From: Crinalium epipsammum PCC 9333
GTDB taxonomy: Bacteria > Cyanobacteriota > Cyanobacteriia > Cyanobacteriales > PCC-9333
DNA: 53,213 bases
Assembly (NCBI RefSeq): GCF_000317495.1
Contig: NC_019734.1
Coordinates: forward strand, 1 to 53,213
Direction: 5' to 3'
Shown here: piece by piece, positions 1 to 53,213 of the stretch
How positions within the stretch are numbered: the stretch's first letter is position 1
Layout of the letters: each line of letters opens with the position of its first letter
Notes under the pieces: model-generated
Database searches by the model: none
The model's input: only the letters and a program-made list of their open reading frames with translations
Told to the model about the DNA's origin: nothing
Translations under genes and position numbers: made by a program

Positions 1-37
1 ATTCTTCAATCCGCATTAATTCCAGCACTTTTTTCAT
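1..37 (-). CDS. 5' end of a gene leaving the window
   Basis: An ATG at 37-35 on the minus strand is preceded by an AGAGG ribosome-binding motif and opens a frame that runs off the left edge after 12 codons (MKKVLELMRIEE). Too little is present to name the product. The good ribosome-binding site and the gene-free stretch that follows make a genuine start plausible. Confidence 0.4.
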   Translation of the reverse strand, partial: MKKVLELMRIEE

Positions 38-275
38 GCTCAACCTCTTGCTTGGCTGTACCAACACTCCTCAAATTGTTCTCTTTACCTCGCACAACTT
101 GACCTAACTGCTGAGTTTATGCTGTTAAATGTGGCACGTATTCTAACGAACGTAATAATTTCGAGGCGGTCACGCCGTACCCTGAAAGGGGCGAAATTGT
201 GGAGTGAGTCCACAATATTTCAACAATATTGCTGAAAAAACAGTTCTAGCAGTTCTGTTGTCGGGGAGAAACGCT

Positions 276-410
276 GTAACACAGACTGGCAAAGGTTTTA
301 AACCTTGTTAAAGTGTAGCACAGTTTGGCACAGCTATTTTATAGGGTAAAACTTCCCTTGTTAGTCGTGTAGCACAGTTTTACGGTACTTCCTGTGCCAA
401 TCTGTGCTAC
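276..410. repeat. Iteron-like array upstream of parM-like gene (candidate centromere)
   Basis: A 19-bp unit close to GTARCACAGNYTGGCAMAG occurs at 276-294 and 315-333 in direct orientation and at 392-410 in inverted orientation. A fourth partial copy (GTAGCACAG) is at 369-377. The array ends about 100 bp before the ParM/ParR-like pair, which is where actin-type partition systems keep their centromere and promoter. Smaller palindromes lie just upstream, for example TGTGGA/TCCACA near 198-214. The role is inferred from position; the repeats themselves are plain in the sequence. Bases 38-275 hold no gene that I can see. Confidence 0.6.
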
Positions 411-512
411 AAATTGGGCTTTTCTAGGGGTAGTATTTTTACTTCTCAAGGCAGATCAGTTGGGATGTGGAATTGTACTAATTTAGACAGCTAATAACAA
501 TTATTTTTCTTT

Positions 513-1793
513 ATGGCTGACGAGTCTCACCTGTATATTTCTATCGACACTGGCGGCTCCCAGACTAAAATTATCTACCAATTTCAAAACTGGAAACAAC
601 CTAGCTACTTGTTGATGCCTCCTGGTGTTGAGCAAATTTCTACGGATCAACTTCAGCGTTACCAGGAAACACTGGGCTGGGTTGGTCATCCAACTGCGGA
701 ACAACAAGCTTGGTTGGAGTGGGAAGACAGTATTTATGTAGTGGGAGAATTTGCATCCAAGTTTGCACCCCAGGACAGAATTAAGGAGCGCAAGTACGAG
801 AATGCTTTATATAAGGTGCTGGCTGCTATTGGAGTAATTTTAGAGAATCACAAAGTAGTTTCTAAGAAAAAGCTCAATATTTATCTAGCTTTAGTATTCC
901 CCTGGAACGAGTACAATGACCGCAATCGCTTTTCTGAACAACTTGAATTAATGTTCAAAAGCTTTAAGTTTCGGGGGGAATCTAGAAAGTTAAATTTGTC
1001 ACATTTTTTATGCCGTCCTGAAGGTGGAGGATTGGCAGCTATCCGTATTAAGCAAGAAGGTCTTGCATGGCTCCAATCTAAAAAGATAGCTGTGTTAATG
1101 TTTGGGCATCGGAATGTGACATTAATTTATTTAGAAAAAGGCGCTTTAAAATATGGCGATAGCCCTCTTTTGGGCTTTTCTTTGATGCTTGATGAAGTAT
1201 GTTCACGGGTTAGTGGTTTGGAACGTGAACAGTTAGCATCAGCTATTTTCCAGGGTATATACGAAGCCGAGTGTGATATTTATACGGGATACAGGACGTT
1301 ACATCCTGAATGGATTAAGCTGAAGTCAATCAAGGCACTTGTTACTGCAAATAATCCAAAGTTAAGAGAGAGTGAACTTCGAGATATTGCTAAATCTATT
1401 GAAGTGACGACGCTTAATTATTGGGAAACTATCAAAAAGTGGCTTGATAAGAATCTACCTACGCTACCTGATGAAGTAATTATTGGTGGAGGCGCGGCTA
1501 CATTTATTGAGCCAGAATTGGAAAAATATTTTAATTGCTCTACCAGTTCTTCATATAGGGACACTAAGGGAAAAAGACCGCCACAATATAAATGGGAAAA
1601 CTCTAAGCTACCCCATAGTGATATGTTTTGGGCTACTGATATTGAAAAACAGATAGAACAAATTTTCAATCTTCACTATAGGCATAAAGAACAATACCTA
1701 TTACAACGCTTAATTGATAGCTTTGGAATGTTTGACCAATTGAAAGATACGGTAGCTGAGATTACTAATGCCAAGAAGGAAAAGAGTGCGTAA
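513..1793 (+). CDS. ParM/StbA-like actin-fold plasmid segregation ATPase
   Basis: This 426-residue protein looks like an actin/Hsp70-fold ATPase of plasmid segregation. Near the N-terminus, residues about 9-17 (SIDTGGSQTK) match a phosphate-1 loop. Near residue 325, VIIGGGAATFIEP matches the glycine-rich adenosine motif. Such proteins polymerise with ATP and push plasmid copies apart through an adaptor bound to a centromere. An iteron array lies just upstream, and a small basic-N-terminus gene overlaps its 3' end by 26 bp, as expected for ParM-ParR. Divergent cyanobacterial members are poorly characterised, so the exact subfamily is uncertain. The ATG at 513 is the first good start. Confidence 0.75.
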   Translation: MADESHLYISIDTGGSQTKIIYQFQNWKQPSYLLMPPGVEQISTDQLQRYQETLGWVGHPTAEQQAWLEWEDSIYVVGEFASKFAPQDRIKERKYENALYKVLAAIGVILENHKVVSKKKLNIYLALVFPWNEYNDRNRFSEQLELMFKSFKFRGESRKLNLSHFLCRPEGGGLAAIRIKQEGLAWLQSKKIAVLMFGHRNVTLIYLEKGALKYGDSPLLGFSLMLDEVCSRVSGLEREQLASAIFQGIYEAECDIYTGYRTLHPEWIKLKSIKALVTANNPKLRESELRDIAKSIEVTTLNYWETIKKWLDKNLPTLPDEVIIGGGAATFIEPELEKYFNCSTSSSYRDTKGKRPPQYKWENSKLPHSDMFWATDIEKQIEQIFNLHYRHKEQYLLQRLIDSFGMFDQLKDTVAEITNAKKEKSA

Positions 1794-2211
1794 AAGTCTC
1801 AGCCTGCGCTTACAACCTTATGAGGGAACACCGTTGGCTGTTGTCGTTGATTATCTTAATAGTTTGTCGAAAGAGGAAGCGAATAATAAAGTTGGTGAAC
1901 TGCTGGTAATGACTTTGCTACCTTACGCACTTTTTGATGAGGGTAAGTTACCACGTGAACGTTTGCGTTCTACTTTCTTAGCATCAAGAGATTTGATGGA
2001 GAAACATTTGGGAATCATGGCGCTAACTTTGGAGATAGAAGAAAGTTTGTTTGTTCCTGTAGCGAATCAAACATTTTCTCCTAACAATGGGGATAAGCTT
2101 GATAAACTTCCAGCTACAAGTGAATCTACAAGTGAATCTGTTGAAGAGCCAATTCATACCAGTTTGATTCCTGGCAAGGTGACAGCAGGGGAAATTGGCA
2201 ATATTTTCTAG
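1768..2211 (+). CDS. ParR-like adaptor (putative)
   Basis: A 147-residue protein that overlaps the parM-like gene by 26 bp, so the two are translationally coupled. The N-terminus is strongly basic (MPRRKRVRKSLSLRL), which could be DNA-binding, followed by a helical segment and an acidic/polar tail rich in Ser, Thr and Glu (about residues 110-130). Gene order, size and charge fit the centromere-binding adaptor of an actin-type partition system. I do not recognise a specific domain, so the call rests mainly on context. Confidence 0.5.
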   Translation: MPRRKRVRKSLSLRLQPYEGTPLAVVVDYLNSLSKEEANNKVGELLVMTLLPYALFDEGKLPRERLRSTFLASRDLMEKHLGIMALTLEIEESLFVPVANQTFSPNNGDKLDKLPATSESTSESVEEPIHTSLIPGKVTAGEIGNIF

Positions 2212-2284
2212 TAGGTGCATCTAGAAGCGACACTACTAAACAATGTAGCTTTTTTTCATTGAGGATCGAAAGCAAGCCACGAAG

Positions 2285-2482
2285 TTGGAAAAGGAAAATC
2301 CAGATTATTGGCGCTGGGGCGGAGCTAACGGCTGGCAGAATAGTAGCCTAGAGAGTTTTTTGGGCGCGGCATTGGCTTGGTTTGATGGCAGTGTAAATCG
2401 AGATGAAATAGACGATTTACCCGAATATAATCAATGGAGAGATTTCGCGGAGTTCCTCTACTGTGGCAAAGTCTATGAGTAG
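2285..2482 (+). pseudogene. Small truncated protein, possibly DUF7660-like fragment
   Basis: A 65-codon frame starts at TTG 2285. It contains NPDYWRWGGANGW, then SLESFLGAALAWFDG, resembling the C-terminal half of small cyanobacterial proteins of about 90-110 residues (I think DUF7660). The same frame is open upstream only to a TAG at 2246-2248, and the extra residues (FFIEDRKQATK) look family-like but lack a start codon. It is therefore probably the remnant of a gene that has lost its 5' part. Function unknown. Confidence 0.4.
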
Positions 2483-2568
2483 AAATTCGCGCCTAACTCT
2501 CATAACAAGCAGGCTAATAAATAGTTATGGATCTAAATCTGTAGTCTAAAAAATTAGATTTTTGAGTC

Positions 2569-3354
2569 ATGCGTATTCTATATCCTGAAAATCCATTAAA
2601 TAAAACACAAGCAGATGAGCCGTATCACGAAGAGTTCACTTTCGTGCGTAGTGCTGGGTATAATCAATGTTCACTTTTTGATTTTGATGCATTGGACTTC
2701 GATGAATTCAATCCACATCCGAGAATTCAGACTGGTGAGCGAGTGCTTTACCGTGGCTGGATGCTCAACTCGCAAAAATATAAAACCTTGATCGCGCAAA
2801 TCGAACACAAAGGTGGTGTACCAATAACTTCCCATGATGACTACCTTCGATGTCATCATCTACCAGGTTGGTATCAACAATGCTCAAATTTCACAGCAGA
2901 GACATATTTTTGGGCGGTTGACGAAGAGTTAGAAGCAAAAGTAGAAGAACTTGGATGGGATCGCTATTTTGTAAAGGACTTTGTGAAGTCCAACACAGCT
3001 AAACTAGGTTCAATTGCAAATTCACCATCTGAAGTCCGCAGTATTATTGAGCAAATTGCTACTTATCGAGGTGAAATTGAGGGTGGCATTGCGATACGAC
3101 GTTTTGAAAACTACGCGCATAGTACAGAACGTCGATACTTTATAGTTAATGGTACACCCTACTCATCTGATGGCGAAGTTCCATTTATGGTACAAGAGAT
3201 AGCCAGCATTATTAATGCACCGTTTTACTCTGTCGATGTGGTAGAAAACTTAGAAGGGAAACTGCGGCTTGTTGAGTTGGGAGATGGGCAGGTGTCAGAT
3301 AAAAAGGCTTGGTCAATATTCAAATTTGTGGAGGTCATTGCAGCAAATGCATAA
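2569..3354 (+). CDS. ATP-grasp domain protein
   Basis: A 261-residue protein with the pattern of a stand-alone ATP-grasp enzyme. It has a lysine strand WDRYFVKDFVKS (about residues 131-142), a central region with ERRYFIVNG (about 190-198), and a metal-binding strand LVELGDGQVSD near residue 245. ATP-grasp enzymes couple ATP hydrolysis to carboxylate-amine or carboxylate-thiol ligation; the substrate cannot be read from sequence. Single-gene ATP-grasp proteins of this size are often found in mobile DNA and immunity-type cassettes. It lies alone between the gene fragment upstream and a gene-poor stretch downstream. Confidence 0.75.
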   Translation: MRILYPENPLNKTQADEPYHEEFTFVRSAGYNQCSLFDFDALDFDEFNPHPRIQTGERVLYRGWMLNSQKYKTLIAQIEHKGGVPITSHDDYLRCHHLPGWYQQCSNFTAETYFWAVDEELEAKVEELGWDRYFVKDFVKSNTAKLGSIANSPSEVRSIIEQIATYRGEIEGGIAIRRFENYAHSTERRYFIVNGTPYSSDGEVPFMVQEIASIINAPFYSVDVVENLEGKLRLVELGDGQVSDKKAWSIFKFVEVIAANA

Positions 3355-3502
3355 CAATCCGCCTGCACACCAACCGTATGTAAATTTTTGGTGAAGATTG
3401 ATAGGTTGCTAGTGGCGGGTGATTGGGAACGTTAATGGTTTCGCCTTTGTCATTGGTGGGCGATCGTCACCATTATTATCCAATTATCAGCAAAGTCTAA
3501 AA

Positions 3503-3667
3503 TTAAACTATGCGATTGTCTGCTGTCGCAAAATTACTGAGATTTTCACGTAAACGTTGATGAATGCGTTCACGAAGTGTGCGCGAAGCGTATTCGCTCC
3601 AAAATGGCACAACAGGCAAACCATGATTAATCGTTTCCAACGCTAAACCACTGTCAAAACTTACCAA
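3503..3667 (-). other. Short reading frame in the 3355-3963 gap, probable gene remnant
   Basis: On the minus strand a TTG-initiated frame of 54 codons (MVSFDSGLALETINHGLPVV...) is free of stops and has protein-like composition, but no ribosome-binding site, and a stop lies just upstream. It overlaps a cyanobacterial-type short repeat (GCGAAGCGTATTCGC near 3582). I read it as the remains of a longer gene and do not recognise the family. The rest of this 609-bp gap holds a terminator at 3722-3740 and an AT-rich leader for the next gene. Confidence 0.25.
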
Positions 3668-3721
3668 ACATCGCCATTAATCTGTCACCGATGACAAATA
3701 ATTAGTCACTGTACATCATAA

Positions 3722-3740
3722 CAGCCCAATCGGGCTGTTT
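3722..3740. terminator. Rho-independent terminator-like hairpin
   Basis: CAGCCC and GGGCTG form a perfect 6-bp stem around a 4-base loop, followed by TTT. It could terminate rightward transcription from the ATP-grasp region before the ParA-like pseudogene. Confidence 0.5.
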
Positions 3741-3963
3741 CTCTCTGTTTGGTTTGAGGCATTAAAGGTAAAATATTTGGCTGATTGAAAAGTTCTAGAT
3801 AAAATTTTACTCTGATTTGTTTGATTGCTGTCGTGAAGGTTCTAACTCTGGGTAGAAGCTTTTTTGAGCTTGTTCAAGTAATTTTTTATCGGGTGTATTA
3901 GAATTTTTCTCTGACTGAAGACGGCAGTATTATTTTCAGGTCAAGATTTTCACTTCATATTTT

Positions 3964-4800
3964 ATGGCAGACTCTAAAAGAAAAATAGCTAGAAAAACAC
4001 TTTCTACTAAACGTAGTAGCAAGCAAAATGACATTGATGCTGAAGTTCAAGCAGAGGTATTAATAGAAAATCAACGACCTAAGAATAGAATCCATTTTGT
4101 GGACGGTGAAAAAGGTGGCGTTGGTAAAAGTTTATTTTGTCGGGTGCTAATTGAATATTGCAAGAGTAAGGGGTTAAGCGATCGCATCCACTTTGTAGAA
4201 TCAGATTTGTCCAATCCTGATGTCGGTAAGATCTATTTTGATAGGGATACAGATTTACCTAATTATCATGAGGTTTAGTTTACTAGGGAAGAGAAGAAGC
4301 TTTCTAGTGCTGACAAAGTTTTTGAGTTAGCTACAGAAAGAAGCGTAATTGTCAATCTTCCTTCTAATATATATTCATCGGTTTCGATTTGGTTGAAGCA
4401 GAACAATATTTTTGCCCTAGCCAAAGAGAAGAATGTTGAAATTTGTAAGTGGTTTGTGTGTAATGGTGGTAATTCCAGCCTTGATAAGTTTAAGGAATCT
4501 GTTAATGAATTCCATGAACAAATAACGCATATTTTTGTTCGCAATCAGGTGATTTTTGAGGATTGGAAAATTATAGACAAAGAAGAAGAGCTTAAAAACC
4601 TCATCGAAGGGAAAAATGTTCTTCAGATGGATTTTCCCCAGTTTAGTTTTGAGGAAAGAAATAAAGTTGATGCTCTCCAATTAACGTTTGGAAAAGCTTT
4701 GGCTAATAATTCTGGTTTTGGTATTTTGAGTAAGCAAAGGATTAAAAATTTTTTGAACGATACTTACAAAGGTTTTGATAATTTAAACCTGCTGCCATAA
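3964..4800 (+). pseudogene. ParA/MinD-like ATPase interrupted by one amber codon
   Basis: A single frame runs from ATG 3964 to TAA 4800 (278 residues) except for one TAG at 4276-4278. The first part has a basic N-terminus and the deviant Walker A box GEKGGVGKSLF (about residues 49-59), then HFVESDLSNPDVGK (switch-I region). After the stop the same frame continues with RSVIVNLPSNIYSSVS (Walker-B-like strand) and a long C-terminal part. No compensating frameshift is present. Proteins of this kind are plasmid or mobilisation nucleotide-binding ATPases. The lesion may be a recent nonsense mutation, a sequencing error or a read-through site. A separate start at 4393 would give only a C-terminal fragment. 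Confidence 0.75.
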
Positions 4801-4900
4801 CTTAGGAATTTCAAGCAGCTTGAGCGTAACGCCTCAACCCCCAATTTTGACGCACACAAGTTATTAAACTTTGCCTAAAAGGAGGCACTCCCAGCTATAT

Positions 4901-6067
4901 TCAAAAATCTATTTTTGACCAGATCCATTCTATCCATCCCCGGACAGTACCAGAGCGTCTTTTCATAGTAACTTCATTCATATTTAGTTTGCTTGCAGAC
5001 ATTATTTCAACAATAACCTTGTTCGATGGAATTTTTTTTTCCTTTAAAGCTACTCTTAATACTTTATTAAAAACTTCGTGTTGTAAAATGATTTTTATTA
5101 GTTCAATGATTTTTGATTCATAGTCTTTTTGTACAATAGTTTTTCCTTTGTCCGTCAAACTAAAGGTTCCCTTATCTATTCCTTTACTTATTAATCCAAG
5201 ATATGTACCAGCACCAATATAATATTGAGTTTGTCTCAAAGTAAATTGGTAAATTTCTGTTATTTCTTCTGAGGTTAAGGATTTTTGTAATAATAGTGAA
5301 AGCAGGTTTTCTACTCTTTCAAATTTATCAGCTTGTGGAAATGGAACCTTTTCTGGTTCTGGGACTATAGTAATTTCATCAAGAATATTGAAAACCTGAA
5401 TGGAGGGTATTTTAAAAAAAGAATTAAGATGATCGCTTTTCATTTGCTCGCTCACTTCAAGGCTTATTTCCTCTCCAACGGGTGTTTCTAGCATCTGTTC
5501 ATAGTGTATAGGGGTCGCATCGGAAATGTCATGTAGTTGCTGAATTTCCTGGCGCATCGCTATGAACCATTCCCGATCTGCTCCTGCTGTATGGCTGGCA
5601 TTGGTTTCTGCCTTATCTAACCACTGTTTTGCTTTGACAGGGTCTAGAAAATTGAGTGCCGTTAGTTGTTGCGCTCGCTCCAGTTCATTTCGCGTCGTCC
5701 AAGGTGAGTGATGTTCAATATACTGCCACAGCAGTGTAGCAACATCTCGAATTCGTTCTAAACCATACTCCTGCCTCAATCTTTGCAACAATACATTGCG
5801 AATTTCTGGCTCTATTTCATAGAGATCGTCATCAATCTCACGACACATCCCAGACGTGAGAAATTCAAATTCAACGGTATAAGGGAGTGAAGTTGGTGGA
5901 TCTAGAAAGAAGTTAATTCGCAAAAAGTGCAGTAATTCAGGATTTAAAGCAACTGGCAAGGCTGCGTGATACGCCAGTTTCACAGCTGTATCCCCATACT
6001 CACTACATCGACGCCTAAAATCATTTAAGCGCCGCTCAACCAGTTTGCTAGAAAAGGTAGTAGTCAT
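4901..6067 (-). CDS. VMAP-like N-terminal domain fused to a restriction-type winged helix
   Basis: A 388-residue protein, last gene of the operon; its ATG overlaps the vWA-like gene stop (ATGA). Residues about 1-180 (ERRLNDFRRRCSEYGDTAV..., LAYHAALPVALNPELLHFL) resemble a helical domain that, as I recall, cyanobacteria encode next to MoxR/vWA pairs and often fuse to WD40 or other effector modules. Residues about 245-388 instead form a winged-helix-like module (LRQTQYYIGAGTYLGLI, then MKRRSGTVRGWIEWIW) of the kind found at the C-terminus of Type II restriction enzymes (I believe DUF7226). It may be the DNA-sensing or regulatory output of the cluster. Domain names are from memory; the fusion is visible directly. 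Confidence 0.6.
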   Translation of the reverse strand: MTTTFSSKLVERRLNDFRRRCSEYGDTAVKLAYHAALPVALNPELLHFLRINFFLDPPTSLPYTVEFEFLTSGMCREIDDDLYEIEPEIRNVLLQRLRQEYGLERIRDVATLLWQYIEHHSPWTTRNELERAQQLTALNFLDPVKAKQWLDKAETNASHTAGADREWFIAMRQEIQQLHDISDATPIHYEQMLETPVGEEISLEVSEQMKSDHLNSFFKIPSIQVFNILDEITIVPEPEKVPFPQADKFERVENLLSLLLQKSLTSEEITEIYQFTLRQTQYYIGAGTYLGLISKGIDKGTFSLTDKGKTIVQKDYESKIIELIKIILQHEVFNKVLRVALKEKKIPSNKVIVEIMSASKLNMNEVTMKRRSGTVRGWIEWIWSKIDF

Positions 6068-7233
6068 AGGGGCTTCTCAATTATAAATTGATGTCCGCGT
6101 AGTACATTAACCGCCTGGTGGATGCCATCCCGATCCAATGGAAACATCGGCACATGGCGTGCTATCTGGGCAGCCGTATTATTTTTATTCTTCCAATAAG
6201 ATTTAGGTAGAGGATTGAGCCAAACATAGGATAAATTGTAAGCGCGGAGAGCTTTGAAAAACGAAATAGTATTTAATAGACGCGGTACATTGTAATGATT
6301 GCGCCCAGCCCCTGCATCACTAATCACTACTACAAATGCATCAGTAGCATATTTCTGAAGGACTTCCTCCAACGCAACAGGAGTGAGCAATTTGGCATCT
6401 TTGTACAGGTAATCTTTTGTGAGAGGAGTAATCTGGGGCAGAATGGAATCGAGAACTGGGAAGAGTTTGTTGTTGAGGGAGTCTAGCACCTGCTCATTGG
6501 CACCTTCAGCAGGAACGTTATGAAAATAGTAAATCGCAGTCTCTTCCAATCTGCCTGCCTGTTGAATTGCTGTGCAAACCTCTTCACAAAAGCCATGGAA
6601 AGGAGCCATTGAACCCTGACGATCAACCAGCAAAAGTAACCGAGCAACGTTGCGGGATCTGGGTTTTAAGACAACTGGAGCAGCAACTCCTAATTGACAA
6701 CGACGAGCAATTGTTCCTTCTACATCCAGTTCTGTTAAGGGGCCTGACCGCATAGGACGGCGCAACCGCCTCCAAGCCTGAGCTACCTCTCGATCGGTTA
6801 ATGGAAACTGCGGTACAAATATAAACGGACGTTTGGATACTCGTACATCTTTCAATGAGATCGGAGGTAAGCTCCGACAAGGTTGGGTTAGAGTTGTCTC
6901 CTCAAACTCCTCCTCATTATCATCTAAATCTTGTCCTGATAGGTCAGTGGAATTATCAGAAGCAACTTCTATTGACGCAGACGGGAATTGCCAATCTTCG
7001 TTTCCTGGTTCCAGTTGATCAAATAGGGCAGTGAGAACTTCCTGCTCCTGGCGTGACTTTGCCCATAAATAATTACAAAGGTCACGCAGTGCTTCTTTTG
7101 ACGACCAACCGAAGCCAAGCCTCAAAGACTGCCGCAATGCTTCATAGTCATCTGGTCTCAGTGAAAAACCACGACGACGTAGCCGTTGGAATAACTCCCA
7201 GAGAAACTGAGGTAACTTGGGTGACTGTTTCAC
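6064..7233 (-). CDS. vWA-like protein of a MoxR-vWA conflict system (SAV_2336-like N-terminus)
   Basis: A 389-residue protein overlapping the MoxR gene upstream and the next gene downstream by ATGA junctions. The N-terminus (LWELFQRLRRRGFSLRPDDY) is the helical domain typical of these cyanobacterial proteins. The middle carries a Rossmann-like vWA core, with LLLVDRQGSM (about residue 198) in place of the MIDAS DxSxS loop and AFVVVISDAGAG at the later aspartate strand. The loop is degenerate, so metal binding may be altered. In MoxR-vWA pairs the AAA+ ATPase remodels a target that the vWA protein presents. Its position between the ATPase and the VMAP-like/wHTH gene supports that role. Confidence 0.7.
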   Translation of the reverse strand: MKQSPKLPQFLWELFQRLRRRGFSLRPDDYEALRQSLRLGFGWSSKEALRDLCNYLWAKSRQEQEVLTALFDQLEPGNEDWQFPSASIEVASDNSTDLSGQDLDDNEEEFEETTLTQPCRSLPPISLKDVRVSKRPFIFVPQFPLTDREVAQAWRRLRRPMRSGPLTELDVEGTIARRCQLGVAAPVVLKPRSRNVARLLLLVDRQGSMAPFHGFCEEVCTAIQQAGRLEETAIYYFHNVPAEGANEQVLDSLNNKLFPVLDSILPQITPLTKDYLYKDAKLLTPVALEEVLQKYATDAFVVVISDAGAGRNHYNVPRLLNTISFFKALRAYNLSYVWLNPLPKSYWKNKNNTAAQIARHVPMFPLDRDGIHQAVNVLRGHQFIIEKPL

Positions 7234-8204
7234 AGCTGGGCAAAAGCCTCCACTGCGCGTTTGTGATCGCTATCTTGCTTTAGTAACGCTCCCAGATGTG
7301 GCAGTTTGTTGAGTTCCTCTATCGGGGCTCTTACCGCTTCTAGATAACTCACCCAGTCCAGCAGTTCACTCAATCCCGGTCGCTTGCTGAGATCGAGTTT
7401 GCGAAGTTCTAATAAAACTTTAATTGCCTTGTTGCTTAGGTTTTGGTCAGCAATTTCGTGAGTTGCTAAAAGCTGTTGTAAAAGGTTTTCTGTTTGTGGA
7501 AATTCAACGTAGTGAAAAATACATCGGCGCAGAAAAGCAGTAGGTAATGCTTTTTCTTCATTGTGCGTGACAAATACAATTGGGCGTAATTCAGGTTTGT
7601 CCACCCTGTAATGTATCTCTGGATCTTCAGTGACCTTAAACTCCAAGCGATCCAACTCCCACAATAGATCGTTTGGAAAGTCAAGGTCTGCTTTGTCAAT
7701 TTCGTCAATCAGTACTACTGAGCGCTGCCCATTCTGAGCACGGGCGATCGCTCGCCCTAGCGAACCTAGACGAATATAGTTCTGAATTTTTTGACTGCGG
7801 GATTTGTTGTCCTCTGTACGCGCCGTATTGATCCCTAATTGTGCATCATAAAGGCGATTGACAGCATCATAAATATATAGTAAATCCTGGGCACGACTGG
7901 TGGACTTGATATAGCTTTCTTCTAAAGGTAAACCCAAGGCATAAGCAACAGCATAGGCTAAACGCGTTTTACCACAACCTGGTTCACCTTGTAACAGTAA
8001 TGGGCGACCTAACGCGATCGCCAGATTGACTGCTTCAACTAGCTTGTTATCAGGTAAGTAAGGTTCTTTATATATCAGCTTTTTTTTTCTTTTATTCGCG
8101 ACTACAGTATCGACTTCAATATATTCAATTTCTCTAGATTCTTCTAATTCTTGGTAATCGAGCAAAGAGTAACTAGAAGATGTATCAACATAACGTCTAG
8201 ACAT
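7230..8204 (-). CDS. MoxR-family AAA+ ATPase
   Basis: A 324-residue AAA+ protein with Walker A GEPGCGKT (about residues 77-84), Walker B VVLIDEIDKAD (about 165-175), a sensor-1 strand IVFVTHNEEKALPTAFLRR and an arginine-finger region, as in MoxR/CbbQ-like ATPases. It hydrolyses ATP to remodel partner proteins, here presumably the vWA-like product, with which it overlaps by 4 bp. Its start overlaps the EAD1 gene by 8 bp. The operon resembles MoxR-vWA-VMAP ternary conflict systems. The N-terminal 50 residues are charged and contain no domain I recognise. Confidence 0.85.
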   Translation of the reverse strand: MSRRYVDTSSSYSLLDYQELEESREIEYIEVDTVVANKRKKKLIYKEPYLPDNKLVEAVNLAIALGRPLLLQGEPGCGKTRLAYAVAYALGLPLEESYIKSTSRAQDLLYIYDAVNRLYDAQLGINTARTEDNKSRSQKIQNYIRLGSLGRAIARAQNGQRSVVLIDEIDKADLDFPNDLLWELDRLEFKVTEDPEIHYRVDKPELRPIVFVTHNEEKALPTAFLRRCIFHYVEFPQTENLLQQLLATHEIADQNLSNKAIKVLLELRKLDLSKRPGLSELLDWVSYLEAVRAPIEELNKLPHLGALLKQDSDHKRAVEAFAQL

Positions 8205-9255
8205 AAGCCTGAATCCTTTGCTTAAGTGTTGTTATGAAATTGTCTGCTGACGGCATTTTTTGCAGAAGATCAATAGTATCAACTAAATGCTCATAAACCA
8301 ATCTGACATCCAGAAAACCATTGTTCGTGTCACTTTGAAGACAGTCTGATTTCATTAAAGACTTCCACTCATCTATAACATGATCTTCCCATCCCATAGC
8401 CTTGGTAACATCAACAATCCAATCATGAGCATCTGCTTTTGTAAACGTTGGTGAACTTATCTGATTTACACCTTTTGGGAAACAAATACTTTCACTGCCT
8501 ACCATAATTATGATTAAGCGATATTCAAAATCATTGTTGAATTCAGCCGAGGCTTTCTGCCAAAATTCATGGCTTAAAGTTGAGTCAGACACCTGAACTC
8601 GAATAGGACAGATGACCTCGTGCGTTTGTAATAGTGATTTGTATCGTTTAATAATTGATACTGCTTGGTCTACAGGAGTAAAGTAATTAAGTGTCAAAGC
8701 ATCTTTACAAGAGATGTTACTTTTACCAAGCCTGTCCTTCAAGCGCTCACAAAAGTATTTTAGAAAAGGATCTTGGTCATAGGACACTGCCAATCCTACA
8801 ATTCCTTGCTTTTCGTCTAATATGTTCAAACATTGTTTAATTAATTCGCTCAAATCAAAATTGCACGGGTTTAATAATTCATGAGGTTTTTTTACCATAG
8901 CTTGCTCTTGCCCCAGTATTGTAGAAGACGAGCATTGGTTACCCTTCTCAATTGATGGAGTAGGTGAATTCTCTTTTAGCGAATAGTTATAAAGATATTC
9001 ATTACAGTAATTTTTTAAAAGAACATTGTTAGGATTAGAAAAATGAGCTTTTTGAATAAGATCTTTCAACCATCCCTCAGAATCAGCAATTTTTATTAAG
9101 TCGAATAGCACTAAATCTAAAGCCTTTTGGACAGAAATTTCATTAATATTTTTATCTAATTGTAGTCGAACCATCATTTCTAACCTAGACAGGTCTGGAA
9201 AAGCATCTCCAAGTGCTTGTATGAGCAATTGAAATTGATTACCCTTTAACTCCAC
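8197..9255 (-). CDS. EAD1 domain protein with possible inactive-STAND-like C-terminal domain
   Basis: A 352-residue protein. Residues 1-85 form an effector-associated domain 1: LLIQALGDAFPDLSRLE, then LIKIADSEGWLKDLI and the NPNN turn, matching the EAD1 domains encoded at 47.9 and 50.3 kb. After a Ser/Pro-rich linker, residues about 130-350 form an alpha/beta domain (IVGLAVSYDQDPFLKYF...; YRLIIIMVGSE) without a P-loop. This resembles the inactive STAND-like adaptor domains that accompany EADs in bacterial conflict systems. It probably recruits another EAD1-bearing effector by homotypic contact. It lies 24 bp downstream of the protease gene, in the same operon. Confidence 0.65.
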   Translation of the reverse strand: MELKGNQFQLLIQALGDAFPDLSRLEMMVRLQLDKNINEISVQKALDLVLFDLIKIADSEGWLKDLIQKAHFSNPNNVLLKNYCNEYLYNYSLKENSPTPSIEKGNQCSSSTILGQEQAMVKKPHELLNPCNFDLSELIKQCLNILDEKQGIVGLAVSYDQDPFLKYFCERLKDRLGKSNISCKDALTLNYFTPVDQAVSIIKRYKSLLQTHEVICPIRVQVSDSTLSHEFWQKASAEFNNDFEYRLIIIMVGSESICFPKGVNQISSPTFTKADAHDWIVDVTKAMGWEDHVIDEWKSLMKSDCLQSDTNNGFLDVRLVYEHLVDTIDLLQKMPSADNFITTLKQRIQAYV

Positions 9256-9279
9256 TGTTAAAACCTCGTAAATTTCTAT

Positions 9280-9915
9280 TTATATTGGCTGTCTACTTAA
9301 TATTTTTTCTAAAATGTTTCGTTGGTCGAGGAGCTTAACGATAGCATTTACTGGTGTTCCTGCGTTATAGCTTGGACTGCCAGTATGATGTAACGCAACT
9401 AAATTCCAGTTACTATCAAAGCAAGGAGAGCCAGAGGAACCATAATCAGTATTGGTTCTGTATTTAATCAGGGTACCACTCGGGTCTATATCTTTAATCA
9501 CATCAAGATCGAATGCAAGCTTTAACGGTTCGCCCAAAGGGTGTTGTAAAATGAATAGTGCTTGATTGATCTTAAATTCGTGTGCATTTGTAGGTATCTC
9601 AATCCATCCTCGCTTAACAGAACCTTCAGTACTTGCCCCAATTGGTTTATTTCCAGGCTCTCCATCTACCCTAAGCAAGGCATAATCCAGTTTGTCAGGT
9701 TGGGGTAACTGATTTTTTGTAACATCTGAACTCTTATCAATAAGCCAGTCTTGATCTAGCCGATACTCTGTACCCTTATTAAGGGTATTTGCTAATATTT
9801 TGAAGTCAAAACGCAGAATGCTCTCATTGGAAGCAGAAGCAGAACGTAAACTTTTATCTGTATTGTGTTCTTCCTCACTCAATATAATATTTTTAACCAC
9901 ATGGTAATTGGTCAT
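9280..9915 (-). pseudogene. Trypsin-like serine protease domain lacking its N-terminus
   Basis: The 211-residue product begins directly at the catalytic-histidine motif (MTNYHVV, His5) and retains the aspartate strand LDYALLRVD (about residue 77) and nucleophile GSSGSP (about residue 160). Normal relatives carry 30-40 residues of beta-barrel before the histidine and often an EAD before that. In-frame upstream codons read RLV and then stop (TAA at 9927-9925), so the frame still shows the last residues of the missing strand. It is probably a 5'-truncated effector protease, with the methyltransferase gene now ending 53 bp upstream. It could conceivably still be translated from this ATG, but the fold would be incomplete. 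Confidence 0.7.
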
Positions 9916-9968
9916 AACCAGCCTTTAGTAAAGGTTTAAAAAACAACTTATTCAACAAAAAGTAAAAA

Positions 9969-10841
9969 TTATTTATAGTTTTTTATTAGAATTTCATCTA
10001 CTTTACCTCTTTTAGAACTATTTGAATTGATAGCTCTAATAGCAGATATTTTTGTTTGATTGTAATTACTGTACAACTCTAAGATGAAGTTTGTGTAAGC
10101 ATTACTAAGTAAAACATTGCATCCTCTAGAACTTAGGTCATCAAATGTTTTTTTCAATCTTATTTGTTCTTCTTTCCCAAAGCCACTGCTGTCGTAGCTA
10201 GTAAAGTCAGCGCTATCCGAAATTGGATCATATGGAGGATCAAAATATAAAAAGTCTCCCTCCTTCGCATCTTTAACAGCTTCTTGAAAATCTACATTTA
10301 ATATTTCTATTTGATTCTGGTTTAAATATCTATTTACTGCTTTCAAAGTCTCTATATCTAAAATGTTTGGATTCTTATACCTACCAAAAGGTACATTAAA
10401 TTGACCTTGAGAATTAACTCTAAATAAACCATTGTAACAAGTTTTATTTAAAAAGACAATTCTTGAGGCCCGTTGGACTAAATTCTTGTGTTTATAATCT
10501 TTATTTCGATCCCATTCCCTAATAGCATAAAAATAGTTTTTTTCATTTTCATGCCTTTTTAGATCATCAATGAGTTCGTCTACTGAATCTCTAATTACTT
10601 TATAACAATTGATCAACTCTGTATTAATATCATTAATAACAGCTTTTTTAGGTTGTAATGAAAAAAGAAGTGCTCCTCCACCTACGAAGGGTTCATAGTA
10701 TGAATTGTAATTAATATCGTATTTTTTAGGGAGGTAGCTTGATACCAATGCTGGAATTAATTGCCTTTTTCCTCCTGCCCACTTTAAAAATGGTTTTAAT
10801 TGCTTATTTACTGCGTTCATTATATTGCCAAAAATTGTCAT
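9969..10841 (-). CDS. D12-class DNA N6-adenine methyltransferase (Dam/DpnM type)
   Basis: A 290-residue enzyme with the SAM-binding motif FLKWAGGKRQL (about residues 18-28), EPFVGGGALLF (about 48-58) and the catalytic motif YFDPPYDP (about 198-205), in the order of alpha-class (D12, Dam/MboI-type) adenine methyltransferases. GATC is the common target of the class, but specificity is not proved by sequence. It is very AT-rich compared with the operon downstream, which suggests recent acquisition. It sits between a winged-helix protein gene and the truncated protease and may be the modification half of a restriction-like module. An internal ATG (residue 8) is an alternative start. Confidence 0.9.
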   Translation of the reverse strand: MTIFGNIMNAVNKQLKPFLKWAGGKRQLIPALVSSYLPKKYDINYNSYYEPFVGGGALLFSLQPKKAVINDINTELINCYKVIRDSVDELIDDLKRHENEKNYFYAIREWDRNKDYKHKNLVQRASRIVFLNKTCYNGLFRVNSQGQFNVPFGRYKNPNILDIETLKAVNRYLNQNQIEILNVDFQEAVKDAKEGDFLYFDPPYDPISDSADFTSYDSSGFGKEEQIRLKKTFDDLSSRGCNVLLSNAYTNFILELYSNYNQTKISAIRAINSNSSKRGKVDEILIKNYK

Positions 10842-11088
10842 TTTATTAATTATAATATATAGACAAGTATATTTTTTAATTGTATTTATTCTAATAAGTA
10901 ACTATATAATATTTTCAAATATAATTATACATAATTAATTTTTGTTTTATCATTAAATATTCCAATTTAAGCAAGTTTAATACTAACTCAAAAATATTTA
11001 GTTTTTAATTAGACTAATAACTTTTAAATATTGCTCCAAGGCTTTACTTTTTTTATAATTTTAGTGGAAATAGAATAGTAATATATTC

Positions 11089-12030
11089 TTATTTCAAAGG
11101 AAAAAGATCGATATAAAGTTGAGATTCTTTTCGATCTCTATGAACCAGCGGAATCCCAGAGACTCCAGCTATCCAAACCATCCATGACTTCAAACATCCA
11201 GCTCTTCTTTCACTTGTTCCACTTGGTTTCTGCGAGTAATAATTTGGTTTAAATTTTGTATCAATTAGGTTTTTAATTGTATTAACTTCAATGTTTTTGC
11301 CTTGTAAAATAATATCTTTATAAATAAAGCGAACAGGCAGAAAATCAAACATAGCTCTTATCATAAGTTGATACTGACGGCTAATATCTTTATTTATATT
11401 ACTTTTAATAAATTTCCCATTACTATTTATTTCAACTCCAAGGGCAGCTATGAGTACACCTTTCTCAGTTAATACATAACAGTTTTTGCCATTTATTTTA
11501 GATTTTTCTACTAATTTAAGTTCCCTAGCAGCCTGAAGTTTATACTGACCATGACGCGCTATGTCTTTATATTTAACAGCTTTATGCCCAAGTTGAAGAC
11601 CTATTTCATAAGATGTAGTGATTCCTTGATAAATTAACTCAATTGTTTGTATTATTTTTGTAGGTTTATCGGCTTGAATAATATTAAAATCAGTTTTTTC
11701 GTAATCAAAATCAGTTTTTAAGTAACTATTTAGATCAGTCCTTTGAAGATAGCATTTTCTCTCAAGCTCATAAATTTTTACGATGTTTTTTTCAGGCAAA
11801 ATGCTATAGATAAGTTTAAAAGTTACCCCCTCAACTTCATAAATCATTTCTGGTACATCTAATTTTAACTTTTTCTTCGGTTTAGCATTACCTACGTGTC
11901 CATATTTTTCAATTTCTTCAATAACCGTAGATAGTTCGTCATTAATTTCATAATCCAAAAATTTTTTACGGTTAAGCTTACTCTTAAGAATTAATTCTAA
12001 ATTTGTAGAGTTAAAAACAACTTGAAACAT
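11089..12030 (-). CDS. Winged-helix protein next to the methyltransferase (possible restriction-associated factor)
   Basis: A 313-residue protein in AT-rich DNA, 247 bp upstream of the methyltransferase. The N-terminal 110 residues are unfamiliar and beta-rich (GVTFKLIYSILPEKN). From about residue 130 it has a winged-helix region (ARHGQYKLQAARELKLVE, CYVLTEKGVLIA). It ends in a signature (TSERRAGCLKSWMVWIAG) very like that of the 4901-6067 protein (MKRRSGTVRGWIEWIW). No PD-(D/E)xK or HNH nuclease motif is evident, so I do not call it a nuclease. Genes in this position beside a D12 methylase are usually restriction enzymes or their regulators. The 247-bp gap downstream (10842-11088) is about 80 percent AT and holds no frame I trust. 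Confidence 0.55.
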   Translation of the reverse strand: MFQVVFNSTNLELILKSKLNRKKFLDYEINDELSTVIEEIEKYGHVGNAKPKKKLKLDVPEMIYEVEGVTFKLIYSILPEKNIVKIYELERKCYLQRTDLNSYLKTDFDYEKTDFNIIQADKPTKIIQTIELIYQGITTSYEIGLQLGHKAVKYKDIARHGQYKLQAARELKLVEKSKINGKNCYVLTEKGVLIAALGVEINSNGKFIKSNINKDISRQYQLMIRAMFDFLPVRFIYKDIILQGKNIEVNTIKNLIDTKFKPNYYSQKPSGTSERRAGCLKSWMVWIAGVSGIPLVHRDRKESQLYIDLFPLK

Positions 12031-12115
12031 ATTTTACATTTAATATTTGTTCGTAATACATACATTAGAACAGTGGTGTTGCAAAAAAACTTAAAAAGAA
12101 AGAAAACCTAGCTGT

Positions 12116-12187
12116 AAGGAGCCTGGTTATGCAACAACTCCAAAATTTGGTTGATGAAAAGAACCAGTGGTTTGACGGCTCCTTTTT
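12116..12187. terminator. Long imperfect hairpin between the methylase island and the replication operon
   Basis: AAGGAGCC (12116-12123) pairs with GGCTCCTT (12177-12184), followed by a T run, and an inner CTGGTT (12123-12128) can pair with AACCAG (12162-12167). The structure separates two minus-strand transcription units and may act as a terminator or as a small structured RNA. Confidence 0.35.
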
Positions 12188-12247
12188 ACACTATCTTATT
12201 TTAAGCAAAATGCAATGTTAAACTGTTTTGGCATTTCTTACCCTAAG

Positions 12248-12592
12248 TTATGCACTTACATTTTTGGGTTTACGCTTAGGTAATGGGGCTTTAATTACTC
12301 CCAGTGCTGCATCGTAGCCAATGGCAAATATTTCATCGTCTGCTAACTTTTCTGTGCCTAGTACTCCAGCTTTATAACCAGACCAAAAGCGTTTAGCTTC
12401 CTCATTTACTGATGTTAACGAACTGGTAATCTGATCAACGTATGCAATTACACCAGCAGTGTCCAGCTTTGCAATACTGTCTTTAAATGGTTTTCCCAAC
12501 ACCCAATTACAATAAGCTGTAACTGGTTCTATTTGTATATATTCTTGGGGAGTAAAATCGGAACTGGGTGGTTGTGTTGTTTCTTCTGTCAT
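12248..12592 (-). CDS. Hypothetical protein at the end of the replication operon
   Basis: A 114-residue protein from the ATG at 12592, chosen because AGAGGA precedes it by 6 bases; the frame is open 10 codons further upstream. No known domain is visible. The sequence is mostly helical with a hydrophilic N-terminus (MTEETTQPPSSDF) and a basic C-terminus (APLPKRKPKNVSA). It lies about 120 bp downstream of the helicase-J gene on the same strand and could be transcribed with it. Confidence 0.6.
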   Translation of the reverse strand: MTEETTQPPSSDFTPQEYIQIEPVTAYCNWVLGKPFKDSIAKLDTAGVIAYVDQITSSLTSVNEEAKRFWSGYKAGVLGTEKLADDEIFAIGYDAALGVIKAPLPKRKPKNVSA

Positions 12593-12713
12593 CAATATTC
12601 CTCTAACGTATGGGATTACCAACAGTCTTAACGATTAATTAAGCTTTTATGTGACTTGACCTATAAATTAAGCAAGCTGCTCAACTTATCCTTACAGAGC
12701 CGATCACACTTTT

Positions 12714-14627
12714 CTACTCTTGACCACAAAACCTCTTAGCTTTTTCAAATGCGTGGTTAATCAGGGTCATTACATCTTTTGCTTTCGCATCTCCACAAAT
12801 ATCGGGATGCCATCGTTTTGCTAATTTCCTATAAGCTTGTTTAATTTCCTTGAAACTGCTACCTGGTTCTACTTCCAGCACCATCCACCAATATTTACGT
12901 TCTAGGTTGTTACGAGTTGCTGTGTAAGTTTTACCACTGCTAGTTTGATACTTTCTACCAGGCTTGCCAAACTCTAGTTCCATCATGTACTTAATCCAAA
13001 GTTTTGGTGCAGTTGGTCGAAGTTGGTACAAGAAATCTAGATAAATAGCTTTGTTAGCAGTAGAGTTCTTTCCGCAAAAGATAGCACCAACAAACCAATC
13101 ATCAGGTGCAAAGTATTTAAACTTCTCACGAAATAGCATTTTAATTTTGGCAGGGTTTCTACCAGCTTTATATGCCCGTTTCATTTGAGAGCGGATATAA
13201 CGTAGCTGTCTAAGTTCTTCCCCATCTAATAATTCACCAAAAATCGGTGGCTCACCTGAATCTGGTTCACCGTCATCATCGTCATCTCCTGAAAATTCAT
13301 AGCCACATTCTGGGCAAATCTTACACAATACAGGAATCATTTCATGGCAGTTAAAACACTCTTTAAGTTGAGTCTCGATTAACGGTTTAGGTCGTGGGCA
13401 GAGACTTATTTTAAGTTTTGAAGTGGGTTTACAAACTCGTTTAAAACATTCTCCAAAATCCAATAACATCGCATCCTGTTTTGAGGGATGCAATCTTAAC
13501 GCCCTGCCACACATTTGAATCAAGAGTGCTTGACTACGAGTAGGTCTGGCGATAATAGCAGCTTGAACGCTTGGCTCATCGAATCCTTCACATAAGCAAG
13601 CAACGCTAGATATTAGCTGAGTTTCACCACTAGCAAACCTTTGATAAATCGCTTCCCTTTCCGAGTCAGCAGTTGTGCCAACAACGACTTCAGATTTGAT
13701 GCCAAGTTCGTTAAATTGTTCAGCTAGATTATAAGCTTGAAAAACACTAGCACAGAAGGCGATAGTCTTACGCTCTGGGCATATTTGTAGAAAATATTTA
13801 ATAACTTCAGTGTTGTACTCCTCATTACAAACCGCTTGCATTGATGATTGTGTATAATCTCCTAAATTGTTAGTTTCTAATTTTTCAAAATCTAACAATC
13901 CACCATACCCAAATAGTCTCGGACGAGATAAATACCCCATATTAACTAATTCGATGGGGTCTGGCGCTCTTACTAATGCTTGGAAAAACTGACAAAATCC
14001 TTCTTTATATTTTGTTCGCCAAGGTGTTGCAGTTAAGCCAATAAAGTAACACTTTGAAAGCGCAAATATCCCTCCAGAATAGTGTGTAATGATATCCCAA
14101 GCAATTTGGTAGTAAATGCTGGAATGACATTCATCAAAGATTACCAATCCAATATCCGGTGGTAATTCCCGATTCTGGATGGTTTGAATCATGCAGATTT
14201 GTACGGGTTTTGAGTAATCAGTTGGGTGATCTGCCCAAATAATGCCTGACTCAATACCCATTGCTGATAAGGTTTGCTGAGTTTGGTCTATTAGCTTTTT
14301 TCTATGACAGCAGAACATTACACGCCGTCCTTTATTGACAGCATCGACAATCATTTGAGAACTAATTACTGTCTTACCTGCTCCGGTAGGAGCATAAGCC
14401 AGAACTGATTTGATACCATTGCGGAAGAAATGGTAAGTTTCTCGAATTACCTGTTTTTGGTAATCCCTTAGTTCAAAGGATTTAGCCTGTTTTGTTTCTG
14501 GCTTTGGTTCTGGTTTTGTTTCTGGCTTTGGTTCTGACTGCAACTGTTCAAGCAGAGCAAATAAACTTAACTGCTCTACTTGAGGTGTGTTTTGTTGTGG
14601 AGATTTCGCGCTCTTTATTTTCTTCAT
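12714..14627 (-). CDS. SF2 helicase fused to a C-terminal J-domain
   Basis: A 637-residue protein starting at ATG 14627, which overlaps the TGA of the rep gene (ATGA) and follows GGAGGGG; a longer frame upstream is unlikely. The helicase core has Walker A APTGAGKT (about residue 80), the DEAD-type box VIFDECHS (about 162), GLTATP (about 200) and motif VI QMCGRALR (about 372). A four-cysteine zinc ribbon (CFNC...CPEC) lies near 430-445. The last 60 residues are a J-domain with the QAYRKLAKRWHPD motif, which normally stimulates DnaK/Hsp70. This suggests chaperone recruitment to a replication complex, as with phage and plasmid initiation remodelling. Coupled translation with the initiator supports a replication role. 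Confidence 0.85.
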   Translation of the reverse strand: MKKIKSAKSPQQNTPQVEQLSLFALLEQLQSEPKPETKPEPKPETKQAKSFELRDYQKQVIRETYHFFRNGIKSVLAYAPTGAGKTVISSQMIVDAVNKGRRVMFCCHRKKLIDQTQQTLSAMGIESGIIWADHPTDYSKPVQICMIQTIQNRELPPDIGLVIFDECHSSIYYQIAWDIITHYSGGIFALSKCYFIGLTATPWRTKYKEGFCQFFQALVRAPDPIELVNMGYLSRPRLFGYGGLLDFEKLETNNLGDYTQSSMQAVCNEEYNTEVIKYFLQICPERKTIAFCASVFQAYNLAEQFNELGIKSEVVVGTTADSEREAIYQRFASGETQLISSVACLCEGFDEPSVQAAIIARPTRSQALLIQMCGRALRLHPSKQDAMLLDFGECFKRVCKPTSKLKISLCPRPKPLIETQLKECFNCHEMIPVLCKICPECGYEFSGDDDDDGEPDSGEPPIFGELLDGEELRQLRYIRSQMKRAYKAGRNPAKIKMLFREKFKYFAPDDWFVGAIFCGKNSTANKAIYLDFLYQLRPTAPKLWIKYMMELEFGKPGRKYQTSSGKTYTATRNNLERKYWWMVLEVEPGSSFKEIKQAYRKLAKRWHPDICGDAKAKDVMTLINHAFEKAKRFCGQE

Positions 14628-17600
14628 TGCGTCCCCTCCACCTGTAAATTTCGCAGGTCGAGTATGGGTGCGATCGCTGCTAGGATGTTGCTTAACAGCT
14701 TGCAAACTGTATGCACGTCTGTTGCAGTCAGAATCTTTTTAAAGGTTTTCCAACCGAAACCCTCACCAAGAGATTTAAACGACTCCATTGCCTCTGATAA
14801 GTCCTCAGTAACGAGTAGCGGTAGGTAAGTTTCAGCTACCCATCTGGCATCTTCTGGCAGGTCTTCTAGGGGTGTTAGTTTTGCTTTAAAAGACTCTATA
14901 AGCAAAACTAACGCGGTTTTTAATTGAGTAAATCCGCCCTTGATACCACTGTTTTTAAATATCTCTGAACCAAGTTGTCTAACCCGACCGTCACTGACTC
15001 CCAACTTTGCAGCTATCTCCTTTGAACCCGTTGAGGTATTACCTTTAATGGCTTTAATTAACTCCTCTACTAACCCTCTTTCACGTTGAACGCCTTTTGG
15101 TGCAGCTTCAAAGCAGAAGTCATAAATCTCTACCTCATTGACCGTACAACCTGGATAACGTTGCATCAGGTCTTTAGTTGTCACAGCTTCATTGCCAATA
15201 AGGTAAATATGGGTAGGCTCTGGTTTGAGATGCGCCCGTGACCGTCCAACAGCCTGATAAGTTTCTGCTTTAGCTCTGCTTCTGACGTAATGCCCATAGC
15301 CACCAAATAAGTCTATGGGTCTAACAACGTTACCTGATATAGCGTGATATTCTGCTGCTGCTTGACCTAGATTGGGTAAGGGTGTCCCGATCAGAACTAG
15401 CGCCTTACATCTCATAAAGTCGTTGCTGCCTCGGTTATCCCGTCCCCAATAACCTGGTTTAATCTCAGTATCAGTCTCCTCATATCCCCAATAGTTATTA
15501 GCAAAAAGCTGGTGATCTATAACTCCAATAAACTTATGAGTGTCATGTATTTTTCCTACAGTCCTCTCAACTCTAACTTGAAGGTCGAAATCACTTTTCG
15601 CTCTGCGTTTTTTAGAACATGAGCCAATGCCATTGATAATTGTAAAGTTGTAGTTGGAGTAATCCGGCTTAACTTGACGTATTTCTAAAATGTCAGACTT
15701 CTTAAACTTGGTCAGAACTGCTAATTCATCCCGATTTATGGTGCTGTCCATCATTAGAACTAGCTTATAGCTGTTCATTGTAGAGCGATAGCGCCAATCA
15801 TATTTGGTTATATGCAAGCCCAACTGATCGACTCTTAGGTGTGCTTGGTTCTCCATAATTGCCTCTAATGCCAAGCTAATCCAGTTAAGCGGTACATTGT
15901 CAGAAATAATGGCTTGCTTTTGAATAGGAGTCTGTCGGCTGTTGAGCATAGCCCCTAGATTGGGGTATAAAGTTTTAGAAATAGTATCAATGAGGAATGT
16001 CCAGGGTGATGTTTTAGGCGTGTTATCTTCCCAACCATCCTTTAACCATAATTCCCAAAGTACGTCATTAAATCTTTGGTAGATTTTAGGAATAGTTGGT
16101 AGTAAGTGTTGACGAGCATCTACATAATTGAATCCGTACTCTGGCATTTCCAATACATTAAATAACTCGTAAATAGCATCATGTAATGGTTCAACAACGT
16201 GGGCTAACTTACTATCCTTCTGCTTTAGTTCCTGATAGGCGTGAGCAAAATCTTTCTTAGTAACTGGAACATTTTTATAGGGGTTGAGACTAGCACCAGT
16301 TTCCTCAATTATGAAAGCATCAACTGGTTTTTTATTCTCCTTATCGGCTTCATTTAAAGCAACTGCTCTACCAGGAACGCTTTGAGCTAAGTGTTGTCTA
16401 ATTTCTTTTTCTTCGTTCAAAATAGCTTGACGCTCAAGAATGAAATTACACTTAACCTTACCTTCAGCATCCTTATACTGTGGGCATTTTTCGCAGATAG
16501 GTGAACCCTTACCACCATGCACAATTAAGTTTTTATCTTGGTTGAGGAGTAGGAATGTCTCGGTTTCAGGACAGTTGCCTTTAATATCAGGAGTTTGACC
16601 ATTTTTCGGTCTAACAACGTGCGGGTAGCCAAGAGCAGTTTTACGCTCATGATCGTGAGCTAACCCATTGTGACGGGGAGGTTGATCGGTAAAATTCTGT
16701 TCAACCGATGGCGTGGTAGGGTTACGGTGGTTGGGGTCGTTAATAAATACTCTGCCCTTACCGCCAGTTAGGTAATCACTGGTTAACTCACCTGCACTAT
16801 GTGATTTACCTTGACCTGTATCGCTACTTTCAAGAATTAGCGATTTATCCCATTTCTGATAAATTTCCTTAATTAGCAAGTTTCGATCGCCACCAGTAAA
16901 CTCAATTTTAGGGCATCCGAGTTGCTGATATTCTTCTTCCGTAGGTAAAAAGCCTGGTTTGTATGGGATAACTGGAGATTTAGCATTCAACCACTGTTGC
17001 CACTGACTTAGTAAAACTATCGCATCAGTTTTGACGGGTTTTGGTTTTGGGTTTGGCTGTGGTTTTGGTGGCAGTTCTCCTGTACGCTTCCAGAATTTAT
17101 GAGCTACTTTGTTGTAGGTTTCTTTAATGAAGGTTGAAAGTTGTTCTAGTTCGCGTTTTTCTCTATGAAGTAAGCCTTCAAATTTAGCCCAGGTAATTAG
17201 CTCAACTTCTACTTCTGCTGGTAATTCATCAATATCTGGATCATCTTTGGTAAATTGACCCCACCATCCAACTAATACGTGAAAACCTAACTTTGTTGCC
17301 AGTTTATAACTGGTACGATATTGTTGCATGACGTGAGGATTGGCTATAGCTCCCCCATCTGCATATAAGATTACTTCCTTGCTATCCAGTTCAGTTGAAA
17401 GCTTGTTAAGTGCTTCCTTGAACTGTTCTTTACTGCCTGCAAAGTTAGCACTAGCAGCGCCTATAACAACTTGACCACGAAGTTGTGCTGTGAAAAACGG
17501 TTTAACACCAGTTCCCTCAAGCAGTCCAATAGCGTTGGATTTAAGCTTGATAGGTCTATGAATTGAGAGCGGTAGCTCTCCATTAGGTAAGTGCGATGTT

Positions 17601-18244
17601 GCACCGTTGGGACGCTTACGAGTAGCCGATGTTAACCAGCGATAACGTCCAGAATCGTCTTGAGCGCGTCGCCTCAGTTGGCAACCAATTATCAAGCCAT
17701 CAGCATTTTTAATAGGGGATAGGTAGCCTTCATCACCTGGTTTAATGTTGAGGCTGCGCCCATCTAGGTTAACTCCTGGTAGCCGATGATCAACTTCAAA
17801 ATCTAATTTCTGCCAAACTTCTACTGATTTAAACCCGCCTAGTTTAATCTCCTCATCAGTTAGACCGCGACGTTGTAGATCTGCCTTATCTTCTGCTGAT
17901 AAACTAAGTTGATCTAGCAGTTTACGGAATTGGCGATCGCGCTCTACCAGCGACAGCGACTTAGCACGTTTTGCTCTTTCCTCCTGCTCTCGTTGCTTGC
18001 GTTGTAGTGAGCGTTCCCGTTGCCATTGCTCAAGGTCTTGTTGGGTTGAGTTCTGCTTAACTACGAAAACAAAGCCAATGCCATCTTTAGCTGATTTAGT
18101 ACGTTCCCATCCAGGGGGTGCAACATCAGTCCGTCTACACAGTACAGCTTGGTGATCTTCTGTGAAGCTGCACCAGTCGAGGTGGTCACACAGGGGGCAA
18201 GCGCCATCTCTTTTTGAGGCGTTTAACCATCCATCCACTCTCAT
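14624..18244 (-). CDS. CyRepA1-family plasmid replication protein
   Basis: This 1206-residue protein resembles the large cyanobacterial plasmid replication proteins known as CyRepA1. The N-terminus has a zinc-binding CPLCDHLDWC motif. A DUF3854/TOPRIM-like domain follows (LLEGTGVKPFF near residue 240, YADGGAIA near 293). A P-loop (SSDTGQGKS, near 473) with a Walker-B-like strand FIIEETG (near 645), a cysteine cluster (CEKCPQY) and a motif-VI-like QAVGRSRAHL (near 1000) indicate a primase-helicase. A C-terminal HTH (SKEIAAKLGVSDGRVRQ, near 1080) could bind the origin. It is coupled by ATGA overlaps to a small gene upstream and the helicase-J gene downstream. Confidence 0.8.
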   Translation of the reverse strand: MRVDGWLNASKRDGACPLCDHLDWCSFTEDHQAVLCRRTDVAPPGWERTKSAKDGIGFVFVVKQNSTQQDLEQWQRERSLQRKQREQEERAKRAKSLSLVERDRQFRKLLDQLSLSAEDKADLQRRGLTDEEIKLGGFKSVEVWQKLDFEVDHRLPGVNLDGRSLNIKPGDEGYLSPIKNADGLIIGCQLRRRAQDDSGRYRWLTSATRKRPNGATSHLPNGELPLSIHRPIKLKSNAIGLLEGTGVKPFFTAQLRGQVVIGAASANFAGSKEQFKEALNKLSTELDSKEVILYADGGAIANPHVMQQYRTSYKLATKLGFHVLVGWWGQFTKDDPDIDELPAEVEVELITWAKFEGLLHREKRELEQLSTFIKETYNKVAHKFWKRTGELPPKPQPNPKPKPVKTDAIVLLSQWQQWLNAKSPVIPYKPGFLPTEEEYQQLGCPKIEFTGGDRNLLIKEIYQKWDKSLILESSDTGQGKSHSAGELTSDYLTGGKGRVFINDPNHRNPTTPSVEQNFTDQPPRHNGLAHDHERKTALGYPHVVRPKNGQTPDIKGNCPETETFLLLNQDKNLIVHGGKGSPICEKCPQYKDAEGKVKCNFILERQAILNEEKEIRQHLAQSVPGRAVALNEADKENKKPVDAFIIEETGASLNPYKNVPVTKKDFAHAYQELKQKDSKLAHVVEPLHDAIYELFNVLEMPEYGFNYVDARQHLLPTIPKIYQRFNDVLWELWLKDGWEDNTPKTSPWTFLIDTISKTLYPNLGAMLNSRQTPIQKQAIISDNVPLNWISLALEAIMENQAHLRVDQLGLHITKYDWRYRSTMNSYKLVLMMDSTINRDELAVLTKFKKSDILEIRQVKPDYSNYNFTIINGIGSCSKKRRAKSDFDLQVRVERTVGKIHDTHKFIGVIDHQLFANNYWGYEETDTEIKPGYWGRDNRGSNDFMRCKALVLIGTPLPNLGQAAAEYHAISGNVVRPIDLFGGYGHYVRSRAKAETYQAVGRSRAHLKPEPTHIYLIGNEAVTTKDLMQRYPGCTVNEVEIYDFCFEAAPKGVQRERGLVEELIKAIKGNTSTGSKEIAAKLGVSDGRVRQLGSEIFKNSGIKGGFTQLKTALVLLIESFKAKLTPLEDLPEDARWVAETYLPLLVTEDLSEAMESFKSLGEGFGWKTFKKILTATDVHTVCKLLSNILAAIAPILDLRNLQVEGTQ

Positions 18245-18447
18245 GCCACACCTCCATTTTGCAGGGAGGTATGAATATTTAATTTTGAAAAATCTTGTGG
18301 CGATACTGGAACGCGATCGCCTAATTGACGTTTGGCTTCAAACTTAAGCGTGGCGCAAATTTCAGCCGTTTGCTGCTGCTTTCTTAACGTTTGAGCCTGG
18401 ATAACCCATTTAGTAGGCTGGGTTTTCGCCTTTGGTAGCTGTTGCAT
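18241..18447 (-). CDS. Small basic protein preceding the rep gene
   Basis: A 68-residue protein from ATG 18447, chosen because AAGGAG lies 7 bases upstream. Its TGA overlaps the rep ATG (ATGA), so it is translationally coupled to rep. It is basic and Gln/Lys-rich (MQQLPKAKTQPTKW) with no domain I recognise. Position suggests a leader or copy-control protein, as in other plasmids where a short frame must be translated for rep expression; that role is inference. Confidence 0.6.
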   Translation of the reverse strand: MQQLPKAKTQPTKWVIQAQTLRKQQQTAEICATLKFEAKRQLGDRVPVSPQDFSKLNIHTSLQNGGVA

Positions 18448-18530
18448 TGCTCGCTCCTTGTGTGATGAGGGGAGCCGGACGCTACCTATCAAATCTCAAG
18501 TGTTCAGACAAATAAGTATTTGTGCTGATT

Positions 18531-18676
18531 GTGTTGCTACACGAGTGCTGCTTCACAAGCGTTGCTACAGGAGCAACGATAGTTTACAATTGAGATCGGA
18601 ATAGGCTCTGGGTTGAAATTTATGAGCGTCCGATTCCTGGTTTGTAATGAACCATCTGTGTCGTCACACGACACAG
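18531..18676. promoter_or_regulatory. Inverted and direct repeats upstream of the replication operon
   Basis: The 250 bp between the rep operon and the next gene hold two copies of GTTGCTACA(C/G)GAG (from 18531 and about 18560), the second forming a GTTGC/GCAAC hairpin. There is also a perfect 9-bp stem CTGTGTCGT/ACGACACAG (18656-18676) around CAC. Location just upstream of the initiator operon suits an operator, copy-control element or part of the origin. No protein-coding frame is evident. Confidence 0.45.
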
Positions 18677-18697
18677 ATAACAATTATTAAACGATTT

Positions 18698-19432
18698 TTA
18701 TGTTTCTTTCTCCTCATAACTAGCAAGGAAAGCCTTAATAAATTTAACTATATCCTCTTCAGGAATCAAAAAAGCAGCACCTTTTCTTTTCAAAATCAAA
18801 ACTTTTAACGATCCTACTGTGGTATAATATTCATCTTTACGATCGTCAATTAGGGTTGGCTTCCACAAAATTAAAACTTTTGCTAGAGGGACGTTGCGAA
18901 CCTCTCTTGAAGACATTCCAAATAATTCTCTATTTTTATTTAGCCAATTAGTGTAATCTCCTAATTCAACAAGAGGGCAAGGTTTCCAGACTTTCAGACC
19001 TTTCCTCTTTCGTTTCACATACAGCGCTTCTTTTTCTTCGTTGTAAACAATTTTTGATTCTCCTTTGGAACGGATGGATATGAGGATATGAGCTTTCTTC
19101 GGAATTTTTACCAATAAATCTAGTGGGTTTTTTTGACCTGGCACTTCTAAAGTGGGAAAAACCTGCACTCCCAAGTGTTGAAACTCTTTCAACACTTGGC
19201 ACATCACTCCGATGAGCCGAGCAATCTTTAGAATTCGGTCTAGGGGTTTGTACGCCAATGCGTATATGAAAACTCCTGGATATCCGAGCAACGGGATCAA
19301 GACAAGCGCAGCAAGATTAATTCCACCATACTTAAAAGAGAGAAAGGTCTTTTCTCCCTTTAGTTGCTCCAATGCTTCCCAGTTGTGGGGAGGTAATGTA
19401 ATGTCCTTTTTTTCTGTAGTTTGCATTTGCAA
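18698..19432 (-). CDS. Membrane-anchored protein with possible PD-(D/E)xK-like domain
   Basis: A 244-residue protein. Residues about 38-62 form a hydrophobic hairpin (LAALVLIPLLGYPGVFIY) expected to sit in the membrane. The following soluble domain contains NPLDLLVKIPKK and ILISIRSKGESK, a spacing reminiscent of NERD/PD-(D/E)xK nuclease folds (Asp ... x-Lys), but the full catalytic set is not clear. The second half is basic (VKRKRKGLKVW). It is monocistronic on the minus strand upstream of the replication operon. A nuclease role is a weak inference. Confidence 0.5.
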   Translation of the reverse strand: MQMQTTEKKDITLPPHNWEALEQLKGEKTFLSFKYGGINLAALVLIPLLGYPGVFIYALAYKPLDRILKIARLIGVMCQVLKEFQHLGVQVFPTLEVPGQKNPLDLLVKIPKKAHILISIRSKGESKIVYNEEKEALYVKRKRKGLKVWKPCPLVELGDYTNWLNKNRELFGMSSREVRNVPLAKVLILWKPTLIDDRKDEYYTTVGSLKVLILKRKGAAFLIPEEDIVKFIKAFLASYEEKET

Positions 19433-19701
19433 TTCCCCCTATTACTGCCCCATTCGCCCTGCTTTTAGCTACGTTTAACAAGCGTGTTTACGCACTACTT
19501 AACTATTATTTTATTGTTTAGCTAGATAGCGAGATAATTTCTAGTTTGGGTGATGCCTGCGAAAGGAAAGTCAGCTAGGAGTTTATTGTGTAAAAGGTGG
19601 TTTGCCTGTACCAAAGGGCATAGAAATGTTAAAAATTGTTAAATTTTTCATTGTTAAAAAATTTTAATTAATCCCAATATAAATCTGTTCAGGTGTGATC
19701 G

Positions 19702-19953
19702 CTAAATTTGTTCTTCTTCAGGTTCGGGAATGTACTCAATGAGATCTGAGGGTGTGCATTGTAAGGCTCTGCAAAGTTTTTCGAGTGTTTCTGCTCCAAC
19801 CTGGGGCAGTACGTCAAAATCTCGGAGATGGTTTATAGAGTTTCTGTGCATTCCTGTCAATTCTGCCAACTTGCGGATACTGACCCGTTTTCGTGCCATT
19901 AATTCGCGCAGCTTCCAACGTATCAAAGGTTTCCTTTCTAGAAGCATATCCAT
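19702..19953 (-). CDS. Cro/CI-type HTH repressor
   Basis: An 83-residue XRE-family protein: an HTH (ELMARKRVSIRKLAELTGMHRNS, residues about 18-40) and a second half typical of one-domain repressors (LEKLCRALQCTPSDLIEYIP), ending in an acidic tail. It is transcribed divergently from the six-gene operon starting at 20138, and three related operator sequences lie between them, so it probably represses both itself and that operon. There is no protease or ligand domain that would show how it is induced. Confidence 0.85.
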   Translation of the reverse strand: MDMLLERKPLIRWKLRELMARKRVSIRKLAELTGMHRNSINHLRDFDVLPQVGAETLEKLCRALQCTPSDLIEYIPEPEEEQI

Positions 19954-20002
19954 TATGTCACGATAGCATTGTAATTATGTTACAAATTTATTGTGACATA
20001 AT
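19952..20002. promoter_or_regulatory. Triple operator between repressor and operon
   Basis: ATTATGTCACGATA (19952-19965) and its inverted counterpart TATTGTGACATAAT (19989-20002) flank a central, slightly altered copy (ATTATGTTAC, around 19974-19983). All share TATGTYAC. The left site overlaps the first bases of the repressor gene. This is the layout of a divergent CI/Cro-type control region. Bases 20003-20137 carry the leader of the operon. Confidence 0.65.
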
Positions 20003-20137
20003 GGGTAAATAAGTGTTAGGCGAGTGTCAAGCCTGGAAAACTGCACACTCGCTTAGTTCCTACCAACCAAAGCAGATAGGAGACAAATCTAATGATGAAT
20101 GAAAAAGTACTAGATCGATCGCACTGTGGAGGGAATT

Positions 20138-20362
20138 ATGCAAGATTCCTCCAATAACAACAGCGATAACGCTACCTCTGTGCTATTCCCTCTATTCCTA
20201 TGCAGCATCGGCATAAACGTTCTGCAACATAGCTGGAACTCTAACCAGCTTGCAGTGTTGCAACAGGCTGACAACTTACAGCAGCAGAAAATCGCACAGC
20301 TTCAAACCGATAAAGATGTCTGTGCTGGTAAGCTTGCAGGTTTTATCGAGGGTAGGCGGTGA
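20138..20362 (+). CDS. Small single-pass membrane protein, first gene of repressed operon
   Basis: A 74-residue protein from ATG 20138, preceded by GGAGG; a GTG 12 bases upstream is less likely because it overlaps that site. After a polar N-terminus (MQDSSNNNSDN) a hydrophobic stretch SVLFPLFLCSIGINVL (about residues 14-29) could span the membrane, followed by a Gln-rich coiled-coil-like segment (LQQADNLQQQKIAQLQ). This is the spanin- or signal-anchor-like plan of many phage/plasmid small proteins; function unknown. Its TGA overlaps the next ATG by one base. Confidence 0.6.
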   Translation: MQDSSNNNSDNATSVLFPLFLCSIGINVLQHSWNSNQLAVLQQADNLQQQKIAQLQTDKDVCAGKLAGFIEGRR

Positions 20363-20883
20363 TGAGCAACGAAGTCCTTAGCACTGCCCAAGCTGCTGAA
20401 TTATTAGGCGTGAGTGCCGGAACGCTACGCACTTGGAAGTCGCGCAAAGCTGACTTGCTAGTTGAGGGTACTCACTGGATTAACCAGGACGGATCGACAT
20501 TCTGGACACAAGCAGGTTTAGACGTTCTGCAAGGCGTTTCAAGCGTTTCAGACGGTGAAACGGTTAGCGTTTCAGACGGTGAAACGATTAGCGTTGCAAG
20601 CAGTGAAACGGATAGCGCAACACCGCAGCAGTCACCCGCAGCGCATGACCCACTACAGCGTTACATTCCTTTGGTCGAGAGCGTTTCAAATGCCATTACA
20701 CAAGGGTTAATCGGACGCATTGACAAGGCTGTTACGCGCAATATCGGAATTGCGATCGCAAAACCCATGACATCGACTGAGTGCGTAACCTTGCTGACTG
20801 AACTGGGTTTAAAACCTTGTAATCCAGAACTGCTTCTAAGTGGCAATCAAACAAATTTACTAACTGAATCTAAGGAGAACTAA
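20362..20883 (+). CDS. MerR/HTH-17-like DNA-binding protein with octapeptide repeats
   Basis: A 173-residue protein. Residues about 6-55 form a winged-helix HTH (STAQAAELLGVSAGTLRTWK ... GTHWINQDGSTFWTQAGL), like excisionase or plasmid replication regulators. Three tandem octapeptides SVSDGETV/I follow, encoded by exact 24-bp units whose DNA is palindromic (20544-20610). The C-terminal part is helical (PLVESVSNAITQGLIGRID). The gene begins within the TGATG junction with the previous gene. A DNA-binding or regulatory role is likely; the target may be its own repeats. Confidence 0.6.
   Translation: MSNEVLSTAQAAELLGVSAGTLRTWKSRKADLLVEGTHWINQDGSTFWTQAGLDVLQGVSSVSDGETVSVSDGETISVASSETDSATPQQSPAAHDPLQRYIPLVESVSNAITQGLIGRIDKAVTRNIGIAIAKPMTSTECVTLLTELGLKPCNPELLLSGNQTNLLTESKEN
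20544..20610. repeat. 24-bp tandem repeats with palindromic cores inside the HTH gene
   Basis: CGTTTCAGACGGTGAAACG occurs at 20544-20562 and 20568-20586, with a diverged third copy at 20592-20610, spaced exactly 24 bp. Each of the first two is an inverted repeat with 7-bp arms and a 5-base centre. A 24-bp period keeps the reading frame, so the repeat may be purely a protein tandem repeat, or an embedded binding array. Confidence 0.7.
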
Positions 20884-20886
20884 ATC

Positions 20887-21396
20887 ATGGGACTACTGAA
20901 ATTTATCACCCGCAACAAAGCTAACATCTCAACTGAGGCAGGTGGACAACTAGCAAATGATGGTACTAACCATAACCTCGCTACTAATAAGGTTCTAGCT
21001 GCAACTGATAAAGATGTTATCACCCCCAATAATGCAGACTTTAGCAGTGTGAGAACTGTGCCAATTGTCAAAGCCCCCCGCTACTTTAATAAAGCTGAAG
21101 CAGACGCATTACGCATCTTAGCCAAGCAAAAGAAAGTACAAGCTCTTGCTTCAGTTAGTGCTTATAAAGCCCTGAAAAATATTGAAGATTCTGATACCAC
21201 TGTACACACCACACACCGTCGCTACCAATCGAAAGTAGCTCGGACTGAGCTTGAAAAAAAACAAGCTGATGCTCAATTAGCTAAGGATTTACATAGTTTG
21301 CGCCCTCATTATGCAGAAATGCACAGTGAAGTTAAATCAGCAGAAGTTAATGCAGCTAATGCGATTAATGCCATCAAACAATCTTATGGCTGTTAA
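20887..21396 (+). CDS. Helical hypothetical protein
   Basis: A 169-residue protein three bases after the preceding stop, with an AAGGAGAAC ribosome-binding site. The first 50 residues are Thr/Asn/Ala-rich and probably disordered; residues about 65-165 are strongly helical and charged (EADALRILAKQKKVQAL, RTELEKKQADAQLAK). No known domain. It probably oligomerises as a coiled coil. Followed by a terminator that may attenuate the genes downstream. Confidence 0.6.
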   Translation: MGLLKFITRNKANISTEAGGQLANDGTNHNLATNKVLAATDKDVITPNNADFSSVRTVPIVKAPRYFNKAEADALRILAKQKKVQALASVSAYKALKNIEDSDTTVHTTHRRYQSKVARTELEKKQADAQLAKDLHSLRPHYAEMHSEVKSAEVNAANAINAIKQSYGC

Positions 21397-21409
21397 TAGT
21401 TAAAACCTT

Positions 21410-21439
21410 GGGTAGTGATTAATTTCACTACCCTTTTTT
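21410..21439 (+). terminator. Intra-operon Rho-independent terminator
   Basis: GGGTAGTG (21410-21417) and CACTACCC (21426-21433) form a perfect 8-bp stem with an 8-base loop followed by six T. It sits between the third and fourth genes, so read-through or a second promoter is needed for the distal genes. Confidence 0.85.
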
Positions 21440-21453
21440 ATTGGAGTTTCATC

Positions 21454-21720
21454 ATGGGTAAAGGTATTCAATTAGGTGGTTATTTTCTGATTGGGGTTAG
21501 CTGTTGCGGATTGTTCAGCTATACAGCTTACGTTGTGCCAAGGTTCCAAGCTTATGCTTTTTGGCTTGTAGTGGTTGTTAGTTTGTGCTTTGTAGTTGCA
21601 GGGCTGGTTGACGATTACCTTAGTGAGATAATGCAGATAACCTATCAACAGTATATTGGTGGACTTATCACCATAATTACAATTACTTTAATTGGGAGCA
21701 TAATTCAATGGATACAGTAA
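21454..21720 (+). CDS. Small three-helix membrane protein
   Basis: An 88-residue protein from ATG 21454, chosen for the TTGGAG 8 bases upstream; the frame is open a further 13 codons through the terminator. It is mostly hydrophobic, with predicted membrane spans near residues 6-26 (YFLIGVSCCGLFSYTAYVV), 33-52 (AFWLVVVVSLCFVVAGL) and 68-88 (YIGGLITIITITLIGSII). No family recognised. It overlaps the HNH gene by 13 bp. Confidence 0.6.
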   Translation: MGKGIQLGGYFLIGVSCCGLFSYTAYVVPRFQAYAFWLVVVVSLCFVVAGLVDDYLSEIMQITYQQYIGGLITIITITLIGSIIQWIQ

Positions 21721-22235
21721 GTCTAACTATTAGTTTTTATGATCTGGAACAAGAAGAACAATTCTATCTTTTACGGCGTTTTTTAGCTCCAGGCATTGTC
21801 GAGATTAATTCTAAGACTGGTTGCCATGAGTTACAAAAGTACTTAGATGTTAAGGGGTATGGGCGTTTACAAGCTTGGCATGATGGCACTAAAAAAAGCC
21901 TGAAACTGCACAGGTTAGCTTTTGAGTTTTTCAATGAAACGAAAATACCTAGTAACTTAGCTATCCTACATAACTGCGACAATCGTAAATGTGTTAATCC
22001 TGCTCACCTATCTACAGGAACTCTGGCAGAAAATATAAAAGATTGTGTTGCAAAAGGAAGAAACTCAAAAGGCTCTAGGAACGGAAACAACAAGCTTAAC
22101 GAAGCTCAAGTAACAGCAATAAAAAGGCTTTTAGACGGTGGAATGAGCAGGGTTAAAATAGCAAAATTATATGGTGTTTACGATACTACGATTGGGAACA
22201 TAGCAAGAGGTAGAACTTGGAGGCACGTAGCATGA
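21708..22235 (+). CDS. HNH endonuclease with C-terminal HTH (homing-type)
   Basis: A 175-residue protein. The HNH core is in the middle: KLHRLAFEFF, then LAILHNCDNRKCVNPAHL, which supplies the H, N and H residues and a CxxxxCxNPxH zinc-like knuckle, as in HNH_3 homing-type nucleases. The C-terminus (KLNEAQVTAIKRLLDGGMS...) is a helix-turn-helix of the kind that guides such enzymes to DNA. It is embedded between two membrane-protein genes, overlapping both, so it could be a free-standing homing gene or a working part of the operon. Confidence 0.8.
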   Translation: MDTVSLTISFYDLEQEEQFYLLRRFLAPGIVEINSKTGCHELQKYLDVKGYGRLQAWHDGTKKSLKLHRLAFEFFNETKIPSNLAILHNCDNRKCVNPAHLSTGTLAENIKDCVAKGRNSKGSRNGNNKLNEAQVTAIKRLLDGGMSRVKIAKLYGVYDTTIGNIARGRTWRHVA

Positions 22236-22900
22236 TAAAAATATCGTCGCCTCAAGATCAACTCCGAAGCAATAGAAACTTACTCGCTTTAGTTGGTGGC
22301 TCATCAACTGTAATAGGGCTGTTGCTTTGGTCATCTAGCCCATTTCTGTTCCCCAATCCCAAAGATAAATTTAGCGTTTCACTGCGTTATCTTTCCTTGT
22401 TTATTACTAGCTGTTGCGGTGTTACAGCCGTTGCAACAGGGCATCAGTTACAGCGCATTACACCACTTTTGAAAGCAATAGAACAGGCAGAAAAAGCAGA
22501 CTTTATCAGTCAGTTAGCCACTTCGCAATGGGTACAGGAACAACGGTATCAATCAGAAGCCGTTACAGCGTTACAACCCTCGCAACAGCAACCCGTTACA
22601 CTGCAACAGTCAAATAGTTATAACGAGCGTAACGACGGTACAGCAAGGGATAACGAAGTTACTAACGAACCTGTAACGGATTCTCTAACGACTGCAACAG
22701 CCAATGCTGTAACACCTGCAACAGACGAGGAAATGGAAGGTTATAGACCTACTTATCTAGCTGTAACGGCACTGCAACAGCAAGGGATTAGCGACAGCGA
22801 GATTATCAAGGATGTACTGAAACAGGGCGGAACAAATTACTCCAAAGGTAAACAGATGCTAGACGCACTTTTGCAGTTGGGACAGTCTAAAGGTTGGTAG
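22232..22900 (+). CDS. Two-span membrane protein with Gln/Thr-rich linker and C-terminal helical domain
   Basis: A 222-residue protein from ATG 22232 (ATGA overlap with the HNH gene; TTGGAGG upstream). Two hydrophobic segments (about residues 20-40, ALVGGSSTVIGLLLW; and 55-75, LFITSCCGVTAVATG) form a membrane hairpin. A long polar linker rich in VTALQ/QQQ repeats follows, encoded by many GCAACAG and GTAACG units. The C-terminal 55 residues look folded (GISDSEIIKDVLKQGG, KGKQMLDALL), resembling a small UBA/winged domain. Last gene of the operon; a strong terminator follows. Confidence 0.55.
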   Translation: MIKISSPQDQLRSNRNLLALVGGSSTVIGLLLWSSSPFLFPNPKDKFSVSLRYLSLFITSCCGVTAVATGHQLQRITPLLKAIEQAEKADFISQLATSQWVQEQRYQSEAVTALQPSQQQPVTLQQSNSYNERNDGTARDNEVTNEPVTDSLTTATANAVTPATDEEMEGYRPTYLAVTALQQQGISDSEIIKDVLKQGGTNYSKGKQMLDALLQLGQSKGW

Positions 22901-23014
22901 TTTCAACAATTAAATTAATGAGGATAATGTCAAGTGATACAAAATAAAGCTGTTATTGGTATTTTAGGATGAAATCTCGAAACTCCAGTCTTGGCAATAA
23001 CGCATAACATTCCT

Positions 23015-23052
23015 AACCCCTTGCTATAAAATGCAAGGGGTTAATTGTTTTA
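23015..23052 (+). terminator. Strong terminator ending the small-protein operon
   Basis: AACCCCTTGC (23015-23024) and GCAAGGGGTT (23033-23042) form a perfect 10-bp stem with an 8-base loop, followed by a T-rich tract. Confidence 0.85.
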
Positions 23053-23086
23053 ACTTTTTAAAAACGCTATCGCGTTTCTTACTGAA

Positions 23087-23255
23087 AACTGCCGTACTAT
23101 TGCCAACTGTTTATAGTAACTAAAACTTATTAATTATTAAAAATGTTTGTACTATTGAAAACTTGTTTATAATACTAAAAACTGTTTGTAGTAGTTAAAA
23201 CTGTTTGTAGTAACGAAAAGTTATTAAAATAGTGAAAGCTGTATGAATACTGATT
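23087..23255. repeat. Nine near-tandem 18-20 bp iterons
   Basis: Units resembling AACTGTTTGTAGTANTNAA begin at about 23087, 23105, 23124, 23142, 23160, 23180, 23199, 23218 and 23237. Spacing is 18-20 bp, about two helical turns, so a bound protein would lie on one face. The units are degenerate and contiguous, without unique spacers, so this is not a CRISPR. Iteron arrays of this period are typical of plasmid origins and of partition or regulatory sites. No gene lies between 22901 and 23380. Confidence 0.7.
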
Positions 23256-23380
23256 ACAGGGATAAAATAGACTCCTTTTGCCCCATCGTCTTTAATTCAT
23301 AAAGGGCGATAGCCCTATTCCTAACAGTTGCCACTGTGGGTGTTAGTTAACTTTATTCCAATGAAGGACTTGTGCAGTGT

Positions 23381-23545
23381 TTATAACTTATCAAAAATAA
23401 TCAAATCAATTAGATCATTCTTATTCTTTCGATAAATTCTAAAATCACTATCTAAAGTTAATACCTCACTACCTTCTATTAACGGGACTTGAACAAAGTT
23501 CAAGCCCAAATAAACCCCAAACGCTGTAGGTGTAAAGCAAATACG
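23381..23545 (-). pseudogene. C-terminal fragment of a PIN-domain protein, 3' exon of a group II intron
   Basis: Immediately after the intron 3' end the minus strand encodes about 53 residues ending at 23381, including SEVLTLDSDFRIYRKNK, the last strand and helix of VapC-like PIN toxins. No 5' exon is found on the other side of the intron, where a second intron tail and the transposon lie instead. An apparent 95-codon frame reaching 23668 is partly intron sequence and should not be taken as a protein. Confidence 0.6.
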
Positions 23546-24254
<709 letters not shown>

Positions 24255-24337
24255 ATTAAGTGTCGGGTAAGGTTCGAGAGTCACCTCTCTCCCCTCCCCT
24301 AAGAACCGGACATGAGACTTTCGCACTCATCCGGCTC
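24255..24337 (-). mobile_element. Domain V-VI tail of a second group II intron, cut by the transposon
   Basis: Minus-strand GAGCCGGATGAGTGCGAAAG ... GGTTC (24337-24303) is another group II domain V, followed by a domain VI hairpin (GAGAGAGGTGACTCTC) ending ACCTTACCCGACAC. The rest of this intron is missing; the Tn3-type element begins 28 bp further on. It directly precedes intron copy 1, so two introns were inserted in tandem. Confidence 0.75.
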
Positions 24338-24416
24338 AAGCCTTACTTCAAGGGAGATTTAACTTGGCGTTGAGCCGAGATACGTGTAAAAAAGTGCAAT
24401 ATAAAAGCGCAAAGCC

Positions 24417-24884
24417 TTAACCAGCAGTGGTTTTAGCTTTATAAGAACACCCACAAAAAGGACAGAAGCGAAATTTCATTGATGAGATGGGTTCAGAGCA
24501 GCTAGGACAACGATTGATCAGTTGAAAACCACAAAAGCAACAAAATTTAGCACGGGCATGAGTCCAAAGTGGATCGGGAGCAGTACCGGGAGTCCAGCAG
24601 TGTGGACAAAATTTTAATTCTGTAGTTGCAGCAAGTGGTAATCCCTTACTCACAGCATCAAGATACTCAACTGGGGTTTGCAAAGCCAATGCCAACCCAT
24701 TGAGAGTTTTATAATTTAACCGCGAAGTTAGACCTCGTTCAATTTTTCCCAAACTTTGCAAATGAATTCCAGCCTTCAGCGCAACTTCGTGTTGGCTCAA
24801 CCCTAAACTAGCACGCACTCGTTGCACAAAACTAGCTAAGGTTTCTTGTTCTTGGGGCAAATTAGTATGTTCTGAAATCGACAT
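24417..24884 (-). CDS. XRE-type HTH protein with double zinc ribbons (transposon passenger)
   Basis: A 155-residue protein. Residues about 14-72 are an XRE HTH (VRASLGLSQHEVALKAGIHL ... LGKIERGL). The C-terminus has four CxxC knuckles (CPHC, CCFC, CPSC, CPFC), forming two zinc ribbons. It is divergent from the recombinase gene, with the probable recombination site between, so it may control recombinase expression. Its stop codon lies in the terminal inverted repeat. An identical gene is in copy 2. Confidence 0.8.
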   Translation of the reverse strand: MSISEHTNLPQEQETLASFVQRVRASLGLSQHEVALKAGIHLQSLGKIERGLTSRLNYKTLNGLALALQTPVEYLDAVSKGLPLAATTELKFCPHCWTPGTAPDPLWTHARAKFCCFCGFQLINRCPSCSEPISSMKFRFCPFCGCSYKAKTTAG

Positions 24885-24931
24885 AAAAATGTGTTTTAAT
24901 TAACTGTTGGTTCTACGTCAATCTTTTAAAG

Positions 24932-24950
24932 TTAATAAATCGTTTATTAA
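24932..24950. promoter_or_regulatory. Putative recombinase core site of the transposon
   Basis: TTAATAAA-TCG-TTTATTAA is a perfect inverted repeat between the divergent HTH and recombinase genes; a related half-site (AATTAACTG) lies upstream. Tyrosine recombinases such as TnpI bind such paired arms in their internal resolution site. The 3-base centre is shorter than usual, so the functional core may be offset. Repeated at 39339-39357 in copy 2. Confidence 0.5.
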
Positions 24951-24965
24951 AATAATTTCCACCAA

Positions 24966-25865
24966 GTGTCTGTATCTTTAGCTACAGTAACTACTCAATT
25001 TTTAGAAAGACAGGGATTAGCCCCAAACACTATTCGCTCTTACGAAGGAACATTAATACCTTTATTGCAAGAATATGGGCGAATGCCTGTAGAAATTCTC
25101 AGCCGAAAGGCACTAACTGAATATTTAGATAGCTTAGATAATTTAGCCTATACTACCCATCATCGACATCAAGCAATTATTCAAGCTTTATTCAATTTCG
25201 CTGTTGAACAAGGTTACATTAAAGTTAATCCTATCGCTCGGCTGCGACGGCGAAAACCTGATCCGAAAAAAGGCGAACATTTAGCCGATGAAGTAATTCG
25301 TTATCTCACCGTTACTCAAATTCAATTACTGTATCAGGTAGTGGCATCCGATAGCCGAATGCGTGCATTGGTAAAACTCCTACACCGCAGTGGAGCTAGG
25401 ATTGGAGAAGTTTTAGCCCTCAACCTTACTGACATAGATTTGAGCAATCACAAATTCTACGTGGTTGGTAAAGGTAATAAGTCACGTTGGTGTTTTTATA
25501 GTGAAGATGCTCAAGTAGCTTTAGAACATTATTTGCGTTATTATCGCCACAAAAGCTCTATATCGGCATTATTTACCGCTCAACATCCTTGTAGTTATAA
25601 AGTTACCCGTTTAAGCTATCGTACCGTTCATAAAAACTGGGCTGAATTAATTAAACCTGTACCAGAGCTAGCTGGTATACGTCTGCATGATTTACGACAT
25701 ACATTTGCTACAGAACGAGTAGGATTAATGGGAATTGAAGAACTAAGAGCTTTGATGGGACACGCCAATATCCAGACAACATTACGTTACCAAAAAGTGA
25801 CATCAGCCCGGTCAGAATATGTAGCGAAACAAGCACTTAATTATTTAATCAACAATAATATTTAA
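24966..25865 (+). CDS. TnpI-like tyrosine recombinase
   Basis: A 299-residue integrase-family protein starting at GTG 24966. The N-terminal SAM-like domain contains TIRSYEGTLIPLLQEYG. The catalytic domain has Arg in RSGARIGEVLAL (about residue 138), the HxxR box HDLRHTFATERV (about 239), LMGHANIQTTLRY with the second His and the nucleophilic Tyr. In TnpI-bearing Tn3-family elements this enzyme resolves the cointegrate made by replicative transposition. It lies directly upstream of the transposase gene. Confidence 0.85.
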   Translation: MSVSLATVTTQFLERQGLAPNTIRSYEGTLIPLLQEYGRMPVEILSRKALTEYLDSLDNLAYTTHHRHQAIIQALFNFAVEQGYIKVNPIARLRRRKPDPKKGEHLADEVIRYLTVTQIQLLYQVVASDSRMRALVKLLHRSGARIGEVLALNLTDIDLSNHKFYVVGKGNKSRWCFYSEDAQVALEHYLRYYRHKSSISALFTAQHPCSYKVTRLSYRTVHKNWAELIKPVPELAGIRLHDLRHTFATERVGLMGIEELRALMGHANIQTTLRYQKVTSARSEYVAKQALNYLINNNI

Positions 25866-25984
25866 TTGTTAATTTGGACAAAAAGAGCGCGAGTTTTTCC
25901 GGTGATTTTCTGGGTAATTGAGTAGAAATGCTGAGTAGATATTATACTCTGTACTAGCTGAGTGAGAGTTGGAGACTATCCCCC

Positions 25985-28355
25985 ATTACATCAATTGAGC
26001 GTACTGCTTATCCACAGTTCAAACCTTTACCTTCGGCTAAGGAACTGGCGGAACTGTATACCCCAACAACAGAAGAAATTAAGTTTGTGCGCTCTAATGT
26101 ACGAACACCAACAGGATTGCTGGCACTGATGGTAATGCTGAAATCGTTTCAACGATTGGGTTATTTCACAGACATAGAATCAGTTCCGACGGCTATCATT
26201 GCTCATTTGCGGAAATGCCTCAATCTCAGCGTTAAGGTATCGGCTATTCCTTCAGTTCGCTCAAAACGTTATTATCAACAAGCGATTAGGACTTACTTGG
26301 GTGTCAAGCCTTATGATCGAACCGCGGGAACAGCATTTAACCCAGACACAATCTCTATTAGGAGTGTTGGCAGAAATTTTAACAGCCTCCGATGAAACTC
26401 CTGATGCGATGACTTTAGGAAGTCAAGTCCAGTCGGTTTTACAGGTTCATGGTGGTACAGCTTTACTATTGCAGCAGTGCGAAGAGATTACTGCTTACAA
26501 CAGTCATAATTACTTACCTTTGTTATGGCGATTCTATAGCCGCTACCGTAAGCTGTTATTCGAGTTAGTTAGGTCGTTAGATATTCGCTCTACTTCTGCC
26601 GATGAATCTGTGATTGATGCAATGGCTTTTGTACTTGAACAGGAACACCGTCGTGCCAAGTGGTTGCCTGCGACTATTGATTTGAGTTTTATCAACGATG
26701 CTTGGCGACGATTGGTGGTAACGAAACAAGGAGATACAGAAGTCCTAGTCCGAACTCAGCTAGAAATTTGCTTGTTTGTGCATTTGGCTTCTGAGTTGAA
26801 GACTGGCGATGCTTGCGTAGTGGGGTCGGAAAATTATGCAGATTTCCGAGAACAACTTTTACCTTGGTCTGAATGTTCTTCTCTGGTGGAAGAATACTGT
26901 CAGTCGTTGGAAATTCCCGCCGATAGTGTTCAATTTGTGGAATATCTTCAACAAAAGTTGACGCTCCTGGCTCGTGAAGTAGACCAAATTTGTTCTAATA
27001 GTGACCAGATAACAATTAACAGGGAGGGAGAACCTGTACTCAAGCGGCTTGTAACTCAACCCCAATCTGAAGAGGCTTTCCAATTAGAATCAGCTATTTT
27101 ACAACGATTGCCGGAACGCAGTTTATTGGATATTTTATGCAATGTCGAGCATTGGTTACATTGGACTCGCCATTTTGGCCCGATATCGGGGTCGGAAGCG
27201 AAATTAACTCAAGCAGGCACACGTTATATCCTGACGACTTTTGGCTATGGTTGCAATTTGGGGCCTAACCAAACGGCTCGTCACTGCCGAGGCGGAATTA
27301 CCAGCCATATGCTGTCTTACATTCACCGTCGTCATATCACTGCTGATAAGTTGCAAGCAGCAATCAGGGATATGATCAATGCTTATAATCAACTGCAATT
27401 GCCTTCTTGTTGGGGAACAGGACAACGAGCGGCGGCGGACGGTAGTAAGTTTGAGATTTACGAGAACAATTTGTTAAGCGAGTACCACATTCGCTATGGC
27501 GGTTATGGTGGGATTGCTTATCATCATGTTTCGGATACTTACATCGCGCTGTTCACCCACTTTATTAATTGTGGCGTTTGGGAAGCAGTTTATATCTTAG
27601 ATGGATTGCTCAAAAATACCTCAGATATTCAGCCCTCAACTCTGCACGCTGATACTCAGGGACAATCGGCTCCGGTGTTTGCTCTCTCCTATCTGTTAGG
27701 AATTAAGTTAATGCCGCGTATCCGTAACTGGCAGGACTATACTTTCTTACGCCCTAGTTCACAAGATGTTTATGAGTATATTGACCCATTGTTCAAAGGG
27801 GTAGTGGATTGGAAGCTAATTCACACCCACTGGCAAGATTTGATGCGTGTGGTGTTGTCGATTAAGGCGGGTAAACTGATGCCATCGACTATTTTACGCA
27901 AATTGGGCAGTTACAGTCGCAAAAATCGTCTTTATCAGGCTTTTCGCTGTTTGGGACAGGTGATTCGCACAATGTTTTTGTTGGAATATATTTCAGATTG
28001 CGGGCTACGTCAGGAGATTACTGCCTGTACCAATAAGGTAGAAAGTTATCACGGTTTTTTAGACTGGCTATTTTTTGGTAAGGATGGGGTGATTACGGAG
28101 AATGATCCTAGCGAGCAGGAAAAGCGGGTTAAGTATCTTGACTTAGTAGCGAGTGCGGTAATTCTCCAGAATGCTGTGGATATTTCGCAGATTGTGCAGC
28201 AGTTAAGTGCTGAAGGGTACAAGATTAACCGGGATTTGTTAGCAAGTTTGAGTCCTTATTTGACTAGGCAGATCAAACGTTATGGGGATTATGTGGTGGA
28301 TTTGCAGAACGTTCCGCCGTCTTGGGAGCAAGCTATTGTTTTGCCAATTGAATAA
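25985..28355 (+). pseudogene. tnpA: Tn3-family transposase gene, frameshifted and lacking a standard start
   Basis: Homology begins at ITSIERTAYPQFKP with ATT (25985) where relatives, as I remember them, have ATG. The first frame runs to ...LGVKPYDRTA; the rest lies in the +1 frame from about 26326. Removing one G from GGG (26326-26328) would restore PYDRTAEQHLTQ and give about 790 residues. The catalytic triad is intact: Asp in AAADGSKFE, Asp in LHADTQGQS and Glu in KVESYHGFLDW. Copy 2 has the same frameshift, so the lesion predates duplication or is tolerated through frameshifting. Confidence 0.8.
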
Positions 28356-28461
28356 AATTTCTGAAATTCATAACTGACAAGGCTTTGCGCTTCTATCTTG
28401 CACTTTTTTACACGTATCTTGGCTCAACGCCGAAGTGCTATGTACGGACTTTCACCGTGAT

Positions 28462-28812
28462 TCACACTTCAACGAATCGCACTTCTGCTGGAGGTGTGTT
28501 AGTTTTGTTCCAATGTGACAGCACTAATGTTTCGACATAATCCCGAAACATTCTGCCTCTGGTTGATTCGATGAACAGTCCCAGGCGAATTACGCCGCGA
28601 CGTGTCCACATAATTTTAAATAGTCCATTGTTGACTGGAATTTTAATCCAGTGAATGCCCTCCAGTAGTTCATCACTGTGGCGGCTTTTTTGGCTGCGAA
28701 TACTTGATTCGCTGACTCCGTACCCAGATGCTACAAGGCTAGTGGGTAGTAGAAAGGAGTGAGCATCATCGGGGATGGCTTGGCGAAGGATTACTTGAAA
28801 ATCTTCGTTCAT
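28462..28812 (-). CDS. Antirepressor-like DNA-binding protein
   Basis: A 116-residue protein with the pattern of N-terminal domains of phage antirepressor/regulatory proteins common in cyanobacterial mobile DNA: ASGYGVSESSIRSQKSRH (HTH), ELLEGIHWI, IMWTRRGVIRLGLFI and MFRDYVETLVL. The EGxHWI...WTxxG pattern is shared with the HTH protein at 20362-20883. It begins 30 bp outside transposon copy 1, and is convergent with it. Probably a transcription regulator; its target is unknown. Confidence 0.6.
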   Translation of the reverse strand: MNEDFQVILRQAIPDDAHSFLLPTSLVASGYGVSESSIRSQKSRHSDELLEGIHWIKIPVNNGLFKIMWTRRGVIRLGLFIESTRGRMFRDYVETLVLSHWNKTNTPPAEVRFVEV

Positions 28813-28900
28813 TGCACACCTCTTAACTTTTGAGGTGTTGCAATTACTATGTCACTGTTTGGCATTATTAAAGTGTCTCCTTTCTGACTAGGTGGGAGAC

Positions 28901-29040
28901 AGTTGCCAGCGGGAGGCGGCCAAGCTTGTGCCGCTGGTAACTGACCCTTCATGACTAACTGTATACATCGTATACACAATACAATGTAACATTTTTATGG
29001 AGTCACTGTTAATAAAAGTAAATTTGTTATCAGCGTATAC
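28901..29040. promoter_or_regulatory. Hairpin and GTATAC operators upstream of the RHH gene
   Basis: AGTTGCCAGCGG (28901-28912) pairs with CCGCTGGTAACT (28931-28942) with one mismatch, a stable hairpin between divergent genes. Three GTATAC palindromes follow at 28961-28966, 28970-28975 and 29035-29040, the last only 12 bp before the RHH start codon. RHH proteins commonly bind such short palindromes, so autorepression of the gene at 29053 is likely. Confidence 0.55.
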
Positions 29041-29052
29041 AAAAGGTGTAAA

Positions 29053-29283
29053 ATGGCAGAATCGCCGCTAGCTAGTGCTCGATTACCTCAAGAATGGATG
29101 GCACAGTTGGACGAAATAGCGCAGCAGACTGGGAAAAGTCGCACTGACTTAGTAAGGGAAGCGATCGCTATGTATCTAGGTGTAATACCACCTGAAGGTG
29201 TTCGCTCTGATCTCGAGCAACTTAAAAATCGAGTTGAGATCGTTGAAAAAAAGCTGCAAATTCAGGAATATCAAACCAGTTAG
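29053..29283 (+). CDS. Ribbon-helix-helix regulator, possibly extended by -1 frameshifting
   Basis: A 76-residue CopG/RHH protein: ASARLPQEWMAQLDEIAQ (strand and helix A), GKSRTDLVREAIAMYLG (helix B), then a coiled-coil-like tail (SDLEQLKNRVEIVEKKL). It probably dimerises on the GTATAC sites upstream. Near its end, codons GAA AAA AAG contain the heptamer A AAA AAG (29247-29253). A -1 slip there enters an open frame of 70 codons that ends at 29468. The gene starts with ATG after AAAAGGTG. Confidence 0.8.
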   Translation: MAESPLASARLPQEWMAQLDEIAQQTGKSRTDLVREAIAMYLGVIPPEGVRSDLEQLKNRVEIVEKKLQIQEYQTS

Positions 29284-29468
29284 GAGCCATCGAAAAGGAG
29301 GCAATCAAATCGGCTTTAACAGGGCTGATAGGGCTATATCAAGAAATGCTCAATAGTGGATTATCAGTTACTAAGCCAAAGGGGAATCGTCGCCAGCAAC
29401 TAGAACAGCAGATTGAGGCGTGGCAAACGCTACTGCAAAATATAGATGGTGACAAACACAACTCTTAA
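29247..29468 (+). CDS. Downstream frame joined to the RHH gene by a -1 slippery site
   Basis: In the -1 frame relative to the RHH gene, an open frame runs from the slippery heptamer to TAA 29466-29468. It encodes a helical, protein-like sequence (EKEAIKSALTGLIGLYQEML, QQLEQQIEAWQTLLQNI). It has no ATG, GTG or TTG near its beginning; AAAAGGAGG at about 29292-29300 could only serve a rare ATC start. Either programmed frameshifting makes a 137-residue fusion, or this is a coupled small gene with an unusual start, or a frameshift mutation split one gene. A second RBS-like AAAGGAGG follows the stop, but I see no convincing gene after it. Confidence 0.5.
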   Translation, partial: KKAANSGISNQLGAIEKEAIKSALTGLIGLYQEMLNSGLSVTKPKGNRRQQLEQQIEAWQTLLQNIDGDKHNS

Positions 29469-29901
29469 AGGAGGTGAAGCATAACAACCCCTAAAACTGA
29501 AAATACCCCTGCTTTTAACAAGGGTTTTTCAAGGGCATATAGATTTTTTTTTAATCGAGCCAGATAAACATTTCCCCGCCTTGCTATCGGTGCGAGTTGT
29601 CCAGACACCACCGTAGCAATTGAAAAGTGCGGGAAAGAGTGTCTTGTCTTCTATTATCCATGAAGATCCTTTGAGTTGTACCCCCAAAATTAAATTTTTT
29701 TTAAATTTTTTTCAGAAATAAATGACAGATGAGTCAATTCAAAATCTTTAGTTGACAAGCAAAGCTCTCTTTCCCCCACTACATGGGTTTGAGTGCTACC
29801 TAAAAGTTACCGGAAGTAAGCCACAACTATATATATAGGTGGTAGTGAGCCCTCAAACCCTGTCAGGCGGTATCCACAACTCGCTATACAGGGAAAGAGC
29901 C
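29469..29901. other. 433-bp leader of the second replication gene, no gene seen
   Basis: It contains a weak hairpin with a T tract (about 29500-29530), an AT-rich run around 29690-29715, a TTGACA hexamer at 29752-29757 that could be a -35 box, and ATATATATAGG near 29830. No frame has both a start and coding-like composition. It may contain promoter and origin elements for the primase-helicase gene. Confidence 0.35.
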
Positions 29902-32900
29902 ATGTCATACGAACATTCCGACGCGACACACACCTTCGATATCCGTAACTTCTCTTCAGTCCTGCAACCTGCCAAAAAAGGTTGCTACATCTGCCCGAAC
30001 TGCAACGAGCCAAAACTCACCTTTTCCAATAATGGTAAGTATAACTGCTGGCACTGTAACGACACCAAACAGATCGCTCGCATCTTAACCGAACCAGAAC
30101 GAGAAGAACGTCATCGCCAGCGAGAGGAAGCCAACCGACTCCAATCTACCCTTACACATGACGAACGTAAACAAGAGTGGATAGAGTTTAGCGGTATATC
30201 CGAAAGTATCGCAAGTGCCAACCTACGACACACTAGCGACTCGCCAGAGATAGTAGCACAATTGCTCGGTTGGAAATATTACAAAGGTACTACAGGCTGG
30301 TACGTCCTCTCCTGCGACCCCCTTACAGGCAAGCGGAGTAATAACGGACAATTTAAACCAGATGAACCGATTGATTTTCCTGATTCTGAACCAGCCAAAT
30401 ACATCAGCTTCCCCAAAAAATCCCAATCAAACAAAGGGATAGAAGCTATTTATCTAGCACTAACTTTAAACGACTGGATCAAAATTAGCGATCGCACAGG
30501 CATTCCCTTCACAGAAGACGACATTGACAACACGCGAGATGACCTCGGATTTTGGGCATGGGTACGGAACAATCCCGAAATTCCCATCATTATCACCGAA
30601 GGCATCAAGAAAGCAGCTTGCCTGTTAGGTCATGGCTGGGTAGCCATCTGCCTTGCTGGAGTAACTTGTGGACAACGAAGCGGCAAGAAACTACTCGAAT
30701 CCCTAACTGAATTTATCGTACCTGGTCGCCCAGTATTTTTAGCATTTGACGCAGACATCGTAGAGAAAACCCCAGTACGTCGCGCCCTCATTCAGTTGTG
30801 CCAACTAATCAAACGAACTGACAAAACCTCAATCACTCGCATTATCCAGTGGGATTTAGCACTTGGTAAAGGCTGCGATGACTTAATTGTAAATCACAAA
30901 GTTGAAGCTTTTGAAACTGCAATGGATGAAGCCATATCCTACTCACAATGGATCAAGGAAATTAATACCCAATATCAAGAATCATATACAGGCTCATCCA
31001 ATGGAGGCGGTAACAATAACAATAACAACGGTAATAGTGGAGGTGATAACAATAACAACGGTAATAGTGGAGGCGGTAACGGTGGCGACAACTCAGACTT
31101 TAGTTCTGACGACCACAACCAGAAACAAAACAACCGCGAATGGCGCTACGAACGCATTTGTAAATCATTAGGACTACCGTTTGAACACTGCGTCACTGCT
31201 GGCACCTTTGATGGCTATGTTTACCGAACTTGTTTTGAAGCGGGAGAAAAAGATTGGAAAACAATTGATACCGCCTTCTACCGCTACACAGGGCTAGGTT
31301 ACTGGCAGAATCAGCCAGATAAGCTGCTCCATAAAATTATTACTGATGCTGGGGATAGGGCATTCAAATTAAAACTAAGTAAAGAAGAAGGTTGGGTTGA
31401 CTCACACCCCTACGAAACCAACAATCATGCCGAGTCAGCCTTTAAATATTGTCGCAAGCGATTAGAACCCATAGAGCCATTACCCACTAACGGGCATCTG
31501 CGGGCGTTTCGTAACTGTACAGTAGATATGCGAACAGGGGAAACCATGCCCCACAGCCCAGAATACTACCTCACTTCCGGCATTTCCTACGATTATTATC
31601 CCAACCGCCCCTGCCCATCCGTTTTTTACCAATTCTTGTGCGATGCCTACGGAGAAGACTTGATCCCCGTCATCCGAGCATTTACTTCCATGTTCCTTGA
31701 CCCCACAGCCCCTTACGGCGTATTCCCCCACCTGCTAGGTCAATCTGGCAGCGGTAAAGGAACCTTGGGACGATTGTGGAACAGTTTGTATGGAGACGAT
31801 GGTTCAGGCAGTGGTGTCTTCTCTGACATTGCCACACCGGAAGGGCGACATCAATATCTTACTGGAAAAACAATTTTCGGTATTCCCGACATTGGCGGTT
31901 ATGTTACTGGATTACGGGCTTTCTACGAACTGGTAGACAATGGCGAGTTAACTGGACGAGCGTTATTCAACCCAACTGGCTACCAAAAAAGTTTCAACTG
32001 CCGCTTCTGGGTTGGCTCAGTAGATCATCTCCAGATCGAAAATGCTGGCGATGGCTGGGAGCGTCGCGCTTATCCCATACCAACTCAAGGCAAACCTAGC
32101 AAAGTTGACCCAGAGTTAAGACAGAAACTAGAAGCAGTCAAAGCTGACATCATCTCTTGGGCTTTAGCAATGCCGCGTTCAGAACGCGATGTTATCCTGC
32201 TTACTCCACCCACCAATCACCGCATTGTTAATTTAAAGCACGACGCTGCCCTCTATGGTGACTCAGTGAAATCTTTTGTGGATCTGTGCCTACGACCCAC
32301 AGAAGAACAAACCATTATGCCTACCCATTTGCTGCACAGCTTATACACAGCTTATTGCCAAGCTCACGGTTATGTTGCTTCTGGGATGTCCAAGTTTATT
32401 TCGCACTTTAAGAATGTTTTAACTAAAAACTTCGTAGACCGTCGCTGGGGAGCCATGAAAAATGGCTTGCGCCGGATGCAACCAGCCCACTTTACAAATA
32501 TGGAGATTCTCCCAGGAACCTTTGTAGATATTGCGTCCGACTTTCAATCGTCTAACGGTTATCAAACGGACTCTAAAGGAAGCCACGAACCAGAGTGGAA
32601 GTGTCTCAAATCCCACTGCGTTGAAGGCGGGTTGATGGAGTTTGAGGATTTCTGGAATCCCCAGCCACCTGATGATGATCCTGGTACTGATGGTGGCGGC
32701 GGTAGCCCCATTCCTCCTCCATTTTCCCCTGATGGTGGAAATATGGATCAGGGTGGATCAGGGTCTACTCAAAATTCTGAATCTACCCCGATCCACCCTC
32801 AAACAACGGAAAATCAAGCTTCTAGAGATGTGGATCAGGGTGGATCAGGTGGATCAGGGTTACTTTTGAGCCATGAAAAAAGTTTTGACGAGATCCAAAA

Positions 32901-33462
32901 ACAAACTGAAAATAGTCAATCTCTATCCTCACCCCTGATCCACCCTGATCCAGTGGCTCAAGTTACGGAAAATCAATGTGTTCAGGGTAGTCAATCAAAA
33001 CAGCCGCCGGAACTATCCCCTGCTCTCAAGGAGGTTTCTGAATTACTAATGCTTGTAGAAACTGGCTCTGATTTAAAAGCAGTAACGCAGATAGCAGCAG
33101 AAAAAGGTCTACCTGACAATTGGAAAAAAATAGTTTGGTCTCATTTAGATAAAAATACTCAAGCCAAGATTAAACGTCTGAAGCAACAACAACTTCCAAC
33201 TACGGAAGCGCCCGCGTCCACTGTTTTATCAGCACCATCAGCAATTAAAATCGAGCAAAAATCCTTGCCACCTTTCCCTTCTGTTGATGATTTAGTTTGG
33301 CGCAAACCTACCCCTAGATATCCTGAAGCTCAAATATGCCGCATTGTTCAAATCACTTCTGGTGGTGCCTATACCGATAACAAGTGGCACATAAGTCACT
33401 ATGCCTGGGAAAAAGGCGATTACCTGCCGTATTCTGCCGACAGTAATGATTGCGAATATTAG
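29902..33462 (+). CDS. Plasmid/phage-type primase-helicase (DUF3854 plus P4-like helicase)
   Basis: A 1186-residue protein from ATG 29902 (GGGAAAGAG upstream; an in-frame GTG at 29839 is less likely). A zinc finger (CPNC...CWHC, about residues 30-55) leads into a DUF3854/TOPRIM-like domain with PIIITEGIKKAA (about 230) and FLAFDAD (about 280). A Gly/Asn linker (about 367-400) separates a superfamily 3-type helicase with P-loop GQSGSGKGTLG (about 613) and FGIPDIGG (about 660). The C-terminal 250 residues are low complexity and contain iteron-like DNA. It is a second replication module, distinct from the CyRepA1 gene, and lies between the two transposon copies. Confidence 0.8.
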   Translation: MSYEHSDATHTFDIRNFSSVLQPAKKGCYICPNCNEPKLTFSNNGKYNCWHCNDTKQIARILTEPEREERHRQREEANRLQSTLTHDERKQEWIEFSGISESIASANLRHTSDSPEIVAQLLGWKYYKGTTGWYVLSCDPLTGKRSNNGQFKPDEPIDFPDSEPAKYISFPKKSQSNKGIEAIYLALTLNDWIKISDRTGIPFTEDDIDNTRDDLGFWAWVRNNPEIPIIITEGIKKAACLLGHGWVAICLAGVTCGQRSGKKLLESLTEFIVPGRPVFLAFDADIVEKTPVRRALIQLCQLIKRTDKTSITRIIQWDLALGKGCDDLIVNHKVEAFETAMDEAISYSQWIKEINTQYQESYTGSSNGGGNNNNNNGNSGGDNNNNGNSGGGNGGDNSDFSSDDHNQKQNNREWRYERICKSLGLPFEHCVTAGTFDGYVYRTCFEAGEKDWKTIDTAFYRYTGLGYWQNQPDKLLHKIITDAGDRAFKLKLSKEEGWVDSHPYETNNHAESAFKYCRKRLEPIEPLPTNGHLRAFRNCTVDMRTGETMPHSPEYYLTSGISYDYYPNRPCPSVFYQFLCDAYGEDLIPVIRAFTSMFLDPTAPYGVFPHLLGQSGSGKGTLGRLWNSLYGDDGSGSGVFSDIATPEGRHQYLTGKTIFGIPDIGGYVTGLRAFYELVDNGELTGRALFNPTGYQKSFNCRFWVGSVDHLQIENAGDGWERRAYPIPTQGKPSKVDPELRQKLEAVKADIISWALAMPRSERDVILLTPPTNHRIVNLKHDAALYGDSVKSFVDLCLRPTEEQTIMPTHLLHSLYTAYCQAHGYVASGMSKFISHFKNVLTKNFVDRRWGAMKNGLRRMQPAHFTNMEILPGTFVDIASDFQSSNGYQTDSKGSHEPEWKCLKSHCVEGGLMEFEDFWNPQPPDDDPGTDGGGGSPIPPPFSPDGGNMDQGGSGSTQNSESTPIHPQTTENQASRDVDQGGSGGSGLLLSHEKSFDEIQKQTENSQSLSSPLIHPDPVAQVTENQCVQGSQSKQPPELSPALKEVSELLMLVETGSDLKAVTQIAAEKGLPDNWKKIVWSHLDKNTQAKIKRLKQQQLPTTEAPASTVLSAPSAIKIEQKSLPPFPSVDDLVWRKPTPRYPEAQICRIVQITSGGAYTDNKWHISHYAWEKGDYLPYSADSNDCEY
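32744..32955. repeat. GGATCAGG iterons inside the primase-helicase gene
   Basis: TGGATCAGG occurs at about 32744, 32754, 32831, 32841 and 32850 in direct orientation, and CCTGATCCA twice around 32935-32952 in inverted orientation. A related CGATCCACC is near 32799. The direct copies encode DQGGSG and the inverted ones IHPDP. Spacing is about 10 bp within clusters. Each holds a GATC, the usual target of Dam-class methylases such as the one at 9969. Origins inside an initiator gene are known (for example lambda O). Confidence 0.7.
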
Positions 33463-33558
33463 ATGTGGCTTAAAGCAATAAATGTTCTGGGCTTCCTTTC
33501 TGGTATAGCTTTTAGCTGTCGCGTGGCACTTCGATTTCTCGCGCTCGCAGCCTGGTGA
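33463..33558 (+). CDS. Possible 31-residue hydrophobic peptide after the primase gene
   Basis: An ATG immediately follows the TAG of the primase-helicase gene and opens a 31-codon frame (MWLKAINVLGFLSGIAF...), hydrophobic with basic residues, that could be a small membrane peptide made by translational re-initiation. A further 20-codon frame starts at ATG 33577 behind GGAGAGAG. Both are too short to be sure of. The remaining bases to 33722 hold nothing I can name. Confidence 0.3.
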   Translation: MWLKAINVLGFLSGIAFSCRVALRFLALAAW

Positions 33559-33722
33559 CACTATGGAGAGAGACTCATGCGTGACACTAATTCTTTAAAA
33601 TTGAAATTCGAGTGCCTAGAACATCACTGTGCCGCATAGAAGTCGAACTGTCGTTCTGCTGGGCATTAATTGTTTGAAACTGACAAATAATTCTTTAATG
33701 GACAACAGCCAAGCTGACTTTT

Positions 33723-34130
33723 TTATGGTTCTGCTTCCCAATCTTCTATATTTAATTCTTTAATTCGCTGAAATTCAGACACATTATGGGTAACTAATGT
33801 TAAGTTATTGGCTATAGCTATCGCGGCTATTTGTAAATCATAAACTCCTATAGGGGTTCCTTTATTTTTTAACTCAGCGCGAATTTGCCCAGCTATTTTA
33901 GCTGCTTTAATATCTAAATTTATTGTAGTAAACTGATTGAATAAACGCTCTAACTTGGCTAAATTTTGTTCTCTCCGACTGCTACAATAAGCTCCATAGT
34001 ACAATTCAAATTGTACTACTGTACATAAATAAATATCTTTTGGTTCTTGTTGCGCTAATCTTTGTACAGCTAAAGAACTGGTATTATTGAGTAGCTTGAT
34101 ACAAACATTAGTATCTAATAAATAACTCAT
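33723..34130 (-). CDS. vapC: VapC-type PIN-domain toxin
   Basis: A 135-residue PIN-domain ribonuclease: the first acidic residue is in SYLLDTNVCIKLL, the second in VVQFELYYGAY (Glu), then GVYDLQIAAIAIANN (Asp) and LVTHNVSEFQRI in place of the usual T(N/D)xxxF turn. These residues hold Mg2+ in VapC toxins, which cut tRNA or rRNA when free of antitoxin. Its ATG overlaps the antitoxin stop (ATGA), the normal VapBC arrangement. Confidence 0.9.
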   Translation of the reverse strand: MSYLLDTNVCIKLLNNTSSLAVQRLAQQEPKDIYLCTVVQFELYYGAYCSSRREQNLAKLERLFNQFTTINLDIKAAKIAGQIRAELKNKGTPIGVYDLQIAAIAIANNLTLVTHNVSEFQRIKELNIEDWEAEP

Positions 34131-34375
34131 AAGAAAGGTTCTCTTTCTGGTAATTCTCCTTGAGGTTCTCTAACTAAAGGTTCTCCTTCCCATCCGCCAA
34201 TTACTTCCTCAAAGAAACCTGGTTGCCAATTTTTAGGTTGAGATTGAGTTTCTGAAGGTTCTAATGGTTGAATAATAATCATTATTTCAACATCTTTGTT
34301 TTGGATTTCGACAGGTAATCTCACCTGAAGTAATCCATCTTCGCCTATGTGAGTTTTTATCTGAATACTTTGCAT
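34127..34375 (-). CDS. Antitoxin partner of VapC
   Basis: An 82-residue protein from ATG 34375 (GAAGG upstream; the frame is open 15 codons further). The N-terminus is a beta-rich AbrB/DUF-like strand set (MQSIQIKTHIGEDGLLQVRL), followed by EIMIIIQPL. The C-terminus has the PGFFEEVIGGWEGEPLVRE segment typical of cyanobacterial VapB-type antitoxins that wrap around the PIN toxin. It is coupled to vapC. Confidence 0.85.
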   Translation of the reverse strand: MQSIQIKTHIGEDGLLQVRLPVEIQNKDVEIMIIIQPLEPSETQSQPKNWQPGFFEEVIGGWEGEPLVREPQGELPEREPFL

Positions 34376-34539
34376 ATTTACCTTCAAATGTCTTAAAATT
34401 TCAATAAACTTCTCCGTCAATTTGAGCTTGTTTAAGAATGTCTATTAACGTTTATGACTGAATTTTTCAATAATGAGTAATTGTGGTTTTTAGACGAGTA
34501 AATTAATTCAACCCAATTTCATTATCCCCTTTAGCATAA

Positions 34540-34584
34540 GGAAGTAACTCAAAACTTAAACAACGCATTTTTTGAGTTACTTCC
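34540..34584. terminator. Perfect 15-bp inverted repeat
   Basis: GGAAGTAACTCAAAA (34540-34554) and TTTTGAGTTACTTCC (34570-34584) form a perfect stem around a 15-base loop, in the gap between the VapBC operon and the next gene. A terminator for the membrane-protein gene or a miniature palindromic element are both possible. Confidence 0.5.
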
Positions 34585-34629
34585 AGATCATAAAATCCGG
34601 CTAACATCTAGTCATAAGTAGATTTTAGC

Positions 34630-34920
34630 TTACATAATTTTTGATGCGATAATACCAATAAATACAAAGAGACCTAGCCCTCTGCGAAAATAATTAACTC
34701 CTTCAAATAATTCCTGCCACGCCCAAGTAAACAACGAGCCATTTGCTAGTAGGTCTAACACTGTATTGATTTTGCCACTTGTAAAGATTAGGGAGAATAT
34801 TGTAGCTACTAGGAAAACAATCAGTAGCAGGTTGGGCATCTGAGCTATAACAATTTCGCCATTACTGTCGCGGAAGGTTTTATCAAATAATGTAGTTTTT
34901 GTAGTTTCTGTATTTTCCAT
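34630..34920 (-). CDS. Small two-span membrane protein
   Basis: A 96-residue protein with hydrophobic segments near residues 28-47 (PNLLLIVFLVATIFSLIF) and 78-95 (GLGLFVFIGIIASKI), separated by an amphipathic stretch (FTWAWQELFEGVNYF). No family recognised. It lies downstream, on the same strand, of the partition-like gene fragment and may have belonged to its operon. Confidence 0.5.
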   Translation of the reverse strand: MENTETTKTTLFDKTFRDSNGEIVIAQMPNLLLIVFLVATIFSLIFTSGKINTVLDLLANGSLFTWAWQELFEGVNYFRRGLGLFVFIGIIASKIM

Positions 34921-34993
34921 TATTATTCCAATTCTTGAATCAGTTAAATTTTCCCAATCAGCTAAATCTTGTAATCTTCCCGATAACGCCTAT

Positions 34994-35156
34994 TTATCCC
35001 TTTTTGTTTAAGTTACCGTTGGTTATACTAATAACTTTATTAATAGCTTCATCTAATAAATCAACATCTGTCGCTGGTATAGCTGTAGATTGAGTATTCT
35101 TAAATAACTGCTTTCCTGGTGGCTTGCCATGCCTTTCTTTATAGAAGTCAGCCACA
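34994..35156 (-). pseudogene. 3' exon fragment related to the gene at 40862-41443
   Basis: Directly after the second intron's 3' end, the minus strand encodes about 54 residues (DFYKERHGKPPGKQLFKNTQ ... VDLLDEAINKVI) closely matching the C-terminus of the 40862-41443 protein (DYKERHGKLPKRELVKNTQ ... VDILDKAINKVL). The rest of the gene, which should lie on the far side of the intron, is missing: transposon copy 2 starts there. Confidence 0.75.
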
Positions 35157-35858
35157 GTTAGAGTCGATGTCCGCATTACTGCGATGCACCTCTCCTTCAG
35201 AACCGGACGTGCGACTTTCATCGCATCCGGCTCCTAGCAACCTGTGGGTAACTGGGTTATGCCCAAAATCCCATTCATAAGCCGTTTTCAGGAATCGACT
35301 TCCACCTCGCCACCGTCTTGAATCTTCCGTACATTCGGAGCTTTGTATTCCCCTTTAAGCTGGACAGTTACAGCTTCAGTCCGTTCAACTTGTTCGCATG
35401 ACGTGCGTTTTCCTTAAATTGGCAGTCTATGTTTCATTTAGTCCTTTCTTAGCCGTTCATCGGGGCTTGGGAGCTTACCCTTCCGCGTCAATGCGACCTG
35501 TTACCAATCCCAGTGGTATTATCTAGTCGGAGCCAGATACAGTCCGCTTGTCTACGCATGGTCTAATCCATTTCTAAACTTCTCGGTTGCTGGGGGCAAT
35601 TTCGTTCCCCCATCCTACCCGTCACCTTCCGTTAGAAGCTTAATCACAGCCTCCCACATAGGATGTCAACCCCATGAAGTTGATGACGTTTTTCCTCGTT
35701 CCGTTCCTTAGATTGATACGATACTTTAGGTGTCACCATTTCGCCTACCATCAACCCAACGGTTATGCAGCTAACTATGTAATTTGCTGCGGGTTTATAG
35801 ATGGTGAAGTCGAGAGATATTCCAGATTCTCGCTTTATTGTAAGACGCTTTTCTAGGT
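35157..35858 (-). mobile_element. ORF-less group II intron, copy 2, truncated at its 5' splice site
   Basis: About 700 nt related to copy 1, with domain V (GAGCCGGATGCGATGAAAG ... CGGTT, about 35234-35201) and domain VI ending CTCTAAC at 35157. Identity with copy 1 is high at both ends and lower in the middle, where a stem is kept by paired changes (GAGGGC/GCCCTC in copy 1, GGGGG/CCCCC in copy 2, near 35596-35622). The 5' end is cut by transposon copy 2 within about ten bases of the expected start, so it should not splice. Confidence 0.8.
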
Positions 35859-35934
35859 GGCGTTGAGCCAAGATACGTGTAAAAAAGTGCAAGATAGAAG
35901 CGCAAAGCCTTGTCAGTTATGAATTTCAGAAATT

Positions 35935-38304
35935 TTATTCAATTGGCAAAACAATAGCTTGCTCCCAAGACGGCGGAACGTTCTGCAAATCCACCACATA
36001 ATCCCCATAACGTTTGATCTGCCTAGTCAAATAAGGACTCAAACTTGCTAACAAATCCCGGTTAATCTTGTACCCTTCAGCACTTAACTGCTGCACAATC
36101 TGCGAAATATCCACAGCATTCTGGAGAATTACCGCACTCGCTACTAAGTCAAGATACTTAACCCGCTTTTCCTGCTCGCTAGGATCATTCTCCGTAATCA
36201 CCCCATCCTTACCAAAAAATAGCCAGTCTAAAAAACCGTGATAACTTTCTACCTTATTGGTACAGGCAGTAATCTCCTGACGTAGCCCGCAATCTGAAAT
36301 ATATTCCAACAAAAACATTGTGCGAATCACCTGTCCCAAACAGCGAAAAGCCTGATAAAGACGATTTTGCGACTGTAACTGCCCAATTTGCGTAAAATAG
36401 TCGATGGCATCAGTTTACCCGCCTTAATCGACAACACCACACGCATCAAATCTTGCCAGTGGGTGTGAATTAGCTTCCAATCCACTACCCCTTTGAACAA
36501 TGGGTCAATATACTCATAAACATCTTGTGAACTAGGGCGTAAGAAAGTATAGTCCTGCCAGTTACGGATACGCGGCATTAACTTAATTCCTAACAGATAG
36601 GAGAGAGCAAACACCGGAGCCGATTGTCCCTGAGTATCAGCGTGCAGAGTTGAGGGCTGAATATCTGAGGTATTTTTGAGCAATCCATCTAAGATATAAA
36701 CTGCTTCCCAAACGCCACAATTAATAAAGTGGGTGAACAGCGCGATGTAAGTATCCGAAACATGATGATAAGCAATCCCACCATAACCGCCATAGCGAAT
36801 GTGGTACTCGCTTAACAAATTGTTCTCGTAAATCTCAAACTTACTACCGTCCGCCGCCGCTCGTTGTCCTGTTCCCCAACAAGAAGGCAATTGCAGTTGA
36901 TTATAAGCATTGATCATATCCCTGATTGCTGCTTGCAACTTATCAGCAGTGATATGACGACGGTGAATGTAAGACAGCATATGGCTGGTAATTCCGCCTC
37001 GGCAGTGACGAGCCGTTTGGTTAGGCCCCAAATTGCAACCATAGCCAAAAGTCGTCAGGATATAACGTGTGCCTGCTTGAGTTAATTTCGCTTCCGACCC
37101 CGATATCGGGCCAAAATGGCGAGTCCAATGTAACCAATGCTCGACATTGCATAAAATATCCAATAAACTGCGTTCCGGCAATCGTTGTAAAATAGCTGAT
37201 TCTAATTGGAAAGCCTCTTCAGATTGGGGTTGAGTTACAAGCCGCTTGAGTACAGGTTCTCCCTCCCTGTTAATTGTTATCTGGTCACTATTAGAACAAA
37301 TTTGGTCTACTTCACGAGCCAGGAGCGTCAACTTTTGTTGAAGATATTCCACAAATTGAACACTATCGGCGGGAATTTCCAACGACTGACAGTATTCTTC
37401 CACCAGAGAAGAACATTCAGACCAAGGTAAAAGTTGTTCTCGGAAATCTGCATAATTTTCCGACCCCACTACGCAAGCATCGCCAGTCTTCAACTCAGAA
37501 GCCAAATGCACAAACAAGCAAATTTCTAGCTGAGTTCGGACTAGGACTTCTGTATCTCCTTGTTTCGTTACCACCAATCGTCGCCAAGCATCGTTGATAA
37601 AACTCAAATCAATAGTCGCAGGCAACCACTTGGCACGACGGTGTTCCTGTTCAAGTACAAAAGCCATTGCATCAATCACAGATTCATCGGCAGAAGTAGA
37701 GCGAATATCTAACGACCTAACTAACTCGAATAACAGCTTACGGTAGCGGCTATAGAATCGCCATAACAAAGGTAAGTAATTATGACTGTTGTAAGCAGTA
37801 ATCTCTTCGCACTGCTGCAATAGTAAAGCTGTACCACCATGAACCTGTAAAACCGACTGGACTTGACTTCCTAAAGTCATCGCATCAGGAGTTTCATCGG
37901 AGGCTGTTAAAATTTCTGCCAACACTCCTAATAGAGATTGTGTCTGGGTTAAATGCTGTTCCCGCGGTTCGATCATAAGGCTTGACACCCAAGTAAGTCC
38001 TAATCGCTTGTTGATAATAACGTTTTGAGCGAACTGAAGGAATAGCCGATACCTTAACGCTGAGATTGAGGCATTTCCGCAAATGAGCAATGATAGCCGT
38101 CGGAACTGATTCTATGTCTGTGAAATAACCCAATCGTTGAAACGATTTCAGCATTACCATCAGTGCCAGCAATCCTGTTGGTGTTCGTACATTAGAGCGC
38201 ACAAACTTAATTTCTTCTGTTGTTGGGGTATACAGTTCCGCCAGTTCCTTAGCCGAAGGTAAAGGTTTGAACTGTGGATAAGCAGTACGCTCAATTGATG
38301 TAAT
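35935..38304 (-). pseudogene. tnpA: Transposase gene of copy 2, two frameshifts
   Basis: It shares with copy 1 the non-ATG beginning and the extra G near 37961-37963, and has in addition a one-base deletion at 36365-36368 that separates the last 134 residues, including the segment with the catalytic Glu (KVESYHGF). It is therefore more damaged than copy 1 and unlikely to make active transposase. The near-identity of the rest shows recent duplication. Confidence 0.85.
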
Positions 38305-38423
38305 GGGGGATAGTCTCCAACTCTCACTCAGCTAGTACAGAGTATAATATCTACTCAGCATTTCTACTCAATTACCCAGAAAATCACCGGAAAAACTCGC
38401 GCTCTTTTTGTCCAAATTAACAA

Positions 38424-39323
38424 TTAAATATTATTGTTGATTAAATAATTAAGTGCTTGTTTCGCTACATATTCTGACCGGGCTGATGTCACTTTTTGGT
38501 AACGTAATGTTGTCTGGATATTGGCGTGTCCCATCAAAGCTCTTAGTTCTTCAATTCCCATTAATCCTACTCGTTCTGTAGCAAATGTATGTCGTAAATC
38601 ATGCAGACGTATACCAGCTAGCTCTGGTACAGGTTTAATTAATTCAGCCCAGTTTTTATGAACGGTACGATAGCTTAAACGGGTAACTTTATAACTACAA
38701 GGATGTTGAGCGGTAAATAATGCCGATATAGAGCTTTTGTGGCGATAATAACGCAAATAATGTTCTAAAGCTACTTGAGCATCTTCACTATAAAAACACC
38801 AACGTGACTTATTACCTTTACCAACCACGTAGAATTTGTGATTGCTCAAATCTATGTCAGTAAGGTTGAGGGCTAAAACTTCTCCAATCCTAGCTCCACT
38901 GCGGTGTAGGAGTTTTACCAATGCACGCATTCGGCTATCGGATGCCACTACCTGATACAGTAATTGAATTTGAGTAACGGTGAGATAACGAATTACTTCA
39001 TCGGCTAAATGTTCGCCTTTTTTCGGATCAGGTTTTCGCCGTCGCAGCCGAGCGATAGGATTAACTTTAATGTAACCTTGTTCAACAGCGAAATTGAATA
39101 AAGCTTGAATAATTGCTTGATGTCGATGATGGGTAGTATAGGCTAAATTATCTAAGCTATCTAAATATTCAGTTAGTGCCTTTCGGCTGAGAATTTCTAC
39201 AGGCATTCGCCCATATTCTTGCAATAAAGGTATTAATGTTCCTTCGTAAGAGCGAATAGTGTTTGGGGCTAATCCCTGTCTTTCTAAAAATTGAGTAGTT
39301 ACTGTAGCTAAAGATACAGACAC
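38424..39323 (-). CDS. TnpI-like tyrosine recombinase, copy 2
   Basis: Identical in translation (299 residues) to the recombinase of copy 1, with the same catalytic boxes (GARIGEVLAL, HDLRHTFATE, LMGHANIQTTLRY) and the same GTG start. With its own site at 39339-39357 and that of copy 1 at 24932-24950 in inverse orientation, this enzyme or its twin could invert the 14.4 kb between the two sites, which includes the primase-helicase gene and VapBC. That possibility is inference. Confidence 0.85.
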   Translation of the reverse strand: MSVSLATVTTQFLERQGLAPNTIRSYEGTLIPLLQEYGRMPVEILSRKALTEYLDSLDNLAYTTHHRHQAIIQALFNFAVEQGYIKVNPIARLRRRKPDPKKGEHLADEVIRYLTVTQIQLLYQVVASDSRMRALVKLLHRSGARIGEVLALNLTDIDLSNHKFYVVGKGNKSRWCFYSEDAQVALEHYLRYYRHKSSISALFTAQHPCSYKVTRLSYRTVHKNWAELIKPVPELAGIRLHDLRHTFATERVGLMGIEELRALMGHANIQTTLRYQKVTSARSEYVAKQALNYLINNNI

Positions 39324-39338
39324 TTGGTGGAAATTATT

Positions 39339-39357
39339 TTAATAAACGATTTATTAA
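39339..39357. promoter_or_regulatory. Putative recombinase core site, copy 2
   Basis: The inverted repeat TTAATAAA-CGA-TTTATTAA lies between the divergent recombinase and HTH genes, the counterpart of the site at 24932-24950. Confidence 0.5.
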
Positions 39358-39404
39358 CTTTAAAAGATTGACGTAGAACCAACAGTTAATTAAAACACAT
39401 TTTT

Positions 39405-39872
39405 ATGTCGATTTCAGAACATACTAATTTGCCCCAAGAACAAGAAACCTTAGCTAGTTTTGTGCAACGAGTGCGTGCTAGTTTAGGGTTGAGCCAACAC
39501 GAAGTTGCGCTGAAGGCTGGAATTCATTTGCAAAGTTTGGGAAAAATTGAACGAGGTCTAACTTCGCGGTTAAATTATAAAACTCTCAATGGGTTGGCAT
39601 TGGCTTTGCAAACCCCAGTTGAGTATCTTGATGCTGTGAGTAAGGGATTACCACTTGCTGCAACTACAGAATTAAAATTTTGTCCACACTGCTGGACTCC
39701 CGGTACTGCTCCCGATCCACTTTGGACTCATGCCCGTGCTAAATTTTGTTGCTTTTGTGGTTTTCAACTGATCAATCGTTGTCCTAGCTGCTCTGAACCC
39801 ATCTCATCAATGAAATTTCGCTTCTGTCCTTTTTGTGGGTGTTCTTATAAAGCTAAAACCACTGCTGGTTAA
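39405..39872 (+). CDS. XRE-type HTH protein with zinc ribbons, copy 2
   Basis: Identical in translation (155 residues) to the gene at 24417-24884: an XRE HTH followed by two zinc ribbons (CPHC, CCFC, CPSC, CPFC). It is divergent from the recombinase gene and ends inside the right terminal repeat of transposon copy 2. Confidence 0.8.
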   Translation: MSISEHTNLPQEQETLASFVQRVRASLGLSQHEVALKAGIHLQSLGKIERGLTSRLNYKTLNGLALALQTPVEYLDAVSKGLPLAATTELKFCPHCWTPGTAPDPLWTHARAKFCCFCGFQLINRCPSCSEPISSMKFRFCPFCGCSYKAKTTAG

Positions 39873-39923
39873 GGCTTTGCGCTTTTATATTGCACTTTTT
39901 TACACGTATCTCGGCTCAACGCC

Positions 39924-40010
39924 GGAATAGATGCAGGTAGATTTCTTTTCAACGTGCCAATAAATCATCACTCCTCGACCACCATAACGCAGATGATACT
40001 GGCTCAGTAT
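39924..40010 (-). pseudogene. Fragment of a different Tn3-type transposase
   Basis: Minus-strand codons read [20 protein letters not shown] and then KKSTCIYS up to the edge of transposon copy 2. This matches the segment after the first catalytic Asp in Tn3-family transposases (compare SEYHIRYGGYGGIAYHHV in copy 1) but is clearly divergent. Transposon copy 2 inserted into this gene, and neither the upstream nor the downstream part is recognisable nearby. The following bases up to 40364 hold no intact gene. Confidence 0.65.
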
Positions 40011-40364
40011 ATAATAGGTAAAGGCTGAAACCTAAACAGGGCAAAGGCTTCAACTACTGGTTGCCCCTGGTTGCACGAACCTTCTATTTACGCCAATCGC
40101 AATTATCGGGAAAAAACATTCTTTTAATCCTCTAGAACTGTGGAGCGATAGCAATAACGTAACATCCGAATAACAATCGTTTCCAAAAGATCTTCCCTTG
40201 CCGTTAAGATACATCATCTGTATCATTACAGGGGTTAGCTTGGACTGAATTCACAAATCTAGACCCTGCCAACGATAGTGACGGAACACATAGAGATAAC
40301 AGACATAATCAGGGAAATGCTTTCCCGACATGGAATCAATGAAAATTATTAGAGGATAATAATT

Positions 40365-40679
40365 ATGAACCCTAATTTTCAACAAGTAATAAATAGATTC
40401 ATCGCTCGAATATAAAGCTTAAAGTTTAGTTTTCAGCTAATAATAAATACCATTTTTATAGAAATTACTGAGAGAAGAACTTTATTTGTACATTGTGATG
40501 GAATTGTTTACAGTCAATATATAAATGTATGCAAAGAAAACAAGGTTGATTTATTAAATTGTCAAATTTGGAAAAAATTAGAAGTTACTGAAGAATATTT
40601 TAATAACGCTTATGATTACATATTTGAAGTAGGAGTGAAATTAGCTCATACTATCTGGAGAAAAATCAGATTTACTTAA
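40365..40679 (+). pseudogene. Small gene with one in-frame TAA
   Basis: ATG 40365, preceded by AGAGGA, opens a frame (MNPNFQQVINRFIARI) that is stopped by TAA at 40413-40415 and then stays open for 87 codons to TAA 40679, with protein-like sequence (RRTLFVHCDGIVYSQYINV, EEYFNNAYDYIFEVG). Total 104 codons. I do not recognise the family. A single nonsense change would explain it; no alternative start near the downstream part is convincing. Confidence 0.4.
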
Positions 40680-40811
40680 ACCAGAAGTATCCTCACCAGG
40701 ACGAATACATTGCATCTTGCACTTACGACAGCGCCACTGGGCTTGTTCTTTTATAGATAAGGCTATTTCATACCAATTTTTAGGGTAACGTTGAGGGTTA
40801 GAAGACATCAT
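40641..40811 (-). pseudogene. N-terminal fragment of an HNH endonuclease
   Basis: A 56-residue frame from ATG 40811 (or 40808) reads RYPKNWYEIALSIKEQAQW, then RCRKCKMQCIRPGED. This is the start of a common cyanobacterial HNH nuclease, where WxCxxCxxxC supplies the zinc knuckle. The HNH motif itself would follow but the frame ends at TAA 40641, overlapping the small pseudogene on the other strand. It is therefore a truncated, probably inactive gene. Confidence 0.6.
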
Positions 40812-40861
40812 CGTTAGAAAAAAGTGCCAATATTATGCAAGGATTAAAAGCTAATTTACCA

Positions 40862-41443
40862 TTACAGTTTATTAGTTTTGGTTGCTGTGGGAGATAATAC
40901 TTTATTAATGGCTTTATCTAAAATATCAACATCATTATTAGGGCAAACAAACGTTTGAGTGTTCTTCACCAGTTCTCGTTTAGGCAGCTTGCCATGCCGT
41001 TCCTTATAATCCTCATTGACATACATTTCAACGTGCAAAATTTGATCAGCACTTACCGTTAATCCTAAATGTTTTGCTCTTGCTTTGATTGTCCAAAATA
41101 ATGGTTCTTGAGGTAACTTAGTTTTCTGACTGTTAGGACTTCTTTGAGTTTTAGTTGTGGTTAAATCTTTACTTTGAAAATTAGTTAGATAGTTATCTAT
41201 ATATTCAGGTAAATGTTGTTCTAGGTACAATGCAACGCAACTTTGTACTTGTTCACTTATATTAGGTTTACCTAGAATGCCATCAAAATTATCCAACTTC
41301 CCCTCAAGGTACAAGGAAATACATTGCGTGAGTGTGGCTGTAGCTGTTGTACCTTCTTCTTGACATCGGTGGAGAAATTTACCCCATAACTCAGAATCAC
41401 AGTTAAAGGTAGCCAGCTTTTTATTCTGCCCTGTATTAGTCAT
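40862..41443 (-). CDS. Plasmid protein, possibly RHH-type, paralogue of the 34994 fragment
   Basis: A 193-residue protein. The N-terminus (KLATFNCDSELWGKFLHRCQ) looks like the strand and helix of a ribbon-helix-helix or small DNA-binding domain; a Thr/Ser/Gln linker follows (about residues 95-112), and the C-terminus has EDYKERHGKLPKRELVKNTQ and VDILDKAINKVL. The same C-terminal motif is found at 34994-35156. AT-rich palindromes (CTATATAG, TATATGTTATATATA) lie upstream between 41450 and 41520 and may be operators. Function unknown, perhaps copy control or partition. Confidence 0.5.
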   Translation of the reverse strand: MTNTGQNKKLATFNCDSELWGKFLHRCQEEGTTATATLTQCISLYLEGKLDNFDGILGKPNISEQVQSCVALYLEQHLPEYIDNYLTNFQSKDLTTTKTQRSPNSQKTKLPQEPLFWTIKARAKHLGLTVSADQILHVEMYVNEDYKERHGKLPKRELVKNTQTFVCPNNDVDILDKAINKVLSPTATKTNKL

Positions 41444-41863
41444 ATATAAGTGATATAGGTCTATATAGATGAAAGCTGTTGAGATTTTACTATATATGTT
41501 ATATATACAAACCTATATTTTAATTTGTGACCAACATTTAATAGTAGCCAAAATTAATCCTTTAAAAAACTTAACTCAATTCCCCAATCGGGGTAATCCC
41601 ACGTTGATGGCACTCATTGATCAGCTTGTTATTTGAAAAATCTGCATAATTTAGCTTGAAGGACTATTTGTGCTGCTGTTGGTGTGATTGGGTGTAAATT
41701 TGATTTTGTGCAGGTTATCGGTCAATCTCACGGGAGTTTTTGGGAGAGGGTTGTAGTGCAAGACTAGAGCAATAATTGTCTTACTCGTGTGAGTTAGTGC
41801 AAGACATTTAGTTACATAAAAGTGGTGGTAGCCTGATTATGCGTTTGAGTGCATAATAAATGT

Positions 41864-42217
41864 ATGAACTGGGTTGTTGAGTTCCATGAAGATTTTGAGC
41901 CAGAGTTTGATGAGCTACTTCCTGAAGTGCAGAATGAATTGCTTGCTCGTGCCAGTCTGTTGGAAGCATTTGGGCCAACACTAGGACGACCGAATGTTGA
42001 TACACTCAACGGCTCACAGTACACCAACATGAAGGAATTGCGGTTTGAAGCGGCTGATGGTGTTTGGCGCGTTGCGTTTGCTTTTGATCCAAAACGTCAT
42101 GCGATCTTGTTGATAGCTGGTGACAAGTCTGGTGTAAGTGAAAGCCGTTTTTACAAGCAACTCATTAAAAAAGCAGATGCTCGGTTCAAAAAGCACTCTT
42201 TGCAAATTAAAGATTAA
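41864..42217 (+). CDS. HigB/RelE-type toxin
   Basis: A 117-residue protein from ATG 41864 (an ATG five codons earlier is possible). It matches phage-derived Gp49/HigB-type toxins: VVEFHEDFEPEFDELLPEV, NMKELRFEAADGVWRVAF and AILLIAGDKSGV, then a Lys-rich C-terminus (FYKQLIKKADARF). Such toxins are ribosome-dependent mRNA interferases. The antitoxin gene follows 25 bp downstream, the reversed order typical of higBA. The gap 41444-41863 holds only operator-like palindromes and TAGTGCAAGAC repeats near 41755 and 41795. Confidence 0.85.
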   Translation: MNWVVEFHEDFEPEFDELLPEVQNELLARASLLEAFGPTLGRPNVDTLNGSQYTNMKELRFEAADGVWRVAFAFDPKRHAILLIAGDKSGVSESRFYKQLIKKADARFKKHSLQIKD

Positions 42218-42242
42218 TAACGCGGGTGAGGTGAGGGTAGAT

Positions 42243-42575
42243 ATGGCAACAACTTTGAAGGAAAAACTGGAACAGTTGCCTCATGAGCGACGCGCTCAGA
42301 TCAACAAACGGGCAGCCGACCTAATAGCATCCTATATGACACTACAAGAGCTTAGACAAGCACTTAAACTTACACAGGAGAAAGTAGCACAACTCCTGAA
42401 CATAGACCAGGCAAATGTTTCAAGACTGGAGAACCGTAGTGATTTAATGCTCTCGACTTTGCGAGAATACGTTGCAGCGATGGGGGGCGACTTACAGCTT
42501 GTTGCCAAGTTTCCGGATCGTCCGCCTGTTACTTTAGTTGGGATTCAGGATATTAAGGAACCAAAAGAACATTGA
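42243..42575 (+). CDS. HigA-type XRE antitoxin
   Basis: A 110-residue protein from ATG 42243, preceded by GAGGTGAGGG; the frame is open far upstream through the toxin gene, but the start is clear. The XRE helix-turn-helix is LRQALKLTQEKVAQLLNI with DQANVSRLENRSD, followed by a strand (GGDLQLVAKFPDRPP). It neutralises the toxin upstream and represses the operon through the HTH. Confidence 0.85.
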   Translation: MATTLKEKLEQLPHERRAQINKRAADLIASYMTLQELRQALKLTQEKVAQLLNIDQANVSRLENRSDLMLSTLREYVAAMGGDLQLVAKFPDRPPVTLVGIQDIKEPKEH

Positions 42576-42684
42576 ATTTATCAGCACTTCCTGCTCTACA
42601 ACAAGGGTGGCATAAAGAGTATCAGCACTTTTATCAAGTGATTTAATGGTATTCGATTTGCTCAATCAATATTTTTTTTGGCGT

Positions 42685-42707
42685 AGGGAGCGATCGCTCC
42701 CTTTTTA
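42685..42707. terminator. HIP1-containing palindromic terminator
   Basis: AGGGAGCGATCGCTCCCT is a perfect 18-bp palindrome with the HIP1 octamer at its centre, followed by TTTTT. It closes the higBA-like operon. Confidence 0.75.
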
Positions 42708-42813
42708 AGTAGACCCATCTTAAGTAGTGTTGCTGCATAACCTTTTAGTACGCTTGTCAGACTAAGACTTTCCTACTTTCTTGCAAAAACAATGGATAAG
42801 TGTTATCTGTAAA

Positions 42814-42874
42814 ACCAGATAACCATAAACCTTGTTAACCAAATTACCAGATAACCAGCAAACCAGATTACCAG
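42814..42874. repeat. ACCAGATAACCAG repeats upstream of parA (candidate parS)
   Basis: ACCAGATAACCA at 42814, ACCAGATAACCAG at 42846-42858 and ACCAGATTACCAG at 42862-42874 directly precede the parA ATG; an inverted TTATCTG at 42803 adds a hairpin. The same 13-mer recurs inside the downstream RHH gene (43538 and 43634). The position fits a centromere that also acts as the operator of the par operon. Confidence 0.65.
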
Positions 42875-43477
42875 ATGAAGATTTTAACTGTCACTGGATA
42901 CAAAGGCGGTATATCGAAATCGACAACTGCCATACACATTGCGACATTCTTCAGCGATATTGGGAAAACCATTCTGGTAGACTCTGACCCAAATCGCACT
43001 GCCCTAGCATGGTCGAGTCGGGGGAGCCTTCCTTTTACTGTGGCTGATGAGCGACAAGCAATGAAGTTGATTTCGGGTAATGATTTTGTAGTGATTGACA
43101 CTCCAGCCCGACCAGACTCAAGTGACTTAAAAGAGTTGGCAAAAGGTTGTGACTTACTCATCTTGCCAACGATTCCAGATGTCGTGAGTTTGGAACCGAT
43201 GTTAAAAACGGCAAGCGATTTAGGTGCAGCAAACTACAGAGCTTTACTGGTAATAGTTCCTCCATCACCTAGTAAAGAAGGAGCAGCAATACGCTCCGAA
43301 CTTATAGATAACGGTATTCCTGTTTTCAAGACGATGATTCGCCGCGCTGCTGGATTTCAAAAAGCTGCTTTTGAAGGTGTCCCTATTAGAGACGTTTCTT
43401 CCTCAAAAGCAAGGGTTGCATGGTTAGATTATCTAGCACTTGGCAAGGAAATTATGGAGGTTTTAGGAAATGACTAA
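42875..43477 (+). CDS. parA: ParA-type partition ATPase (small, type Ib)
   Basis: A 200-residue ParA/MinD-type ATPase with deviant Walker A GYKGGISKSTTA (about residues 8-19), where the usual glycine before the second lysine is serine, then ILVDSDPNRTA (about 34-44) and FVVIDTPARPD (Walker B, about 71-81). It lacks an N-terminal HTH, so it is the short type that relies on a separate DNA-binding partner for repression. It overlaps that partner gene by 8 bp, and parS-like repeats lie directly upstream. Confidence 0.85.
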   Translation: MKILTVTGYKGGISKSTTAIHIATFFSDIGKTILVDSDPNRTALAWSSRGSLPFTVADERQAMKLISGNDFVVIDTPARPDSSDLKELAKGCDLLILPTIPDVVSLEPMLKTASDLGAANYRALLVIVPPSPSKEGAAIRSELIDNGIPVFKTMIRRAAGFQKAAFEGVPIRDVSSSKARVAWLDYLALGKEIMEVLGND

Positions 43478-43793
43478 TTCTAAATATGGGGATTTGATTC
43501 GCAAAGCGAGAGAAACAGATAGCCAAGAAGTTTCTGAACCAGATAACCAGATTACTAGCCGGCCTGTAGAGCAAACCGAGGGTGATCCAGAAAACCAGAA
43601 TGCCATCAAACAAGAGAATCAGTTAGCAGTAAAACCAGATAACCAGAATGAGCGAGAACGAGAAGTCAACCTTTGTGTAAAAGTGCCTGAATCACTTAGA
43701 CGACATTGGGCAGCAGAATCTAAGCGGCACGGAATAACAATGACGGAAGTAATAATTCAGGCTCTTAAAGAGCGTTTCGGTTCGCCCAATTGA
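43470..43793 (+). CDS. ParB/ParG-like ribbon-helix-helix partner of ParA
   Basis: A 107-residue protein overlapping parA by 8 bp. The C-terminal 45 residues are an RHH fold (NLCVKVPESLRRHW, GITMTEVIIQALKERF). The N-terminal 60 residues are a charged, probably disordered arm with recurrent PDNQ/PENQ motifs, which in ParG-like proteins contacts ParA and modulates DNA binding. The DNA encoding PDNQ repeats the 13-mer ACCAGATAACCAG found upstream of parA. Partition and autorepression are the likely roles. Confidence 0.75.
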   Translation: MTNSKYGDLIRKARETDSQEVSEPDNQITSRPVEQTEGDPENQNAIKQENQLAVKPDNQNEREREVNLCVKVPESLRRHWAAESKRHGITMTEVIIQALKERFGSPN

Positions 43794-43898
43794 AAACCCG
43801 ATGCTGAGTTTTCAATTAGGCGAAAGTAGTGTTAATTGCTATTCAAACCTTGATAAAAAGTCTGTAGATCTTTATAAGCAGTGTAAACCAAGTGTGTT

Positions 43899-44310
43899 TT
43901 TTTTCACTTTGAACAGTTGAGTGTGCCATAGCTAGATTGCTGTGGAACAAGTAATTAAGATGCAGTAGAACTGTCAGAAATTGTAGTGCAGTAATCAGTT
44001 GAAGTGCAGCAAGGAGTAAAGTGCTTTATGTAATACTTAATTAAAATAACTGAGAATGTTGGGCGGTTTTTGGGTAGCAAGCGCGGCTTATTTTTCGAGA
44101 TTGTTATTTAATGTTAAACAAGCGTGAAAACTCATACTTGTAAACCTGCTATCGCAGATTAAAAAAGGTGCAATTTTTTCACTTTAAACAGTGTGTGTCA
44201 TTCTTAAGTGCAGCAAGGAATCAAGATGTAGCAGAACTGTCAGAAAGTGCTACAACAAGGCAGTAATCAGTTGCAATGCAACAAGGCAGTCCTAAAGTGC
44301 AGTGCAACAA
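43899..44310. repeat. Diverged 60-130 bp direct duplication with GTGCARCAAGG units
   Basis: The core at 43958-44015 (AGATGCAGTAGAACTGTCAG ... GTAATCAGTTG ... TGCAGCAAGG) is repeated at 44224-44290 (AGATGTAGCAGAACTGTCAG ... GTAATCAGTTG ... TGCAACAAGG), and both are preceded by TTTTTTCACTTT. Short units (G)TGCARCAAGG occur about five times. The gap between the par operon and the recombinase (43794-44774) has no gene, and this array may be an origin, a partition site or a recombination site. Confidence 0.6.
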
Positions 44311-44436
44311 GGGAAAAAGAATTTCAACAATCACGGTACTTTTTATTAGGCACCACGATAGGGGTGCGTTAGTACCTGCAATCCGCGCGTAATAGACTAT
44401 AAATAATACGCGCGTATTGTATCTAGTTTTAACTGT

Positions 44437-44530
44437 ATAACACTTCTAACAGACTGGTGCAACACTAATTTATCTGCCAAAACAAATTTGTTAGCAAGGT
44501 ATAACACTGGTAACAGACTGATATAAGACC
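44437..44530. repeat. Pair of TATAACACTNNTAACAGACTG repeats
   Basis: Two 21-bp near-identical copies start at about 44437 and 44500, separated by a TAAATTTG/CAAATTTG-like inverted stretch. They lie in the gene-free DNA upstream of the tyrosine recombinase and could be recombinase or accessory-factor sites. Confidence 0.5.
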
Positions 44531-44774
44531 AAGTAGAAATAGTTAAGTGCTATCGCACTTTTCCAATGACCCCTCAGAAAAACTGCCTTCAGATTGAGCT
44601 ATAACCGCACTCAAATCAAATTTACGACCAATCATAACAACGGGTAGCAGAACAGTCCTTACAGCTTAATTCCTCACAATACTCCCTCTTTCGAGCGAGC
44701 GAACTTTAGCTCTTTGTAGCATTGTCCAAATAAATATTGCGAGGGCGGTTAAAAGCGATCGCCAGGGAGCGAAG

Positions 44775-45725
44775 ATGAAAGATAATTCGTCTTCTGTTTC
44801 ATCTTTTTGTCAAAAGATTATGGCAGCTATTTTAAAAGTTTTAACAGATCAACCGAAACCTTTGGCTAAAGTTGACCATGATGCGAAACTGCTTGAGCTT
44901 TGGTTACATGGGAAAAGCCTTGAAACTCAAAAGGCTTATATCCGTGACATTAAATCGTTTTTAAATTTTGTCTCTCAGTCTATTGTTAGTGTGACGCTTA
45001 CTGATATCCAGAACTGGGATAATCAGATGATTGAGTTGCATCTGGCTTCTGCTACACGTGCTAGGCGTTTATCTGCGGTTAAGTCTTTACTCAGTTTTGG
45101 CTGTAAGATTGGGGTGCTACAGGTGAATGTCGGTCTCCCAGTTAGTACACCAGCTATTAAGGATACGATCGCGGAACGTATTTTAACTGAGGCGGAATGG
45201 TTACAAATTATTACGAACGAACCGAATAGAAAACATCAGTTGATGCTGCAAATGCTCTATGAAACTAGGGCTAGGGTGCGTGAGTTTTGTGCTTTGAAGT
45301 GGAAGGATTTTAGAGATAAAGGCGACGGTACAGCAACGGTGACTTTGTTTGGGAAGGGTGGTAAAACTCGGACTGTGACGATTACTCCTGAATTATGGAC
45401 GGCGCTACAAGCTATCAGAAATGGTGCGATTGGTAATGCTCCTGTTTTTCTCAGCCAACGGAAAAAACAGTATAGTACTGTGCAGGCGTGGCGTATTGTC
45501 AAAGCGGCTGGTGAACGTGCTGGTATTAACGGTATTTCTCCTCACTGGCTCAGGCATACTGGGGCAACGCATCAGTTAATGAATGGTTCTCCTATTCACG
45601 TCCAGCAGCGTGAACTGGGACACGCGGGGCTTGATGTTACTAGCCGTTATCTGCACTTAATTCCTGGTGAGTATGGTGCGAAGTATACGCGGGTCAGACT
45701 ACCAATGCCTCAACAAGAGAAGTGA
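44775..45725 (+). CDS. XerC/D-like tyrosine recombinase
   Basis: A 316-residue integrase-family protein. The core-binding domain has KSLETQKAYIRDIKSFL and SATRARRLSAVKSLL. Catalytic boxes: first Arg in YETRARVREFCALKW (where most relatives have YxTGxRxxE, so the glycine is replaced), the HxLRH box HWLRHTGATHQLM, and LGHAGLDVTSRYLHL with the second His and the Tyr. It probably resolves plasmid multimers or integrates, acting on repeats upstream. ATG 44775 follows a HIP1 site and GGGAGCGAAG. Confidence 0.8.
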   Translation: MKDNSSSVSSFCQKIMAAILKVLTDQPKPLAKVDHDAKLLELWLHGKSLETQKAYIRDIKSFLNFVSQSIVSVTLTDIQNWDNQMIELHLASATRARRLSAVKSLLSFGCKIGVLQVNVGLPVSTPAIKDTIAERILTEAEWLQIITNEPNRKHQLMLQMLYETRARVREFCALKWKDFRDKGDGTATVTLFGKGGKTRTVTITPELWTALQAIRNGAIGNAPVFLSQRKKQYSTVQAWRIVKAAGERAGINGISPHWLRHTGATHQLMNGSPIHVQQRELGHAGLDVTSRYLHLIPGEYGAKYTRVRLPMPQQEK

Positions 45726-45833
45726 GATTTATTAATAATGGTGAATTGAGTATTACCAAAGCGGTAACAAGAGCGTTAATTCCATGTCACTATAGTATTT
45801 ATGCGGCGTGGGCATTATTAGGAGGCAATACGA

Positions 45834-46388
45834 GTGACCGACGTAGCACTTCAACTCAATCCTTACTTGATAGCTCGTTTACTAGAAGTAGATGAGAAAC
45901 TTCCTGATAGGAAAATAAGCGTTTATTCTATTACACGAAAGCAGCTTAGAGAGTTAACATTTTTAGTTCACAAGTTGGCATTGATAGTTAAGGAACAATG
46001 GGATGAACTACCAATTGAGAAAAAGAACTCAATTAAAAATTTGTTAACCATTAGAAATTCAGCCAATATTACCAGTAAAACTAGCTTCAATTTATTTGCC
46101 CAAATCATGGCGTTTTTAAAATTGTTGTGGTTAGAGGTAAGGTTAGGAAACAAACAAATTTCTGCTTTTGAGGAAGCTATAGATAATTTAGAACGTAACT
46201 TATTGGAGCAAATACAATCTGATAGTGCTACCAAAGTTATTACTAAAAATGATTGGCTGGTTTATAATCAAGAAGCTTTAGCATCTGTAGAGCGTGGTTT
46301 AGAACAAGCAGCATCTAACCAGGGGCGGTATCTAGGCTCTTTTGCTCAGTATGCGGATTTGGACGTAGATGATGAAGTGGAAGATTAG
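45834..46388 (+). CDS. Antitoxin-like protein with long helical N-terminus
   Basis: A 184-residue protein starting at GTG 45834 behind GGAGG. Most of it is helical and unfamiliar (ITRKQLRELTFLVHKLAL, FNLFAQIMAFLKLLWLEV). The last 35 residues (ALASVERGLEQAASNQGRYL...) resemble the toxin-binding tail of Phd/RelB-type antitoxins. Its TAG overlaps the GTG of the RelE-like gene, the usual coupling of a toxin-antitoxin pair. The antitoxin role is inferred from tail and position. Confidence 0.55.
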   Translation: MTDVALQLNPYLIARLLEVDEKLPDRKISVYSITRKQLRELTFLVHKLALIVKEQWDELPIEKKNSIKNLLTIRNSANITSKTSFNLFAQIMAFLKLLWLEVRLGNKQISAFEEAIDNLERNLLEQIQSDSATKVITKNDWLVYNQEALASVERGLEQAASNQGRYLGSFAQYADLDVDDEVED

Positions 46389-46675
46389 TGCAATTCAGAT
46401 TATTACTTGAACCGGAAGCTGAGTCAACACTGAATTCTCTTAAAGAGTTAGAGCCAAAAAAATACAAAAAAGTCTTAAAAACGCTTGGTCTTTTGGAGTC
46501 TAACCCCCGTCATCCTGGTCTGAATACACACAAGTATGATGATTTAACTGGCCCAAATAAAGAGATAGTTTTTGAAGCGTATGTCGAAAATCGAACACCA
46601 GGGGCTTTTCGTGTTTTTTGGTATTACGGCTCAAAAGGTGTAATAAATGTATTAGCTATCACGCCTCATCCGTAA
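46388..46675 (+). CDS. RelE/ParE-like toxin
   Basis: A 95-residue protein starting at GTG 46388, overlapping the stop upstream. The order of elements (FRLLLEPEAESTLNSLK helix; KVLKTLGLLESNPRHPG; a central strand with EAYVENRTPGAFRVFW; INVLAITPHP at the end) is that of RelE/ParE folds, with the Arg-Val-Phe-Trp strand in place of the common RYRVIY. Probably an mRNA interferase or gyrase poison. Confidence 0.7.
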   Translation: MQFRLLLEPEAESTLNSLKELEPKKYKKVLKTLGLLESNPRHPGLNTHKYDDLTGPNKEIVFEAYVENRTPGAFRVFWYYGSKGVINVLAITPHP

Positions 46676-47124
46676 GTTAAGCCACGAAGAGCATTTACGT
46701 TCTGATACTGGGTCAGGTGTGCGATCGCAGCAGAGGGAAATATAAACTTCAAAATGTCAGACTAGCGCCAGTCTGGAACACTTGATAAATCAACGTTTTC
46801 GATTTTCTCATCAGCCGGAGTGCAGAGTATAGGCTATACTCTGCCGTGTTTACGCTCGTGTTGACAGGGAACAAGTGCGTAGATCAGAGAAAATGGTTGG
46901 AGTTTTTACTAGATAAGGGTTTAAATGGCTACTTTGCGGCTAGTGTCAGCTTCGCTATTTCTGCGCCAATTGGATTGATGAAAGTAGCTTGAGGCAACAT
47001 AGCGCAAACTTTGTGAGTAGCCCAGGTAACTTAATTTATGACCAAATAGATGCCTCTAGGAACCGATCTTAGTGTTAAGAAACATTTCGCTAACGGGATC
47101 GTACTCAATTGTTAAAAAAATGTC
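46676..47124. other. 449-bp gene-free stretch
   Basis: It holds a HIP1 site (about 46719), a CAGACT/AGTCTG hairpin at 46758-46775 and no convincing reading frame. It separates the rightward toxin-antitoxin genes from the leftward EAD1-CHAT gene, so both transcription units end here and terminators are expected. Confidence 0.4.
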
Positions 47125-48003
47125 TTAGAATTTTTTCAATATAGGTATTGCTCCTTGTGAAATGTCTTCCAATTTTATTGCCACTATACCTTCATTGAAA
47201 GCTCTCTGATAAACATTTTGGCTGGCTGAAGTTTTGTAACCCAACCCATCATAAAAACCTTGAGAAAAGGCGATCGCTGCTTTGTCTTGGATTGAATTGT
47301 TCATGCCAATTACATAATTAATATGCTGCTTAATCGCTTCAGCAGATTGTTCTGAGTAACAGGCATTAAGCAGAACACATTTAACACAATCAGTATGTGA
47401 TTCAAATAGCGATGCTAAACCTTGCGGTGTAACTAGCTTATTGTTCCCCCCATCATCCTCTAATAGCAAGCTACCATCTTTCTCCCCATGTCCACAAAAG
47501 TGAACTATTTGAGGTTGTTCCTCTGCGATCGCCCTCCGAATATCCTGGGGGCGTACAGCAGTTCTGACTTTAATTTCAAATAAATCTCGATTAGTAGCTC
47601 GTCGTATAGCTTCTTCAATTTCTCTAATCTCTTTATCTAAACGCAGACCGTGGGGAATTGCTGCTAAAATCAGAATTTTTTGTCCTTGATTACTTGGTTT
47701 TTGAGAAATGTTAGAAGGGGTTTCTGGTTCGTGATTTGACAATAGGGTTTCAGCGATAGCTTTCAATGTTGGATTTCCAGGGTTTGAATCACACGCAGCA
47801 CGAACTAAATCTTCAACCCATCCCTGAGAATTAGCGGTTTGTATTAATTTAAAGACAATATCTTGTAAACTCCCTTCGCAAGCAATAACTCTTAATTTTT
47901 TATCTAATTCAAATGTCAACATTTGCTCTAAGGATGCTGTGCTAGGAAAAGCATCAATTAAAGCTTCTTGTAATTTTTTACGCTGCTGACCAGATAAATT
48001 CAT
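47125..48003 (-). CDS. EAD1-CHAT caspase-like protease
   Basis: A 292-residue protein. Residues 1-85 are an EAD1 domain (LQEALIDAFPSTASLEQML, IQTANSQGWVEDLV, NPGNPTLKAIAE). After a linker, residues about 108-280 are a CHAT/caspase-like domain with the catalytic His in QIVHFCGHGEKDGSLL (about residue 170) and the catalytic Cys in CVLLNACYSEQSAEAI (about 214). It is an effector protease recruited through EAD1. The adjacent gene upstream carries a very similar EAD1 joined to a NACHT NTPase, which suggests a sensor-effector pair. Confidence 0.9.
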   Translation of the reverse strand: MNLSGQQRKKLQEALIDAFPSTASLEQMLTFELDKKLRVIACEGSLQDIVFKLIQTANSQGWVEDLVRAACDSNPGNPTLKAIAETLLSNHEPETPSNISQKPSNQGQKILILAAIPHGLRLDKEIREIEEAIRRATNRDLFEIKVRTAVRPQDIRRAIAEEQPQIVHFCGHGEKDGSLLLEDDGGNNKLVTPQGLASLFESHTDCVKCVLLNACYSEQSAEAIKQHINYVIGMNNSIQDKAAIAFSQGFYDGLGYKTSASQNVYQRAFNEGIVAIKLEDISQGAIPILKKF

Positions 48004-48153
48004 AATTTTTAGACAATCTATTTTTATAACTTTAATTTTTGAAAAATGATTATTACTAAACTGTAGTCTTGTTAAATTATCCTATTACTACTTAATTAAA
48101 CTATAACTCACTACTTAGTTTTATATAGTTATTTATTAAAAAGTTGTGATAAA

Positions 48154-49935
48154 TTAACGTGTATCTATTGTACCAAAATGTTTTTGAAGTAATGGATGGA
48201 TAAATCTGTAACGTCCACCTTCACGCTTTAAAAACCTCTGTTTAGTAGCATAATTTATAAATCTAACATAACGCCAAGGCATATCTCCATAAAAGGCAAT
48301 AATGATACGTAAAGTAAAATGTTGAATGCAAGCTAGTAGTCCACCAAATAATCCACCAAATAGCATTCCGAGCAACCCAAAACTTTTTCCAAAAGAAATC
48401 AATTCATAAGCTTTCATCGTTTTCTCTGAACCTAGTTCTGAACCTAGTAACCCAAAAAAACATCCTAGCATAAATAATGATACACCATATATCAAAGCAA
48501 CCAAAAAACCGTTAACTGCTGATTTTTTAATGCCTTGATTAACTACTTTTATTTCTTCCAAATCAATAATCTCACCTCGTAGTCCAACAAGTGATTCACG
48601 AAGTGCGGCTGTGGGAGCCATGAAGAACCCAACAATTCCTGTAAAACAAGTTTTTAAAACTGAATTTATTGAAGAAGCTTGCCAAATAGAACTCATCGGT
48701 ATCAAGTCATCAATTCGCTCATAAAAAGATCTAAAATTAGCAACAAATGCACCTAACAACCTGTCTTTTATATTTGCGTATCTTAGTGCATCTAATATTT
48801 CTTTAAAAGGCATTTTTAGAGTTTCAACTGGCTTAATATCTGGATTTAAAACACTGATTATAAAACCAAATATCATACTTAATATAGGCAATAATATCAA
48901 TCTAACTACACTATCTGTTAAAGGTATATATATTAATAATATGATTGGATAAGTAATTATTCCAACTATTAACGTAATCATAGAATGATATATTATTCTA
49001 TGATTTTTTTGGGTTAACAAAACATTAGGTTGAATCTTTTCTATAAATAAATAATTATTATTTTTATTGGTAAAATCTGTAGCTATTTTTTTTAGCCATA
49101 ATTTCGCCTTTTCGTTTCTGATTATTTTATCCTCTTCTAACTTTTGTTGAATATATCTATCAAATAAAAATCGTAGACATTCTAACTTATCATCGTAAAA
49201 GCGTGTCCAAATTTCTATAGTGGAATTTTCTTCATCAAGCATTAGCATAATAGATAAAAATAATGGATTTTTTATTAATTCTAAAATATTCGGACTATCT
49301 TGAATATGTATCCATAATTTAGAACGCCCTATATCAACCAAATAGTTATGAATTTGTACTTCAGTTAAAGGATGTAAATAAATTGCTCCATTAAGTTTCA
49401 GGGAAGGATTGCTTATATACCCATTTATACAACTACATACAATTAAGTAATCTGGTCTGGATTGACTAGATAAAAAAGAATTAATAGCTGTAATACATTT
49501 CCTCTGCCGAGATATATCTACTTGATCTAGGTCATCTAACAACGGTATAATTTTAGAATTATGGAGTAGATGCAATGCATTTTCAGGAGTAATGCTATAA
49601 TGCTTTTCTAATTCGCTCACTAACCATTCTTCGATATTCTGGTTCTCCCAAAATGAAAGACTGAATCTCACGGGAATAGGTGCGCTTAAATCATTTTGAG
49701 CTTTATTAACAAGATACTTAGCTATTTCTAATAAAGTTATAGTTTTACCAGAGCCCGGTTCACCAATAATCAGTAGACGGCCTGTATGTTCAAAAAAAAC
49801 TTCTATTATATTCTTTTCGTAAGGCGGATAAGGGCTAGATTTACGTAATGAGTGAAAACTTTGTTGACTTGTTTGCCAAATTAAATTTGGCTGTGATTGT
49901 TTTAATAAATTAATCTGTTTACCATTAGGCAGCAA
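48154..49935 (-). CDS. NACHT-type STAND NTPase with membrane segments, in -1 frame after EAD1
   Basis: A 593-residue protein from TTG 49935; the frame is open upstream to an A10 run at 50047-50038 that ends the EAD1 gene. Walker A is IIGEPGSGKTITL (about residues 56-68), and Walker B IIPLLDDLDQV (about 131-141). Several hydrophobic spans occupy residues about 315-365 and 430-540. The end (YRFIHPLLQKHFG) is shared with many cyanobacterial NACHT proteins. It probably senses a signal at the membrane and oligomerises. The weak start and the upstream open frame suggest that the natural product is an EAD1-NACHT fusion. Confidence 0.75.
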   Translation of the reverse strand: MLPNGKQINLLKQSQPNLIWQTSQQSFHSLRKSSPYPPYEKNIIEVFFEHTGRLLIIGEPGSGKTITLLEIAKYLVNKAQNDLSAPIPVRFSLSFWENQNIEEWLVSELEKHYSITPENALHLLHNSKIIPLLDDLDQVDISRQRKCITAINSFLSSQSRPDYLIVCSCINGYISNPSLKLNGAIYLHPLTEVQIHNYLVDIGRSKLWIHIQDSPNILELIKNPLFLSIMLMLDEENSTIEIWTRFYDDKLECLRFLFDRYIQQKLEEDKIIRNEKAKLWLKKIATDFTNKNNNYLFIEKIQPNVLLTQKNHRIIYHSMITLIVGIITYPIILLIYIPLTDSVVRLILLPILSMIFGFIISVLNPDIKPVETLKMPFKEILDALRYANIKDRLLGAFVANFRSFYERIDDLIPMSSIWQASSINSVLKTCFTGIVGFFMAPTAALRESLVGLRGEIIDLEEIKVVNQGIKKSAVNGFLVALIYGVSLFMLGCFFGLLGSELGSEKTMKAYELISFGKSFGLLGMLFGGLFGGLLACIQHFTLRIIIAFYGDMPWRYVRFINYATKQRFLKREGGRYRFIHPLLQKHFGTIDTR

Positions 49936-50015
49936 TGAGCAGAGTAAATCATCAATTTTTCTACTAGTAGTGTTGAGTATGTCATTCCGAATGCGATCTT
50001 CTTGTTGTGGTTTTG

Positions 50016-50324
50016 CTAATTTTCTGTTGTTATCAACTTTTTTTTTTCTATTACAATCTCTTGGGCAATAGCTTGTAAGTTTGAGTTGCCAGGATTTGAT
50101 TTATATGCAGAGGCAACTAAATCTTCAATCCATCCTTGAGAATCTGCTGATTTTATTAACTGAAAAACAACAACTTCTAAATTAGCTCCTGTAGCGATTA
50201 CATCTAAATCTCTATCTAATTCAAATAATAACATTTGCTCTAGTGATGCTTTATTAGGAAAAGCATCAAGTAAAGCTTTTTGTAGCTTTTTATATTGTTG
50301 ACCTGATAAACTCATATTTTTCAA
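50016..50324 (-). CDS. EAD1 domain, split from the NACHT NTPase at a poly-A slippery site
   Basis: A 102-residue frame containing a complete EAD1 domain (LQKALLDAFPNKASLEQML, IKSADSQGWIEDLV, NPGNSNLQAIAQ) and ending shortly after GAA AAA AAA AAG (50048-50037). Slipping back one base in this run continues into VDNNRKLAKPQQED and the NACHT frame with no stop. So EAD1 and NACHT are one gene broken at a ten-A run: programmed frameshifting, transcript slippage, an indel mutation or a sequencing error. The start follows no strong ribosome-binding site; ATG three codons in (MSLSGQQ) is an alternative. Confidence 0.8.
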   Translation of the reverse strand: MKNMSLSGQQYKKLQKALLDAFPNKASLEQMLLFELDRDLDVIATGANLEVVVFQLIKSADSQGWIEDLVASAYKSNPGNSNLQAIAQEIVIEKKKLITTEN

Positions 50325-50406
50325 GACAATCTACATTTAGAAGTTAGAGTGAGTTGGAAACTTTTCTGGCAGGTTTGAAGGCATGACTGAATTACCTTAT
50401 TACTAC

Positions 50407-50577
50407 TTAACTACCTTTTTTAGTTAGAGGAATAAATTCAATGTCAAAAGAGTGAGGATCGTTAGCCTTTAACCATTGCTCAATAAGTTCTGCCACAACT
50501 TGGCTCATTTTTAGTCCCCGTAGAGCACAAGCCACATAGAATCGTTTTTTGAGGTCGTCCGCGATACTAATGTGCAT
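50407..50577 (-). CDS. Small RHH-type protein downstream of the relaxase
   Basis: A 56-residue frame from ATG 50577 (MHISIADDLKKRFYVACALR, then GLKMSQVVAELIEQWL). The strand-helix-helix order and the spacing match Arc/ParG-type RHH proteins. It lies 118 bp downstream of the relaxase gene on the same strand and could be an accessory mobilisation protein or a partition/copy regulator. Confidence 0.65.
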   Translation of the reverse strand: MHISIADDLKKRFYVACALRGLKMSQVVAELIEQWLKANDPHSFDIEFIPLTKKGS

Positions 50578-50695
50578 AGCTAGGGCGGTTTTGTATCTTT
50601 ATTAAAGATTATATAGCTAATTCCGCTTAAAACTAGATTTTTAATTCCTTAGAAATTTCTACAGGTGGGAAGTACCGCGTCATGGAGTTTTGCAC

Positions 50696-52987
50696 TTACA
50701 ATTCCATCTGTGACTCTTGCTGTGACTGGTATTGGGCGATAAGTTGCATTTGTTCTGCCTGACGCTTTCGCTCTTGCTCTTGTAAGATACCATTCCAACC
50801 AGCCTCATTCAGTTCTATTTTATGACTTTTTGGTAAAGCTTTCATTATTTCATTAGCAAGTTCCTTACCATCTTCATCACCTTTTAAACTTACTACAACG
50901 TTCTCCTCAAGCTTCTGTAGAACTTCTATAGGGAGGAAGTCTACATTTTCAGTACTGAGGTATAGAGTACTGTTTTGACCAAAACTAGGGTCTAACGCAA
51001 TTCTAGAAATTGTTTCGATTGGGTCACTGGTAAGGATTGCGTCATTAATAGGTAAGTCATTTTGTGGAGGTATCCAGAAGAAACTAGGTTCTCCATTTAC
51101 TTTCTGCTCAACTTCTGGATCAAGGTTTAAATCCCGCCATATATTTGATTCACTTTCAGGGTCAAATACGCAAACACCTGTTTCAATATTTTCTCTTGTA
51201 CGCAAAGTGAACACAGCCATACCTTCATTATTAGCGTAGACCCATCCTTTTTCGTGCAGCCCATCGAGGAGATCACTTGGTAAGCAGCATTCTTCAATTA
51301 AGTACGATCGTAGAGGTTGCCAATTCTCTTCGATTGGATCAACATTTACTGATTCATCATCAGTTTGATCATCATCATCCTGGTAAGGCTCAGTTGGAAC
51401 AGTTTGATCACTTAGATAAGTTGGGTCATGTTGAACAGTTTGATGTTGAACAGTTTGATTAGTTGGGTCAGTTGAGTCAGTTTGATGTTGAACAGTTGGA
51501 ACAGTTGAGTTAGTTTGATGGTTAAAACTTGAGGCATTTTCGGGTGCGGTAGCATCATTTGATTGCAACTCATTAGGTGCGGTAGCGCCCATGTTTTCCT
51601 GTGCAATACTTTCCTTAAACAAAGCTCTCGCTTCATCTGATAGCAACTCATTGAATATGGGATTTTCGCTATTTTCTATGAAAATATTCCTAATTCGTTG
51701 CTCTTCTGCACGTTTATACTCTATTAATTGAGCATGATGAAGTGCTTCTTCCGCTGCTCGTTTTGCTCGAACAAGAGAGACTTGTTCACGGTGCTGTTGT
51801 AATATCCATTCTTGATCAAAATCATCTGGAACAGCAAAAATATCGGCGTAATTTAATTTCTCATCATCATCATTAGTAGCTTCATCACTATTAGCAGCTT
51901 CATCATTACCACTTTCAAGCTCTAGTTCTAATTCTGGTAGTGATGGTAGTTGCCCAGGTAATTCTAATTTCTTAGTGTGGGTTGGAGCGATCGCACCAAT
52001 AGTCTCGTTATTATCATCGTCATCGTCATCGCCATCAGTTGAACCAGTTGCAGTTGAGTTTTCTAAATTCTGACTGGTTATAACTGGTGGACGAGTAGAA
52101 GCTGTTTCTATAGCATCATCAAGTACCAATTGTTTAACTTGTGATCGTAATTTAATCACCTCTGACTCTAATTCATCAACCCGTTGCTCTAACTTCTGCC
52201 TCTCTTTTTCACTAGCTCTTGCTGTGCGCTCCATTTCCTCTTTCTGTTTTATAGCCTTAGAATAATCGCTTAACTGATGATTGATTATGTCAAGGCTAGG
52301 CTGTAAATTCTCAATTACTCGTTCCTTGTACTCGGCTGCACCCTCATTCTTTAATGGTTGGGGTAACTGCTCCTCTAGATCTAGGTTTAAGGAGTTTCGA
52401 TTAACATCGCTGTAATACTGTTTAACTTCCGTATAAGTAGCTTGACTACCTTTAATGCCTCGTTCTAGTCCTAAAGGTTTTACTGCTTCTGCATAACTGT
52501 CTTGCAGTTTTGATAATGTATGCCTACTGCCACCAAACAATGCTCGACAGTTCAACTTTCCTTGATCATCCAACGGCACTAGATAAGCATGGATGTGAGG
52601 GGTAGATTCATCCAAGTGTAGTTCTGCACTAACTACTCTGTCTTGATACTGTTCCTTGAGCCAATCAACCGATTTCTTAGTCCAAGCTTCTAACTGCTCC
52701 TGCTCGTAAACTCCAGCACTTGATGGCTCATCGGGTCTAAAGTATTCAGGACTAGCACTCAGCAACATTTCTACTGCTAAAACTGCATTCTTGCGAATAG
52801 TCTGGTCGCCAATTTTGTCTAGTACCATCGTGGCTAGGTCTGGGTCATTTGGCTGACCAATCACACGGATGTTATCTACTGCTGGATCGGCGTTTAGTGT
52901 TTCCCGTTCCCTAGTGGTATGGTATACGCTTCCAGCAAGATCGCCCCAACTTTTAATCTTTTGGATTCTGCAAATGCCGTATGCCAT
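50696..52987 (-). CDS. MobV-family relaxase (Mob/Pre)
   Basis: A 763-residue protein. The N-terminal 200 residues are a Mob/Pre relaxase domain: AYGICRIQKIKSWGDL, later the metal-binding HLDESTPHIHAYLVP (about residues 123-137) with the HxDE...PHxH signature, and KLQDSYAEAVKPLGLERG. It nicks oriT for conjugative mobilisation. A coiled coil follows (about 225-290), then acidic and Gln/Thr-rich low-complexity segments (QTVQHQTVQ, about 490-535) and a C-terminal domain of unknown role (about 560-740, SLKGDEDGKELANEI), possibly TOPRIM-like. At 763 residues it is much longer than typical MobV enzymes. Confidence 0.9.
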   Translation of the reverse strand: MAYGICRIQKIKSWGDLAGSVYHTTRERETLNADPAVDNIRVIGQPNDPDLATMVLDKIGDQTIRKNAVLAVEMLLSASPEYFRPDEPSSAGVYEQEQLEAWTKKSVDWLKEQYQDRVVSAELHLDESTPHIHAYLVPLDDQGKLNCRALFGGSRHTLSKLQDSYAEAVKPLGLERGIKGSQATYTEVKQYYSDVNRNSLNLDLEEQLPQPLKNEGAAEYKERVIENLQPSLDIINHQLSDYSKAIKQKEEMERTARASEKERQKLEQRVDELESEVIKLRSQVKQLVLDDAIETASTRPPVITSQNLENSTATGSTDGDDDDDDNNETIGAIAPTHTKKLELPGQLPSLPELELELESGNDEAANSDEATNDDDEKLNYADIFAVPDDFDQEWILQQHREQVSLVRAKRAAEEALHHAQLIEYKRAEEQRIRNIFIENSENPIFNELLSDEARALFKESIAQENMGATAPNELQSNDATAPENASSFNHQTNSTVPTVQHQTDSTDPTNQTVQHQTVQHDPTYLSDQTVPTEPYQDDDDQTDDESVNVDPIEENWQPLRSYLIEECCLPSDLLDGLHEKGWVYANNEGMAVFTLRTRENIETGVCVFDPESESNIWRDLNLDPEVEQKVNGEPSFFWIPPQNDLPINDAILTSDPIETISRIALDPSFGQNSTLYLSTENVDFLPIEVLQKLEENVVVSLKGDEDGKELANEIMKALPKSHKIELNEAGWNGILQEQERKRQAEQMQLIAQYQSQQESQMEL

Positions 52988-53158
52988 TAATGTTTTGACT
53001 GCACTGCTACCTTAAAATGCCTTGTGTAATAGCACTTTTTTTACTATCCAAGGACATAAGTAATGGTGTGATTTGGTTGTAGTTGCGATCGTCATCCATG
53101 CACTTGCACAGTATTTTCCACTTTCGATGTGCAGGTACGATGGGCTTTGGTTACTCAA

Positions 53159-53176
53159 AGTGTGCGATAGCATACT
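53159..53176. promoter_or_regulatory. Candidate oriT hairpin upstream of the relaxase
   Basis: AGTGTGC (53159-53165) and GCATACT (53170-53176) pair with one G-T mismatch around a GATA loop. MobV origins such as that of pMV158 contain a similar AGTGTG...ATACT hairpin next to the nick. It lies about 170 bp upstream of the relaxase start, as expected. Bases 52988-53158 contain no other gene. Confidence 0.4.
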
Positions 53177-53213
53177 GTTTTTGCAGATATTGAGCCATTA
53201 GTGTAGTGCAGTA

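What the first reader, a model, noticed from the sequence alone, without database searches (positions are those of the whole stretch)
32744..32955. GATC-containing iterons inside the primase-helicase gene
At least seven copies of TGGATCAGG, five direct and two inverted, cluster in about 210 bp that encode a low-complexity tail. Origins embedded in initiator genes are known (lambda O). Each copy has a GATC site, so methylation by a Dam-type enzyme, such as that on this plasmid, could control initiation, as at oriC or P1.
Basis: partly seen in the sequence, partly recalled or inferred. Interest (0 to 1): 0.65.

Follow-up and report, generated by a model that had tools for sequence, protein, structure and literature searches.

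The report
Probable replication origin inside rep gene
A cyanobacterial plasmid seems to keep its replication start site inside the gene for its own replication protein, and related plasmids keep such a site at the same place but spelled with different repeat words, so the DNA and not the protein stretch is what is preserved.

Summary
In detail: seven exact TGGATCAGG (five direct, two inverted) and one 1-mismatch copy lie at 32744-32952, inside a primase-helicase gene (29839-33462). The assembly holds 48 copies, 7 of them here. No 9-mer reached seven copies in 2000 protein-preserving codon shuffles, and the copies span four strand/frame classes, so this is a DNA element. Of 28 homologous loci, 22 carry an array in the same coding stretch just 3' of the helicase (one runs past the stop codon), 3 carry one downstream of the gene, and in 3 none was found. 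The word differs by clade. In ten close homologues third codon positions differ at 9/1830 comparisons inside the words and 764/7064 in the rest of the linker. In 18 of 23 arrays, two sets of opposite majority orientation flank a core with less GC than the gene, the layout published for phage-inducible chromosomal islands. Best reading: the plasmid's origin, bound by the same Rep, taken into its coding sequence. Dam control is not supported: 19 of 23 arrays have no GATC in the word, the nearest relative shows no second Dam-family gene, and SeqA was not found. Binding and replication were not tested.

The parts
29839..33462 (+). rep: primase-helicase gene (DUF3854, D5_N, Pox_D5-like C-terminal domain), 1207 codons as listed; the true start may be a later ATG
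29983..30057 (+). zinc-finger-like cysteines (C49, C52, C55, C70, C73), read by eye
   Evidence: sequence; no family hit
30550..30906 (+). DUF3854 (suggested to be Toprim-related in PMC10079941, passages)
31273..31644 (+). D5_N domain, N-terminal part of the SF3-type helicase
32260..32481 (+). Pox_D5-like domain, the candidate iteron-binding domain (inferred)
   Evidence: E 1e-5, 26.3 bits, cut-off 21.4; structure predictions failed
32744..32752 (+). iteron 1 TGGATCAGG (left set)
32754..32762 (+). iteron 2 TGGATCAGG (left set)
32787..32795 (-). iteron 3 TGGATCGGG (left set, inverted, 1 mismatch)
   Evidence: reads TGGATCAGG in the relative L047
32831..32839 (+). iteron 4 TGGATCAGG (left set)
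32841..32849 (+). iteron 5 TGGATCAGG (left set)
32850..32858 (+). iteron 6 TGGATCAGG (left set)
32859..32933 (.). AT-richer core between the two iteron sets, candidate melting site, GC 0.35
32934..32942 (-). iteron 7 TGGATCAGG (right set)
32944..32952 (-). iteron 8 TGGATCAGG (right set)
9969..10841 (-).

Best explanation
The array is the replication origin of this 53-kb plasmid, lying in the linker-coding part of its own rep gene. The Rep is a P4-alpha/SaPI-like primase-helicase. Its C-terminal domain binds the TGGATCAGG iterons; copies load on the two opposed sets, the AT-richer 75-bp core melts, the helicase unwinds in both directions and the DUF3854 part primes. Shown by sequence: the repeats, the constraint on the DNA, the conserved place and layout in relatives, and the helicase family. 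Inferred: binding by this Rep, melting, bidirectional loading, priming.
For: (1) DNA-level constraint: 7 copies against at most 4 in 2000 synonymous shuffles, four strand/frame classes. In ten close homologues third codon positions differ at 9 of 1830 pairwise comparisons inside the words and 764 of 7064 in the rest of the linker. Window against L047: third positions 0 of 24 in iterons, 28 of 246 elsewhere in the tail. (2) Same place: 22 of 28 loci have an array in the coding stretch just 3' of the helicase. 21 of these 22 could be tested by synonymous shuffles and each passes with at least one word: 19 at 0 of 200 (L005 and L112 only at k=8), L010 and L101 at 0 of 300 with the word TGGACA taken from the other loci. 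L116 has a broken frame and was not tested. (3) The array is not tied to the peptide: in L112 it runs past the stop codon; in L114, L119 and L120 it lies downstream of the gene, in L114 between annotated genes. (4) Layout: in 18 of 23 rows sets of opposite majority orientation flank a core with less GC than the gene. (5) Words follow the helicase tree. (6) Published precedents, passages read: PICI origins (PMC6092414), SaPI Rep and SCCmec Cch2 (PMC7581432), P4 alpha (PMC4234260), lambda O (PMC4488673). A profile of 20 homologues hits PDB 7ola_A 'DNA primase' at E 2.6e-10.
Against: No binding, replication or origin mapping. L109, L117 and L118 have the helicase and no array was found. Five of 23 rows do not show the layout: L101, L110, L111 (no opposed sets or no low-GC core) and L102, L104 (largest gap elsewhere). 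No null was run for the layout, and gaps between GC-rich words tend to be lower in GC anyway. The shuffle test has false positives: MobV and, in L004, the 8-mer CTCACCAA outside the tail (0 of 200). L111's own iteron word TGATCAGG is reached by 1 of 300 shuffles; its 0-of-200 word is ACCCCGA. L112's coding copies share one strand/frame class. The window core is only moderately AT-rich, and AT-richer DNA lies at about 33.6-34.8 kb. The right set has two copies. The cumulative GC-skew minimum is at 40273, about 7.4 kb away. The C-terminal domain rests on one modest Pfam match; both AlphaFold models failed (pLDDT 37 and 39). Ten rows are close relatives, so independent clades are fewer than 22.
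Confidence: 0.75

Rival explanations
1. The array is bound by Rep but serves copy-number or incompatibility control, or repression of rep, while the start site lies elsewhere (for example in the AT-rich region after the gene).
For: Iterons often do both (general knowledge). The core is only mildly AT-rich and AT-richer DNA lies at 33.6-34.8 kb.
Against: Opposed sets around a core, as in published PICI origins. No second array of this word on the contig, and the exact copies lie about 2.9-3.1 kb into the gene, not near its start.
Confidence: 0.13
2. The array is a partition or transfer site (centromere-like or oriT-related) that happens to lie in rep.
For: Iterated short words also mark centromeres (general knowledge); two relatives carry ParM-type genes near rep.
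Against: A ParA-like gene at 42875-43477 has its own AACCAGAT repeats on both sides. The array goes with the helicase gene on plasmids with different neighbours.
Confidence: 0.05
3. Low-complexity linker: the repeats are a by-product of a repetitive peptide.
For: The linker peptide is Gly/Ser/Gln-rich.
Against: Copies in four strand/frame classes and excess over 2000 synonymous shuffles; third positions nearly frozen inside the words only; arrays outside the rep coding sequence in relatives.
Confidence: 0.02
4. Origin as in the best explanation, with initiation timed by Dam methylation of the GATC in each iteron.
For: Every iteron here has GATC; Dam-family genes on this contig and on C6. A separate clade (L110, L111) also has GATC iterons.
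Against: In 19 of 23 arrays the word has no GATC. All nine relatives searched have D12 methylases, five of them with GATC-free arrays (G124, G387, G326, G382, G280). The nearest relative has a single D12 match, on another contig. No SeqA match.
Confidence: 0.08

Closest known systems
PICI/SaPI pri-rep-ori replicon (PMC6092414 and PMC7581432, passages read)
   Same: Primase and D5-type helicase initiator; short iterons just 3' of the helicase; two sets flanking an AT-rich region; in SaPI Rep and Cch2 the C-terminal domain recognises the origin.
   Different: Here the origin is inside the rep coding sequence, on a cyanobacterial plasmid with a MobV relaxase gene. No convincing terminase small subunit was seen among the ORFs searched (one partial match, E 0.004, in an HNH-endonuclease ORF); not all ORFs were searched.
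Phage P4 alpha protein with its origin repeats (PMC4234260 passages; iteron spelling only recalled)
   Same: One protein with primase, helicase and a C-terminal DNA-binding part; repeats at the origin.
   Different: P4 repeats lie outside the alpha gene (recalled); P4 has a Toprim primase, here DUF3854, which has only been suggested to be Toprim-related.
Phage lambda ori inside gene O (PMC4488673 passages)
   Same: Iterons plus AT-rich segment inside the initiator's coding sequence.
   Different: Four 19-bp repeats with AT-rich DNA on one side; O recruits the helicase and is not one itself; unrelated protein (recalled).
CyRepA1/CyRepA2 cyanobacterial Rep proteins (PMC10079941, PMC9978351, PMC10899382, passages)
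   Same: Cyanobacterial plasmids; DUF3854 near the N-terminus.
   Different: CyRepA proteins are described with a DEXDc domain, not a D5 helicase; the word iteron occurs in none of the three main texts.

Membership tests
PICI-type pri-rep-ori replicon | D5-type initiator helicase with primase | tested here: met
   D5_N 53.5 bits (cut-off 22.4), DUF3854 116.8 bits (cut-off 23) in one protein; TIGR01613 matched below its cut-off (54 of 108.7). Primase activity of DUF3854 not shown.
PICI-type pri-rep-ori replicon | Two iteron sets flanking an AT-rich region | tested here: met
   the core is only moderately AT-rich in the window (GC 0.35)
PICI-type pri-rep-ori replicon | Origin immediately 3' of the rep gene | tested here: not met
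   3' of the helicase domain but inside the gene; in relatives L114, L119, L120 the array is downstream of the gene (0.9 kb, 1.6 kb, 54 bp)
PICI (the element) | Integrase/excisionase, phage induction, phage interference, packaging | tested here: inconclusive
   Contig has MobV, ParA-like, tyrosine-recombinase and Tn3 genes; no convincing terS; not all ORFs searched; induction and packaging not testable
P4 alpha-like proteins | C-terminal winged-helix origin-binding domain | tested here: inconclusive
   Pox_D5 match E 1e-5; hit to 7ola C-terminal part at E 0.54 only; AlphaFold models unusable
P4 alpha-like proteins | Sequence-specific binding to the iterons | not testable with these tools
   needs gel shift or footprinting
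CyRepA1 family | Family model match and DEXDc helicase domain | tested here: not met
   No CyRepA1 model among NCBIfam hits at E 0.001 (whether this release holds such a model was not checked); D5 domain and no DEXDc hit in Pfam
Intragenic initiator origin (lambda O kind) | Iterons and AT-rich segment inside the initiator coding sequence | tested here: met
   origin function itself not tested
Dam/SeqA-controlled origin | GATC conserved in the origin and a SeqA-type reader | tested here: not met

The most novel reading that the evidence does not exclude
A widespread class of cyanobacterial plasmid replicons uses a PICI-like origin (opposed iteron sets around an AT-rich core) that has been taken into the rep reading frame as a linker, so Rep and its origin are one inseparable stretch of DNA. 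Relatives show possible steps: array downstream, across the stop codon, fully inside. Iteron words changed clade by clade, giving a natural series for Rep-iteron specificity.
Probability: 0.6. Interest if true: 0.72.

Novelty: new variant of a known kind. Interest (0 to 1): 0.62.

Why it matters
The papers on cyanobacterial Rep proteins seen here do not describe iterons. [quoted passage not shown] these plasmids would be a second group. A series of relatives with different words, and with arrays inside, across and outside the gene, allows direct tests of Rep-iteron specificity and of how an origin becomes coding sequence, and could give compatible shuttle vectors.

Tried and rejected
Peptide-repeat explanation: rejected by shuffles, frames and third-position conservation. 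The shuffle test alone is not specific (MobV; CTCACCAA in L004). Partition site: a separate candidate is beside the ParA-like gene. DnaA boxes: 25 matches to TTTTCCACA at up to 1 mismatch against 22.5 expected, the nearest to the array about 1 kb away. GC skew: weak. Viral contigs: 14 stretches matched a pattern, none a relative. Phage records: one remote match. The tree is a quick one of 27 rows with long branches and ten open forks; it is used only to show that words follow clades. The CyRepA1-like region on own contig C7 (33000-40000) showed no 8-mer four or more times within 400 bp; other DUF3854-only matches were not scanned for arrays at their 3' ends.

L116 (broken frame) was left out of the shuffle test and the tree, L107 and L116 out.

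Papers were seen as passages found by terms (PMC10079941, PMC9978351, PMC10899382, PMC4234260, PMC7581432, PMC10516667, PMC6092414, PMC4488673) and, for PMC10899382, the abstract; the rest as search listings. That 7ola is the SaPI5 primase-helicase, and the P4 iteron spelling and place, are recalled.

Full report
What is there. The window is a whole contig of 53213 bases in an assembly of 5.6 Mb in nine contigs. That it is a cyanobacterial plasmid is inferred from its relatives and its MobV, ParA-like and rep genes. The array sits in ORF 29839-33462, which has DUF3854, D5_N and Pox_D5 domains above the Pfam cut-offs and a below-cut-off match to the P4-family primase model. Seven exact TGGATCAGG and one 1-mismatch copy lie at 32744-32952. 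Neighbouring copies are 9 bp apart once and 10 bp apart three times, so they fall in different frames and encode different residues (MDQG, GGSG, VDQG, LIHP, PDP).

Chance. The window holds 22 matches at up to one mismatch against 7.6 expected. The assembly holds 48 exact copies, seven of them within 209 bp. In 2000 synonymous-codon shuffles no 9-mer reached seven copies (mean 2.09, maximum 4). As calibration the test was run on all 23 ORFs of at least 200 aa: besides rep, ORF 22217-22900 and the MobV gene stand out; MobV does so in one strand/frame class, rep in four.

Homologues. The helicase part (residues 430-945) was searched in PLSDB (10 records), phages (1 remote), viral contigs (none), 388 genomes of the order (116 with any match) and 386 of the phylum (32 with any match). 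From these and, 28 loci, the window included, were analysed (choice of rows in Tried and rejected). That is 22 of 28. Three have an array downstream of the gene: L114 TGTCTCAGGG about 0.9 kb after it and between annotated genes, L119 about 1.6 kb after it, L120 54 bp after it. In L109, L117 and L118 none was found. Of the 22, 21 could be tested by synonymous shuffles and each passes with at least one word, but not with all: L005 at k=7 is reached by 6 of 200, L112 at k=7 by 17 of 200, L111's TGATCAGG by 1 of 300, and L010 and L101 pass only with TGGACA, a word taken from the other loci.

Constraint on the DNA. In the ten close homologues, with words marked in one reference at a time, all positions differ at 71 of 5446 comparisons inside the words and 2618 of 21290 in the rest of the linker; third positions at 9 of 1830 and 764 of 7064. 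The comparisons share sequences and are not independent. Between window and L047 the iterons have 2 differences in 72 sites and none in 24 third positions; the rest of the tail has 54 in 738 and 28 in 246. The two differences move the off-consensus base from one copy to another.

Layout. Taking the largest gap between sites (23 rows), the window reads >><>>> | 75 bp, GC 0.35 | <<; L105 <<><< | 112 bp, 0.37 | >><>>; L114 ><>> | 132 bp, 0.24 | <<><; L112 ><>>> | 107 bp, 0.24 | <<><, with the stop codon inside the core; L113 >>>>>> | 87 bp, 0.40 | <<><<. L105 and L114 are exact mirrors in order of orientation. In 18 of 23 rows the two sets have opposite majority orientation and the core has less GC than the gene. 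L101, L110 and L111 do not show this, and L102 and L104 have their largest gap elsewhere. In the window's gene 3% of stretches of that length have GC as low as the core; in L115 19% and in L119 29%. No null was run for the layout.

Mechanism. Published relatives of this kind of initiator: P4 alpha binds origin repeats with a winged helix (PMC4234260); [quoted passage not shown] PICI origins always have two iteron sets flanking an AT-rich region, 3' of the initiator gene (PMC6092414). The same anatomy here, with the reading frame carried through the origin, gives the best explanation. Lambda O shows that an origin can lie inside an initiator gene (PMC4488673).

Dam. A Dam-family gene is at 9969-10841 and another on the chromosome-sized contig C6 (a third, short match on C6 is at E 9e-5). 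The relative G001, with the same GATC array, has one D12 match, on contig C29. SeqA: no match in the own genome, while the positive control E. coli was found. In 19 of 23 arrays the word has no GATC. So methylation control is at most a feature of two clades.

Limits. Everything is sequence evidence. The DNA-binding domain rests on a modest match; both structure predictions failed.

Noticed in passing
window 22232-22900: A second intragenic array: GTTACAG and GCAACAG (together G[CT][AT]ACAG) on both strands in a small ORF that looks like a membrane protein by eye. ORFs 90-94% identical lie on four other contigs of the same genome (C3, C4, C5, C7), where single sites switch between the two words; a 46% copy on C1 has only one such word.
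   Followed up: partly
window 24366-28431 and 35859-39923: Two Tn3-family elements, about 4066 bp, 99.98% identical, inverted, with terminal repeats of about 54-58 bp, flank the rep region; in the second the transposase reads as two ORFs.
   Followed up: partly
window 42813-42876 and 43537-43648: AACCAGAT 8-bp repeats on both sides of a ParA-like gene (42875-43477), a candidate partition site.
   Followed up: partly
window 4901-9915 and 47125-48003: Genes with EAD1, trypsin-like, AAA, CoxE-like VWA, DUF7226 and CHAT domains, resembling a conflict or defence module.
   Followed up: no
window 23105-23213: AT-rich 19-bp tandem repeat (5.8 copies) between ORFs.
   Followed up: no
L111 8179-8662 (coordinates on the reverse complement, as in the script): A second array, word ATACACCA/TGGTGTAT on both strands, downstream of the rep gene of G319.
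   Followed up: no
window 33723-34130: VapC-like PIN-domain gene next to rep.
   Followed up: no
window 513-1793: Actin-like protein, below-cut-off match to FcmB (40.5 bits, cut-off 300), possibly a ParM-type filament gene.
   Followed up: no
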